In this document: in pieces, positions 1-47,532 of the stretch
How the letters are laid out: each line of letters opens with the position of its first letter
Position numbering within the stretch: the first letter of the stretch is position 1
Made by a program: the position numbers and the translations under genes
NCBI GenBank assembly: GCA_913058345.1
Contig: CAJXQR010000017.1
Location: forward strand, 1 to 47,532
DNA from: an uncultured Gammaproteobacteria bacterium
GTDB lineage: Bacteria > Pseudomonadota > Gammaproteobacteria > Pseudomonadales > Porticoccaceae
DNA length: 47,532 nt
Direction: 5' to 3'
Notes under the pieces: generated by a model
Told to the model about the DNA's origin: nothing
Databases searched by the model: none
What the model saw: the letters and a program-made list of their open reading frames with translations, nothing else

Positions 1-1
1 T

Positions 2-352
2 ATTGTGTTTATTTTACTGGTGTTTTTTATGTTATCAGCGGGGGTGGTTTTGCAGTCAGTCGATATCAAACTTCCAGCGGGTGTGGCTGAAGCCTTGTCA
101 CCGCTGCCACCTTCGTCCCATGTTGTACTCGAAATACAGCCACATCATTATGTGCTGGGTGGGCAAAATATATTGCAATTTAGTGCGCTTAAACAAGCTG
201 TTAAGGCAGCAGTCGCCGTACAACCTGGCCGGGAATTTATTATTGCAGGTGACCGGGACATTTCTATGGCTCGCTTATTAAAAGTGCTCACTTATTTACA
301 GTCGCAGGGCATTGTAAACGCAAATATTTTAATGGAGGAGGAGAACAATTGA
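2..352 (+). CDS. exbD: ExbD/TolR-family biopolymer transport protein, 5' truncated by window edge
   Basis: This is the C-terminal part of an ExbD/TolR-type energy-transducing subunit. The reading frame is open to the first base, so the start codon lies outside the window. What remains begins inside the single membrane helix (VFILLVFFMLSAG), followed by the short beta-rich periplasmic domain usual for ExbD. The helix Asp that carries the proton path would lie just upstream and is not visible. ExbD works with ExbB and TonB to power outer-membrane receptors from the inner-membrane proton gradient. It overlaps the next gene by 4 nt (TTGA) and is followed by hmuTUV, so it probably belongs to a tonB-exbBD-hmu heme operon. 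TolR is the alternative, but the hmu context favours ExbD. Confidence 0.8.
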   Translation: MVFILLVFFMLSAGVVLQSVDIKLPAGVAEALSPLPPSSHVVLEIQPHHYVLGGQNILQFSALKQAVKAAVAVQPGREFIIAGDRDISMARLLKVLTYLQSQGIVNANILMEEENN

Positions 353-1203
353 AGCCTTTAAAAATATTAATGAGGGGTTTACTCATTGTTAGCCTGATGG
401 TTAGTGGGGTGAGTTATGTGCTAGCGGCTCCGGCGCGTGTTGTTGCCATTGGCGGCGCATTGACTGAAACAATTTACGCCCTGGGTGCAGAAGACTTATT
501 GGTTGGCAATGACACCACCAGCTATTACCCGCCTGCGGCTAACGAACTGCCGAAAGTAGGCTACCAGCGCGCCCTGTCTGCAGAGGGAATATTATCGCTA
601 TCGCCCGACCTGGTGATATTGACCGACGACGCCGGTCCTCCAGCGGTATTAAAACAGCTTTCTCAGGCGGGGGTTCAATTACTCAAAGTGCCGGTGGGTC
701 GAAGTTTTTCGGATGTTAAAAGTACTATTTTACACGTTGCCGACGCGCTTGATTACCGAGCAAAGTCAACGCTATTGATTGAGCAGTTAGAGGCACAGAT
801 CAGGGCATTAAAGGCTTCTGTAGCGACACAAGGCAAAACAACACAGGTATTGTTTGTTCTCCAGCACAGTGGTGGCGCACCCCTGGTGGCGGGTGCGAAT
901 ACTGCAGCTGACAGCATGATTCATTTGTCGGGGGCTGATAATGTCGTTAGTGCTTACAGTGGCTACAAACCTCTTACCCCCGAAGCACTGGTTGCTCTGC
1001 AGCCTGATGTCATTCTCGTTACCTCCCAGGGCTTACAGCAAACGGGTGGGGTACAGCAATTATTGAAAATACCGGGGTTGGCCTTCACACCAGCGGCTAA
1101 GTCTGGCCACGTGATTGCGATGGATGCATTGTTGCTATTGGGTTTTGGCCCCCGCAGTGCCGAGGCTGCTTTACAACTCAACCAAGATTATCAGCAATTA
1201 TGA
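349..1203 (+). CDS. hmuT: Heme ABC transporter periplasmic binding protein HmuT
   Basis: This is a 284-residue periplasmic substrate-binding protein of the HmuT/ShuT/PhuT class, which delivers heme to the HmuU permease. The N-terminus is a signal peptide (LLIVSLMVSGVSYVLA, cleavage near residue 26). The mature protein opens with RVVAIGGALTETIYALGA, the typical start of the cluster-III binding fold, and contains GYQRALSAEGILSLSPDLVI. The start is TTG at 349 and overlaps the upstream stop (TTGA); GGAGGAGG lies just before it. The stop overlaps the hmuU start as ATGA, indicating translational coupling. A siderophore or B12 binding protein is possible, but the motif set and gene order fit heme best. 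Confidence 0.85.
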   Translation: MKPLKILMRGLLIVSLMVSGVSYVLAAPARVVAIGGALTETIYALGAEDLLVGNDTTSYYPPAANELPKVGYQRALSAEGILSLSPDLVILTDDAGPPAVLKQLSQAGVQLLKVPVGRSFSDVKSTILHVADALDYRAKSTLLIEQLEAQIRALKASVATQGKTTQVLFVLQHSGGAPLVAGANTAADSMIHLSGADNVVSAYSGYKPLTPEALVALQPDVILVTSQGLQQTGGVQQLLKIPGLAFTPAAKSGHVIAMDALLLLGFGPRSAEAALQLNQDYQQL

Positions 1204-2243
1204 ACACACTTAGCCGTCAGCTCATCCGGCCTCTACCCGTGCTTGGCCTGCGAATTCCTGTGCTCGCCTTGTTGGGCCTGCTATTACTGTTTGCACTACT
1301 TGTAGTCATTTCCATTGGTGCGGTGTCTGTCCCCCTATCGGCATTGTTTTCTGCGCAATTGTCAGACCAGCAACTCGCTGTCATTAGCGCAATACGCCTG
1401 CCGCGCGTATTACTCTCGGCTATTGTTGGCGCAGCGCTGGCCGTCTCGGGTGCGGCCATGCAAAGTTTATTTCGCAATCCGCTGGCTGATCCAGGTGTTA
1501 TTGGTATCGCCAGTGGCGCGGCACTGGCTGTGGCCTTGGTGATTGTATTGGCGGGGCCGCTCAGCGGTGTCTTTGCGCTTTATAGTCTGAGTTTCGCGGC
1601 ATTTGTCGGTGGTTTAATGACCTGCTTACTGATTTTTCTTTTTACCGGTATTAATGGTTCTTTTTCTGCCAGCTATATGTTGCTCGCGGGTATTGCCATT
1701 AATACCTTGTCGGGGGCGGCCACGGGTCTTTTAAGCTATCTTAGCGACGATCAGCAATTACGTGCATTGACCTTTTGGACCATGGGCAGCTTTGGCGGTG
1801 CGCTATGGCCGGGGGTTATTGTCGCCGCGACAATTGTACTGCCCGCGTTATTTTTATTGATCCGCAACGCCAGGGCATTAAATATTTTGTTGCTAGGTAA
1901 TGAAGAGGCGCGCCAGCTGGGTGTTGATAGCAAACGTTTACAGCGTCGCGTCATTATTTGTACCGCATTGTGCGTGGGTGCTGCAGTAGCGGTGAGCGGT
2001 ATTATAGGCTTTGTTGGTCTTGTCGTTCCTCATCTTATTCGTTTGACCCTGGGACCTGATAATCGCCTCCTACTACCGGCTTCGGCGTTGTTGGGAGCCT
2101 TATTAGTGGTACTTGCCGATACGGTCGCACGGACGTTGGTTTCTCCCGCCGAGTTACCGGTTGGCATTTTAACCAGCTTAATCGGTGGTCCTTTCTTTTT
2201 GTGGCTGCTGGTAAAACAGTACGGGGGACGAATGGGTTTATGA
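1200..2243 (+). CDS. hmuU: Heme ABC transporter permease HmuU (FecCD family)
   Basis: This is a 347-residue FecCD-family inner-membrane permease, expected to form a homodimeric channel with about ten helices per subunit. Recognisable family blocks are RLPRVLLSAIVGAALAVSGA followed by MQSLFRNPLADPGVIGIASG, and near the C-terminus GIIGFVGLVVPHLIRL, the coupling region that contacts the ATPase. Length is normal for the family. The ATG start overlaps the hmuT stop, and the stop overlaps the hmuV ATG (ATGA), so hmuT, hmuU and hmuV are tightly coupled. The protein carries heme from HmuT to the cytoplasm. Confidence 0.88.
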   Translation: MNTLSRQLIRPLPVLGLRIPVLALLGLLLLFALLVVISIGAVSVPLSALFSAQLSDQQLAVISAIRLPRVLLSAIVGAALAVSGAAMQSLFRNPLADPGVIGIASGAALAVALVIVLAGPLSGVFALYSLSFAAFVGGLMTCLLIFLFTGINGSFSASYMLLAGIAINTLSGAATGLLSYLSDDQQLRALTFWTMGSFGGALWPGVIVAATIVLPALFLLIRNARALNILLLGNEEARQLGVDSKRLQRRVIICTALCVGAAVAVSGIIGFVGLVVPHLIRLTLGPDNRLLLPASALLGALLVVLADTVARTLVSPAELPVGILTSLIGGPFFLWLLVKQYGGRMGL

Positions 2244-2992
2244 TTACTGCGAAACATATTGCTTACGGTGTGGGGGATACCCAGATACTGGATGATGTTT
2301 GTGTGTCGTTGAAACCGGGAACAGTGACTGCGATATTAGGGCCTAACGGTGCGGGTAAGTCGTCTTTATTGAAATGCTTGAGTGGCACTTTAAGCCCTTG
2401 TAGGGGTGATATTTATTTCAATGGTGTTAATTTGCAGGGCTATCCCCTGGAAGATTTATCCCGTCGACGTGGTGTTCTGTCACAAAGCATAGCACTTCAT
2501 TTTCCTTTTACAGTATTCGAGTTAGTGATGATGGGGCGCTATCCCTACATTGATAGTCCCGCAAGTCAAGATGACAAGCAGGTTGTTCAATGGGCGCTGG
2601 AAAGTGTCGATGCCTGGTCTCTAAAAGATAGAGTCTTTCCCTCCTTATCTGGCGGTGAACAACAGCGTGTACAACTCGCGCGTGTTCTGGGTCAGATATG
2701 GGCTCAGCAACAAGCCTGTTTGTTTCTCGATGAGCCGACAGCGGCACTCGACCTAAAATACCAACATCAAATATTTCAGTTAATTGGCCAGCTTGCGGAC
2801 GATTATGCTCTCACCGTCTGTGTGATTTTACACGACCCTCAATTGGCTCGGCGTTATTGTGACCAAGCAATTTTGATGCAACAGGGTCAAGTTTTTGCGG
2901 CCGGGTCAACCGCCAGGGTTTTGGCGCCTGAGAATATTGAATGTGTGTATGAGGTTCCACCAGACTGGATCGGTGGCTGGGTACCCCTTTAA
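2240..2992 (+). CDS. hmuV: Heme ABC transporter ATP-binding protein HmuV
   Basis: This is a 250-residue ABC ATPase that drives heme import through HmuU. It has Walker A (GPNGAGKSSLLK), a Q-loop, the signature LSGGEQQRVQLARVL and Walker B with D-loop (ACLFLDEPTAALD), then an H-loop in VILHDPQLA. The ATG at 2240 overlapping the hmuU stop (ATGA) was chosen. An upstream in-frame start at 2201 would add 13 residues (MAAGKTVRGTNGF) not typical of HmuV. Length and motif order are normal for the heme-importer branch of the FepC/FhuC-like ATPases. Confidence 0.88.
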   Translation: MITAKHIAYGVGDTQILDDVCVSLKPGTVTAILGPNGAGKSSLLKCLSGTLSPCRGDIYFNGVNLQGYPLEDLSRRRGVLSQSIALHFPFTVFELVMMGRYPYIDSPASQDDKQVVQWALESVDAWSLKDRVFPSLSGGEQQRVQLARVLGQIWAQQQACLFLDEPTAALDLKYQHQIFQLIGQLADDYALTVCVILHDPQLARRYCDQAILMQQGQVFAAGSTARVLAPENIECVYEVPPDWIGGWVPL

Positions 2993-3004
2993 TGGAGAAA
3001 CGTT

Positions 3005-3238
3005 ATGCAACCCTTAAAAATTGTCAACGCCTATCACCTGGATATAAAGCGCCAGGTGCGATTGGAACTGTCTGCGGATACACTACTGAGACTTTTAAAA
3101 AGTGGAGAGGTTACGGTGTGCGGCTTTCGCTGTCTTGACCGAGCGTCTAAACAATGTGTAAGGCAGTTACTGCTGGATAGTGTGGGCCATGGGCCCAGGC
3201 TATCCAGCGATCTATGCCCCGCCCCAACACAGCGTTGA
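3005..3238 (+). CDS. Small unknown protein at end of heme-uptake operon
   Basis: This 77-residue protein is 12 nt after hmuV, with GGAG eight bases before the ATG. I do not recognise it as HemP/HmuP, the usual small heme-operon protein. The central part has the look of a conserved small domain (LSADTLLRLLKSGEVTVCGF, then RCLDRASKQCVRQLLLDS). The last 17 or so residues are compositionally different and are encoded across a strong inverted repeat at 3172-3208, so the natural C-terminus may have been altered. Position suggests a role in heme uptake or its regulation, but nothing in the sequence proves it. Confidence 0.55.
   Translation: MQPLKIVNAYHLDIKRQVRLELSADTLLRLLKSGEVTVCGFRCLDRASKQCVRQLLLDSVGHGPRLSSDLCPAPTQR
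3172..3208. repeat. Strong inverted repeat inside the end of the small hmu-operon gene
   Basis: Arms GCTGGATAG and CTATCCAGC pair perfectly. After a 2-by-2 mismatch, inner arms TGGGCC and GGCCCA pair around the loop ATG. That gives 15 base pairs. No T-run follows, so it is not a standard terminator. It lies within the coding frame ending at 3238. It could be a REP-like palindrome or an mRNA-stabilising structure at the operon's 3' side. Confidence 0.6.
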
Positions 3239-3333
3239 CAGAGAGACTTGAGCACCTACAACGAATCTTAAGGCGTAAGGAGAATCTATCCCTGTTTGAG
3301 TTTCGTCGTGCTGTGAACACTGTCGTCGTTTAA
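3235..3333 (+). CDS. Possible 32-residue small protein, coupled by TTGA overlap
   Basis: A TTG at 3235 overlaps the upstream stop as TTGA, the same arrangement as exbD-hmuT. The frame runs to TAA at 3333 and encodes a charged, probably helical peptide (MTERLEHLQRILRRKENLSL...). It is either a separate tiny gene or the displaced C-terminus of the preceding protein after a frameshift near 3230. There is no independent support for expression. Confidence 0.25.
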   Translation: MTERLEHLQRILRRKENLSLFEFRRAVNTVVV

Positions 3334-3369
3334 AGCCCGGTTAATGGGGTAGCGTTTGAGGAAAATAAT

Positions 3370-3852
3370 ATGCAGGACATAACGTTGTTTACTTTTGCTC
3401 GTGCACTGCATGTGGCGGGCGTTGTATTGTGGATCGGTGGTGTTGCGTTTGTAACAACAGTGCTTCTTCCTGCCCTCAAAAAAAGGAGGGATGCAGAGGA
3501 TAAGTTTGAATTATTTGAGCAGCTCGAAGGGCGGTTTTCTCTACAGGCCAAAGTTACCACCTTGCTGACCGGCTTAACGGGTTTTTACATGCTTGACTTT
3601 ATGCAAGCCTGGGATCGCTATCTGCAACCACAGTTTTGGTGGTTGCATTTGATGACAGCAGTCTGGGTTATTTTTACTCTGGTTTTATTCTTTCTTGAGC
3701 CGCTTTTTTTACATCGCTGGTTTCGTGAACGGGCACTCATGAATAGCGATAAGGCATTTGCTGTACTTCATAGAATGCACAAAATCCTGTTAGCAGTGAG
3801 TGTGTTGGCTGTCTTGGGTGCCGTTGGAGGATCCCATGGGTTTGTTTTTTAA
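3370..3852 (+). CDS. Four-helix membrane protein, CopD/HemJ-like
   Basis: This is a 160-residue integral membrane protein with four predicted helices (roughly residues 8-30, 55-75, 82-105 and 135-157). The first carries the pattern ALHVAGVVLWIGGVAFVTTV; the early His followed by WIGG is characteristic of the CopD/HemJ-like membrane families, where His residues bind heme or metal. A His-containing LHRMHKILL segment precedes the last helix. It sits downstream of the heme importer and converges with the PepSY gene, consistent with heme or metal handling at the inner membrane. The exact family (CopD-like versus UPF0093-like) is uncertain, and the substrate is not shown. Confidence 0.6.
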   Translation: MQDITLFTFARALHVAGVVLWIGGVAFVTTVLLPALKKRRDAEDKFELFEQLEGRFSLQAKVTTLLTGLTGFYMLDFMQAWDRYLQPQFWWLHLMTAVWVIFTLVLFFLEPLFLHRWFRERALMNSDKAFAVLHRMHKILLAVSVLAVLGAVGGSHGFVF

Positions 3853-3854
3853 TG

Positions 3855-3870
3855 TTTCACGGGCGTGAAA
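3855..3870. terminator. Small hairpin between convergent genes
   Basis: TTTCAC and GTGAAA pair around GGGC directly after the stop of the CopD-like gene and over the end of the opposing PepSY gene. There is no convincing T-run on either side, so terminator function is tentative. Confidence 0.3.
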
Positions 3871-5290
3871 GTTTGCGCTTACGCGCTTTCATGATAAAAA
3901 AGATACTGATAGCCAGGCCAGTAAATACGATTGCCATCGATACACCCAAAGGGCGGGCAGCAGCGTCGGGAAAACGGATAAAGAAGCCTGCGCTGAGCAC
4001 TAGCAATGATAAGCTAAGAAAGCCTTGTAAAGTGGTCGCACTGCGGTGCGCATCTTTTCGATATAAGCAAAAGAGCAATGCCAGAAAACTGATGCTGATG
4101 AAACTCATCAGCGCCGATAGATTGAGTAAAACACTGGCGATAGCGGCGCAAGACAGTGCCAGAGGAAGGCCCCAAACCGTTGCCGTCCAAGCATCGTTGG
4201 CCCAGTTGCGGCCGCCCCGACGGGCCAGCCAAATATTGATACCACTGGCTGCTATGACGGTTAACCCAAGGCCCATGACACTATAAGCAACCCGTACCCA
4301 GATGTTGCCATAGTAGCCAAAGTGTAAACGATAAGTGGAATAGAGGGCCTGCCGTCCCAGCGAACCATCTGCCAAACCCTGCTGGCCAAGATAGTGTCCA
4401 TCAACGGTGTAGCGATACATTTCGGCATAAATCAAACGCTCGGGAAGGGTGGCTCCTATTTCCAGAAATTGTTCGCGTGTTCCCAATTGGTGGGCAACAA
4501 TAAAAATAGGTTCGGCCTGGGGGTGGAGCTCCTGTTGGGTTTCTAATGCACGCCCTATATCCAGTGCCACCACAGGTGCGTCGAGCACGGGATCTGCGCC
4601 GTAAATATCATCGATCAATGCCTGAGTGTCACCGCTGTAAAACGCTGTGGCACTAAGGTAAACGAGTGGGCCAACGAGACCAAAGAAGGCCCCGGTAATA
4701 CCCATCATTAGATAGAAAGGTAAGCCCCACACTGAGAGGCGATTATGGATGTCAGCCTGCTCAAGGCGGCGTGTGCCACCCAGACGCAGCTTAAATGCGT
4801 CTTTGAAAATGCGGGGGTGGGCAATAAGACCGCTAATAATCAGGGCTAGTAACAAGGCACCTAAGCTGCCCGTGATAATTAAGCCGACCGTTTCGGGCAG
4901 ATGTAAATGATAATGGAGCTCGCGCAGCATGTGAGTCCAGCCTTCAACAACGGGTTCACCGAGAGAGCCATCGGGCTGTAAATACCATTCCTGATGGTCG
5001 CCAGAAACATGCATGCGTGGCTGGCTTTCACTGGGAAGTACAACGAACAGGCTGTCGGCAAAGCTGCCAATACGCTGCCGGTGGCCTTCCATGGCGGTGG
5101 TGATAGTTTGTGCGTCGTAGTCAGTAAATTCCGCTACCAGGGGCTGCTCCCAGCGGTCAAAAAATTCAACGAAGACAGCCAGGGTGCCAGTTAAACAAAT
5201 GAGGTAGAGCAGGCCGCCAGCACATAAGCCAATGACCGAGTGGGCGTTTAGTGACGCCTTTACTTGTGTCGGTGAGACGATATTTTTCAT
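3857..5290 (-). CDS. PepSY-associated membrane protein (PiuB-type iron-uptake protein)
   Basis: This is a 477-residue inner-membrane protein of the PepSY_TM/PiuB family, often found beside TonB-dependent siderophore receptors. Several members are inner-membrane reductases that release iron from ferrisiderophores. A first helix (GLCAGGLLYLICLTGTLAVF) is followed by a long periplasmic part, a helix near GLIITGSLGALLLALIISGL, a conserved His region (DIHNRLSVWGLPFYLMMG), and several C-terminal helices. The start overlaps the stop of the upstream gene (ATGA), placing it third in an operon after the receptor and a small membrane protein. Specific substrate and reductase activity are inferences from family and context. 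Confidence 0.75.
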   Translation of the reverse strand: MKNIVSPTQVKASLNAHSVIGLCAGGLLYLICLTGTLAVFVEFFDRWEQPLVAEFTDYDAQTITTAMEGHRQRIGSFADSLFVVLPSESQPRMHVSGDHQEWYLQPDGSLGEPVVEGWTHMLRELHYHLHLPETVGLIITGSLGALLLALIISGLIAHPRIFKDAFKLRLGGTRRLEQADIHNRLSVWGLPFYLMMGITGAFFGLVGPLVYLSATAFYSGDTQALIDDIYGADPVLDAPVVALDIGRALETQQELHPQAEPIFIVAHQLGTREQFLEIGATLPERLIYAEMYRYTVDGHYLGQQGLADGSLGRQALYSTYRLHFGYYGNIWVRVAYSVMGLGLTVIAASGINIWLARRGGRNWANDAWTATVWGLPLALSCAAIASVLLNLSALMSFISISFLALLFCLYRKDAHRSATTLQGFLSLSLLVLSAGFFIRFPDAAARPLGVSMAIVFTGLAISIFFIMKARKRKLSRP

Positions 5291-5835
5291 AAGAATAAGT
5301 AGGCGCTGGAGGCTCCGCTGATTGCAAAAAGAAGTAGACCGTTACGCATCAGCCTACCACTACTGCAGATCCAATAAATGGCTACAGCAATGAGCAGGGG
5401 ATAGACAAAAGCGCCCATGACGAGTTGCTCATTAAGCGCAATGGGCAATAGACTGGCGAGAGCTATTGTCACCAGGCAAGCTGTCACTACAGTGAGCGGG
5501 CCGGCCACGACAAAGGTTGCTACTTTGTGCGTGGTTGAGGTGTTTAACAGTTGTTTGGGTAGGGCCGGGGGTGTTTGCTTTACGGCTCTAAATTCAACGC
5601 CCTTGGTAGTCGTGATCCAGGCGGTAAACGTCAAGGTAAGAAGGGTGTAAATGACCGCAAACTCTATACCGACTCGTTGAGCCCACAGGTTAATGGCGGC
5701 GACTATGAGCAAGCTGGCTAAAGGCATCATCATCCGATGCCTCAAGCCAGGTTTTCTCCAGCCTGTTCGCAGGGCAATTATGGCACCACCCGCTAACAAT
5801 AGTGGCAGCCAGACCAGCAGTGTGTTGATCAACAT
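5287..5835 (-). CDS. Membrane protein of the siderophore-receptor operon, unknown function
   Basis: This 182-residue protein has about five hydrophobic segments (residues 3-20, 37-52, 58-72, 107-130 and 143-180 approximately). It lies between the TonB-dependent receptor (6 nt gap) and the PepSY gene (4-nt ATGA overlap). It resembles in position the small DUF-type membrane proteins that accompany PepSY/siderophore receptors, but I cannot assign a family from memory. The start has no clear ribosome-binding site, which fits translational coupling to the receptor gene. A role in ferrisiderophore handling at the inner membrane is plausible from context only. Confidence 0.6.
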   Translation of the reverse strand: MLINTLLVWLPLLLAGGAIIALRTGWRKPGLRHRMMMPLASLLIVAAINLWAQRVGIEFAVIYTLLTLTFTAWITTTKGVEFRAVKQTPPALPKQLLNTSTTHKVATFVVAGPLTVVTACLVTIALASLLPIALNEQLVMGAFVYPLLIAVAIYWICSSGRLMRNGLLLFAISGASSAYLFL

Positions 5836-5841
5836 CGACAG

Positions 5842-7944
5842 TTAAAACTTATAGCGCATGCGAGCAACGGCGGTACGTTCCTTGCCGACCCAGCAATCAC
5901 CCCGCACCAGACAGGTAGCGAAGTAATCTTTGTTGGTGAGGTTGTGCACGTTGACGGCAAAATCCCAGCGGCCAATTTCATAACCGATCATGGCATCGTG
6001 GAGGGTGTATGAGGGTGTTCTTATTGTATCTGCACCACCGTAACTTTCGCCGACATAGCGTATGCCCGCGCCCACTTTAAACCCTTGCCAGTGGTGGGTG
6101 GGCCGATAGCTGATCCAGCTTGAGGCCTGTTTCTCAGGGACGCTATTGAGTTGGTAGCCATAGGCACTTTCTGTGTCCAGTTTGCTGACGTTGAGTTCGA
6201 GGCTAATATCGCCAAAGTTCAGCACGCTTTCAAGCTCAACACCCTTAATGTTAGCTTCGCCACCTTGCTGTTCAAAACTGCCTGGCAGGGAGAAGGGGTC
6301 TGACAGATTGCTTTGCTTGATATCAAAGTAGGCGAGGGTGATGATACCGGGAAACCGTTGCGGCTCATATTTGATCCCCACTTCTGTTTGCTGACCTTCC
6401 TGTGGATCTAATGCCTGACCGTTGCCATTGTCGCCAATCACTGGCTCGAAGGATTCTGCATAGCTGATATACGCTGATAGGCCACTCTCAAATTGATAGA
6501 GTACGCCGACACTGGTGCTGAGTGCTTCATCATCCTGGCGTTCACTGCCGGTTTCGGTCTCCGTATTGTCATAGCGCAGGCCAAGAGTAATGATCCAGCG
6601 ATGAAAACTCATTTCATCGCTCATATAGAAACCCATGTCTTTGGAGGTCGTTGCAGGTCTATGGGTGTATAAGCTATTGAGCATTGCGGCGGGTGGTATG
6701 GCCCCATATTGTGGGTTGAAAACATTGATCCAGTAGGTGTCATCGTAGGTCGAGGCACCGACAGCAAAAGCAGTATAGCCGTCGTTATCGGTGGTGACAT
6801 CTTGATAAGTGCCGCCAAACAGCACCCGATGTTCTACATCGCCCTGCATAAAGTCGGCACGAAAACGTAAGTCTGCAGCTATTTGATCCGAGCTTGCATC
6901 ACTCTTATAGAAAGTACGTGGCACGGTGCCGTCTTTGTAAAGAGAGCCATCGGGATTGCGAACGTAGCGATCACCGCCTATAAATGAAGGCCACGCCTGC
7001 TGATAGTCGACTGTTGCGTCGGTATAGCGTGTGGTGAGCTCAACACCCCAGGTGTCATTGATTTGGTGATTGGCCAATAGTGTCACCGACAGTGTTTCGG
7101 CGTCATATTGATTAAAGTCAGGCTCGCCGAGGTAGGTGTCGGTATCAATACGTTTGCCATTGTCTGCCGGGAACAAGGTGCCCGGTATGGGTAAAAACTG
7201 GGCGGCGGTATCGCTTTCGGTTTCGGTGTAGTTGATGAGCAAAGTAGCAGTGGTGGCATCGTTGGGTTGCCAGGTGAGAGAGGGAGCAATAACCTTGGTT
7301 TTGTCCTCGACAAAATTGACCTGGGTTTCATTGTCGCGGTGGACGCCAATGACGCGATACAACCATTGCCCATCGTCGCTAAGAGGCCCTGTTGAGTCGA
7401 AAGCCAGTTGTTGATGGCTAAAGGTGCCGCCTTCTAATACCACTTCATGCTGTGATTCAGCTTGTGGCCGTTTGCTCACCACATTGATCAGGCCGCCCGG
7501 CGATCCTTTGCCGTAAAGCACTGAGGCCGGGCCCTTCAGAATTTCAACTTGCTCAAGCGTGTAGATATCGGGGCGGGTATTGTTGTAGTTGCCAAACAAA
7601 GATTGCAGGCTGTCCTGATATTGGGGGACATCTAAGCCCCGCACCTTGACCCAGTCGCCTCGTGTCGCAAAGCCGTAGGTTTCACCGGTTACCCCTGCTG
7701 AATAAGTGTAAGTTTGATCGAGAGTAAGGGCGCCTTTGTCGATGATTTGCTGCTGGTTTTCTATGGACACCGAACGCGTGGTCGCAATGATGGGGGTGTC
7801 AGATTTAGTGGCGGAATAACGGGTTAATTTCCCAGTGGTAAACACTTCCTCCATAATTTTTTGATCGGGGTCTTGTGTTTCGGCAAGCAAGACAGGGCCG
7901 TGCAATAAAAGTAAAAGAGGTGGGAATAAATAACACGTTTTCAT
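5842..7944 (-). CDS. TonB-dependent siderophore receptor
   Basis: This is an outer-membrane TonB-dependent receptor of 700 residues. ATG at 7944 was chosen because it begins a clean signal peptide (MKTCYLFPPLLLLLHGPVLL, cleavage after LLA) and has GGAGAG seven bases upstream; a start at 8028 would add 28 uncharacteristic residues. The plug domain shows VEILKGPASVLYGKGSPGG and INVVSKRP, the hallmark of the siderophore subfamily (TIGR01783 type, FhuA/FhuE/FoxA-like). The barrel ends in MRYKF with a terminal Phe for outer-membrane insertion. Operon partners support iron acquisition. A hydroxamate ligand would be a guess. Confidence 0.88.
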   Translation of the reverse strand: MKTCYLFPPLLLLLHGPVLLAETQDPDQKIMEEVFTTGKLTRYSATKSDTPIIATTRSVSIENQQQIIDKGALTLDQTYTYSAGVTGETYGFATRGDWVKVRGLDVPQYQDSLQSLFGNYNNTRPDIYTLEQVEILKGPASVLYGKGSPGGLINVVSKRPQAESQHEVVLEGGTFSHQQLAFDSTGPLSDDGQWLYRVIGVHRDNETQVNFVEDKTKVIAPSLTWQPNDATTATLLINYTETESDTAAQFLPIPGTLFPADNGKRIDTDTYLGEPDFNQYDAETLSVTLLANHQINDTWGVELTTRYTDATVDYQQAWPSFIGGDRYVRNPDGSLYKDGTVPRTFYKSDASSDQIAADLRFRADFMQGDVEHRVLFGGTYQDVTTDNDGYTAFAVGASTYDDTYWINVFNPQYGAIPPAAMLNSLYTHRPATTSKDMGFYMSDEMSFHRWIITLGLRYDNTETETGSERQDDEALSTSVGVLYQFESGLSAYISYAESFEPVIGDNGNGQALDPQEGQQTEVGIKYEPQRFPGIITLAYFDIKQSNLSDPFSLPGSFEQQGGEANIKGVELESVLNFGDISLELNVSKLDTESAYGYQLNSVPEKQASSWISYRPTHHWQGFKVGAGIRYVGESYGGADTIRTPSYTLHDAMIGYEIGRWDFAVNVHNLTNKDYFATCLVRGDCWVGKERTAVARMRYKF

Positions 7945-8311
7945 TGTAATGCTCTCCGTAATCGCGGGAGGTGAAGGGCCACAGTGGGCAACCAAACACC
8001 TCTTTATAAAATACAGCCGAACCTCCACCTACAATCTGCGGCTGGGGTTCGGCTAGTAGGGCAGTTGATAAATTGCACTTGATCAATCGGGTTATAGGTT
8101 GGGCTACTAAGTCGGGCTATAAATCAGGTTCTAACTCAAAACAAATCTCTAAAAACTCACACCAAAGCTGTGGCGAAAAAGCCTGTCGGCGTCATTCTGC
8201 ACACATGAAAATGGCTAATTTCAGCTAGTCATTCTCAAGTCCATTGGGGTGGGTTTTTATACCGATCCTTACTGGGTTGCCTCTGGTTTTTTGCAGGGCA
8301 GCAGTGTGTTT
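7945..8311. other. Intergenic region upstream of the siderophore receptor
   Basis: About 370 bases between the receptor start and the end of the next leftward gene. It must contain the receptor promoter, but I see no convincing Fur box here. The stretch near 8206-8226 (GAAAATGGCTAATTTC) is only a weak dyad. No small gene was supported. Confidence 0.4.
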
Positions 8312-8686
8312 TTAGTGGGCGCGCGTTCGCGATGTATCGTTCACCGCCACTTGCCCACGGCACATCTGTACCCAATCCATTGCTAATGAGCGATATAAAA
8401 AACGTGGTTTCGAATCAGTGTCACAGCGTACGGCAAGCATGTGCAAATGCTGGTAAACCGCTTCGGCGTACGACTTTTCCTGAGTGAGCGCAAATTTACT
8501 CATCAAGTACATGAGCGATAGTTGCAAGGTTTCCTCGGAAGGTTGTGTCTCATCACTGTTGCCTGAGTCTAAGAAGGCGGTGTTTTTAGAACCGCTTCGA
8601 ACTGAGGTGTCATCGATCTTTGCTGTCGCCGAAGCGCTATTTTTACAGGCCAATGTTTCACAGGCCGACGCTGTTTTTTTCTTCAT
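8312..8686 (-). CDS. Small Fur-box-preceded protein, unknown function
   Basis: This is a 124-residue soluble protein with AGGGAAGGGA immediately before its ATG. The first 55 residues are Ser/Thr/Ala/Asp-rich and probably disordered. The second half looks like a folded helical domain (LQLSLMYLMSKFALTQEKSY, then AVYQHLHMLAVRC and LYRSLAMDWVQMC). From memory, short proteins with this spacing (FAL...HL..LA...LYR.L...W) occur in other gammaproteobacteria in iron-regulated settings, but I cannot name the family securely. A strong Fur-type palindrome about 50 nt upstream predicts derepression in low iron, which fits the flanking iron genes. Confidence 0.55.
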   Translation of the reverse strand: MKKKTASACETLACKNSASATAKIDDTSVRSGSKNTAFLDSGNSDETQPSEETLQLSLMYLMSKFALTQEKSYAEAVYQHLHMLAVRCDTDSKPRFLYRSLAMDWVQMCRGQVAVNDTSRTRAH

Positions 8687-8735
8687 TCCCTTCCCTCTGG
8701 GTCATTAAGCGCTGAATTTTATTAAATAGTAATAC

Positions 8736-8754
8736 TATTGATAACGATTATCAT
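8736..8754. promoter_or_regulatory. Fur box
   Basis: Perfect arms TGATAA and TTATCA flank CGA. The extended site (ATTGATAACGATTATCAT) closely matches the classic Fur consensus of GATAAT repeats. It lies about 50 nt upstream of the gene at 8312-8686, where it would overlap that promoter. Confidence 0.75.
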
Positions 8755-8850
8755 TTAATGATTTGGGTGTGTCAACACTTTTGATCTTTACGATGATTAA
8801 GTCGACCCTGAGTAAATATTGAAGGGGCCTAAAAACCGCAGATGATTGAG

Positions 8851-8879
8851 TTTACCCGGCGGTTTGTGCAAGATATAAT
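8851..8879 (+). promoter_or_regulatory. Sigma-70 promoter of guaB
   Basis: A perfect -10 (TATAAT, 8874-8879) follows a -35-like TTTACC (8851-8856) with 17-bp spacing, 42 nt before the guaB start. Confidence 0.6.
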
Positions 8880-8920
8880 GCGCTGCTTCCTCACTTCCAC
8901 CCACCTTGGAATTAAGCTTT

Positions 8921-10396
8921 ATGCTGCGAATTTCTCAGGAAGCACTGACCTTCGATGACGTTCTACTCATTCCCGGATATTCCGAGGTGGTAGCCACTGA
9001 CGTCAGTCTGAAAACCCGTTTGACGCGGGGCATTTCTCTCAATATTCCCCTGGTTTCCGCTGCCATGGACACCGTTACTGAATCTCGCCTTGCCATTGCT
9101 CTGGCGCAAGAGGGGGGGATTGGCATTATCCATAAAAACCTCACTATTGCGGAGCAGGCGCTGGAAGTGCGGGCGGTGAAAAAGTTTGAAAGTGGCGTGG
9201 TCAAAGACCCCATCACTATTACGGGCGATGCCACTGTTCGCGAATTACTGGCTTTGACACAGGAGCACAATATTTCAGGTGTGCCAGTGGTTGAGAACGG
9301 TGAGTTGTTAGGTATTGTCACCCGCCGCGATGTGCGTTTTGAGAATGACCTCGATGCTACTGTGGCAACCGTGATGACACCGAAAAAGCGCCTGGTTACC
9401 GTGCAGGAAGGTGAACATCCGGATGAAGTGAAGCGTTTACTGCACAAATACCGTATCGAGAGAATTTTGGTCGTTAACGAAAATTTCGACCTTAGGGGCT
9501 TGATTACCGTAAAAGATATCGATAAAGCAGCGCGCTACCCTAATGCTTGTAAAGATGACCAGGGCCGTTTGCGCGTTGGTGCGTCAGTGGGTACGGGCGC
9601 TGATACTGACTCACGAGTTGACGCGTTGGTGAATGCTGGAGTCGACGTCCTGGTCGTCGATACGGCTCACGGTCATTCCAAAAATGTTATCGAGCGGGTG
9701 CGCTCAATAAAAGCTCAGCACCCGGACATTCAGGTAATTGGCGGCAATATTGCCTCAGCAGAAGCTGCTATTGCCCTGGCGGAGGCTGGTGCCGATGGCG
9801 TCAAAGTGGGTATAGGTCCGGGTTCAATTTGTACCACGCGTATTGTCACCGGTGTTGGTGTGCCTCAGGTATCGGCCATCGCCAATGTGGTTGAAGCCCT
9901 TGAAGGGCGGGATATACCGGTTATTGCCGATGGTGGTATTCGTTACTCAGGTGACATTTGCAAGGCAGTCGCTGCGGGTGCGAATGTGATTATGGTCGGC
10001 TCTATGTTTGCCGGTACCGAAGAGTCACCGGGTGAGATCGAACTCTATCAGGGCAGAACCTATAAAGCTTATCGTGGTATGGGTTCTCTCGGTGCAATGG
10101 CCCAGGTGCAGGGCTCCAGTGACCGCTATTTTCAGGATGCCTCGGCGGGTGCAGAGAAGCTAGTGCCCGAGGGGATTGAGGGTCGCGTGCCGTACAAAGG
10201 CCCAGTCTCGGTGATTATCCATCAAATGATGGGCGGCCTGCGTTCATCAATGGGCTACACCGGTAGTCCCGATATCGAAACCATGCGCACCCGTCCCGAG
10301 TTTGTTCGTGTGACCAGTGCGGGTATGGGAGAGAGTCATGTACACGATGTCAGTATTACCAAAGAGGCACCGAATTATCCGGTGAGTGGCGGCTGA
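8921..10396 (+). CDS. guaB: IMP dehydrogenase
   Basis: Inosine-5'-monophosphate dehydrogenase, 491 residues, oxidises IMP to XMP with NAD+, the committed step of GMP synthesis. The N-terminus [16 protein letters not shown] is diagnostic, so ATG 8921 was preferred over an upstream TTG. A tandem CBS pair occupies about residues 95-200 within the TIM barrel. The catalytic loop GPGSICTTR places the nucleophilic Cys at about residue 304. The flap region (RGMGSLGAM) and C-terminal [12 protein letters not shown] are intact. It is followed by guaA in the usual guaBA order, with a hairpin terminator between them. Confidence 0.97.
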
Positions 10397-10433
10397 AGCT
10401 GCCTGTCATCGTCGCATAAACATTTAAAAAATC

Positions 10434-10459
10434 ACGGGGCCAATGGGCTCCGTTTTTTA
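10434..10459 (+). terminator. Rho-independent terminator between guaB and guaA
   Basis: Stem ACGGGGCC / GGCTCCGT (8 bp with one G-T pair), loop AATG, then a run of six T. It may attenuate read-through into guaA rather than block it. Confidence 0.7.
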
Positions 10460-10527
10460 TTGACCATACAGGGTGTTGCGCCGTCAGTATCTTGCAAAAA
10501 CCCTGCTCTAGTATTGAAGGAAACCTC

Positions 10528-12108
10528 ATGAGCGCAAACCTGCACACCGCCAAACTTTTGATCCTCGACTTCGGCTCACAGTACACCCAGTTAATTGCCC
10601 GCCAGGTGAGGGAAGCTGGCGTTTATTGCGAGGTTCGCGCCTATGATATCAGTGTCGACGAGCTGCGCGAGTTTGACCCTGCAGGCATTATTCTATCGGG
10701 TGGCCCCGAGTCCGCTACCCTAGGCGAAGCACCACGGACTGATGACAGTGTCTTTGAATTTGGCGTCCCCGTGTTGGGTATCTGCTATGGCATGCAGACA
10801 ATGGCAGCCCAACTGGGAGGCGAGGTCTTGTCTTCTAAAGTACACGAGTTTGGCTACGCCAAAGTCGATGTCAGCGGTGATAGTATTCTGCTGCGCGATA
10901 TTAGCGACCACCTCAACACCAATGATGGCAGAGCCCAGCTCGATGTGTGGATGAGCCACGGTGATAGAGTGACTGTCATGCCCGAGGGTTTTCAACTAAT
11001 GGCCTCGACAGGCTCGTGCCCCATCGCCGGTATGTACCATCCTGAGCGGCACTGGTACGGCCTGCAATTTCATCCTGAAGTCACCCATACCTTGCAGGGG
11101 CAGCGTATTTTTGCCCACTTTATTATCGATATTTGCGGCTGCGAAACTCTGTGGACGCCAGCCAATATTATCGACGATGCCATTGAGCGGGTGAGGGCAA
11201 CCGTGGGTAGTGAAAAAGTACTGCTCGGTTTGTCGGGTGGTGTCGACTCCTCCGTGGTAGCAGCATTGTTACACCGTGCCATTGGCGATCAGCTCACCTG
11301 TGTCTTCGTCGACAATGGCCTGCTGCGCAAAAACGAGGGCGAGCAGGTGATGGACATGTTCGCCCTCAATATGGGGGTGAAGGTGATTCGGGTCGATGCC
11401 GAAGATGAATTTCTCGATGCACTCGCGGGCGAAAGTGACCCGGAGAAAAAACGCAAAATTATTGGCAATACTTTTATTGATGTTTTTGATCGAGAAGCAA
11501 CGCGCTTAAAAGACGTGAACTGGCTTGCTCAGGGGACTATTTACCCCGATGTCATCGAATCGGCCGCCTCAAAAACGGGCAAGTCTCACGTCATTAAATC
11601 CCATCACAATGTCGGTGGCTTGCCTGATGATATGAACTTAAAATTGGTTGAGCCGCTGCGTGAGCTGTTTAAAGACGAAGTCAGAAAAATTGGTCTCGAA
11701 TTGGGTTTGCCCTACGACATGGTTTATCGTCACCCCTTTCCCGGTCCAGGACTCGGTGTACGTATTCTCGGCGAAGTAAAAAAAGAATTTGCAGACTTAC
11801 TCCGCGAAGCCGATGCTATTTTTATTGAAGAACTCTACCGTGCTGATCTCTACCATAAAACCAGCCAGGCCTTTGTTGTCTTCCTACCGGTGAAATCCGT
11901 CGGTGTGGTGGGCGATGCGCGACGTTACGAATATGTGGTCTCCCTGCGGGCAGTAGAGACTATCGACTTTATGACCGCCCGCTGGGCTCATTTGCCCTAT
12001 GATTTTCTCGAGCGAGTATCGGGCCGTATTATTAATGAAATACCGGGTATTTCCCGTGTTGCCTACGATATATCTTCAAAGCCACCGGCCACTATTGAGT
12101 GGGAGTGA
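10528..12108 (+). CDS. guaA: GMP synthase (glutamine-hydrolysing)
   Basis: This 526-residue enzyme converts XMP to GMP using glutamine and ATP. The class I glutamine amidotransferase domain (about 1-200) has [18 protein letters not shown] and the catalytic Cys in VLGICYGMQ. The ATP pyrophosphatase domain has the P-loop [12 protein letters not shown]. The dimerisation domain ends with the invariant [11 protein letters not shown] 10528 with GAAGGA upstream was chosen over a TTG 36 bases earlier. The gene is complete, but an IS91-type remnant begins within a few bases of its stop, so its native downstream terminator or partner gene has been displaced. Confidence 0.97.
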
Positions 12109-13865
12109 CAGGAACTGGCAGGCATCAAACATTCACCTATAAAGATAGAGAACATTATGAGAATATTGGTCTCTCCATGGAATGGAGAGCGATATGCCTC
12201 AAGCCGCGATCACGGATCGGTCACCACAAAGCACACCCTATAAACGTCATTGTCCTGAACAGAGACACTTCTCTATCAAATCGTCGAGCGGCATTACCGG
12301 AATTCAGGGAAGTGTTGGCCATGCAGGGAAAAGGCCTTGCCCTGCATGTACAACAGGAATTTGCCGAGTATCTCAAATGTGGCCGTCTGGAGCATGGATT
12401 CCTGTGGGTGCAATGCACCGAATGCCATCATGAACACCTGGTTGCGTTCAGTTGCAAGCGGCGTGGATTTTGCCCAAGCTGCGGGGCAAGGCACATGGCC
12501 GAAAGCGCCGCACTGCTGGTGGATGAGGTATTGCCTGAACAGCCCATTCGCCAATGGGTGCTGAGCTTTCCGTTTCAGTTGAGATTTCTGTTTGCCAGTC
12601 GTCCGCAACTGATGGGGTGTGTGCTGGGGATCGTTTACAGGGCCATATCGTCTCATCTCATTAAGAAGGCGGGTTTCACTCGAAAAACCGCACAGATTGG
12701 CGCGGTAACGCTGATCCAGCGATTCGGCAGTGCGCTCAATTTGAACGTGCATTTCCACATGCTATTCCTCGACGGCGTTTACACCGCTACGCCCTGGGGT
12801 AAAAGTCGCTTTCATCGTACCAACGCACCGGATAGGCAAGAATTGACGGAGCTGGCGCATACGATCAGCCATCGGGTTGCCAGGTTTCTGGAGCGCGAAG
12901 GAATTCTTGAGCACGATGAGGAAAACAGCTACCTGAGCCTGGAGGGTGATGAAGACCCCATGCAACAGGTATTGGGCTGTTCGGTGAGCTACCGCATTGC
13001 CTCCGGGCCGCAGCAAGGGCGTAAAGTGTTCACCTTGCAGACCATTCCGGCCTTGGAAGATGACGACCGTTTTGCCCAGGTGGCGAAAGTGGCTGGGTTT
13101 AGCCTGCATGCAGGGCTTGCGGCACAGGCGTGGGAAAGGTCAAAGCTCGAACGCCTTTGTCGCTACATTACTAGACCAGCGGTATCAGAGAAACGGCTTT
13201 CGCTCACCCCGTCAGCCAATATCCGTTACCAGCTCAAAACGCCCTACAATGATGGGACTACCCATGTCATCTTCGAACCGATGGATTTCATTGCCAAGCT
13301 GGCAGCACTGGTGCCGAAGCCCAGAGTGAACCTGACTCGATTCCACGGGGTTTTTGCGCCCAACAGCAAGCCCGGGGTGATGTAACGCCGGCCAAACGCG
13401 ATAAAGGTCGCGTCCAAAAGGAAAACAAAGACAAAACACCCGAACAGCGCCACCAGGCCATGACCTGAGCACAGCGCCTGAAGCGCGTGTTCAACATTGA
13501 TGTCTCAGTCTGCCCAAAGTGTGGCGGAGAATCGAAGGTGATTGCCAGCATCGAAGATCAGTCGATCATCGATGCTGGCTCACCTCATGAAGAAGGGCGC
13601 GTTACCGCCACCACCTGAGTTGCTGCCGGCAACGCAAGTCTCGCCTGATTCAGGCTGAGTTGCATAGCTCCGGGTTTCACACTTCTCTATACGGCACAGC
13701 AACAGAAGGAAAGGTTGCCTGGCAGCCTTTTTCCCGAACTAGGCCGGAAGGCCAGAAAGGCAGTGGAAGAGGGTTGATTCAGCCGAAAATCTGGGGATTG
13801 AATAGATTGGAGGCCGGAAAGACGAATAGTTCAGGCATATCCAGGTTCAAGTGTTCTACCTTGAT
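12109..13865 (+). mobile_element. Decayed IS91-family insertion sequence
   Basis: The element lies between the guaA stop and the start region of the next operon. It contains a broken IS91-type HUH transposase. A perfect 8-bp hairpin (CTCTCCAT / ATGGAGAG, 12171-12189) sits just before the transposase start. Rolling-circle IS91 elements have no terminal inverted repeats or target duplication, so the ends cannot be fixed. The right end is placed near GTTC/CTTG-like tetramers around 13847-13865 because such tetramers are the usual IS91 targets. Boundaries are approximate. Confidence 0.65.
12194..13618 (+). pseudogene. IS91-family HUH transposase, frameshifted and stop-interrupted
   Basis: The N-terminus starts in one frame (MPQAAITDRSPQSTPYKRHC, ATG 12194). 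It needs at least two indels near 12260-12300 to reach the main frame, whose recognisable part runs from PEFREVLAMQ at about 12297 to 13385. The main part has the Cys-rich zinc domain (CTECHHEH...FCPSCGARH) and the HUH core LNLNVHFHMLFLDGVY. The C-terminus is broken again: a frameshift near 13370-13385, then an in-frame TGA at 13466-13468. Past these the frame continues with a zinc-like CPKCGG motif to TGA at 13616-13618. An ORF starting at 12099 reads through but replaces the true N-terminus, so the protein is very unlikely to function. Confidence 0.8.
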
Positions 13866-13930
13866 ATACATGGGTGATAGCAGTTATTCTCCTTATACTT
13901 TTTGGTTTGCATTTTCGACATGGAATAGTT

Positions 13931-15676
13931 TTGAGAACAGCCACGATTATAAAAAATTATTTTGCCGTTGCATCACTTTTTCGTGTTGCATTAGGACTCA
14001 GCTTCGCAACGTTTAGTTTTTTAGCTCAATCAGAAGAGCTAGTGAGTTTTAATAATGTGTCTGCCAGTGTTCCCCGTGAGCACCAATGTCAAGCTGAAGT
14101 GAATGTTCGACTAGATGCACCAGAAGAAGAGAGTTATCGCAAGAGTCGTGTGGATATGCAGAAACTCGCTCAAATTGTTAAAACTTATTTGTGGCTTGAT
14201 TGCAAAGAAATAGAATCCATTGACTTTGAGGGCTATACCGAAGGAGATAATGAAGCGCTGTATCGTGCAACGATAGAGAAGAAAAATGATTGGTTTTTAC
14301 AGGAGCGACCTGTTGGTGAGTCTGACGAGGGTAAACAAAAGGAAGCTGAAAAGAATCAGGACGAACAATCTTCTTCTCTAACAGACGCGACCAAAGACAC
14401 CGAGCCTGCCAACGAAGAGTCAGTAAAGTTCCAAGCAGAACTAGCCCAGCAGAATAATTCATCATCAAGCGCTAAAGAAGGCAACCAATTTTCCAGCCTT
14501 GACTCGCTGGAGGCAGCAGCAGTCACTTCCTCTGACGCTCAATTGGAACTCGCCAAAGGCCTTCTGGACCTGCCGGATAAAATAGAAGGAATTGAGTTTC
14601 CAGATGATGCTGCCAGAGGGATAGAGATACTGGAAAAGCTGGCAGCAGAAGGAAACCCAGATGCCACTCAGTTGTTAAGCCAGTCTTACTCCTCGGATAA
14701 TAATATTGATTTGAATATTCCGCTGATTGAAGCACTAACTGGACGGCCTATGATTGATGGCGAGGAGCAGCGCGGCACAGCCTCAGCCATGATGACGCTG
14801 GATGCCGCAGCCAAGGGCAGTGAGCTGGCTGTCGATGCGCTACAGGATGCAGGGCAAGCGGGCTCTAATATGTCTTATTACGCCCTAGGTATGATGTATC
14901 TTTTGGATCAGGCGATGAACATGCCATATGATCAAACATTTTTAGAGCAGGAGTTAGAGATAGAGTCTGATGTTGCGGGTTCCGGTGGAAGCGGTAATGT
15001 CGATGTGGGCTTATATTTTTTGACATTAGCTGCAGAAAACGGCAATTCAGAGGCTCAGGAATTATTGACGGATATGGAAGTCGAGTTTGAAATGCCAGGC
15101 TCTTCTCCAGAGCCAGCCCCAGCCCCAGCCCCAGCCCCTGAACCCTCAAGCGGCTCATCAGGTGAGGTTATCACATCATTACTCAGTAGATCTTCAGCAA
15201 CAGCGTCAGCCGACAACCCTTCAGAATCAGAGTCGCAGAGTAGCGTCCAAACGGGAGAATCGGAAGAGACAGAATCTAATCAGTCAGTTAACCCATCTGA
15301 GGAAAGCGCACAGGCAGGGGCTGTAGCTGCAACAACATCTGTCAGTAATACGGCTGCGAAAAATGAGAATTACACTGAGTCCTTAATGGCCGAGGGAGCA
15401 CTTCATGACGTGCTGGATCGCCGTAACCAAGCTGGCAGTTCTGAACCAGACACTACGACACGTAACTCCATTGCTTCCCCTCAACGACGACCCTCAAGTA
15501 AACCCGAGCTAGGGCCAGAGTCGAAACATAATATTGGTAGTGGTGTGGGCATGCGATCGAGCAGGCAAACAGTCCAAGAAGCGGCTCAGAGGAGGCAATC
15601 ATCGATGCAGCGGCGTGGCCATACAGAATACGGAAATATGAATACAGAACAAAATGAAGCCGAGATTATTGACTAA
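13931..15676 (+). CDS. Exported Sel1-like repeat protein, first gene of candidate envelope-motor operon
   Basis: An exported protein of about 581 residues. TTG 13931 gives a good signal peptide (positively charged start, hydrophobic core VALGLSFATFSFLA) with GGA seven bases upstream; a GTG at 13874 would add 19 residues. The middle has degenerate Sel1/TPR-like helical repeats (AARGIEILEKLAAEGNPDAT and GLYFLTLAAENGNSEAQELL), usually protein-protein scaffolds. Then come a Pro-Ala linker (PEPAPAPAPAPEP) and a long Ser/Gln/Glu-rich, probably disordered tail of about 180 residues. It precedes the TolQ/ExbB-like gene by 120 nt in the same direction. I do not recognise a named family. A periplasmic adaptor for the motor is inferred from context. 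The IS91 remnant upstream may have replaced its promoter. Confidence 0.7.
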   Translation: MRTATIIKNYFAVASLFRVALGLSFATFSFLAQSEELVSFNNVSASVPREHQCQAEVNVRLDAPEEESYRKSRVDMQKLAQIVKTYLWLDCKEIESIDFEGYTEGDNEALYRATIEKKNDWFLQERPVGESDEGKQKEAEKNQDEQSSSLTDATKDTEPANEESVKFQAELAQQNNSSSSAKEGNQFSSLDSLEAAAVTSSDAQLELAKGLLDLPDKIEGIEFPDDAARGIEILEKLAAEGNPDATQLLSQSYSSDNNIDLNIPLIEALTGRPMIDGEEQRGTASAMMTLDAAAKGSELAVDALQDAGQAGSNMSYYALGMMYLLDQAMNMPYDQTFLEQELEIESDVAGSGGSGNVDVGLYFLTLAAENGNSEAQELLTDMEVEFEMPGSSPEPAPAPAPAPEPSSGSSGEVITSLLSRSSATASADNPSESESQSSVQTGESEETESNQSVNPSEESAQAGAVAATTSVSNTAAKNENYTESLMAEGALHDVLDRRNQAGSSEPDTTTRNSIASPQRRPSSKPELGPESKHNIGSGVGMRSSRQTVQEAAQRRQSSMQRRGHTEYGNMNTEQNEAEIID

Positions 15677-15796
15677 GCTTGGGGCCACTTGATCGTCTCG
15701 AAGACATGTTTGATAGAAAATCATGCACGGGTTTCGTGCCATCAACCCAAAGCAATCAAATTAGAAATAGAGTTGAATAATTCACAGGAGTTTTTT

Positions 15797-16555
15797 ATGT
15801 CGGGCAATCATAGTAATGCCAGTTCCCTTGAAGGGGTTTCCGGGCTGAGACGGTGGATAATCTGGCTGATGATACTATCGGCAATCAGTATTGCCGTGAC
15901 ACTTGCATTCCTGTTGAGTGGTACTTATCAGGGGCTAATTAACTGGGCCATGTATATTGTTATCTCAGGCTTGGGGGTTGGTTTGATTGTCAGAGGTTTT
16001 TTTGATGCTCGATTTCTCCAAAATCAGACTGATTTAGCCTCAAGCCAGATTCGGCTTTTAGAACAGGTGGATAATTTTGAAGATTTTTTGAAAAAATCAA
16101 GACCAAGTCTATTCCGTACACATATTGAGAATTTGTTTACTATTTCTCAATCGCATGTGGATATTAGCCAGGATAACTTGATCGAGTTTTTACATACCCG
16201 GTTATTGGCGAGAAATAAAGTAGTGGAACTGTTCTCCAGTATTCTGATTACTCTGGGCTTGATTGGTACGATCCTCGGTTTAATATTGATGATGAATGGG
16301 TTGACTGAAGTGATGGGTAACTCGGCTATGGACGAAAACCTGATTAAAGCTTTAGTGAGCGAGCACGGCCCCTTGTCTGGTCTTGGTGTAGCCTTTTTTA
16401 CGACCCTACTTGGCGCCATATTGGGTGGTGTTGTTCTCCGTGTTTTAACCAGTGTCGTTGATTCAAATATCATGGAATACACAGCACATATTGCCGAGTT
16501 GACAGAAGTGCATGTACTGCCGTACCTGAGGAAAGCCGCAGAGCAAGGGCACTAA
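15797..16555 (+). CDS. MotA/TolQ/ExbB-family proton-channel-like protein
   Basis: This 252-residue protein has four predicted helices (about 19-41, 47-68, 146-168 and 193-220). The cytoplasmic segment between helices 2 and 3 matches the MotA_ExbB fold. Helices 3 and 4 carry the family signature: LGLIGTILGLILMM and LSGLGVAFFTTLLGAILGG. ATG 15797 with ACAGGAG upstream was chosen; the longer frame from 15689 adds non-family residues. In this family five copies surround two MotB/ExbD-type subunits and turn ion flow into rotation (MotAB, ExbBD, TolQR, GldLM, ZorAB). Here the next two genes supply such subunits. It lacks the long cytoplasmic tail of ZorA. Function is inferred. Confidence 0.8.
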   Translation: MSGNHSNASSLEGVSGLRRWIIWLMILSAISIAVTLAFLLSGTYQGLINWAMYIVISGLGVGLIVRGFFDARFLQNQTDLASSQIRLLEQVDNFEDFLKKSRPSLFRTHIENLFTISQSHVDISQDNLIEFLHTRLLARNKVVELFSSILITLGLIGTILGLILMMNGLTEVMGNSAMDENLIKALVSEHGPLSGLGVAFFTTLLGAILGGVVLRVLTSVVDSNIMEYTAHIAELTEVHVLPYLRKAAEQGH

Positions 16556-16623
16556 TTTATAGGTCGTTGGTTATTAGTTGGTTCGTTTGGTGCGTAGGAC
16601 AGACATTTGGATAAGGTTTAAGA

Positions 16624-17541
16624 GTGAAACTTAAACAGACAAAAAGTAACACAAGTTTTTACGAAACGTTTAGTGACTTAATCTTTGCCACCATGGCAAT
16701 TTTTGTGTTGCTGATGATTGTTTTTATGGTGCAAATTAATTTGTCTCAAAGCGTCGATGAACTACTGGAGAAAATTAAAAAAGAAACGACTGAATTAAAG
16801 CACGAGGAAAAAAATCTCGAAAAAAAGAATGAGCAGCTGAGTAAACTGGAAAAGTCGAAGCAAAGTGTCCAACAATATAATTTCGAAGTGGTTATTGCAG
16901 TTGATACCACGGGCAGTATGCAATGGGAGTTGGATCAACTCACAAATACCATAGGTTTAATTGGAAAGATCCTGCCAAAAATTGGCCAGAGCGTGAAAAT
17001 GGGTGTTATTGCCTATCGCCGTGATGAACATAATCGAGCCGACATCAAAGTTTTTCCATTACAGGTCATCAAAGATGATGATACTGACGGTAAAAAAAGC
17101 TTTCGGAAAATACATGGTTTTGTCAGCAGGTTACGTGCGCAGCCCGGTTCAGCCCCTATCGAGGAGGCGATGGATCAGGCACTAAAAATGTTTTCAAACT
17201 CGGAATCATTTACTGGGCATCAGACTTTTATGCTGTTGGGCGATGTGGGGCCTTATGAAGACCGGTATAGAGATCAGCTGATTGATGGGAGAAATCGTGA
17301 GCAGGAAAAAGGAATGATTAACCAACTCAAGTTATGGACAGAGGAAAGCTTGCATAGAAATTTGTTAATTTTGTTTTCAGGCGATGATGAAATTGGCAAA
17401 ACATCAGGTAACCAGCACCAGAAATTTGTGGAGAGTAGAAAGTTTTTCGAACAGTTGGCAACAGAAGCGGGGCAACCCCAAGGATTTACCAGTAATCATG
17501 CTGAAATGATTCCACAATTGCTCTCGGTTATTTTGAAGTGA
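16624..17541 (+). CDS. Single-span MotB/ExbD-like helix fused to coiled coil and von Willebrand A domain (paralogue 1)
   Basis: A 305-residue protein starting at GTG 16624. A short cytoplasmic tail leads into one membrane helix (about 17-37, FSDLIFATMAIFVLLMIVF). Asp18 sits at its start, the position of the ion-binding Asp of MotB, ExbD and ZorB. A charged coiled coil (about 44-83) follows, then a vWA domain (about 87-305). Its metal site begins D94-T-T-G-S98 (DxTxS), with a second Asp in MLLGDVGPYED. In known 5:2 motors this subunit normally ends in an OmpA-like or ExbD domain, so a vWA cap is unusual. The protein should face the periplasm. It is paralogous to the next gene. A ligand-binding or torque-transmitting role for the vWA domain is an inference. 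Confidence 0.75.
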   Translation: MKLKQTKSNTSFYETFSDLIFATMAIFVLLMIVFMVQINLSQSVDELLEKIKKETTELKHEEKNLEKKNEQLSKLEKSKQSVQQYNFEVVIAVDTTGSMQWELDQLTNTIGLIGKILPKIGQSVKMGVIAYRRDEHNRADIKVFPLQVIKDDDTDGKKSFRKIHGFVSRLRAQPGSAPIEEAMDQALKMFSNSESFTGHQTFMLLGDVGPYEDRYRDQLIDGRNREQEKGMINQLKLWTEESLHRNLLILFSGDDEIGKTSGNQHQKFVESRKFFEQLATEAGQPQGFTSNHAEMIPQLLSVILK

Positions 17542-17584
17542 GCGGCTATATATTTGGGTTTTCACTCAAAAGGCTGGTCAAACA

Positions 17585-18523
17585 TTGAAGCTGCGTGATC
17601 AAAAAGAAAGTATAGGGTTCTATGAATTCTTCAGTGACATCATCTTTGCCACCATGGCAATTTTTGTGTTGCTGATGATTATTTTTATTGTCTTAGCTCA
17701 GGAAAGTAGTCCGGCCAGAAAAGCTAAAAAACAAATAGAATCCATCCAGGAACAGAAGGCCGAGGTCATTGCAAAAATTGGCGAGTCTGAGGGTAAAGCC
17801 AAAGAACTGGAATCTGTCATAGATAAGCTGGCAAGAAAGGACATTGAAATAGCGATTGCCGTCGATAAGACCGGGAGTATGGAGCAGGAACTCTATAACT
17901 TGACTTCGGCGATACAGAAGTTGGCAGATATCCTTCCAAAGGTGTCCGAAAGTGTCAAGATTAGTATCGTTTCCTATCGCATTTCAGAGAGCATGAGAAA
18001 TGAAACGGTACTTTTTCCGATGACTCGTATTTTGGATCCTAAGGCAGATGGCGGTAAATCATATCAACAGCTAGTCCGGTTCTTGAAAAATCAGCGTCAC
18101 AAAAGTGGCTTGGCACCAATTTTAAATGCCTCTGAATTGGCTTTATCCCAATTTGATTCATCCCCTGATTTTAAAGGGCATCAGGTGTTTATGTTGTTGG
18201 GTGATGTGGGGCCGTATGAAGAATCAATTAGTGATACGGATAGAATTACCACAGCTGGCGAGCACCGGGCCAACAAGTTGGTTAGTTTGGTTGGGGATTG
18301 GGCCAAGGGGAAGAAGAATCGTAATATGATCATTCTATTCTCTGGGCGAGATGAGGTTTTCCGGTCCGGGTTTGGTTTTGGTGGTGCGCGTCGTCATAAG
18401 CATAAAGTCAGTATGGATTTATTTAAGAAAATCGCAGTGGAAGCGGGGCAACCCAAGGCCTACACTGAAAATCAATCTACTATGTTGGCAGATTTTTTGG
18501 TGGCAGCGCTGAAGCGCCAATAA
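17585..18523 (+). CDS. Single-span MotB/ExbD-like helix fused to coiled coil and von Willebrand A domain (paralogue 2)
   Basis: A 312-residue paralogue of the preceding protein with the same layout. The membrane helix (about 17-37) has Asp18, the coiled coil spans about 43-84, and the vWA domain has MIDAS D94-K-T-G-S98. The spacing from N-terminus to MIDAS is identical in both copies. The start is TTG at 17585. DNA encoding the helix is almost identical between the two genes (about 38 consecutive bases shared near 16682 and 17641), while the vWA domains have diverged. This argues for duplication with selection or gene conversion acting on the membrane part. The pair could form the central dimer of a TolQ/ExbB-like ring as a heterodimer. 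Confidence 0.75.
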   Translation: MKLRDQKESIGFYEFFSDIIFATMAIFVLLMIIFIVLAQESSPARKAKKQIESIQEQKAEVIAKIGESEGKAKELESVIDKLARKDIEIAIAVDKTGSMEQELYNLTSAIQKLADILPKVSESVKISIVSYRISESMRNETVLFPMTRILDPKADGGKSYQQLVRFLKNQRHKSGLAPILNASELALSQFDSSPDFKGHQVFMLLGDVGPYEESISDTDRITTAGEHRANKLVSLVGDWAKGKKNRNMIILFSGRDEVFRSGFGFGGARRHKHKVSMDLFKKIAVEAGQPKAYTENQSTMLADFLVAALKRQ

Positions 18524-18576
18524 CTCGGTTAGCAACATATTACATAACAGGAAAACGATAGAGGCATGAAATTTAA

Positions 18577-19269
18577 ATGGCAATAATCAATAGACCGTCT
18601 AGTGAGGTTGAGGTCAAGCAAGAGGAAGAAGTGCCGGGTATTATTTCTCGCCCTAAAATTGAGGCCGAAGATCACTCTCTCTTTAATGATGTTGAATTGG
18701 GGAAGACAGGAAGGGAGGCTAAATCAGGTTCTGGTCTCGCCTTTTTCAAGTGGTTTAAATGGGTGCTACTTGTCTTGATTTTTGCCGGGGTTGCTGTCTT
18801 TGCCATGCAATCACTACAGGGCGTTAGTCGAGGCCACCAAGTGAATTCGGATAATATTGCTCTGGATGTAGATCGATTAATTCGTATTGACAGTGTTGTC
18901 GCATTGTTGGAAAAGAAGATAGAGCAAAATCAGTTCTCTTTACAGCGTTCAGAAAAACTGGGTGACAAGGTGTTGGTGGACACAATGCGCTTGGCATTGG
19001 CGCAAAATTTGATGGATCTTGAAAAGCATCAAGATAATTTTATTGATGTATTAGTGGGGTTGCAGTCAGATTTTCATTCAAATTCTGAGAGTGTTGTTTC
19101 TGCATTAAGGGCGCAGCTGAAGTCTGGCACAGATAACTACAAATTAGGTCGGGTTGATACCATTAATAAGGTTTTGGCGCTGATTGAGTCTGTGCCAGAT
19201 GACAAGTCGGCCCTCGAATATTTTAATGAGAAAGTAAAGAAACAGAATAAAGGACCAAATGATGAGTAA
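18577..19269 (+). CDS. Single-span inner-membrane protein of the motor operon
   Basis: A 230-residue protein with a 59-residue acidic cytoplasmic N-terminus, one membrane helix (about 60-78, KWVLLVLIFAGVAVFAM) and a helical periplasmic domain. The N-terminal part has two short related motifs (IINRP at 3 and IISRP at 22) that could be docking peptides. Topology (N-in, one span, long periplasmic helix) is like TonB or TolA, the transducers that work with ExbBD and TolQR, but there is no sequence family match I can name. Its last bases overlap the start of the next gene, so the two are translationally coupled. Confidence 0.65.
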   Translation: MAIINRPSSEVEVKQEEEVPGIISRPKIEAEDHSLFNDVELGKTGREAKSGSGLAFFKWFKWVLLVLIFAGVAVFAMQSLQGVSRGHQVNSDNIALDVDRLIRIDSVVALLEKKIEQNQFSLQRSEKLGDKVLVDTMRLALAQNLMDLEKHQDNFIDVLVGLQSDFHSNSESVVSALRAQLKSGTDNYKLGRVDTINKVLALIESVPDDKSALEYFNEKVKKQNKGPNDE

Positions 19270-20071
19270 ACTGACGAGAAATATGTTAAGCAGCGTACTG
19301 TTGGGCGCTTTGGTAATGGGTTCTTCCATTGAGTCTATGGCGTGGAGCCTGCAGGATACTTGGGATAAGACGAAGGACGTGGTGGGGGAAACGGTAGAAA
19401 AAACTAAAGAATCTGTCGGTCTGGACAAGCCTTTGGGTGGCAATAATACGGCTTCCGAACAAAAAGATTTTAGTGTTGCGGAAGACGCTGCTATAGGGGC
19501 AGTCGCCTGTGGGGGGTTGGCTAAGGTTTTGGGTAAAGAGAATGGGACTGTGGCCAAGGCTGCCGTTGCTTGTGGCGCTGCCAATGCCGCTGTTACTGTT
19601 TTAGCGAATCAGGGCAAGAAAGAGTATTCAGAAAAATATACTCAAATTAATAATGATATAGCCACATCTGAAACTGAGATTCTCGAGCTGGAGAAAGAAA
19701 CAGCGATGAATAATCAAAAGGTGTCTTCGTATCAGCGTGAAGTTGATAGTTTGGTTGCGAAAGAAAAGGATGACAAAACATTTCTTGGTAAAGCGGCTGA
19801 TCTACGTCGAGAACTTGATGACCAAATAAGAACGAACAAAATGGCCAAATCCAAGGCAGAGGCTAAATTGGAAATTCTCGATAAGCAGGTTGATGATATG
19901 GATGAAATTATCAAGGATTCACCGGATATCGACAGCCTAAAAACAACAAAAACTGCGTTGTTGGATCAGAAAAAGCGTTTAACGGACTCGGTCAAACAGG
20001 CTAACGGTGTTAATGATACCCTGCTGGCACAAAAGTCCAAACTTGATAATGAGATTATCAAGCGTAGTTGA
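19259..20071 (+). CDS. Periplasmic glycine-zipper and coiled-coil protein of the motor operon
   Basis: A 270-residue protein starting at ATG 19259 (or ATG 19262), overlapping the upstream stop by 11 bases. It has a signal peptide with a cleavage site near SMA-WS. A glycine/alanine-rich segment (GAVACGGLAKVLG...ACGAANAAVTVLA) resembles a glycine zipper. From about residue 122 to the end it is continuous charged coiled coil. It is probably periplasmic or attached to a membrane through the zipper. With the lipoprotein that follows it could bridge inner and outer membranes. No named family was recognised. Confidence 0.65.
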   Translation: MMSKLTRNMLSSVLLGALVMGSSIESMAWSLQDTWDKTKDVVGETVEKTKESVGLDKPLGGNNTASEQKDFSVAEDAAIGAVACGGLAKVLGKENGTVAKAAVACGAANAAVTVLANQGKKEYSEKYTQINNDIATSETEILELEKETAMNNQKVSSYQREVDSLVAKEKDDKTFLGKAADLRRELDDQIRTNKMAKSKAEAKLEILDKQVDDMDEIIKDSPDIDSLKTTKTALLDQKKRLTDSVKQANGVNDTLLAQKSKLDNEIIKRS

Positions 20072-20120
20072 TGGAGTTGTACATAAAATAAAGTAAGTCG
20101 CATGTGTAAGGTTGACCAAT

Positions 20121-20672
20121 ATGCTTTTTTCTAGTGTTACCAAATATACTTTGATTCCACTTATTCTCGTCATGGTGGGGTGTGCCTCTACGAACTGTTC
20201 TACCAACCCGAATGAGGTGAGCCGCTTATGTGCTGCGCGTTATAAGTTAGGGGCAAATCAACATTTGGAAGATCATCTGGCTGCGCGTCAGATGGAAGCC
20301 GACAGCCTCAAGAGGCAAGTTGAAGACTCTAGGCAGGGGTTGGAGGTGAGTCAAAAGCGAGCGTCAGATGCTGCACTAAAATTGGCTGCTGTTGATGCGA
20401 AAACTGCTGCGGTAAGAGAGCAAGCCGATAAAGTTGCTGCAGAATTGAAATTGAAGCAACTTGATATTGACAGCAGGAAAGAGGACTTAAGAGCTCTAGA
20501 ACAGCGTATTGATCAGCTGAAGCGAGCCAAGGGCAATAATCAGGAAACCATTGCCCAGTTAAATCAGGCGCAACGGGATCTTATGCAAATCAAACAAGAA
20601 ATCAAAGTGCTGACAGATTATTTAGATACCGATTTGTTAATCCGGGCAGAGAATGCACTTGCCTATGATTAG
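20121..20672 (+). CDS. Coiled-coil lipoprotein of the motor operon
   Basis: A predicted lipoprotein of 183 residues. The N-terminal hydrophobic segment ends in the lipobox VMVGC, with the Cys as the lipidated residue. No Asp follows at +2, so outer-membrane sorting is expected. The rest is almost entirely alpha-helical coiled coil (about 40-175), rich in Glu, Lys, Gln and Ala. ATG 20121 with TAAGG upstream was chosen over a TTG three codons earlier. By analogy with Pal and CpoB in Tol-Pal it may be the outer-membrane or periplasmic element of the motor assembly; this is inference. Confidence 0.65.
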   Translation: MLFSSVTKYTLIPLILVMVGCASTNCSTNPNEVSRLCAARYKLGANQHLEDHLAARQMEADSLKRQVEDSRQGLEVSQKRASDAALKLAAVDAKTAAVREQADKVAAELKLKQLDIDSRKEDLRALEQRIDQLKRAKGNNQETIAQLNQAQRDLMQIKQEIKVLTDYLDTDLLIRAENALAYD

Positions 20673-20735
20673 TTTTTCATTGTAGGGGATATACGATGAT
20701 TCTTTTTAAAAAAGTTTATTAAGGATAAAGTTTTC

Positions 20736-21167
20736 TTGTTAGCTCTTTTGTCTGTTTTTGTGGTTGATACTTCGGCTGGCGACGGTGTTCCTTTGATGTT
20801 CCTTGAAGGTGAATGGGTTAGCTCTGACTATGATTGTCCTGCAGGGGTTTTCCATAAAAAAGTGGCTATTTCTATTTCAGATAATGATATGAAAGCCGTA
20901 AATGCGGATAGTGAAGGGGATAATTGTGTGTCGACAGGTAGTGATTCTTTTAGAGGGTCATTACCCTCTGAGCTTTCAATGGAACAGGCTCTTCCAATAG
21001 TGATGATCCTTGGATGGCCAAGCAGACCAGCCTGTTGTACAGGAAGAGCCTATATTGTCATGCAAGATGTGGATAATTTTAAGATATGTCTTCAGTCAGA
21101 TTGTAGTCGGCGGGGGAGGAATTGGGACATAGGTTTTTCAAGAATAAAGTTCGTGCCGCAGTTGTAG
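20736..21167 (+). CDS. Small exported protein, start disrupted by a probable one-base frameshift
   Basis: The frame encodes a 143-residue exported protein from TTG 20736, but this start lies in the middle of the signal peptide. ATG 20696, with AGGGGAT upstream, encodes MILFKK and then stops. Removing one A from the six-A run at 20708-20713 joins it to the downstream frame, giving a complete signal peptide (MILFKKFIKDKVFLLALLSV..., cleavage near TSA-G). The mature part has six Cys residues (CPAG, NCV, ACC, ICLQSDC) and no family I recognise. It is followed by a terminator and is probably the last gene of the motor operon. The extra A may be mutation, phase variation or a sequence error. Confidence 0.55.
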   Translation: MLALLSVFVVDTSAGDGVPLMFLEGEWVSSDYDCPAGVFHKKVAISISDNDMKAVNADSEGDNCVSTGSDSFRGSLPSELSMEQALPIVMILGWPSRPACCTGRAYIVMQDVDNFKICLQSDCSRRGRNWDIGFSRIKFVPQL

Positions 21168-21228
21168 GAAGGTAGTAAAAAATAGAGATAACTATATATT
21201 GAAAACCCCATAGTGAAGCATCAGAACG

Positions 21229-21251
21229 AGCCCGTTTTAGCGGGTTTTTTT
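21229..21251 (+). terminator. Rho-independent terminator ending the motor operon
   Basis: Stem CCCG / CGGG around TTTTAG, extendable by two weaker pairs, followed by seven T (21245-21251). It closes the rightward operon that begins near 13.9 kb. Confidence 0.65.
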
Positions 21252-21288
21252 ATGCCTGTATAAAAATAGTACCGGGTCGGGTCCGACC

Positions 21289-21561
21289 GTTCCCGACATA
21301 CTCTACGGCTTGGCTGAGTGCCTGCTGGTGAATAACCGCCTATTCGAACTGTCATTCCTGCCCGCATCTATTGCGGTATTTGGGGCTGGTGTGGTGGGGT
21401 TGGAACTGGACCAGGCACTGAGTCGGCTGGGTGTCGGGGTTCGTATGTTCAGCCGTAGTGGCTCTCTTGGCGGAGTTACCGACGAAGAAATACGCACTTA
21501 TGCTGAACAGTGTTTCAACGAGGAGTTCTATCTGGGTGCCCGATCCGGGGTGGGGGAATAG
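21289..21561 (+). pseudogene. Fragment of a pyridine nucleotide-disulfide oxidoreductase
   Basis: The frame has no start and ends at a TAG. It encodes the NAD(P)H-binding segment typical of lipoamide-dehydrogenase-like flavoproteins: LFELSFLPASIAVFGAGVVG, then LELDQALSRLGVGVRMF and a following TDEEI helix. The GxGxxG dinucleotide-binding motif is intact, but the redox CxxxxC region, FAD domain and dimerisation domain are missing on both sides. It is a degraded fragment at the edge of a debris zone. Confidence 0.6.
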
Positions 21562-21587
21562 CTTGTCCGGTGTGTCGTGGTCGAAAG

Positions 21588-22308
21588 TCACAGGTTGATC
21601 GCCCATTGCGGCAACAGGTTCTGCGCCCAGGTTTCCAGCACTTTATCAAACCCGGTAACCACCATAAGGCCGAGGGCCAATAGCAGTACCCCGAGTAGCC
21701 TTTCGCCGCGACCGGGGTTTGCCATAATCCCCGGACGCCAGCGGTTAAGCAGCTTGCCCGAGGCCAGCCCGGCAAAAAGCAACACAGACCCAGTGCCAAC
21801 GCCGAAGGTGAACATCACCACAAAGGCCATAGCCATGCTTTCGCCCATGGACGCCAGGGCAATGGCCGCCGCCAGGGTGGGGCTGACGCAGGGCAGCCAC
21901 ACCAGGCCGAACAGGGCGCCGACACCGAATTGACCGGAGCGCTGACGCCGCCACCATTAAACCGGCTACTGAGCAATGACAGGCGCCGACTGATCCAGTT
22001 TTCCAGTGGTTTGACCATTAGCGCCAGGGCAACCAAGATCAACAGCCCCGCCGCCAGATAGCGCAGCACATCCGGGTGCAGGCCCAGATTGAGTATCACC
22101 AGGGTGAGGAAAGTCCCGGCCACGGCAAAGGCGGTGGCTAGCCCCGGGGGGCGAGAAACCAGGGGCCGCTACGGCCACTGGTGGCGGCAGAGGACTTGAC
22201 TACCGGCACCAATGGCCAGACGCAGGGAGACATCACGATAAAAACGCCAAAGCGCAGTAGCAACAGGGCGCTGGCGATACGTTGTTGTGCTTCGTTTAGT
22301 GATGCCAT
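21588..22308 (-). pseudogene. CcdA/DsbD-like thiol-redox membrane protein, frameshifted
   Basis: Pieces in three frames make one CcdA-like protein. MASLNEAQQRIASALLLLRF with SPCVWPLVPVV starts at 22308. LATAFAVAGTFLTLVILNLG and LALMVKPLENW follow in another frame. Then VWLPCVSPTLAAAIALASMG runs to the end near 21588. The two PC motifs (SPCVWPL and PCVSPTL) are the redox Cys sites of the family, which move electrons across the inner membrane. At least two frameshifts (near 22150 and 21950) break the gene. It starts 2 nt after nrtS, so it once shared that operon. Confidence 0.65.
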
Positions 22309-22310
22309 AA

Positions 22311-22592
22311 TCAGTTACCCCTCTGATTGTTAAAGGCAGATTCGAGATCCTTGGCAACGCTGGTCCAGGTGGAGACGCAGTAGGGCATCGCAAAGGTCAA
22401 TGCCACTTTCAGCCAGTCGAGCTGGGCGCCGCTGAACATCCTGTCTCCCTGGTTGATAAGCACCAGGATGGGTCCCACCACCAGTGCCAGCTTAGCGGCA
22501 CGGGTTATGGTTGTGCTACTGGTGGCCAAACGTAGTGCAGCACGGGTTTTATTGTCGTAGTCTTTTGCCAGCTCCACGGTAAGAGCATTCAC
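22311..22592 (-). CDS. nrtS: NrtS-like nitrate/nitrite transporter small membrane protein
   Basis: A 93-residue protein with two hydrophobic segments (LALVVGPILVLINQGDRMF, then LDWLKVALTFAMPYCVSTW). The blocks VGPILVLINQG and MPYCVST match my recollection of the NrtS family (small nitrate/nitrite transporters). The GTG at 22592 lies directly against GGGGAG, so a slightly later start is possible. It is one of the few intact genes in this decayed block, 8 nt after an anti-sigma-like gene. Function is assigned from family resemblance only. Confidence 0.6.
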   Translation of the reverse strand: MNALTVELAKDYDNKTRAALRLATSSTTITRAAKLALVVGPILVLINQGDRMFSGAQLDWLKVALTFAMPYCVSTWTSVAKDLESAFNNQRGN

Positions 22593-22599
22593 CTCCCCG

Positions 22600-22836
22600 T
22601 TAAGGGCCGTTTGTCTGATGGCTGTGAATATGCTCCATCACCTGGGACACTTCGGCTTCGCTTGCCTTGCCATGCATAAAAGGAATGGCTCGCAGCAGTA
22701 CCCACAATTGACGCACATATCGGCGACAGTGGCGGCACATCAGCAGGTGCATTTTTATGGCGAGCCGCTGGCGCCGGTTTAGGTCGCCGTTCAGCAATTG
22801 ATCGGCGTTATCTTCGGTTTCTCGACATTTCAACAC
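22600..22836 (-). CDS. Anti-sigma factor with zinc-finger (zf-HC2 type)
   Basis: A 78-residue protein with the anti-sigma zinc motif HLLMCRHC (HxxxCxxC), preceded by a helix rich in Arg and Lys. There is no membrane helix, so it would be a soluble ZAS-type anti-sigma factor. Its start overlaps the end of the sigma-factor remnant upstream, the standard order for an ECF sigma/anti-sigma pair. Since the partner sigma factor is interrupted by a stop, this gene may have lost its target. Confidence 0.6.
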   Translation of the reverse strand: MLKCRETEDNADQLLNGDLNRRQRLAIKMHLLMCRHCRRYVRQLWVLLRAIPFMHGKASEAEVSQVMEHIHSHQTNGP

Positions 22837-23255
22837 TGGCCTGTTTCCTCGTAATGATCGACAAGTTGAAACAATTGACTTCTCGCTCTGTGCAGGGTGA
22901 CTCTGGCATTGGATGCAGAGATCGACAGTTCGTTACAGATGTCCTCAAAAGAAAACCCGGAGGTGTCGCGCAGTTCAAGCAAAGCGCGTTGGTTGGCAGG
23001 CATGGCTTTGAGTAATTCTTCCAGACAATTGGCCAGATCCTGCCGCATCAACAGACCTTCCGGTGTATCAATATCCCACTGCATGGGCGGAGATTCTCAT
23101 CTGCCCTCGTGGCTAAAGCGATCTGCCAGGGCATCACCTGACTCTTCATTCGATTGCCAGACACTGAACAGCAGCTCCCGCTTGTGTGGCCTCAGTTGCA
23201 TTTTGGCTTCGCTGATGACGATCCTTCCAAGCCAGGTGCGGATCTGTGAGCGGCC
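22830..23255 (-). pseudogene. ECF sigma factor remnant, truncated and stop-interrupted
   Basis: The 3' part (ATG 23084 onward) encodes sigma region 4: MPANQRALLELRDTSGFSFE, then DICNELSISASNARVTLHRA, a helix-turn-helix that binds the -35 element. Upstream in the same frame, after a TGA near 23098-23100, the sequence reads RTWLGRIVISEAKMQLRPHK and on, typical of the region 2 to 4 linker of ECF sigmas. Region 2 itself is missing. The gene is therefore truncated at its 5' end and carries an in-frame stop. Confidence 0.6.
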
Positions 23256-23935
23256 CTAGAGCTGTTCGATGCTCTGAGAAATTCAGTATTTTTTGTCATC
23301 GAAAACCCTGAGCCTCTTTCAGTTTTGCCAGGTTGGTTGCTGGTGTTTATGGTCTTTGTTTTTAGCTTTTTTAACGATGGAGTGTGAAGACGGGTTCACT
23401 CGTAGGTCGGTTGTTTATTGACCCAATTTAATGGATTTTCGGTTTGGTTAGCCGAGACGTTTATTAAACGAAAAAGAATTTTTCCCAAGAAATTTTTGAG
23501 CATGGTATTTTCCATGGTATTGATAGTGTTTTGATTTATAACTGTATGAGTATAAAGAGAAATAACTGATTATTTACAATCGATTGGGGTGTGATCTGAA
23601 TTTGTAACTCGTTGATTTATAAAAATTAAAATAATCTAATCGATAATATAGTCTACATCATCAATGGTATTTTTTATGGTGTTTTCCGCGCTATAACGTC
23701 AAAACCGGTGATACCACGAGGGGTAGATTGAAGCTGGCATGGTATCAGCCACGCTGAGCATTACTTGTTTGAGCAAGACCTCAGCCTGCCAGTCATTAAA
23801 GACATGATCGGTTCTCATGCCACGAAGGGGATGCGCATCTTTGCTTGTTTTGCGCCGAAGATAGCGGAGTGCGGCGTCTAGAGTGACAGCAGTAATCTGA
23901 CCACTGTCGAGACCTATCCTTCGGCCTGCAAAAGT
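23256..23935. other. Gene-poor A+T-rich stretch
   Basis: About 680 bases without a supported gene. The first two thirds are A+T-rich with short near-repeats (ATGGTATTTTCCATGGTATT around 23500 and a similar TGGTATTTTTTATGGTGTTT around 23665). At 23740-23880 a rightward frame (FEQDLSLPVIKDMIG...) faintly resembles the C-terminal end of a tyrosine recombinase, but without its catalytic residues. The region looks like decayed DNA at a former element boundary. Confidence 0.4.
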
Positions 23936-24181
23936 TCAGAAACCATTCAGGCACTGCGCCGATCTTGATTCGGCTTCGATACCTTCTCCACGGTCTAACT
24001 GGTCTCCCCCGGCTTTAAGTTGCTCACGTAGTCGAGTCAGTTTGATCTCATGACCCCGGTCTTCATTAGCTTCCATCAAACGGAGCGCCTCGCGGATGAC
24101 TTCGCTAGCCTTGTTGTAAAAACCGGTTTCCACTTTGGCCTTAACGCGAGACTCGAGTTCAGGAATTAGTGAAATATGCAT
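23936..24181 (-). CDS. parD: ParD-family antitoxin without adjacent toxin
   Basis: An 81-residue protein starting at ATG 24181 with GGAGG five bases upstream. The N-terminus (MHISLIPELESRVKAKVETG, then YNKASEVIREALRLME) is the ribbon-helix-helix DNA-binding domain of ParD antitoxins, which repress their own promoter and bind ParE. The C-terminal toxin-binding tail looks altered after GEGIEAES. A parE gene would be expected immediately downstream (below 23936), but none is visible, so this is an orphan antitoxin. An upstream in-frame start at 24304 lacks support. Confidence 0.7.
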   Translation of the reverse strand: MHISLIPELESRVKAKVETGFYNKASEVIREALRLMEANEDRGHEIKLTRLREQLKAGGDQLDRGEGIEAESRSAQCLNGF

Positions 24182-24330
24182 ATTGGCCTCCGAGGTAAGA
24201 TGCTGTCCTAAAGAATGCCAGGCTGAAATACAAAGATTGTCAAACTTTGTATAGGTGTGGGTTTCTACCTCACTTTCACAGACGACCCTAAACCAGCTGA
24301 ACACTCAAGATCATTTTTGGCCACTTGCCA

Positions 24331-24376
24331 CCGCTTTCTTGGATTATGAACCGCTTTCTTGGATTATGAACCGCTT
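24331..24376. repeat. 20-bp tandem direct repeat
   Basis: The unit CCGCTTTCTTGGATTATGAA occurs twice head to tail (24331-24350 and 24351-24370), followed by a partial third copy (CCGCTT). It lies between the parD gene and the end of the large secreted-protein gene. Confidence 0.8.
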
Positions 24377-24391
24377 AATTGGCGCAACGCA

Positions 24392-26644
24392 CTAATTCTT
24401 GTATTTGTCCTTGATTGCCTGAGTCTCGCGCTCGATTGTGGTTCGAATTTGCGCCGTTTCATTGTTGAATTCGCGCAACATCTCCAACCGTTCCGCGTCA
24501 GTACCCGCATTCCGCATGTCCGCCTGAAAGTTGGCGTTGAGGCTGTTAATTTCGGCAACGAAGGCGTCTGAAAGTGTTTTTATCTCGGCATTCATTTTCG
24601 CGTAACGCTCTGCAGTACTCAGTGTGCTTGTAGGCGATTTGGCTGGTGCTGCCATGGGGGCTACCTGGCGGGTTTCGTCAGGTGCCTGTTGCACCGGAGC
24701 TTCTGTCGATGGTGCGGGTGATGCAGGCTGTGTCGGCCGGGCTGGTTTCGCAACTTCAACCGCGGGAGCTGATAGCAACCGCAAAGGCTGTCCGTTCAGA
24801 TCGTCCTCGGCCAGGGCGATTAGATTCCGTTCAAAGCGGGCGACTTCCGGGCTGGTGCAATCGTAGTTGTTCTTCATCTTTACTAGCCCCTGCAGCACCA
24901 GACGCTGTGCTTTGTTGAGCAGGGGTGAGGTGCTGTCCTGTGCGCCGTAGTGAGAGCCGACCCGTTCCAGCAGTGGAAAAAACTCTGGATTGGTTGTGTA
25001 TTCGGCCTCATAGGTTTTCCCGGGCTCATAGTCTGTGCTGCCGTCGAAATTGACGATTTCAGTACCGGGTGTTGTATGTACGAAAGTGCGGGTCTTGGCC
25101 CCAGATTTGAGGCACTGAGCTCCCCAGGCGGCGTAGGCGTACATATACTTGTTAGCGGCACCAACAATGAGTCCGTTATCTGCTTCGATCATGTCGGAGA
25201 ACATCTGTGTTATTGGATTCTCTTTCATGTTGACCTGGGCCATTTGACCGCTGAGTATCTCATGCACTTCCGCTCGATGGAGCTGATCCATCTGCTGTAT
25301 TAAATCGCCACGGCCATTGTAGATGGCGTTGAGGTAACGTCCGCCTGGCAGCTCGCAGAATGGTGCGTCGCTGCAGGCGGGCCCGAGATGATTCGCGTTT
25401 AGATAGTCCAGATGGGCTTGTGCCCGTTCGCTCAGATGTTGGTCGAGCAGCTTCAGGTATCCCTTGTCATCGCCGAACGCGGAAGCCTGAATGGGCCGGA
25501 ACTGGAAAGACATGCGATCCCATGGGGTCTCGTCTCCCTCGCGGTAGTTTGAGACGCTGGCTGTCAGCGCATCGCCGCAATACTCGTTGACCACCTGCCT
25601 GGCTCGCTCGCCCAGTGCCTCGGCGTAGTTGCCGCCGAACGCCTGGTTTCGATCTTCGCTGGGTACTGTGTAATAAGCATCCATCCGCCGGTTCATGCAC
25701 CAGTTGTCCTGGGCCGGATAGAGGGTGAGCTTCTGGCTCTTATAGAGGGCTTTGCGGGTGCGGGCGAAAGTTTGCGGGTCGTCCGCCGTGTCGAGATCCA
25801 TAGCAGCAAGTTGTTCGTGCAGGGGATCCGTGAACTTGACCCACTCAATACCCCAGACCCGCTTGAATCCGGAAGGAGAGGGGGTGGATAGGTACAGTTC
25901 ATCGCCGTGACCTTTTTCGCCGGCTTCGGCACAGAATTTCCTCATCATCTGGATATCGGAATGGCCGCGGTTGATCACCATGGTGAACGACCCCCAGAGT
26001 GCGTAACCATCGCGGCTGGTTGCGCATTGGCCATTCGGCCGCTCGCTGCCCGGTTCGTACCAGTGCCCGGAAATGGTGTGATGAGACACCCGCGGTGGCG
26101 ATGCGCCTTCCTGCATATGGCGCTTAATGTCGGTACCAACTAGGTGGGATCTGAGCCTTTTTCCATAGATGGCCTCGAAGTGCCCGTCCTGTAATCGAAC
26201 CAGCCCATTGTGATAGCCCATATCTGCCGGCAGATAACCTTCGGCGAGGGTGGCGCGGACGCGATCACTGTACCAAAGTGCACTCTGTGCTGCCCATCCC
26301 GCATTCCGGTGCATCTCGAACTGGTAGACCGGACGCGGATTGCCAGTTCGTCCGGGCACATTCACCAGGATGATGTCGGCCTGTGGGCACTGGCTGAGCA
26401 CATGAGGCACCGCTCCGCGCGCGTAGTCGGTTACCCGAGGCAGCATATTCTGTATTTCGGAATGCCCCGTGTAGCCGATCTCGATGCTAACCCGTTCCGC
26501 GCAAGCACCTGACCAGTGAGTGGACCACGCCTCCAGGGTTGGCCCGTAGCCAGTTTTTATAGCGGCTTCCGGGAGAAACACAGCACCTCGAGCACCACTG
26601 ACAGTGAGCAGCACGAGCAGACACAGGATGATACGAATAGACAC
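24392..26644 (-). CDS. Large secreted protein of unknown function
   Basis: A 750-residue exported protein. GTG 26644 was chosen because it opens a signal peptide (VSIRIILCLLVLLTVSGARG) with GGAG eight bases upstream; an earlier ATG at 26755 adds 37 residues of non-signal sequence. The mature part is Trp-, Tyr-, His- and Cys-containing and looks globular over about 600 residues. A Pro/Ala/Thr linker (about 630-680) and a C-terminal coiled coil (about 690-750) follow. I recognise no catalytic motif and no family. The gene is G+C-richer than its neighbours and stands alone between an orphan antitoxin and a hairpin-bearing gap, which suggests it was acquired. Confidence 0.65.
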   Translation of the reverse strand: MSIRIILCLLVLLTVSGARGAVFLPEAAIKTGYGPTLEAWSTHWSGACAERVSIEIGYTGHSEIQNMLPRVTDYARGAVPHVLSQCPQADIILVNVPGRTGNPRPVYQFEMHRNAGWAAQSALWYSDRVRATLAEGYLPADMGYHNGLVRLQDGHFEAIYGKRLRSHLVGTDIKRHMQEGASPPRVSHHTISGHWYEPGSERPNGQCATSRDGYALWGSFTMVINRGHSDIQMMRKFCAEAGEKGHGDELYLSTPSPSGFKRVWGIEWVKFTDPLHEQLAAMDLDTADDPQTFARTRKALYKSQKLTLYPAQDNWCMNRRMDAYYTVPSEDRNQAFGGNYAEALGERARQVVNEYCGDALTASVSNYREGDETPWDRMSFQFRPIQASAFGDDKGYLKLLDQHLSERAQAHLDYLNANHLGPACSDAPFCELPGGRYLNAIYNGRGDLIQQMDQLHRAEVHEILSGQMAQVNMKENPITQMFSDMIEADNGLIVGAANKYMYAYAAWGAQCLKSGAKTRTFVHTTPGTEIVNFDGSTDYEPGKTYEAEYTTNPEFFPLLERVGSHYGAQDSTSPLLNKAQRLVLQGLVKMKNNYDCTSPEVARFERNLIALAEDDLNGQPLRLLSAPAVEVAKPARPTQPASPAPSTEAPVQQAPDETRQVAPMAAPAKSPTSTLSTAERYAKMNAEIKTLSDAFVAEINSLNANFQADMRNAGTDAERLEMLREFNNETAQIRTTIERETQAIKDKYKN

Positions 26645-27046
26645 GAAGTCGGCTCCAGAGCGAGTTGGGAGAATTGGACGAATGTAGCACGACGACGGTT
26701 GTAGGTTAAGTCGCCCGCCTGCGGCGCAAGGCGATTGCCGTAGTAGCGACAACACTGGACATGCCGCGCCGCCCGACGCAGGACACCTTCAGCAGTAGAA
26801 TCTCCTCCGCCCCCACGACTATCACTGGAAGATCGATAGTTCTTGGTCTTACCGCTTAGTAGGAAAATATGCCGTTGATAATAAAAGATAAAAAAGGTTT
26901 ATTTACACTCGAGAGGAATGATTCCGCGTCCAGTACTGGCTGGTACCATCAAACAGACCATTTTTAATGGTCTGTTTGATGGTGCTGAGCGAGCTAATAC
27001 CACGACTTGAAAGTAAGGCGTTTGCTCTAGCTGCAGAAGATAATAC
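26645..27046. other. Intergenic region with a long perfect hairpin
   Basis: About 400 bases. It includes the presumed promoter side of the leftward secreted-protein gene (26645-26800) and the end of the leftward Nif11-like gene. Composition changes from G+C-rich to A+T-rich near 26850. The main structure is the inverted repeat listed at 26945-26983. No small gene is supported. Confidence 0.5.
26945..26983. repeat. Perfect 17-bp inverted repeat (hairpin)
   Basis: Arms ACCATCAAACAGACCAT and ATGGTCTGTTTGATGGT are exact complements around a 5-base loop (TTTTA). No T-run follows on either strand. It lies about 65 bases downstream of the Nif11-like stop (leftward) and could be a 3' stabilising or terminator structure for that gene, or a remnant of a small mobile element. 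Confidence 0.8.
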
Positions 27047-27262
27047 TTAACGCAATAGCGCTTTTACCATTTTTTCCGATAGCTGGTCTTCTGTAAATTG
27101 GGGTTCGTTCGGGGGATACATGGATACTTCATCCATTTCAAAGCCATGATCTTTTCCGAGTTGCAGAATTTCTTTAACCTTTATACATTCCTTCAATTGC
27201 AGGCCCAGCCCATAATCGGATCTGGCTTTATCTGAAAAAGCCTTGATAACAGCTTCGCTCAT
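27047..27262 (-). CDS. Nif11-like small protein
   Basis: A 71-residue protein from ATG 27262, with GAGGTG nine bases upstream. The first 50 residues fit the Nif11 domain pattern (SEAVIKAFSDKARSDYGLGL, then KVKEILQLGKDHGFEMD), known from nitrogen-fixing bacteria and from leader peptides of some ribosomal natural products. The C-terminal tail (YPPNEPQFTEDQLSEKMVKA) has no Cys and few Ser or Thr, and there is no double-Gly cleavage motif, so a peptide-precursor role is unlikely. A near-perfect sigma-54 promoter lies 73 bases upstream. Function unknown. Confidence 0.65.
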   Translation of the reverse strand: MSEAVIKAFSDKARSDYGLGLQLKECIKVKEILQLGKDHGFEMDEVSMYPPNEPQFTEDQLSEKMVKALLR

Positions 27263-27334
27263 AATATTTTTCACCTCAAAAATAATATTAAAAATAATGT
27301 TAGTGTCTCGCTTAACTAAGCTAGCTAGATCTAT

Positions 27335-27350
27335 ATCAAATAACGTGCCA
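27335..27350 (-). promoter_or_regulatory. Sigma-54 (-24/-12) promoter of the Nif11-like gene, within a palindrome
   Basis: Read on the minus strand: TGGCACGTTATTTGAT, matching 11 of 12 defined positions of TGGCACG-N4-TTGCW; the one mismatch is C to A in the -12 GC. The site is embedded in a perfect 10-bp palindrome (AAATAACGTG and CACGTTATTT around a single C, 27338-27358), so a regulator could also bind here. Confidence 0.65.
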
Positions 27351-27464
27351 CGTTATTTTTAATACTTGAAACTAATAATTCGAGCTAAATATGCCCGGGT
27401 TATATGTATGGCAAGCTCATTTTTGTTTGAATTCGGTCATCCTAATGTAACAAATACCACCTTT

Positions 27465-27515
27465 TTTATAACAATATTTTTTGAAAAACCTCTGTTTCAG
27501 AGGTGTTGTTATAAA
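27465..27515. promoter_or_regulatory. Nested inverted repeats between two divergent sigma-54 promoters
   Basis: Outer arms TTTATAACAA (27465-27474) and TTGTTATAAA (27506-27515) enclose an inner hairpin ACCTCTG-TTT-CAGAGGT (27488-27504). A further dyad GTGTT-N6-AACAC (27503-27518) overlaps the right side. The block lies about 115 bases from the leftward and 85 bases from the rightward -24/-12 promoter, the usual distance for an enhancer-binding-protein site. That role is inference. A minus-strand terminator is the alternative, since Ts follow the inner stem on that strand. Confidence 0.45.
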
Positions 27516-27600
27516 CACTAACTTGATGTCGTTATCGGCTTTATATAATTTTCAGGGCTATAGTTGAGTGTGTTTCGCGATGAATTTTTTTCTATGGTGA

Positions 27601-27616
27601 TGGCTTAGTATTTGCA
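27601..27616 (+). promoter_or_regulatory. Sigma-54 (-24/-12) promoter of the DUF2750 gene
   Basis: TGGCTTAGTATTTGCA has the invariant GG and GC separated by exactly 10 bases and matches 9 of 12 consensus positions, including the full TTGCA. It is 87 bases before the start at 27703. Confidence 0.6.
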
Positions 27617-27702
27617 GAAGATCTCATTGAGTATGTATAGAAACGTGCCTATTATTGACAAGTTGTTTTCAGTATTTATCTATCCTATTGAGAGTGTTAT
27701 AT

Positions 27703-28113
27703 ATGCGATATGCCCCTTATGAGAAGGAATATGTTGAAGCCGCTGCTCTCGATAATAGTCAGAGATTAGAGTATTTTCTCACGCGAGTCTTTGAAACGGA
27801 GGAGGTATGGGGTCTGGCTGATGGCGCAGAATGGGTGATGAGAGACAGACAGGCTGCGGAAAAAAGCTTACTTGTGTGGCCTTATCAGAAATACGCTGTG
27901 GAGGCTGCTGAAGGGCCTTGGCGAGATCTAGAAGCTCAAGCTGAGTCGCTGGAATGCTTTATTAGCAATACCCTAAAAATGTTGATTGATGAAAATGCTG
28001 TCATTGAAATAATGGGCCAGGAAAACAAGCTGGGTTGTATAATCAGCCCTCATCGCCTGCTCAGTATACTCACTGGTATGATTGACACTGGTGAATATAC
28101 CCTGGATGGCTGA
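27703..28113 (+). CDS. DUF2750-family protein
   Basis: A 136-residue soluble protein from ATG 27703 (GAGAG upstream). The pattern RLEYFLTRVFETEEVWGL, then WVMRD...LLVWPYQKYAVEAA and a late IISPHRLLSIL segment matches the DUF2750 architecture (VWGL near the start, LPVWP in the middle, SP..L near the end). No enzymatic role is known to me for this family. It is transcribed divergently from the Nif11-like gene, and both have sigma-54 promoters, so they probably belong to one regulon. Confidence 0.6.
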   Translation: MRYAPYEKEYVEAAALDNSQRLEYFLTRVFETEEVWGLADGAEWVMRDRQAAEKSLLVWPYQKYAVEAAEGPWRDLEAQAESLECFISNTLKMLIDENAVIEIMGQENKLGCIISPHRLLSILTGMIDTGEYTLDG

Positions 28114-28149
28114 TTGAGCAGTTTTTGAAAGCCCAGGATTGTAAAGCAG

Positions 28150-28701
28150 CTAGATTTTTACTAGTACTGGTGCCAGCTTGGAGAGCTTTGCTTTTACGTC
28201 ATCTGTTAGCGGATTTTCCTGTATTAGTAGCTTTTCAAGCTTGGTGTTTCTCGTTAAATCCAGGTCTGAGATGTCGTTACTGTTGACACGCAAATCCACC
28301 AATTCGGCGCTGCTGCTCAGGTCGATAGTTTTCAAGTTGTTGAGGTCGGCCCAAAGCTCTTCTATAAAAATGTTTTTTGAAATATCGATTTCTTCGAGCT
28401 CATTCATAAAAACTTCCAGGTGCGTCAATGCGGTACAGCCGCTGATATTTAAAGATTCGATAGCATTATTACCCAAAAACAGCTCTTCTAGTTTTGTGTT
28501 TTTCGATAAATCTATATCGCTCAGTTGGTTTCTAGTCAAGTCTAACAATGTTAGTTCAGTAAGATGCTCAACACCTTTAATGCTCTTTATCTTCTTTTTT
28601 CGGCAAATCAGTTCTACAACATCATTGGTGTCCTCAAACCCGCCTTCAAGCACGCAGGTTTTAAAGTTAATGTCTTCAAATTCAATATCGGATAATTTCA
28701 T
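28150..28701 (-). CDS. Leucine-rich repeat protein
   Basis: A 183-residue cytoplasmic protein without a signal peptide. After a 40-residue N-terminal cap it contains about six leucine-rich repeats of 21-22 residues with the pattern L..LDLTRNQLSDIDLSKN (also LEELFLGNNAIESLNIS and others). Such repeats form a curved protein-binding surface. ATG 28701 has GGAG eight bases upstream. A good sigma-54 promoter 68 bases upstream ties it to the neighbouring Nif11-like and DUF2750 genes. The binding partner is unknown. Confidence 0.75.
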   Translation of the reverse strand: MKLSDIEFEDINFKTCVLEGGFEDTNDVVELICRKKKIKSIKGVEHLTELTLLDLTRNQLSDIDLSKNTKLEELFLGNNAIESLNISGCTALTHLEVFMNELEEIDISKNIFIEELWADLNNLKTIDLSSSAELVDLRVNSNDISDLDLTRNTKLEKLLIQENPLTDDVKAKLSKLAPVLVKI

Positions 28702-28768
28702 ACTAATAACTCCTTTGGAAAAGTTGCGGTACCACTAGTTAAAATAAACTTGTCGCAAGTAAAGTTTC

Positions 28769-28784
28769 AGCAAGTGTTATGCCA
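28769..28784 (-). promoter_or_regulatory. Sigma-54 (-24/-12) promoter of the LRR gene
   Basis: Minus strand TGGCATAACACTTGCT: TGGCA, correct 10-base GG-to-GC spacing and TTGCT, 10 of 12 consensus positions. The start codon is 68 bases downstream. Confidence 0.65.
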
Positions 28785-28818
28785 ACAGATGAGACGAGTA
28801 GCCTGCATCATATGGGTG

Positions 28819-29226
28819 TCAAATTGCCCCCTGACCGATAACTTTTTCTGCGCGTAACATGGCTTTAAAGCGTTTCATTACAGGCCTGGAAATCATCGTC
28901 TCCGCCATCAAACGCTGCTCGTAAAGTTCTTCAAGGATTTTGTCGCTAGTCGCTGAGCGAGCAGTGCTGATGAGCTGGTGAACGGACGTGTCGAGCAGCT
29001 TGCCGGGCTGTTCCTTTATTACATCGTAGACGGCCTCCATAGCTGCTTTGCCTTCAGTACTCATCTTGCACTTGCCATCAAGAATTTTTAGCATAATGGT
29101 TGTTACACAATCTACGTGCAGGGCAGAAAGCTCGATGTTCTGTGCCCAGGTGATGGCGGGGTGTTGCTTATGTGTGAGACCAGGTCTGGAATTCATAGCG
29201 AAGCTCGAATTGTGATCAAGGGACAT
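28819..29226 (-). CDS. Unknown helical protein, last gene of AAA ATPase operon
   Basis: A 135-residue soluble protein, predicted mostly alpha-helical (for example MLKILDGKCKMSTEGKAAME and LISTARSATSDKILEELYEQ). No family recognised. It begins 5 nt after the stop of a 59-residue gene, which itself follows the AAA+ ATPase, so the three are probably co-transcribed. It may be a substrate adaptor or target of the ATPase; this is inference from order only. Confidence 0.55.
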   Translation of the reverse strand: MSLDHNSSFAMNSRPGLTHKQHPAITWAQNIELSALHVDCVTTIMLKILDGKCKMSTEGKAAMEAVYDVIKEQPGKLLDTSVHQLISTARSATSDKILEELYEQRLMAETMISRPVMKRFKAMLRAEKVIGQGAI

Positions 29227-29231
29227 GCTGA

Positions 29232-29411
29232 TTAGCCTTGCAAAAAGGTGTCGCCGTATTTTTCCTTATGCGCCGCCATATAGGCATCGAGCAAGTCCTG
29301 TTCGCTGCAGTCGCCCAAATTTTTTACTACGGCGCTTTTAATATCAGCATCCATAAAGCTGGCGACAATATCGAACGCCATAGTCATACCATTAAATGTA
29401 ACATCTGCCAT
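29232..29411 (-). CDS. 59-residue small protein between AAA ATPase and helical protein
   Basis: ATG 29411 is preceded by AGGGGATAAGGCA, a good ribosome-binding region. The frame ends with TAA at 29232 and encodes MADVTFNGMTMAFDIVASFM...LDAYMAAHKEKYGDTFLQG. Both the 55-nt spacing from the ATPase stop and the 5-nt spacing to the next gene suit an operon. The tail pattern (CSEQDLLDAYMAAHKEKYGD) resembles a motif I have seen in small accessory proteins, but I cannot name a family. Confidence 0.55.
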   Translation of the reverse strand: MADVTFNGMTMAFDIVASFMDADIKSAVVKNLGDCSEQDLLDAYMAAHKEKYGDTFLQG

Positions 29412-29465
29412 TGCCTTATCCCCTGGTTTTCTGAATGCATGATGTGCTTCGGTGTTGATTTAGGC

Positions 29466-31172
29466 CTACGCTGGTTTCTGCTGAATTTCCATGCCTCGGA
29501 ATATCGAGCATCGCTTGAAGACATCGAGTTCTAGTTGCGCATTTTTATGCTGGCAAAATTTAGCGACCAGCTTTGTCAGGCCTTTAATGTCGCGCCCCGT
29601 GGCAGTGGGGAAGAGTTCAACCAATGCTTCAATGAGGGCGTCGTCGACATCGAGAGAAAATTGCCGGGTCATCACTTGCCAGATCATACGTCGGTCTGCT
29701 TTGTTGGGTGGGTGATACTTAATCATGGCGATACAGCGTGAAATAATCGCTTCGTCAATATCATCGACTCGGTTAGTGGTGAGGAAGAGCAGCCCGTTAA
29801 AGTACTCTAGAACTCTTAAAAAAACACCCACCACAGCGTTGGCTGCAATATTGTCATCGCGGCGTTTGATGTAGACATCGGCTTCATCGATGAGCATGAC
29901 GGCCCCCCAACGTTGTGCGCGGGTTAAGGTGTCTTTCAAGGCTTTTTCCATCTCGGTAACGCTGAGGCCGAGCTGGCCGGAATGCACGCGATACAAGGGT
30001 CGCTTAATGATTTCCGAATACACTTCCGCCGTCAAGGTTTTACCAACACCCGATGGCCCAGCGCATAGGACAGTGGTACCACCGGATTTTCCGGCGACGA
30101 TATCTTCCATTAATATGTCCATTTCCCCGGTGAGAATATCAATCAGATCGATCTGTTCGCTTGGTAATATGAGTTTATCTTTGAGTTGAGGCCGGTATTC
30201 ATAGGATTTCAAATCATCTACATGCACCCATAAATGATGGTGTAATTCGAGATGAAACATCAAAATATAGCCATGCACGGGCAGCTCGGTAAATACGCCT
30301 TTGGGTATGGTGTCTTTTGACCGTTCTATTTTGCTTTCAACGTTTTCGTTGAAACGATCACTTTTACCCGCTTTGCGTAAGTAGGCATTGAGAATGTCAC
30401 CAGAACCTTCAAAACCCAATTCGCGGTTGCTGATGATACTTTCGTCGTTGACCAGCCTCGCGGCCTTGCCATTAGAGGAAAGAACAACAAGGTTTTTACG
30501 CGACCAGTCGGTATTGCGATGTGATGCGCTAGGGTCTTCGGCATAGTAGCCTGTACCCATTGCGGCAAACTGCCTGCCATAGTCCGCCCGCCAGGAAAAA
30601 TAGCGTTGGTTGGATTCGTCGTAGCTCTGTATTAAATCTGGTGTTTCTTTCAGATAACCCTTGTTAGCGAAAATTTCGCTAACGGTTTTATTGTCAATAT
30701 CTCTACTGCGAATAATAATATTTTCAATAGCGACTTTTCCGCGTGAGTTGGCTTTGATTTCTAAGAGGATACGCCCGGCTTCCTCTTCACCGGGCGGCGT
30801 ATAATCCAGACGGGTTATCACATAGGCAATGGCCTTTGCCGAGGTGTTAACTTTAAACAACCAGCCGCGTATACAGTCGCTTAGCAGGTACTCGGCAATG
30901 GCTGCCAATAAACATTCAAGGTCGTCGACACCAAAACGTTGGCCTTTGTTATGCAGTGCCTTGTGCAATGTGCCCAGTTGCGCGGTGCGGGCTTGCATTT
31001 CAGGCCCAGCGTCAAGATAAAGGTTGTTTAAAAATTTTAACTGCTGGGCAGAAAAATGCTTCGGGGGCACCATGGCGTGATTGCTGAAACGCAATTGTTC
31101 TTTTAATACTGTGATATCTGGAAACTCTGCCAGCATGGCCTCAACAAAGGGGCGTTCAAGTTGTAGTTTCAT
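29466..31172 (-). CDS. AAA+ ATPase with large unknown N-terminal domain
   Basis: A 568-residue cytoplasmic protein. The C-terminal third is a classical AAA+ domain: Walker A GPSGVGKT (about 372-379), Walker B VMLIDEADVY (about 425-434), sensor 1 LLFLTTNR (about 461-468) and an arginine-finger region near ISRC (about 478-481), then a helical lid. The first 360 residues match nothing I know. They probably form a substrate-recognition or oligomerisation domain, with a His-rich LELHHHLWVHVDD segment before the ATPase. AAA+ proteins of this type remodel or unfold partners. Here the candidate partners are the two small proteins encoded downstream. No -24/-12 promoter was found upstream. Confidence 0.75.
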   Translation of the reverse strand: MKLQLERPFVEAMLAEFPDITVLKEQLRFSNHAMVPPKHFSAQQLKFLNNLYLDAGPEMQARTAQLGTLHKALHNKGQRFGVDDLECLLAAIAEYLLSDCIRGWLFKVNTSAKAIAYVITRLDYTPPGEEEAGRILLEIKANSRGKVAIENIIIRSRDIDNKTVSEIFANKGYLKETPDLIQSYDESNQRYFSWRADYGRQFAAMGTGYYAEDPSASHRNTDWSRKNLVVLSSNGKAARLVNDESIISNRELGFEGSGDILNAYLRKAGKSDRFNENVESKIERSKDTIPKGVFTELPVHGYILMFHLELHHHLWVHVDDLKSYEYRPQLKDKLILPSEQIDLIDILTGEMDILMEDIVAGKSGGTTVLCAGPSGVGKTLTAEVYSEIIKRPLYRVHSGQLGLSVTEMEKALKDTLTRAQRWGAVMLIDEADVYIKRRDDNIAANAVVGVFLRVLEYFNGLLFLTTNRVDDIDEAIISRCIAMIKYHPPNKADRRMIWQVMTRQFSLDVDDALIEALVELFPTATGRDIKGLTKLVAKFCQHKNAQLELDVFKRCSIFRGMEIQQKPA

Positions 31173-31508
31173 ATTTATACTATGCTTGCCGGATTAAGTT
31201 GCTACTCGTGTATTTGATCCCCGCCACGTCCTATTCTTTAGCTTAATTCAATAGTTCAGTCTTACCTTGCAAGTAGGCATTGATTCTGTTGTTTATAGAA
31301 TAGTAATTATAGAGCACTAATCATGCCGTTCTTTTCAATTAGAAAATCCATGATAAAACAAATAATTAGCACACCACATAAGCACAAAGTCCGACATTAA
31401 TTGTTACAAGTACGTCAAAAATACGCTCAGCGTCCTAAAGCCTACTCGCATTAATAAATGGGATAAGCGATTACCTGTTGATTTTTATTGGAGTTTTTTC
31501 GGCTGTCA
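31173..31508. other. Divergent intergenic region
   Basis: About 340 bases between the leftward ATPase operon and the sigma-54 promoter of the rightward flavodoxin operon. It contains TTGTTACAA (31401-31409), a short dyad about 100 bases upstream of that promoter. AGCACACCA (31368-31376) is complementary to TGGTGTGCT in the promoter itself. AAGTCCGACA occurs both here (31387-31396) and upstream of the ankyrin gene promoter (34975-34984). No gene was supported. Confidence 0.4.
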
Positions 31509-31524
31509 TGGTGTGCTTATTGCT
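31509..31524 (+). promoter_or_regulatory. Sigma-54 (-24/-12) promoter of the flavodoxin operon
   Basis: TGGTGTGCTTATTGCT has GG and GC 10 bases apart and a complete TTGCT, 9 of 12 consensus positions. It is 77 bases before the first gene (31601), which precedes flavodoxin. Confidence 0.6.
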
Positions 31525-31600
31525 AGATCAAGGAATAGGGGAAAACTAATTTGAAAATTATTTTCAGACAATGCATTGATTCAAGCGAGAGTAATAAAAT

Positions 31601-32029
31601 ATGGCTTTGTATATTAGTATTAATACACCCAGTTCAAGTCATTCAAAAAGTCCTATCGAAAATGCAATCGTACTTTTTGCTGCACAGGCGGCTGTTGAAA
31701 AACGAAAGGGAGGGCTGCCAGACGGACCTTCATTGGATGTGACGTTTTTGTTACCCGGTGAATTTGAAACGCCACCCTTTGAGGGTATGCGCATGGGCGG
31801 CTATACCGAGGAATATCGTACCCTCCATTTCGAAAAGGCGGTACCCGAGCACATCCTCAATTCAGCACTGGCGCCAAACTATGTTTCTGCGGTTATGGCT
31901 GACGTGGTCGAGCATGCCCATGATTTTTTTGCTAGCAACAAGCTTGCGTTCGACAGGGGTCATTGGCGGCGTGTGGTCAGCAATATGACCGTGGTAACGG
32001 CCCCTGTCGGCCATGTTGGAAATCTCTAG
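31601..32029 (+). CDS. Unknown protein upstream of flavodoxin
   Basis: A 142-residue soluble protein with GAGAG upstream of its ATG. Visible features are an N-terminal helix (NAIVLFAAQAAVEKRKGG), a central segment with Gly, Phe and Pro (FLLPGEFETPPFEGMRMGGY), and a His/Asp-containing helix (VMADVVEHAHDFF). I recognise no family. It lies between a sigma-54 promoter and a NifF-like flavodoxin gene 143 nt downstream and is probably co-regulated. A short hairpin between the two genes (32082-32099) may process or attenuate the transcript. Confidence 0.55.
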   Translation: MALYISINTPSSSHSKSPIENAIVLFAAQAAVEKRKGGLPDGPSLDVTFLLPGEFETPPFEGMRMGGYTEEYRTLHFEKAVPEHILNSALAPNYVSAVMADVVEHAHDFFASNKLAFDRGHWRRVVSNMTVVTAPVGHVGNL

Positions 32030-32081
32030 GGCCTAATTAAGATCAGGCCAATAGATGGCGCTTAATAGCAAAAATACAGGC

Positions 32082-32099
32082 CGCTGAAATCATTCAGCG
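32082..32099 (+). other. Small hairpin before flavodoxin gene
   Basis: CGCTGAA and TTCAGCG pair perfectly around ATCA. No T-run follows, so it is more likely an mRNA processing or stability element than a terminator. Confidence 0.35.
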
Positions 32100-32172
32100 C
32101 AATTCAGTCAGTGCAAGTCAATCAGTGTATCAGCACAGCGACGCAAGCACCCATTAATGAGGATTTAAGAGT

Positions 32173-32748
32173 ATGAATAAAATTGGTATTTTCTTTGGTA
32201 CCGACAGTGGTACAACACGGCTTATGGCAAAAAAAATGGCGAAGATATTAGGTGATGTTGCCAGTAAGCCGCTCAATGTAAACCGTATTAGTATTGACGA
32301 GATGTTGCAATACGACAGCCTGATTTTAGGTACGCCAAGTTATGGCGAAGGGCAATTGCCTGGGCTCTCCCTCGGTATAAAAGGGGGTAGTTGGGAAGAG
32401 CTTATTCCGCAACTGGAAGGCGCTGATTTTTCCGGCAAGCGCATTGCTCTTTATGGCCTTGGCAATCAAGATAAATATTCAGACCGCTTTGCAGACTCGC
32501 TGTTTTGTTTGTATGAGAAACTCTGCGCACTCGGCGCTGTACCTATCGGTTCCTGGCCAGTTGAGGGGTATACATTCGAACATTCCAAAGCTGTTGTCGA
32601 CGGGAAATTTGTTGGACTTATTCTTGATCAGCAAAATCAGGCCTTATTAAGCGAGGCCCGAATGAAAACCTGGCTTGAGCAAATAGGGCCAGAATTAACC
32701 GGGAATCTCCCTCTCGATGAACCACTGCTTGCTACCCCTGAGCTTTGA
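32173..32748 (+). CDS. Long-chain flavodoxin (NifF/FldA-like)
   Basis: A 191-residue FMN-binding electron carrier. The phosphate loop FFGTDSGTTRLMAKKM matches the flavodoxin T-x-[ST]-G-x-T motif. The second FMN loop is LILGTPSYGEGQLPG (aromatic Tyr), and the third is ALYGLGNQDKYSDRFADS, with the acidic stacking region. The insertion typical of long-chain flavodoxins is present. Its sigma-54-driven operon and its Nif11-like neighbour make a NifF-type role (electron supply to a reductase such as nitrogenase) plausible, but housekeeping FldA cannot be excluded by sequence alone. The upstream ribosome site is weak (AAGAG). Confidence 0.85.
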   Translation: MNKIGIFFGTDSGTTRLMAKKMAKILGDVASKPLNVNRISIDEMLQYDSLILGTPSYGEGQLPGLSLGIKGGSWEELIPQLEGADFSGKRIALYGLGNQDKYSDRFADSLFCLYEKLCALGAVPIGSWPVEGYTFEHSKAVVDGKFVGLILDQQNQALLSEARMKTWLEQIGPELTGNLPLDEPLLATPEL

Positions 32749-32823
32749 TGACCGTCGGTCTAAATAGGCTATGACTGTGAAACGCATGCCGCTTGGTCGC
32801 ACTAACCACTGCTATCAAATGCA

Positions 32824-33153
32824 ATGAATATTTGGGCTCTGGATAAAGATATATCGATTAAACACCTATTGTTACTGGTTGAGAATGGTAAACCGAGCCT
32901 TAAATATAAGCTTATCACCGATGACACTCTGGATTGCAAAGCGGTGCGCCTGATTAGCAATGACGAGTCTGTATCTGTGTATATCTATACCTACGGACAA
33001 GATCATCAGCGCTACGGTGTACACCTGGAGTATCCCGATGTAGCAAATCGCAACACGGGCACCAGCCCTCTCGACCCGCTGGGCGAGGAGTACGACAATC
33101 TGTCATTTGCTCAATTGCTGAGTATTTTGCAGGTCCAATTCTCGCCGCAGTGA
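32824..33153 (+). CDS. Unknown small protein downstream of flavodoxin
   Basis: A 109-residue soluble protein, probably beta-rich in its first two thirds (HLLLLVENGKPSLKYKLI, VSVYIYTYGQDHQRYGVHL) and ending in a helix (NLSFAQLLSILQVQ). No family recognised. It lies 75 nt after flavodoxin in the same direction and ends about 55 nt before the convergent dehydrogenase gene. A redox-accessory role is only a context guess. Confidence 0.55.
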   Translation: MNIWALDKDISIKHLLLLVENGKPSLKYKLITDDTLDCKAVRLISNDESVSVYIYTYGQDHQRYGVHLEYPDVANRNTGTSPLDPLGEEYDNLSFAQLLSILQVQFSPQ

Positions 33154-33209
33154 TATGACTGTGTATTAACTGATACCGATTTTAATTGAGTGCTTTTTTT
33201 GCGGTCTTT

Positions 33210-34916
33210 TTATTTAGAAGACGAGGTACAAGAAGAGGTAGAAGAATAGGGCGCTAGGCTGGCGAGGCGAGCGTCGTTGATCGGCGCGCCGACGGTAAAG
33301 TGGTAGATAGACTGTAGCGTTTTACCCTGTAGTCCAAGGGTCTCGTGAACAGGGTCGTCAAAGAAGCACCCAATCCCTGTGCCGCGCATGCCGATAGCTT
33401 CCGCTTCGAGGTAGAGGGATTGGCCAGTCATACCGGCCTCACAAAATAAGTCTTTATAGCGCCAGGCTTGCGCACCGACCACAGGCTCGAATTCGGCCAG
33501 CATCGACAGTGAAAAAACGCCATCACCGGCTATTGCCTGTTGGCAGCTCAACTTCATGGCGGCGCGTCGTGCATTGGCTTTCACCAGGCGATAAAAGGGT
33601 AAGTGAGTGGGTGCATTATCAACAACCTCCCATAGCAGATCCTCACGCAACTCTGCTTTCATCGTATCCAGAGCAGCCCTGCGCCGAGGCATGGCATATA
33701 GCCCTGGCGCAAGCCCCTCTACGCTATGGACGAATACGACAATATGAATTCTGCCTGGCGCTGTTTGTGCTGACCAGGGCGGCAGTTCACTACGGGGTAA
33801 TAGGCGATCCATAAGGCGGAAAAAGTCATCACTTGTCATCGTCGCATTGGCATCGAAGGCCTGGGCTGAACGGCGTTGCAGAAACAATGTTCGTGCACTT
33901 TGCTGCGAAAGGGGGTGTTCTGCTGCGGCAATGGCGCCAGGCCAGAATTCTGCTTGATGTTTTTGCTCGCTGGGCCGGGCAGGGCTATGTACCGCGTTAG
34001 CCACTTCATCAACAAGTGGCCACTTATAAAGATGACGAGAGTCTAGTCGGTTGGCGCGGCCATGCCATTCGCCACTGCCACATAGTTGTAAAAGAGCTTC
34101 AATGAGGCTATCTGTATAAGGGTGTGTTTCACCGGCAGGGTGGAGGCTAACGAGCATATCGCCGTACTCAGCTTCATCGGCATAAAACTCATCGCTGCGC
34201 TCAAGGCCCAATAGCTGTTGCAAGGCTACCGTACCTATCTCGTGGATGGGTTTAGCTTCGCAACCCAAGGTAGCAGCCGCATAGCTGAGCGCTGCCAGGG
34301 CATGGCCAAGATCGTGCTGGGTGTATCGAAGAGCCCTTTCGCCATATTTCCAGGCTTCTCGCCAGGGGACTGAACTGAAGCCGAGCAGCAGCAGGGGTTG
34401 CTTACATAAGGCTTGCTTGTTTAATACTTCAGTATTCGGATAGCGACAGCGCAGCTCCAGTTGATGCTGGTCGACGCAGTAGTGGTAGAGACCATCTTCA
34501 AAGCCATCGATGGCGATGATAATGAGATAGGTTTCAGTGGGGTGGAGATTGCCGCTGGATGGATTACAACGCAGAGACCAGCGTGAATTGCCAAACTGCT
34601 TCCAGGCTGAGAGAGCGAGGGAGAACTGCAGAAGCTGGGAGATGGTTGTTTCATTCCAGTTTAACGAAGTAATACTTTTACCGCTAAATAGCTCGGCATA
34701 GCTTGGGCCTTCGTTACTTTTTTGCAGGGGTAATGGTCGCTGTGGTGCCCCAGCAAAATGACGAAAGGGACTGGGTTGGGCCTCCCAATCCAATGTTCCC
34801 GGCCCGCGAGCGTAGCCATCGAAGCGGTGTTTGGTGCGCTCGTGGTAGTCGAGGACAGTGACGGTATTTGTGCCCGCTGAAATTGTCTGTGAATTTTTTT
34901 CTAGTTCATGGTGCAT
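33210..34916 (-). CDS. SagB/ThcOx-family dehydrogenase with two nitroreductase-type domains
   Basis: A 568-residue FMN flavoprotein. The N-terminal signature YHERTKHRFDGYARGPGTLD is typical of SagB-type proteins. The first nitroreductase domain (about 85-300) has SLRCNPSSGNLHPTETYL for FMN phosphate binding and YGERALRYTQHDLGHALAAL. A second, more diverged domain (about 345-550) has FLQRRSAQAFDANATMT and ends with GMRGTGIGCFFDDPV. SagB oxidases make thiazole/oxazole rings in peptide antibiotics, but that needs a YcaO partner, which is absent here. Single-gene relatives are common with unknown substrates. The Ser-rich tail (SSTSSCTSSSK) is odd. Low-potential electrons from the nearby flavodoxin would be a reasonable but untested link. 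Confidence 0.8.
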   Translation of the reverse strand: MHHELEKNSQTISAGTNTVTVLDYHERTKHRFDGYARGPGTLDWEAQPSPFRHFAGAPQRPLPLQKSNEGPSYAELFSGKSITSLNWNETTISQLLQFSLALSAWKQFGNSRWSLRCNPSSGNLHPTETYLIIIAIDGFEDGLYHYCVDQHQLELRCRYPNTEVLNKQALCKQPLLLLGFSSVPWREAWKYGERALRYTQHDLGHALAALSYAAATLGCEAKPIHEIGTVALQQLLGLERSDEFYADEAEYGDMLVSLHPAGETHPYTDSLIEALLQLCGSGEWHGRANRLDSRHLYKWPLVDEVANAVHSPARPSEQKHQAEFWPGAIAAAEHPLSQQSARTLFLQRRSAQAFDANATMTSDDFFRLMDRLLPRSELPPWSAQTAPGRIHIVVFVHSVEGLAPGLYAMPRRRAALDTMKAELREDLLWEVVDNAPTHLPFYRLVKANARRAAMKLSCQQAIAGDGVFSLSMLAEFEPVVGAQAWRYKDLFCEAGMTGQSLYLEAEAIGMRGTGIGCFFDDPVHETLGLQGKTLQSIYHFTVGAPINDARLASLAPYSSTSSCTSSSK

Positions 34917-34968
34917 GAGTATTTGCCGACGTTAATTTTGACTGTGTTGTCCATTTTTATGTCAGGCG

Positions 34969-34984
34969 TGTGGTAAGTCCGACA
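34969..34984. promoter_or_regulatory. Possible NifA-type upstream activator sequence (TGT-N10-ACA)
   Basis: TGT at 34969 and ACA at 34982 with exactly ten bases between, about 125-140 bases upstream of the ankyrin gene's sigma-54 promoter, the usual UAS distance. The pattern is short, and roughly a dozen are expected by chance in a window this size, so weight is modest. Confidence 0.35.
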
Positions 34985-35106
34985 ATTCATCGCTGCAAAA
35001 GCAAACGGTAAGGAGCGCACCTGTCGCCACTTGTTTTTGTAAAACTCACATTAAATCAGAGTAATAGACCTTAATAGGGTATTGGAAAAGAATTTATAAG
35101 GCCTGT

Positions 35107-35122
35107 CGGTACGGGAGTTGCA
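35107..35122 (+). promoter_or_regulatory. Sigma-54 (-24/-12) promoter of the ankyrin gene
   Basis: CGGTACGGGAGTTGCA has GG-N10-GC spacing, ACG and a full TTGCA, 10 of 12 consensus positions, 39 bases before the start at 35161. Confidence 0.65.
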
Positions 35123-35160
35123 ATCCCCTTGCCAAATTGCATGACTTAAATGGAGTGGTG

Positions 35161-35601
35161 ATGTTAAGTAACAAAACGAAACAATGGATGGCGGACAATG
35201 GTTTTAACCCAGAGCAAATAAATGACGAAGGTCAGCATCAGGACAGTGCGCTCATTCTGGCATGTCGTAAGGGTGAGAGAGTTTATGTTGAGGATTTACT
35301 TGCGGCTGGGGCAAATGTCAATTTACGTAATATGGATGGTACCGATGCACTTTGGGCGGCTTGTGTAGCTGACGACTATGTTATCGCTGATCTCTTATTA
35401 CAGCAGGGTGCTAACATCGATAATCAAAACGATAATGGTGCCAGTGTGCTCATGTATGCGGCATCGAATGGCCGTAGTCCATGGGTCAATTATTTGCTAG
35501 AGGCTGGAGCAAATATAAGCCTTCGTTCTCTCGATGACTTCAGCGCCCTTGACCTGGCCAGTACTGTCACGATTTTACGCACCTTGAAAAAAGCCGAGTA
35601 A
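35161..35601 (+). CDS. Ankyrin-repeat protein
   Basis: A 146-residue cytoplasmic protein from ATG 35161 (GGAGTGG upstream; an earlier TTG at 35137 is less likely). It carries about three and a half ankyrin repeats: DSALILACRKGERVYVEDLL, then AAGANVNLRNMDGTDALWAA, then LQQGANIDNQNDNGASVLMY and LLEAGANISLRSLDD. These are protein-interaction modules. Its sigma-54 promoter makes it co-regulated with the LRR, Nif11-like and flavodoxin genes. A plausible hairpin terminator follows. Confidence 0.85.
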   Translation: MLSNKTKQWMADNGFNPEQINDEGQHQDSALILACRKGERVYVEDLLAAGANVNLRNMDGTDALWAACVADDYVIADLLLQQGANIDNQNDNGASVLMYAASNGRSPWVNYLLEAGANISLRSLDDFSALDLASTVTILRTLKKAE

Positions 35602-35680
35602 GACGAGCAAGAGAAGAGGGTTGAGGGCGTTGTTAAAATTAGCAGTGAAGCTACTGTACACATTTTGGTGTAACCCATGA

Positions 35681-35983
35681 TTAAAACGAAAGCCGACTGT
35701 ACTTAAACGTGTTGGCTTTGTTTTTCCTCCGCAGTTTCTCTAATACCTCGACAGCCAGTGCAATATTTCCCTGGCGCAGACAGACAAAACCGCTGGCTTT
35801 CAACGTGTAAAGATATGCGCGTATAACGCCACTTGCGTTATTCCAGTTGGCACTGCCAGCGTTAAGCGTACACCAGTTATCCGGGAACCGGTCCTGAGCT
35901 GTAGTCTCGGCTAACACTTTATAGATAGTCACGATGGCCTTTTCAAACTGGTTGGAATAGGCGTACATTTCGTATATTGCCAT
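35681..35983 (-). CDS. Helical TPR-like protein, probable 3' part of a stop-interrupted gene
   Basis: A 100-residue frame of helical, TPR-like sequence (YEMYAYSNQFEKAIVTIYKV and GVIRAYLYTLKASGFVCLRQ), ending near a Lys/Arg-rich tail. It starts 12 nt after the stop of the frame at 35996-36154 and is in the same reading frame. Only one TAA separates them, at a place where the flanking residues (MQSG-stop-LKVSMAIYEM) read as one continuous helix. The intact gene would encode 157 residues, and CAA (Gln) to TAA is a one-base change. The product may still be made from ATG 35983, but no ribosome-binding site is evident. Confidence 0.5.
   Translation of the reverse strand: MAIYEMYAYSNQFEKAIVTIYKVLAETTAQDRFPDNWCTLNAGSANWNNASGVIRAYLYTLKASGFVCLRQGNIALAVEVLEKLRRKNKANTFKYSRLSF
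35689..35727 (+). terminator. Terminator after ankyrin gene
   Basis: Stem AAAGCCGAC / GTTGGCTTT (9 bp with one G-T pair), 13-base loop, then GTTTTTCC. It lies 88 bases past the ankyrin stop and overlaps the end of the opposing gene. Confidence 0.5.
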
Positions 35984-35995
35984 CGATACTTTCAG

Positions 35996-36154
35996 TTAGC
36001 CTGATTGCATCGCTTTGGCGTCGAAGAGTAGTTGCTCGGTGCGCTTCCCGTCAGCGTAAACATCCTGTGGTTCGCGCAATAGTTTTTGCAGAGCAATGGG
36101 TACGGTATCGTTGTTACTTAGGGGGAGTTCATCAAAAAGATCGCGTAATAGCAT
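35996..36154 (-). CDS. Short 5' part of a stop-interrupted gene
   Basis: ATG 36154 to TAA 35996 encodes 52 residues (MLLRDLFDELPLSNNDTVPI...LLFDAKAMQSG). It is in frame with the 100-residue ORF at 35681-35983 and together they look like one broken gene. The upstream region (36155-36200) offers no obvious sigma-54 site. Function unknown. Confidence 0.4.
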   Translation of the reverse strand: MLLRDLFDELPLSNNDTVPIALQKLLREPQDVYADGKRTEQLLFDAKAMQSG

Positions 36155-36350
36155 GGTGATTACCCTCTCAATCTTTATTTCATCATGGCAACGCTTTTAA
36201 CCTGAGCATAAACAATTTTGTCAGGCGATATATTAAGGGTATGTACTGAGCAGCGAGTAAAGCGTGACAAGAGGCTCTGTCCGCCAACATCGCAACGTAC
36301 GAACATTTGTGAAGACTTGAACCTTCCCGCCGCAGAGGGAGATTTATCAA

Positions 36351-37664
36351 ATGGGACTTCTGATGTCTAAGATAAGAACTACTGTCTACGCATTTTTCGC
36401 GCTCCTTTGTTGCAGCAGCCTTACCTTAGCTGATTCAAGTCCCTTGGAAATACAGAAGTCCACTCGGATTAACCAGCTCAACAGTTCGTTTCTTAAGGTT
36501 GCGCTTGGTGATGCCGCACCGAAAAACACTATGGTGTCTTCAGTATCAATGTTCTACGCCTTATCAATTCTGGAGATGGGAGCATCCGGTAATACCAACG
36601 CTCTTTTGAGGAATTTACTGCTAACGAAGCCGGTAGAGTCGCAGTCTGTGGCTAAGCTGGTCGCTTTACTCTCCTTTCAGCTAGTTAATGAACCGGTAGA
36701 CTCTGATTCTGCGCATGGACGATTTCAGCTGAGTCATTCTGTGTGGGCAACGACAGGTGAAACGAGTGGTCTTCCATTTGTACTCGCCAGTCAATTTACT
36801 GAAGGGGTGCGCGATGCCTACACCGCGGAGGTTCATAACATAGATTTCCTTTCACCGGGCGCATCGGCCCTCATTAACAAATGGAGCCTTGATTCAACCA
36901 ATGGTTTAATCAAGGACGTCATTGACGACCAGACACTGCAATCGCTAACGTGGGTTATCGCCAATACGACTTACTTTGAAGGCGCCTGGGCCAATCCCAT
37001 GCGCAAGACGCCGCCGAGCGAGAACTATCGGTTTATGACAAGTGATGGACACCTCCTGAAAGTCGACTCAATTAGTTCTTCTCAGAGTTTACGGGTGGTC
37101 GACAACGATAATGGAAGCCTAACTCTGTCAATACCCTTCTCAGGTGGGAAGTACTACATGGTCTTACAGGTACCAGCCAAGTCCGAGAACAATATCGGTG
37201 CTTGGTTGCGCGATGTTGCGGTGCCAGAGCAATCTGCAGCGATAGAACGTATTTTTTCTCCCCAGGTGCCGCGCTTCAATGTGCACCTTCGTATGCCAGT
37301 GTTCAGCTTTGGTCAAAGGCATAGATTTTTAGCCAATACCCCTGCAACGAGAAAACTTGGATTGTTACCCTTGTTTACTAACGCAGCGAATTTGACCAAC
37401 TTAGTCAATACCGCGTTGTCGCATCCTGCTGTTCAAGAAACCAGAGTAGGACTTATTCAACAGGACACTCGTATCGAGCTGGATGAGAAGGGTGTTAAGG
37501 CGGCAGCCGTTACGGTGATCGACGGAATGATTAAGTCGAAGGCGCTTTTAAGTTTTGAGTACCGCCATATTGACATCGATCGACCGTTTGTTTGGTCGAT
37601 TGTTGAGGGGCAGTCTCAAACCGTACTCTTCAGTGGTGTTTTGGCTAACCCGCTTGAACGCTGA
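36351..37664 (+). CDS. Secreted serpin-family protease inhibitor
   Basis: A 437-residue protein with a signal peptide (TVYAFFALLCCSSLTLA, cleavage near residue 27) and the full serpin fold. Conserved blocks: NTMVSSVSMFYALSILEMGA (shutter), WVIANTTYFEGAWANPM (strand 3A), FNVHLRMPVFSFG, the reactive-loop hinge DEKGVKAAAVTVIDG, and the C-terminal FEYRHIDIDRPFVWSIV with VLFSGVLANP. The hinge runs E-x-G-V-x-A-A-A, as in inhibitory serpins. Length after cleavage (about 410) is normal with a small extension. Serpins are scattered in bacteria and presumably protect against proteases of prey, hosts or competitors. ATG 36351 has AGGGAG nine bases upstream. Confidence 0.88.
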   Translation: MGLLMSKIRTTVYAFFALLCCSSLTLADSSPLEIQKSTRINQLNSSFLKVALGDAAPKNTMVSSVSMFYALSILEMGASGNTNALLRNLLLTKPVESQSVAKLVALLSFQLVNEPVDSDSAHGRFQLSHSVWATTGETSGLPFVLASQFTEGVRDAYTAEVHNIDFLSPGASALINKWSLDSTNGLIKDVIDDQTLQSLTWVIANTTYFEGAWANPMRKTPPSENYRFMTSDGHLLKVDSISSSQSLRVVDNDNGSLTLSIPFSGGKYYMVLQVPAKSENNIGAWLRDVAVPEQSAAIERIFSPQVPRFNVHLRMPVFSFGQRHRFLANTPATRKLGLLPLFTNAANLTNLVNTALSHPAVQETRVGLIQQDTRIELDEKGVKAAAVTVIDGMIKSKALLSFEYRHIDIDRPFVWSIVEGQSQTVLFSGVLANPLER

Positions 37665-37827
37665 TTAGACCGGGTTTCATGGGCTATCGGTAGCAATCGA
37701 AAAAATAACGTAAGCTTATAATTTATATAAATTTACGTCTTATGGCCTATCGGTGCTTGTCAGTGGAAAATAGTAACACTGACACGCTCGCCGACCGCGA
37801 TTGCAACGCTATCATCGGTGACCTGGG

Positions 37828-37858
37828 CGGGACAGCCGCTCCTAAAGGGTCTGTCCCG
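37828..37858. repeat. Inverted repeat in the serpin-DUF1826 gap
   Basis: CGGGACAG and CTGTCCCG are perfect 8-bp arms around a 15-base loop, within a 280-base gap between convergent genes. No T-run follows on either strand, so a terminator role is uncertain. Confidence 0.45.
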
Positions 37859-37947
37859 AAAAGATCTGTAGGAGAAAGGCCCATGGATTGTTTCACGGGT
37901 TATCTTGTTGGGTGTTCTATTAGGGCGGCTACCGTTGATCCGCTGGT

Positions 37948-38604
37948 TCATATGGAGTCCAGTGTTAGCAGTAGTCGCTGCTGTCCAGCGTCGACAGTGG
38001 GGGAGCGGTGGACAAGGCCGGCCCCCTCGTTACCCTCCCAGGCTTCGCCCTTGAGCAGCGCCACATCTCCAGGATTTAGCGTCTGAACAGCGCGCGGAGC
38101 CAAATACAAACCGCTTTCCGCATCGCTCAGTCCGTTGCTGCCAACACCCAGCTTGCTGCGATCCACTCGGTCATGGGGCAACCACTCGGTGGCAGTGCCT
38201 ACATAGGTCGTGATGAGACGGCAGGGTACGCGATCGACATGAAATCGGGGGCACATGCTGCCGTTCAGCGGCGTCAGACGCAGGCCGATAGTCCGGAGCC
38301 CGAACAGACAACTGTACATTTCCGCAAGCAGGCGAATATCCGCCTTGAGTTGAGGATAAGGCGCGAGCCCAGGAAGGGCTTTATCCAGATGACGCAATTT
38401 GTTAGTGGACAGTGCCAGGCGATGCCCCGTGCCTCCCGTTTTGGCAAGCAGTGTCTGGCACTCCATGGTCAAGGAAGTGCTCGGTTGACGCTCCCAAACG
38501 GCCATGTTGACGTGGTCCTGATAGATACTTGTCAGCGTAGACGGAGCGCAGCCAAACAGGGTTTGACGCCCATTTGGGGCCTTGATTGTCAGCGCAGCGG
38601 TCAT
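37948..38604 (-). CDS. DUF1826-family protein of the zinc-starvation operon
   Basis: A 218-residue cytoplasmic protein. Family resemblance is seen in the central [19 protein letters not shown], then [11 protein letters not shown] and a later [12 protein letters not shown], which place conserved His, Asp, Arg and Lys as in DUF1826 proteins. These are repeatedly linked with Zur-regulated CobW GTPases. Its start overlaps the GTPase stop by 4 nt (ATGA), so it is translated as the last gene of this operon. The HVDR and KGE arrangement recalls a metal-dependent oxygenase-like fold, but activity is unknown. Confidence 0.7.
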
Positions 38605-39812
38605 GCCTCCGCCTCCCAGACCGGGAAAGGGTCGGGCAGACGCTGCCAGGAGTCAAGCCCAGCCAGTAGCTCCTCTTCATCGAGCAGGCACTTGTCCAGC
38701 GAGCTAATGAATTGTTCTTGGTTCAGGTTCTGGCCGATAAATACCAGTTCCTGACGCATATCGCCAAAGGGTTCCTGCCAGTCGTTTTCAATGGAGGCAA
38801 GGTCGTCTTCATTCTCGGGCCAATGCTCTCGGGGAATCGCCTTCCAGAACATGCCAGCAAAATCGAAACGCGCCATGCCACCAGCTTGGCTCCACTGTCC
38901 TGCAAACTCTGGGCGGCTAGCTAGCCAGAAGTACCCCTTGGAGCGAATCAGTTTGCCCTGAATATCTCTGCTGTGCAGAAAGTCGTGGAATTTTTGCGGG
39001 TGAAACGGCCGGCGGGCGGTGTAAGTAAAGCTGCCAATACCGTACTCCTCGGTCTCGGGTACATGCTCGCCACGCATTTCCTTGAGCCAACCGGGGGCCT
39101 GCTGGGCGCGTTCAAAGCTGAATTTGCCGGTGCCTAATACCTGCTCGATGGGTGCCTGACCATGATGAATCGGCACAATCTCTGCTTCGGTGTTGAGGGT
39201 TTTCAGTACCGCGATCAGGCGCTTTAACGTGGCGGCATCCGCCAAATCGGTTTTACTGATCAGAATGACATCGGCGAATTCCACCTGATCCACCAGCAGA
39301 TCCGTTACGCTGCGTTGGTCTTCTTCACCCAGGTGCTCGCCCGTTTCCTGGAGATCTTTGGCTTCCTCGTAATCGGCAAGAAAATTCACTGCATCGACCA
39401 CGGTCACCATGGTGTCCAGAGTGGCTACATCTGATAGGCTGATACCGTCCTCATCGGCGAAGGTGAAAGTCTCCGCGACAGGGAGGGGTTCGGATATGCC
39501 GGTGGATTCGATCAGCAGATAGTCAAAACGTTCCTCATTGGCCAGGCGGCGAACTTCCAATAGCAGATCTTCGCGCAGGGTGCAGCAAATGCAGCCATTG
39601 CTCATCTCCACCAGCTTTTCCTCGCTGTGGTGCAGTTGTACCTCATTCTGCACGGCACTGGCGTCGATGTTGATTTCGCTCATGTCGTTGACGATCACCG
39701 CCACCCGACGCCCTTCACGATTGTTAAGAACGTGACTGAGTACAGTCGTTTTGCCAGCGCCGAGGAAACCGGACAGAACGGTGACCGGTAGTGGCTTAGT
39801 GGCGTTTACCAT
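38601..39812 (-). CDS. CobW/COG0523-family zinc metallochaperone GTPase (ZigA-like)
   Basis: A 403-residue G3E GTPase. The P-loop [18 protein letters not shown] (about 11-28) and the metal-binding motif GCICC (about 73-77, the CxCC signature) are intact. [11 protein letters not shown], the GTPase base motif SKTDL and a CobW C-terminal domain (about 260-390) follow. Such GTPases deliver zinc to client enzymes when zinc is scarce. Its start overlaps the end of the dksA2-like gene by 17 nt and its stop overlaps DUF1826 by 4 nt. The Zur box upstream of the operon supports zinc control. Confidence 0.85.
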
Positions 39813-40206
39813 AATGTTTTTCCTTTTTCTCCATTTGGTTTTTCACTTCTGCGCAATATTCGGCGGTGGGGCGAATCAGTAGACGGGCGATGCCAATGGG
39901 CTCGCCGCTTTCCAGGCAGTAGCCATAGTCACCGGTATGAATATGCTTCAGAGCTTTGTCGATTTTGCGTAACAGTTTTGTTTCCCGTTCAATGACACGC
40001 AGGCCCATGCGGGATGTTTCCTCATACTGTGCCAAGTCGGCTCCATCGTTGAGTTCGGGTCGTTCACCCAGTCGACGCTGTTCTGCTTCAATGGTTTGCA
40101 GGCTTTGTTGTCGCAGCACCTGAAGACGATCGCGGAAAAACGCCCGCTGTTTGATATTCATGTAAGACGAGGGGGAAGCTTTTATAAGTTCTTGTTCGGT
40201 CATCAT
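39796..40206 (-). CDS. dksA2: DksA2-like transcription factor with reduced zinc finger
   Basis: A 136-residue DksA/TraR-family protein. The N-terminal part is the coiled coil with acidic tip ([10 protein letters not shown], the tip region that enters RNA polymerase's secondary channel). The C-terminal region has [17 protein letters not shown], then [12 protein letters not shown]. In canonical DksA this is C-x2-C-x17-C-x2-C; here it is C97, S100, C118 and V121, so two of four zinc ligands are lost. That resembles the zinc-independent DksA2 of Pseudomonas, which replaces DksA under zinc starvation. It sits in a Zur-box operon and overlaps its neighbours. Confidence 0.85.
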
Positions 40207-40454
40207 GCTGCCTCCGATTCCGGCACAAACACCAGGGTACTTGCTATTTTGTGGTCGATGCCGCCGCGAATCATCTCACTAGAAGCTGCCGGCGCATTCT
40301 TGTTTTCTATGTCGGTTCGGGTCGTTGTGACAATGAGGTGCTCTAGCTTCTTACGGGTTGCTTCGTGCACAGTTTGCTCCAATGCCCTAGTCGAGGTAGG
40401 AAGCGTGGCCAGAATGATCGCCAGCGGTATTACGTTGTTTTTACGTTTTTTCAT
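40203..40454 (-). CDS. Small exported protein, first gene of Zur operon
   Basis: An 83-residue protein from ATG 40454, with TAAGGAAGGGA upstream. The signal peptide is MKKRKNNVIPLAIILATLPT with cleavage near STRA-LEQ. The mature part is about 58 residues, Glu-, Lys- and His-containing (HEATRKKLEHLIVTTTRTDI) with no recognised family. The final bases overlap the dksA2 start (ATGA). The Zur box 64 bases upstream predicts expression in zinc deficiency. It may be a periplasmic zinc-related protein, but this is inferred from operon alone. Confidence 0.6.
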   Translation of the reverse strand: MKKRKNNVIPLAIILATLPTSTRALEQTVHEATRKKLEHLIVTTTRTDIENKNAPAASSEMIRGGIDHKIASTLVFVPESEAA

Positions 40455-40517
40455 GTATCCCTTCCTTAAGGGGGCTTAGCGAAATGAGAGCTGAGGTCGA
40501 TAAGAGGACTGCAATAT

Positions 40518-40532
40518 TGTTATGATATAACA
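40518..40532. promoter_or_regulatory. Zur box
   Basis: TGTTATGATATAACA differs by one central base from the gammaproteobacterial Zur core TGTTATAATATAACA. Longer dyad arms (ATTGTTATG / CATAACAAT) extend it. It precedes the leftward operon at 37948-40454 by about 64 bases. Confidence 0.8.
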
Positions 40533-41049
40533 TAACAATAAAGAGAGTAAACATTCCTCCGCATGTTGGAAAATTGAAATTGTCTTGGGAGGTGATTCGA
40601 GGGGCAGTCGTTGTCTTCCGAGCTCTACAACGAGACAACATCAGCGTAGAAACGATGACGAGCCTGTTTAACTGGCGTTTCAGAAAGAGTAAATCTAGCC
40701 CCGGCTGTTGTGAGCTTAAGAAGTGAAAAACATGGAACCAGGTCATGAGCGCTGCTTCCTGCTGTCGTTGAAGAATGGCACTTTGTCCGTGTAGCGGGAG
40801 GTCTGCACATCCAATAGTCACTGCGGTCTCGGGCAATAAAGGCGCTGGAAAATAATTTGTGGGATTGCCGGTTCAATCGGCCGCCGCGGTTGGGCCGCCC
40901 CCGTCACACTGGTACCTTACTCGTCGGCGATGTAAGACCTGAGTTTGTACACAGAGATGCGCGACTGCGCGAGTCCATCGCGCCGATCTATCGGTACAAA
41001 CTCTATCTACGTGCTATTGCTATTTTGATCCCTATTGGAGGGAGTGATC
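40533..41049. other. Intergenic region between Zur operon and stress genes
   Basis: About 500 bases with no gene I can support. Two long frames occur (leftward through 40441-40836, rightward through 40857-41126), but neither has protein-like sequence or a good start. The leftward one would run through the Zur box. Confidence 0.4.
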
Positions 41050-41217
41050 ATGGTATTCTGCGAGGTATACAGCATAAATTCGGCCATCCTAAACGGTCGC
41101 AAAGTACTTTCGGTACAGGAGTTTAAGGCGCAGCAGGCTGATCTGCAGGCGCATGTCAAAAGCACTGTCTGGGCGAGACGGTCTTGCAGTCTTTTATCTT
41201 TCGACAGACAATATTAG
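41050..41217 (+). CDS. Possible 55-residue small protein
   Basis: ATG 41050 is preceded by GGAGGGAG at ideal spacing. The product (MVFCEVYSINSAILNGRKVL...) has no family I know and ends in a basic tail. The strong ribosome site is the only support. The next gene starts 143 nt downstream. Confidence 0.3.
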   Translation: MVFCEVYSINSAILNGRKVLSVQEFKAQQADLQAHVKSTVWARRSCSLLSFDRQY

Positions 41218-41359
41218 GTAGAGAAATCAAGGATCAACAGTATAAACCTGTGCTGTAACATCAGCAGGCGCGCAAAGCGAGAGAGTGAACAGGTGCTTTC
41301 AGGGGGACGTAAAGTAGGCATTGAACAGATAGTAAACAGATAGGTTGAAGGTATAGGTT

Positions 41360-42349
41360 ATGGAATTATTCAACAATATTCTCTATGTCTCCGAAGCATC
41401 CGTGCCACAGGAGGCATCGTTAGCCAGGGCGGTTTCACTGGCTGAAAATAACCAGGCGAACCTGTCTGTACTAGACGTTGTCCCCACCGTCCCGACCGGT
41501 CTGCGAATGCTACCTGGCGGACGAGCCGCCCAACAGCTACAAGAGGCGATGGTGAATGATCGGCTTCAGATGTTAGAGGCCTTGATAGAGCCCTACAGTA
41601 AACGTCTTAACATCCGGCTGGAGGTGTTGGTGGGCACCACTTTTCTCAAGGCGATTCAGTCGGTTGTACTTAATGAGTACGATCTTTTAGTGAAGCCGGC
41701 GGAAAACCCTAGTTACAATGAACGTTTGTTTGGCAGTGACGACATGCAGTTGCTCCGCAATTGCCCCTGCCCAGTGTGGTTGATGCCGGCTGGCGAGCAG
41801 TCCGGTTATGCAAATATTCTGGCGGCGATTGACTTAGACCCCTATATGGAAAATGTAGTCAACGACGATCTCAATCAACAAATTCTTGCCTTGTCGAGCT
41901 CTCTGGCCTTATTCGACCTGGGTACGCTGCATTTTGTTCACGCCTGGGAAGCTCCTGGTGAGTTGACAGTTTCGATATGGAACGATAGCTCCAGCGAGGC
42001 TAGCACAGACTATGTAGAGGGTGTGCGCCTAAGGCACGAAAGCGCGTTACTGCGTTTTCGAGACCAACTGAAAGAGCGAATTGGTCTGGACGCCTACAAT
42101 CATCTGGCACCTCAATTTCACATGCGCAGGGGAATGCCTTCTCAGGTGATACCCGAGATGACAAAAAAATTGCAGGCGGATTTGGTGATTATGGGAACTG
42201 TGGCGCGAACCGGCATTGCCGGATTATTGATCGGCAACACCGCAGAATCCATCCTTGAGCAAGTAGCGTGCTCGGTGCTTGCCATTAAGCCATCCGGATT
42301 TGTCTCTCCGGTGAAATTGCCCGATAGTGGGAGGCCTCTTTCCGGTTAA
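41360..42349 (+). CDS. Tandem universal stress protein (UspE-like)
   Basis: A 329-residue protein with two Usp domains (about 1-150 and 155-315). The first is degenerate in its nucleotide loop. The second keeps the ATP-binding pattern in MGTVARTGIAGLLIGNTAES (G-x2-G-x9-G-[ST]), followed by ILEQVACSVLAIKP. Double-domain Usp proteins respond to starvation, oxidative stress or oxygen limitation. It lies upstream of a cation:proton antiporter and a P-type ATPase in the same orientation, a grouping suited to ion and pH stress. The immediate upstream sequence has only a weak ribosome site (GAAGG). Confidence 0.85.
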   Translation: MELFNNILYVSEASVPQEASLARAVSLAENNQANLSVLDVVPTVPTGLRMLPGGRAAQQLQEAMVNDRLQMLEALIEPYSKRLNIRLEVLVGTTFLKAIQSVVLNEYDLLVKPAENPSYNERLFGSDDMQLLRNCPCPVWLMPAGEQSGYANILAAIDLDPYMENVVNDDLNQQILALSSSLALFDLGTLHFVHAWEAPGELTVSIWNDSSSEASTDYVEGVRLRHESALLRFRDQLKERIGLDAYNHLAPQFHMRRGMPSQVIPEMTKKLQADLVIMGTVARTGIAGLLIGNTAESILEQVACSVLAIKPSGFVSPVKLPDSGRPLSG

Positions 42350-42516
42350 TCATTCGGATCTGCCGCAGTCGATAACGACAGGCTGCTGTTTAGTGAAGGC
42401 CCCGCTGGTCGATAAGCTCCGTGTCACCAAAAACGCAATTATCAACAGCTTGTTCGCAATCTACCGTTTTGCGCGCCGGACGTCGGCCGCAGAAACCACA
42501 ATGGAACGAAATTACA

Positions 42517-44220
42517 ATGGAAAATCTGGCGCAAATCCTTCTTCTTCTGGCTGTTGCAATTACTATCGTGGTGACGTTCCAGCGTTTGCATGTTCCCACC
42601 AGCCTCGGTTACTTACTGGTGGGTGTGGTGCTGGGTCCTTATACGATGGGGCCAGTGGTTTCGATGCCCGAGCTGACGACACTTGCTGAATTCGGGATCG
42701 TCTTTCTGCTATTCACCATCGGACTGAATTACTCGATACCCCAGTTAATTGCACTGCGACATCAGATTCTTGGCCTGGGGACAGGGCAGGTAGTCTTCAC
42801 CACTTTGGTGGCGGGTACCGTAGTGTGGCTGGCAGGGTTGCCGATAGCGGTGGCCTTTGTCTTCGGCGCCGTTTTTGCTCAGTCATCCACAACTATTATT
42901 TCCAGCTTGCTGACCGAACAGGGAGAAGAGAACAGCCAGCATGGTCGGTTTGGTTTGGCCATGTCAGTTTTTCAGGATGTCACGGCAGTGCCGTTTCTGG
43001 TGATTATTCCGGTGCTTGGTATGTCGGTGGCGGCGGATGTCCTGGCGACAACGCTCGCTTGGGCCATAGCCAAAGCTATTTTTGCCTTTGTGCTGGTGTT
43101 TTTTATGGGCCGCTGGTTACTTGGACCGTTACTGCATCTAGTTTCCAAACGTAGATCTCTGGAGACGTTTACTCTGGCGACGCTTCTGGTCGCGTTGTTT
43201 GCCGCCTGGACCACCAATGGCCTGGGTCTGTCGCTGGCCTTCGGTGGCTTTCTCGCGGGCATGATGCTGGGAGAAACGGAGTTTCGCCACCAGGTTGAAT
43301 CCAGCGTAAGCCCTTTTCGCGATGTTTTGCTGGGGTTGTTTTTCATTGGTATTGGCATGCGTTTCGAACCGGCAGCGATTCCGCCTATTTGGGAGTGGGT
43401 CGTGCTCGGCGCGCTACTCATACTGGTCAGCAAAATCCTCATAGTGGCGCTGATGATGCATCGGGTCACAACCGACAAGCGTGTAGCATGGCGCACCGGC
43501 TTGATGTTGAGCGTAGGTGGTGAGTTTGGCCTGGCGCTTGTAGCTATTGCGCTTGATTCTGGCGTGCTGAGTACGGTGCTCGGCCAGGTCGCCATAACAT
43601 CAGTGCTGCTTTCCATGGTGGTCGGTGCCGTACTGATTCGCTTCAATGGTTCTATTGTGAATTTTCTGGTAAAGAAAACCGACGCGAAGAGTTATTCCTC
43701 AGATGGATTGCAAGACGGCCCTGAACAGCGCGTGGTGATCGCTGGTTACGGGCGGGTAGGACACACTATAGCCGTACTGTTGCACTCGAGAGGGATCCCT
43801 TTTGTGGCCGTGGATACCGATGTCCAGCGGGTGGCTCAGGGGCGTGCGGACGGGCATCAGGTCTTTTTTGGTGACATCATGGATCCGGGTTTACTGGCCG
43901 CAATCCGTGTGGAGCGGGCATCCTTGCTGTTGATCACGGTTGACAGTGCCACTGCTGCTTTGGGTGCGCTGTCGTATATGAACAGTACCTGTCCGCAGGT
44001 GCCTGTCATCGTGCGTGCGCGGGACCTTGAGTCCAGCACGCGTCTGCTCAATGCGGGGGCGGTTCATGCCTATCCGGAAACCATCGAGGCCAGTCTGCGG
44101 TTAGGCGCCAGTGCATTACAGATGCTTAATGTGCCTGACGAAGAAATCGATCAGATTGTTCAGGGCGTGCGTGACTGGGGCTACCGCCCGATTCTGGAAA
44201 AAGAGTCGGACCAAGCCTAA
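42517..44220 (+). CDS. CPA2-family cation:proton antiporter with RCK/TrkA-N domain (KefB/YbaL-like)
   Basis: A 567-residue inner-membrane protein. ATG 42517 starts directly before the first helix (LAQILLLLAVAITIVVTFQR); an earlier GTG frame start adds non-conserved residues. About 12 helices cover residues 1-400, including family blocks GYLLVGVVLGPYTMGPVV, then FAQSSTTIISSLL and SVGGEFGLALVAIAL. The C-terminal TrkA-N domain has VVIAGYGRVGHTIAVLLHS, the GxGxxG NAD-binding motif. The family exchanges K+ or Na+ for H+ under control of nucleotide or glutathione adducts. The ion is not determined by sequence. Confidence 0.88.
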   Translation: MENLAQILLLLAVAITIVVTFQRLHVPTSLGYLLVGVVLGPYTMGPVVSMPELTTLAEFGIVFLLFTIGLNYSIPQLIALRHQILGLGTGQVVFTTLVAGTVVWLAGLPIAVAFVFGAVFAQSSTTIISSLLTEQGEENSQHGRFGLAMSVFQDVTAVPFLVIIPVLGMSVAADVLATTLAWAIAKAIFAFVLVFFMGRWLLGPLLHLVSKRRSLETFTLATLLVALFAAWTTNGLGLSLAFGGFLAGMMLGETEFRHQVESSVSPFRDVLLGLFFIGIGMRFEPAAIPPIWEWVVLGALLILVSKILIVALMMHRVTTDKRVAWRTGLMLSVGGEFGLALVAIALDSGVLSTVLGQVAITSVLLSMVVGAVLIRFNGSIVNFLVKKTDAKSYSSDGLQDGPEQRVVIAGYGRVGHTIAVLLHSRGIPFVAVDTDVQRVAQGRADGHQVFFGDIMDPGLLAAIRVERASLLLITVDSATAALGALSYMNSTCPQVPVIVRARDLESSTRLLNAGAVHAYPETIEASLRLGASALQMLNVPDEEIDQIVQGVRDWGYRPILEKESDQA

Positions 44221-44407
44221 GTACGAGAGCTTGGTCGAATCGCCTGTCTGGCAGTAGGTTCGAGGTCGACAAAAGGCCGTAAGGCATGAGCAATTCTTCG
44301 ATTCATTGACATAGGTCGTTCGAGTATCCGCCTGGCGCAAGTAAAATAAATATTGGAATTTGATCACATAGCAATCAGTCCTGCAGTACGTTAATCAGGA
44401 GGCGAAT

Positions 44408-47125
44408 ATGCAGAAGATAGATCGCAAGGGAGCGGAGTCAACATGGCACAGCGCCTCGGCAGACGAAGCGCTTCAGGACCTGCAAACCTCTGCCGATGGT
44501 TTATCTCAAGCCGAGGCGGCCAGGCGTCTTACAAGCCATGGCCCCAACCGTCTACCACAGGCGGCCCGCCGCCATCCATTGCTGCGTTTCATTCTGCATT
44601 TTCACAATATTCTGATTTATGTATTGATTGCTGCCGCGGTTATTACCGCACTGCTCGGTCATTGGGTGGATACTGGCGTCATTCTGGCGGTGATCATTGC
44701 GAACGCCATCATTGGTTTTATCCAGGAGGGTAAGGCGGAACAGGCCATGGATGCCATTCGCCATATGCTGGCCCCGCAGGCCCATGTTATTCGTGGCGGA
44801 GAACGTGTCACGGTAGAAGGGGAAGACCTGGTTCCCGGCGACATTGTACTGTTGGAGGCCGGCGATAAGGTGCCCGCTGATCTCAGGCTCCTCACCGCCC
44901 ATGGTTTATCGGTGCAGGAGGCTATTTTAACCGGGGAATCTGTGCCGGTGGAAAAACAGACTCAGCCTGTGCCCGCAGCTTCACCCGCGGGGGATCGCTC
45001 TTGCATGGCCTTTTCCGGTACCTTCGTTACCAGTGGTCAGGGTAAAGGTGTGGTGGTCGTTACCGGTTCAGATACCGAGATTGGCCGGATCAGTGGATTG
45101 TTATCGAAGGTGGAAACACTGACGACACCATTAGTGGCCCAGATGAGTGTATTTGCCAAATGGCTCACGATGTTGATTCTCCTTATCGCTGCGGTATTGC
45201 TCACCTTCGGGTATTTCGTGGCGCATCACGATTTTTCAGAGATGTTCATGGCGGTGGTGGGGCTGTCGGTGGCGGCAATTCCGGAAGGGCTGCCCGCTGT
45301 GCTGACGATAACCCTTGCGATTGGCGTACAGGCGATGGCGCGGCGTAATGCCATTGTGCGACGTCTGCCCGCTATTGAAACCCTGGGATCGGTATCGGTG
45401 ATTTGCACCGATAAGACCGGTACGCTGACCCGCAACGAAATGATGGTTGCCTCAGTACTGACACACCGGGACCTCTTTACGCTGGACGGCAGTGGCTACG
45501 AACCCAAAGGTGCTTTGCATTTGGAGGATGCCCGTGTGTCTCCTGCGGAACATACTGTTCTGGAAGAGCTCGCCCGTGCTGCGACACTCTGCAACGATGC
45601 CGCTTTGCGCGAACATGACGGTGTTTGGGTAGTGGAAGGCGATCCGATGGAGGGCGCACTGCTGAGCTTTAGCGGCAAAATGGATGTCAACGTCCGGCAG
45701 GAGCAAGCAACGTGGACGCGTACCGATGCCATCCCCTTTGATGCCAAACATCGCTTCATGGCAACGCTGAATCATGATCATGAACAGCATGCGTGCATAT
45801 TTGTCAAAGGTGCGCCGGAGCAGATGTTGACAATGTGCTCAAATCAGCGCACAGCCGATGGCGGTGCAGAGCCGCTGGATACGGATTATTGGAATAAACA
45901 GGCAAACGCTATCGCTGCACTGGGTCAGCGTGTGCTGGCTTTCGCAGTTAAACCGATGCTGCCGAAGACACAAACGGTTTTGGAGCACTCGGATGTCAGG
46001 GGCTCTCTGACCCTCGTTGGTATGGTGGGGATGATAGACCCACCACGCGCCGAGGCCATCGCAGCTGTGGCTGAATGCCATGATGCGGGGATTCGGATAA
46101 AAATGATCACCGGTGACCACACCAAAACGGCTGCGGCTATCGCTAAACAGATCGGCCTGGAAAATACGGAAAAAGTGCTCACAGGCGCTGATTTGGATGG
46201 TCTGGATGACACCGCATTACGTCAAGCTGTATTGGATTGCGACATTTTTGCGCGGACCAGTCCAGAGCACAAATTACGACTCGTTATGGCCTTGCAATCA
46301 CAGGGTATGACTGTGGCCATGACGGGCGATGGGGTCAATGATGCGCCCGCTCTCAAACGCGCCGATGCGGGTATCGCTATGGGGAAAAAGGGCAGTGAAA
46401 CCGCCAAAGAAGCCGCCGACCTGGTATTGGTCGACGATAACTTCGCCTCAATTGTTGCCGCCGTACGCGAAGGGCGTACTGTTTACGATAATCTCAAGAA
46501 AGTCATCAGTTGGACCTTGCCGACGAATGCGGGCGAAGCAATGACAATAACCTTAGCGTTGCTGCTGGGAATGACACTGCCCATTACGCCGATTCAGATT
46601 CTTTGGGTCAATCTTATTACAGCCATTACGCTCGGTATTGCGTTGGCGTTTGAGCCAACCGAAGAAAACACCATGCGTCGCCCACCGCGCGCTCGTCAGG
46701 AGCCGCTGTTGAACCCAGAGCTAGTTTGGCATATCGTATTGGTCTCCATCCTTTTTCTCTGCGGTGTATTTGGTACGTACTTCTACGCTATTGACCGTGG
46801 TCATTCTGTGGAGTTAGCTCGCACCATAGCGTTGAACACCCTGGTGGTGATGGAGATTTTTCATCTATTTTTTATCCGCAATATCTATAGCACCTCGCTG
46901 ACCTGGCAGGCTGTCCGTGGAACGAAAGTGGTGTGGTCGGTTGTAATCGCCGTAGTGGTAGCGCAATTTGCCATTACCTATTTACCGCCACTGCAAACCG
47001 TATTTGCGACCGTGTCTATCCCATTCCTTGATGGCTTGTTGATCGTCGGCGTCGGTATAGCTTTGTTTGCGATCATTGAGATAGAAAAGCAGTTGAGACT
47101 GACATTGCGACGGGTAAAGGGATAA
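44408..47125 (+). CDS. P-type cation-transporting ATPase (Ca2+-ATPase-like, type II)
   Basis: A 905-residue P-type ATPase with all core motifs. The N-terminal cation_ATPase_N domain (SADGLSQAEAARRLTSHGPN) is followed by TGES (175-178, actuator), PEGL (292-295 in membrane helix 4), DKTGTLT with phosphorylated Asp335, KGAPE (nucleotide domain) and TGDGVNDAP (639-647, hinge). The C-terminal four helices are intact (ILWVNLITAITLGIALAFEP). PEGL rather than CPx rules out a heavy-metal pump. Sequence favours the SERCA/PMR1-like group (Ca2+, or Mn2+), but the ion is not proven. It starts with AGGAGG upstream, 187 nt after the antiporter. Confidence 0.9.
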   Translation: MQKIDRKGAESTWHSASADEALQDLQTSADGLSQAEAARRLTSHGPNRLPQAARRHPLLRFILHFHNILIYVLIAAAVITALLGHWVDTGVILAVIIANAIIGFIQEGKAEQAMDAIRHMLAPQAHVIRGGERVTVEGEDLVPGDIVLLEAGDKVPADLRLLTAHGLSVQEAILTGESVPVEKQTQPVPAASPAGDRSCMAFSGTFVTSGQGKGVVVVTGSDTEIGRISGLLSKVETLTTPLVAQMSVFAKWLTMLILLIAAVLLTFGYFVAHHDFSEMFMAVVGLSVAAIPEGLPAVLTITLAIGVQAMARRNAIVRRLPAIETLGSVSVICTDKTGTLTRNEMMVASVLTHRDLFTLDGSGYEPKGALHLEDARVSPAEHTVLEELARAATLCNDAALREHDGVWVVEGDPMEGALLSFSGKMDVNVRQEQATWTRTDAIPFDAKHRFMATLNHDHEQHACIFVKGAPEQMLTMCSNQRTADGGAEPLDTDYWNKQANAIAALGQRVLAFAVKPMLPKTQTVLEHSDVRGSLTLVGMVGMIDPPRAEAIAAVAECHDAGIRIKMITGDHTKTAAAIAKQIGLENTEKVLTGADLDGLDDTALRQAVLDCDIFARTSPEHKLRLVMALQSQGMTVAMTGDGVNDAPALKRADAGIAMGKKGSETAKEAADLVLVDDNFASIVAAVREGRTVYDNLKKVISWTLPTNAGEAMTITLALLLGMTLPITPIQILWVNLITAITLGIALAFEPTEENTMRRPPRARQEPLLNPELVWHIVLVSILFLCGVFGTYFYAIDRGHSVELARTIALNTLVVMEIFHLFFIRNIYSTSLTWQAVRGTKVVWSVVIAVVVAQFAITYLPPLQTVFATVSIPFLDGLLIVGVGIALFAIIEIEKQLRLTLRRVKG

Positions 47126-47532
47126 AGGGGGTAGATTATTACCCTCGCGGCAAAATTGCTGTACTGGTCCAGCCCGGTCTGGGCGATTGGGGCTGCGAAT
47201 GGCATCAGGTGGCCAAGAGCGAGTTTTGCGACCTGCTCTTGGTCCGTTAAGGGACCGCAAATCGCTGCTTTCGCGGAGCCATCAATGGTTTGATGAACGA
47301 GGTGTTGGAGGGCCATAATATTGTTCGCATTTTGGATGCTCACAATATTATGACTGCAGAGCGCGAGGCGGATGTCGAAAAGGGGGTAAGCGTGTTACGC
47401 TCTTACCCGAAATAACAAGGTTTCCTTATATCTATACCCATGCCCTCGAAGTATCACACGAAAATACGTTTTGCAGCGTAACCGCTCATTCTGAGACGTC
47501 ATAGTCCAGCCGTTAAAATCGCGATACTGTTC
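47126..47532. other. Window end, no supported gene
   Basis: A leftward frame (46978-47343) overlaps the ATPase end by about 150 bases and has no recognisable features. Short rightward frames lack starts. An imperfect hairpin (GGGTAAGCG...CGCTCTTACCC, around 47384-47408) may mark transcript termination. Confidence 0.35.

Follow-up and report, generated by a model that had tools for sequence, protein, structure and literature searches.

A TolQ-type ring gene with Asp-helix vWA-like partners in a bacterial envelope-protein cluster, and some relatives beside toxin-like genes

Closest described systems

TolQ-like pentamers with von Willebrand A (vWA) proteins carried on an Asp-bearing helix have been predicted in a recent study (PMC12204202, Mol Biol Evol 2025), in which the TPH-vWA pairs, described from gene order and AF3 models, are predominantly heterologous and stand without tolR or exbD. 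An Idiomarina protein served as the query for this family. Its function was left open there, and the section on these motors ends with 5:2-motor-driven systems still awaiting discovery. The locus described here lies in a stretch of 47,532 nucleotides, referred to as the window, and the initial annotation had stated that no such system was described; the pairing of a motor with vWA proteins is, however, already predicted in PMC12204202 and hence is not new here. Like the TPH-vWA family, the window has a TolQ-like gene beside Asp-helix vWA genes with no tolR, exbD or motB adjoining. The heterologous vWA pair of that family is also found in the window and in two relatives (L036 and L052), whereas the loci called form I below have a single vWA gene. 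In contrast to the branch described here, the TPH-vWA family is treated in section 8 of PMC12204202 with no accessory genes named, and the word "toxin" is absent from the main text of the paper.

The TolA/TonB-like vWA transducers, the other vWA family of PMC12204202, also resemble the window in having a single-span protein with a vWA head beside an ExbB-type gene. However, ExbD-type partners (read by eye) stand alongside these transducers and are not replaced; a set of this kind is present in the window's own genome at C4 (L035). Zorya shares with the window a MotA-like ring (ZorA) and an Asp-helix partner (ZorB), with a weak sequence match, but the scores lie under the cut-offs, no effector is found nearby and the head in the window is vWA-like. 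Tol-Pal and Ton likewise combine a ring and an Asp-helix partner with periplasmic and outer-membrane parts; in contrast to these systems, no TolA, TolB, Pal/OmpA or TonB domain was found in the eight proteins of the locus.

The eight frames of the window

The locus comprises eight frames in the order A, B, C, D, E, F, G, H, all on the + strand, as the initial annotation had described. Judged from its sequence, B (15797..16555, 252 aa) is a member of the MotA/TolQ/ExbB family of ring subunits: the PF01618 (MotA_ExbB) match scores 27.4 bits against a Pfam cut-off of 22.9 and was reproduced, all 10 aligned B rows, window included, match PF01618 at E<=0.01, and T152, T158, T202 and T203 are invariant in all of them. 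The four-helix topology and both motifs that had been quoted for B were confirmed, with hydrophobic stretches at about 21-39, 47-69, 148-166 and 196-214. A B profile gave no match at E<=0.01 among PDB sequences, and B gave none among plasmids at 1e-8.

B is followed by C (16624..17541, 305 aa), with an Asp helix, a coiled-coil stretch and a vWA-like head, and by a second protein of the same kind, D (17585..18523, 312 aa), which is 39% identical to C. B and C are separated by 68 bases, whereas at 9 further loci the spacing measured lies between -11 and +4. Both C and D have one helix, at the N-terminus, whose beginning carries Asp18; DxTGS lies downstream of it. Asp18, the putative ion-binding residue (codons 16675..16677 in C and 17636-17638 in D), is invariant in 11/11 aligned C/D rows, window included, and an Asp occupies this helix position in all 25 helices compared, two of them judged by eye. 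Taken singly, C and D match VWA_2 under the Pfam cut-off, and all 11 rows of the family alignment, both window proteins included, match it at E<=0.01. The family profile also finds integrin beta and BatB vWA chains in the PDB at E 0.002-0.009; its best PDB match is 3rag, an uncharacterised protein (1e-4, profile positions 65-152). The single-span, Asp18-bearing vWA proteins proposed initially are upheld by these comparisons, and the proposed DxTxS metal site is upheld in part: D94, S98 and D207 are invariant among the 11 rows, whereas 7/11 read GxAP where the vWA metal-site pattern has a Thr, so that the metal site of the family looks incomplete from the alignment. A MotB_plug match in C remained sub-threshold (14.8 of 24 bits), and C matched nothing among plasmids, phage records and viral contigs.

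The remaining frames include one for an exported protein, A, and three for envelope proteins, E, F and G. A (13931..15676, an open reading frame of about 580 aa) is an exported protein with a conserved N-terminal part (residues ~23-123), a second conserved stretch and a long disordered tail, linked by phmmer to its relatives in two steps (window to L036, 1.4e-17; L036 to L052, 1.6e-18). The label "Sel1-like" was dropped for A, which has no Pfam family above the cut-off; Pfam gave no support for the label in these two relatives either. E (18577..19269) has, by hydrophobicity, one span at residues 62-80 and would be chiefly periplasmic if its N-terminus lies inside; phmmer relates it to L036, L037, L038 and L039 (7e-13 to 8e-8) and L052 (6e-8). 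F (19262..20071) is exported, with a coiled coil and a glycine-rich stretch judged by eye; its phmmer relatives are at L036, L037, L039 and L040 (1e-17 to 3e-7) and L052 (3e-19), and that of L037 carries PG_binding_1 (3.1e-13). G (20121..20672) is a predicted coiled-coil lipoprotein with lipobox Cys21, invariant in 8/8 aligned rows including the window's, and is related by phmmer to L036, L037 and L039 (5e-17 to 3e-6) and L052 (1e-12). The single span of E, the coiled coil of F and the predicted lipoprotein nature of G agree with the initial annotation.

H (20736..21167, 143 aa), a Cys-rich frame that had been counted with the set, has no Pfam family, no hydrophobic stretch over the cut-off used and no match in any frame of the 9 loci found with C and D; for the latter two reasons it was rejected as a component and probably lies outside the conserved machine. 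Upstream, an IS91-type transposase (12099..13385, + strand; Y2_Tnp 1.2e-37, Zn_Tnp_IS91 2.6e-18) indicates a mobile context and is not part of the machine. A supposed duplication of the frames at 29466 and 33210 (568 aa each) was rejected.

Relatives, linkage and the two forms

The gene set is present in Gammaproteobacteria, Planctomycetota and Verrucomicrobiota, and this recurrence in three phyla suggests that it is real beyond chance. A scan with the C and D proteins alone yielded 9 loci, at 8 of which B adjoins C, with one gene between them at the ninth; the linkage of TolQ-like and vWA genes, which the initial annotation had put forward as a check, thus does not refute the motor reading. 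Single-sequence comparison gave significant matches for each of E, F and G at L036, L037, L039 and L052, and at L040-L043 these proteins were assigned mainly from position, length and topology. According to these assignments, E, F and G accompany one branch of the predicted TolQ-vWA motors, and this branch comprises two forms; both the company of E, F and G and the two forms are new here. In form I (seven loci) a single vWA protein is encoded, and downstream of the set come I, a repeat protein, and J, which is basic and exported. Form II (the window, L036 and L052) has the vWA pair and the exported protein A, which is confined to this form among the loci compared, and has neither I nor J. The clade of both forms has middling support (86/81).

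The distribution is patchy. At E<=1e-8, the C/D profile found one of the 398 genomes of a phylum sample, namely the window's own; at E<=1e-40, the B profile found one of the 124 genomes of L039's genus, L039 itself; and none of the 6 genus-mates of the window genome that were searched has the cluster. The cluster is rare among bacteria.

A third new point is the exchangeability of the head on the Asp helix, which is fibrinogen-like in one relative and PDZ in a more distant one. L044 retains B, the Asp helix and a gene resembling E, and there a fibrinogen-like domain (PF00147, 6.7e-9) replaces vWA, so that the head may serve as a module for binding. Among stand-alone pairs, Pfam PDZ lies above the cut-off in L084 and below it in L088; L053-L057 match the C/D profile at 6e-8 to 2e-6, and neither L053 nor L054 has a Pfam vWA match. 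The view that all stand-alone pairs are vWA pairs was dropped on these grounds. At L083 a B gene is present and no Asp-helix partner was recognised.

In form I, I and J stand downstream of the machine in three phyla. All seven copies of I match one another in single-sequence phmmer (9e-197 to 4e-6), and each is recovered, at 7e-34 or better, by a profile from which it was left out. Over 12 genomes, the I profile, with rows from 6 of the 7 form I genomes it matched, found all 7 and had no match in the other 5 (those of the window, L036 and L044, G706 and G132). J follows I at 6/6 loci with continuing sequence, directly at five and after a 209-aa gene in L042; the sequence of L041 stops within I and was left out of this count. 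The J protein of L039 (Marinobacter maritimus CK47) ends in a barnase-type Ribonuclease domain (PF00545, 1.7e-12), the only Pfam toxin domain among the six J proteins, and a Barstar gene (PF01337, 3.4e-24) adjoins it. The J protein of L037, from a tubeworm symbiont, has residues 1-110 in common with that of L039 (30%, E 3e-7) and a different tail, and a 103-aa gene, whose product has no Pfam family, overlaps its end by 4 bases. A common leader, differing tails and a small adjoining gene are likewise features of polymorphic toxin systems, of which L039 also has the toxin domain with an immunity gene. The J-leader profile has no match to the J proteins of L040, L042 and L043, which were named for their position, their basic composition and a hydrophobic N-terminus. 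In contrast to polymorphic toxin loci, the window has no match to this profile among frames of at least 40 aa, and I is absent from its assembly. Reading by eye brought up none of the known delivery systems (CDI, T6SS, Rhs) beside J in the relatives, where the TolQ-vWA motor lies instead.

The N-terminus is hydrophobic in all six J proteins (best 13-residue KD 2.2-3.1), and the small proteins adjoining J in L037, L062, L039 and L042 lack such an N-terminus (KD 0.6-1.2). The tails of L037, L040 and L042 gave nothing convincing against Pfam, NCBIfam and PDB sequences and no match among plasmids, and the J proteins of L043 and L062 have no Pfam family. Two records of Listeria phages, both un-annotated, match the tail of L037 (38%, E 2e-11), and no phage record matches that of L042; a comparison of the L040 and L042 J proteins gave nothing meaningful. 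The tail of L043 did not look toxin-like on reading.

Possible functions

The comparisons above support a ring gene of the ion-motor type, set among envelope proteins, whose Asp-helix partners bear vWA heads. The explanation put forward here, tentatively and at a little under an even chance, is that the products form an ion-driven trans-envelope machine which in form I, as gene linkage suggests, places, releases or pushes out the exported J. Five B subunits would encircle two helices, those of C and D in the window (a hetero-pair) and those of a homo-pair in form I. Powered by ion flow, the heads would be turned or pulled within the periplasm, and their motion would be relayed by E, F and G across the wall in the direction of the outer membrane. 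The work done in form I would then be the placing, releasing or pushing out of J as an exported effector, and from its gene neighbourhood the form I machine is probably used for the deployment of J. The window has A and lacks I and J, so its cargo would be encoded elsewhere or be other than a toxin. Counting against this explanation are the lack of J in the window, the single Pfam toxin domain among six J proteins, the three J proteins outside the leader profile, the middling support for the clade of the two forms and the B gene of L083; nor did the proteins scanned include a recognisable outer-membrane channel. The relatives beside an exported toxin-like gene narrow, but do not settle, the functions proposed initially (envelope stability, motility, defence, secretion). 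The presence of this machine beside a gene for an apparent exported toxin and its antidote hints that motors of this sort may assist bacteria in deploying weapons. A toxin and an inhibitor gene beside one motor branch offer a first testable function for TPH-vWA-type motors, and, if the explanation is true, bacteria would be able to power effector deployment by an ion-driven ring.

A bolder version, which we regard as somewhat unlikely, makes it a novel type of deployment or secretion machine in which a rotary motor of the TolQ type, bearing one of several exchangeable heads (vWA, fibrinogen-like, PDZ), would deliver polymorphic toxins to other bacteria by way of E, F and G, the machine of the window lineage having been refitted with a vWA hetero-pair for another cargo. 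Slightly more doubtful is Tol-Pal-like envelope upkeep, in which the motor would link wall and outer membrane or move G, and the toxin-like genes would be passengers. The peptidoglycan-binding domain in F of L037, the predicted lipoprotein G and form II, which keeps the envelope parts without the toxin, are consistent with upkeep, whereas the patchy distribution and the trailing of the machine by I and J in three phyla argue against it.

In the Agl-Glt system of Myxococcus, a motor drags binding heads in surface motility. A motility or adhesion machine working in this way would agree with the fibrinogen-like domain in the place of vWA in L044 and with the gliding suggested in PMC12204202 for its TolA-like vWA family, but it is improbable here, since heads borne on a helix in the inner membrane should be periplasmic, and neither an adhesin nor a track gene came to notice at the loci. 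About equally improbable is Zorya-like anti-phage defence, in which the motor would sense envelope damage and trigger a killing effector: the best PADLOC models for C, D and B are ZorB (8e-6, residues 6-67), ZorB (3e-6) and ZorA (4e-5), and the cluster is patchy and adjoins a transposase, but the NCBIfam scores are far under the cut-offs (ZorA 16.9 of 100 bits, ZorB1 13.4 of 400 bits), B with its 252 aa is shorter than every matched ZorA model (383-1063 positions), effector models were found neither in the cluster nor among 10 flanking window proteins, so that Zorya membership was rejected, and the form I toxin is export-like at its N-terminus while its small neighbour is not, a pattern more in keeping with attacks against other cells than with suicide.

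A linkage that speaks for the deployment of J is also seen at L090, although no motor gene lies within the 19 kb examined there: an A-type protein, missed by single-sequence comparison and matched by profile only (E 1e-8 in a set of eight), adjoins a relative of I, a frame with a J-like leader and another with a TNT domain.

The window cluster and its protein families

The initial annotation described eight co-directional genes at 13931..21167 (+), and all eight frames, here A to H, were found as it gave them. The second gene, B, had been assigned to the MotA/TolQ/ExbB type of ring protein, and its product passes the Pfam cut-off for MotA_ExbB, one of ten such matches in the window's assembly. 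The next two proteins, C and D (39% identical), carry Asp18 at the head of a single helix and DxTGS in a vWA-like part, and the single span of E and the lipobox of G were likewise confirmed. Of the eight proteins, only B scores above the cut-off of any Pfam family, and no TolA, OmpA or TonB domain was detected by Pfam in A–H; the vWA assignment of C and D is a prediction resting on family-level comparison. GC content is 0.40–0.47 in the cluster genes and 0.49 in the window as a whole. Together with an IS91-type transposase upstream of the cluster, this fits horizontal arrival, without proving it.

A pairing of TolQ with Asp-helix vWA proteins (TPH-vWA) is predicted in PMC12204202, where its function is left open. 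The window cluster is named here as a predicted trans-envelope motor of the TPH-vWA kind, and as a sister form of a machine linked to toxin-like genes. At the level of sequence comparison, the protein families, their invariant residues, their linkage and two forms of the locus are established. In the proposed mechanism, B would form a ring around an axle of Asp helices, force would be carried via E, F (a predicted exported coiled-coil protein) and G, and the machine may deploy J, a predicted exported basic protein encoded at form I loci. Among the titles and abstract openings listed, none links such motors to toxins, which does not prove that such literature is absent.

Two forms of the locus and the linkage to toxin-like genes

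Form I is represented by L037 (a tubeworm symbiont), L038, L039 (Marinobacter maritimus), L040, L041, L042 and L043, with the order B-C-E-F-G followed by I, a repeat protein, and J. L038 stops within F, and the end of another contig of the same genome (L062) carries I, J and a 103-aa gene; L041 stops within I; L039 has I-J-Barstar just downstream on the opposite strand; and in L042 a 209-aa gene separates I from J. Form II, comprising the window, L036 and L052, contains A, B, C, D, E, F and G, arranged A-B-C-D-E-F-G in the window and E-F-G-A-B-C-D in L036 and L052, i.e., the same order turned. The homology of the I copies is clear from their sequences, as single-sequence phmmer matches every copy to every other (4e-6 for the weakest pair) and a profile that leaves a given copy out still recovers it. 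Among 12 genomes searched, the I profile matched 7/7 form I genomes, six of which had supplied profile rows, and none of the five others.

In L039, the C-terminal part of J is a barnase-type ribonuclease domain (1.7e-12) and the following gene encodes Barstar (3.4e-24), so that a predicted toxin domain with an inhibitor gene is shown at one form I locus; this was the only toxin domain identified by Pfam in the six J proteins scanned. Residues 1–110 of the L037 and L039 J proteins align (30%, E 3e-7; 2e-10 and 2e-11 by phmmer in a set of six), beyond which they are different. A leader profile built from these two proteins and a leader frame of L090 recovered, among the frames of 18 loci, only the L062 J (a near-copy of that of L037) besides its three sources, and had no match in the window. 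It missed the J proteins of L040, L042 and L043, which are thus assigned by position and composition. The J N-terminus is hydrophobic in all six, and the small proteins adjoining J (L037, L062, L039, L042) have no hydrophobic N-terminus. Weapons that act on other cells characteristically pair a toxin that is exported with an immunity protein that stays in the cytoplasm. Two short Listeria phage records, both un-annotated, align at 38% with the tail of the L037 J (14070–14501), showing that this tail occurs in other settings too.

At L090, the leader frame adjoins a TNT-domain frame (1.8e-26), an I relative (3.8e-27) and a 738-aa protein. Residues 31–175 of the latter match the A-family profile (1e-8, set of eight), a match that single-sequence comparison missed; through it, L090 is the sole locus that connects the A protein of the window with toxin genes. 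No motor gene was found within the 19 kb examined.

Related putative motors with other heads

L044 retains B and an E-like gene, and its Asp helix (9001–9870) carries, in place of vWA, a fibrinogen-like domain that scores 36.3 bits (cut-off 22); after it come genes for a DUF922 protein and one with ankyrin repeats. An Asp-helix partner was recognised at 5/6 further loci from the taxonomic order of L040. Two of these partners, encoded beside a TolQ-like gene (L084 1993–3432; L088 6052–7413), carry a PDZ-like domain, matched by Pfam above cut-off (L084, 8.2e-8) and below it (L088), and neither has a Pfam vWA match; at several loci of this kind a nearby gene reads as FHA. At the sixth locus, L083, B is present (a kin TolQ-like gene at 4949–5830) and no Asp-helix partner was recognised nearby even at E<=10. 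The partners at L073 and L074 gave weak profile matches (3e-4 and 1e-3). The conserved Asp is present in 25/25 helices compared. Together these loci suggest that ring and Asp helix are a shared engine whose heads can be exchanged.

For grouping only, a tree was built of 29 B proteins: five of the ten from the window's own genome and 24 from the loci described, without L086. Its deeper forks have weak support and it contains several long rows. The form II proteins group as a single clade (support 95/93), nested in a larger one that also holds form I and L044 (86/81), outside which the remaining pairs fall. At L033, a MotA-family gene (588–1400) and a single-span vWA protein (8585–9424) lie ~7 kb apart, with genes reading as FHA and phosphatase between them.

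Distribution and neighbouring features

The C query picked out 12/58 genomes at E<=0.001, counting that of the window; ten of the eleven others match in the vWA part only (E 2e-8 or weaker, frames of 371–505 aa), and the helix alone matched in the eleventh. The B query matched 7/58 genomes, its own counted; the remaining six score no better than E 4e-5, and all of them lie outside the window's family. From both queries, the cluster was not seen in the six genus-mates searched (one 82% complete).

The C/D profile (E<=1e-8) matched 3/293 genomes of the order, the window's included, and only the window's in a phylum sample of 398. The B profile at E<=1e-25 matched 7/369 genomes of the class (the window's, G706 and those of five pairs, L053–L057) and 4/194 of L042's phylum (those of L042 and L043 and two others); at E<=1e-40 it matched 1/124 in L039's genus, L039 itself, and 7/201 in L040's order, itself and six others. 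The I profile (E<=1e-12) matched 3/116 genomes in L037's family (those of L037 and L038, and G1655, the source of L090) and 1/43 in L043's, itself. A genome contig scan with the C/D alignment reduced 108 pattern matches to 9 loci and misses relatives, since exact short peptides are required.

A similar vWA-part match in the window's own genome, beyond the window at C4 (L035), is a 370-aa TonB-like protein (VWA_4 9.1e-13) adjoining two ExbD-reading genes, with an ExbB-type gene; the set looks like the TolA-like vWA family of PMC12204202. Frames of 371–390 aa with vWA matches occur in 5/6 genus-mates. Elsewhere in the window are a tandem repeat (24330–24376; 20-base unit, 2.3 perfect copies), an AAA ATPase (29466–31172; PADLOC IetA match, 4.5e-13), a frame matching PDC-M72A (35137–35601; 2.6e-20) and an ankyrin model, and a Serpin (36351–37664; PF00079, 7e-48).
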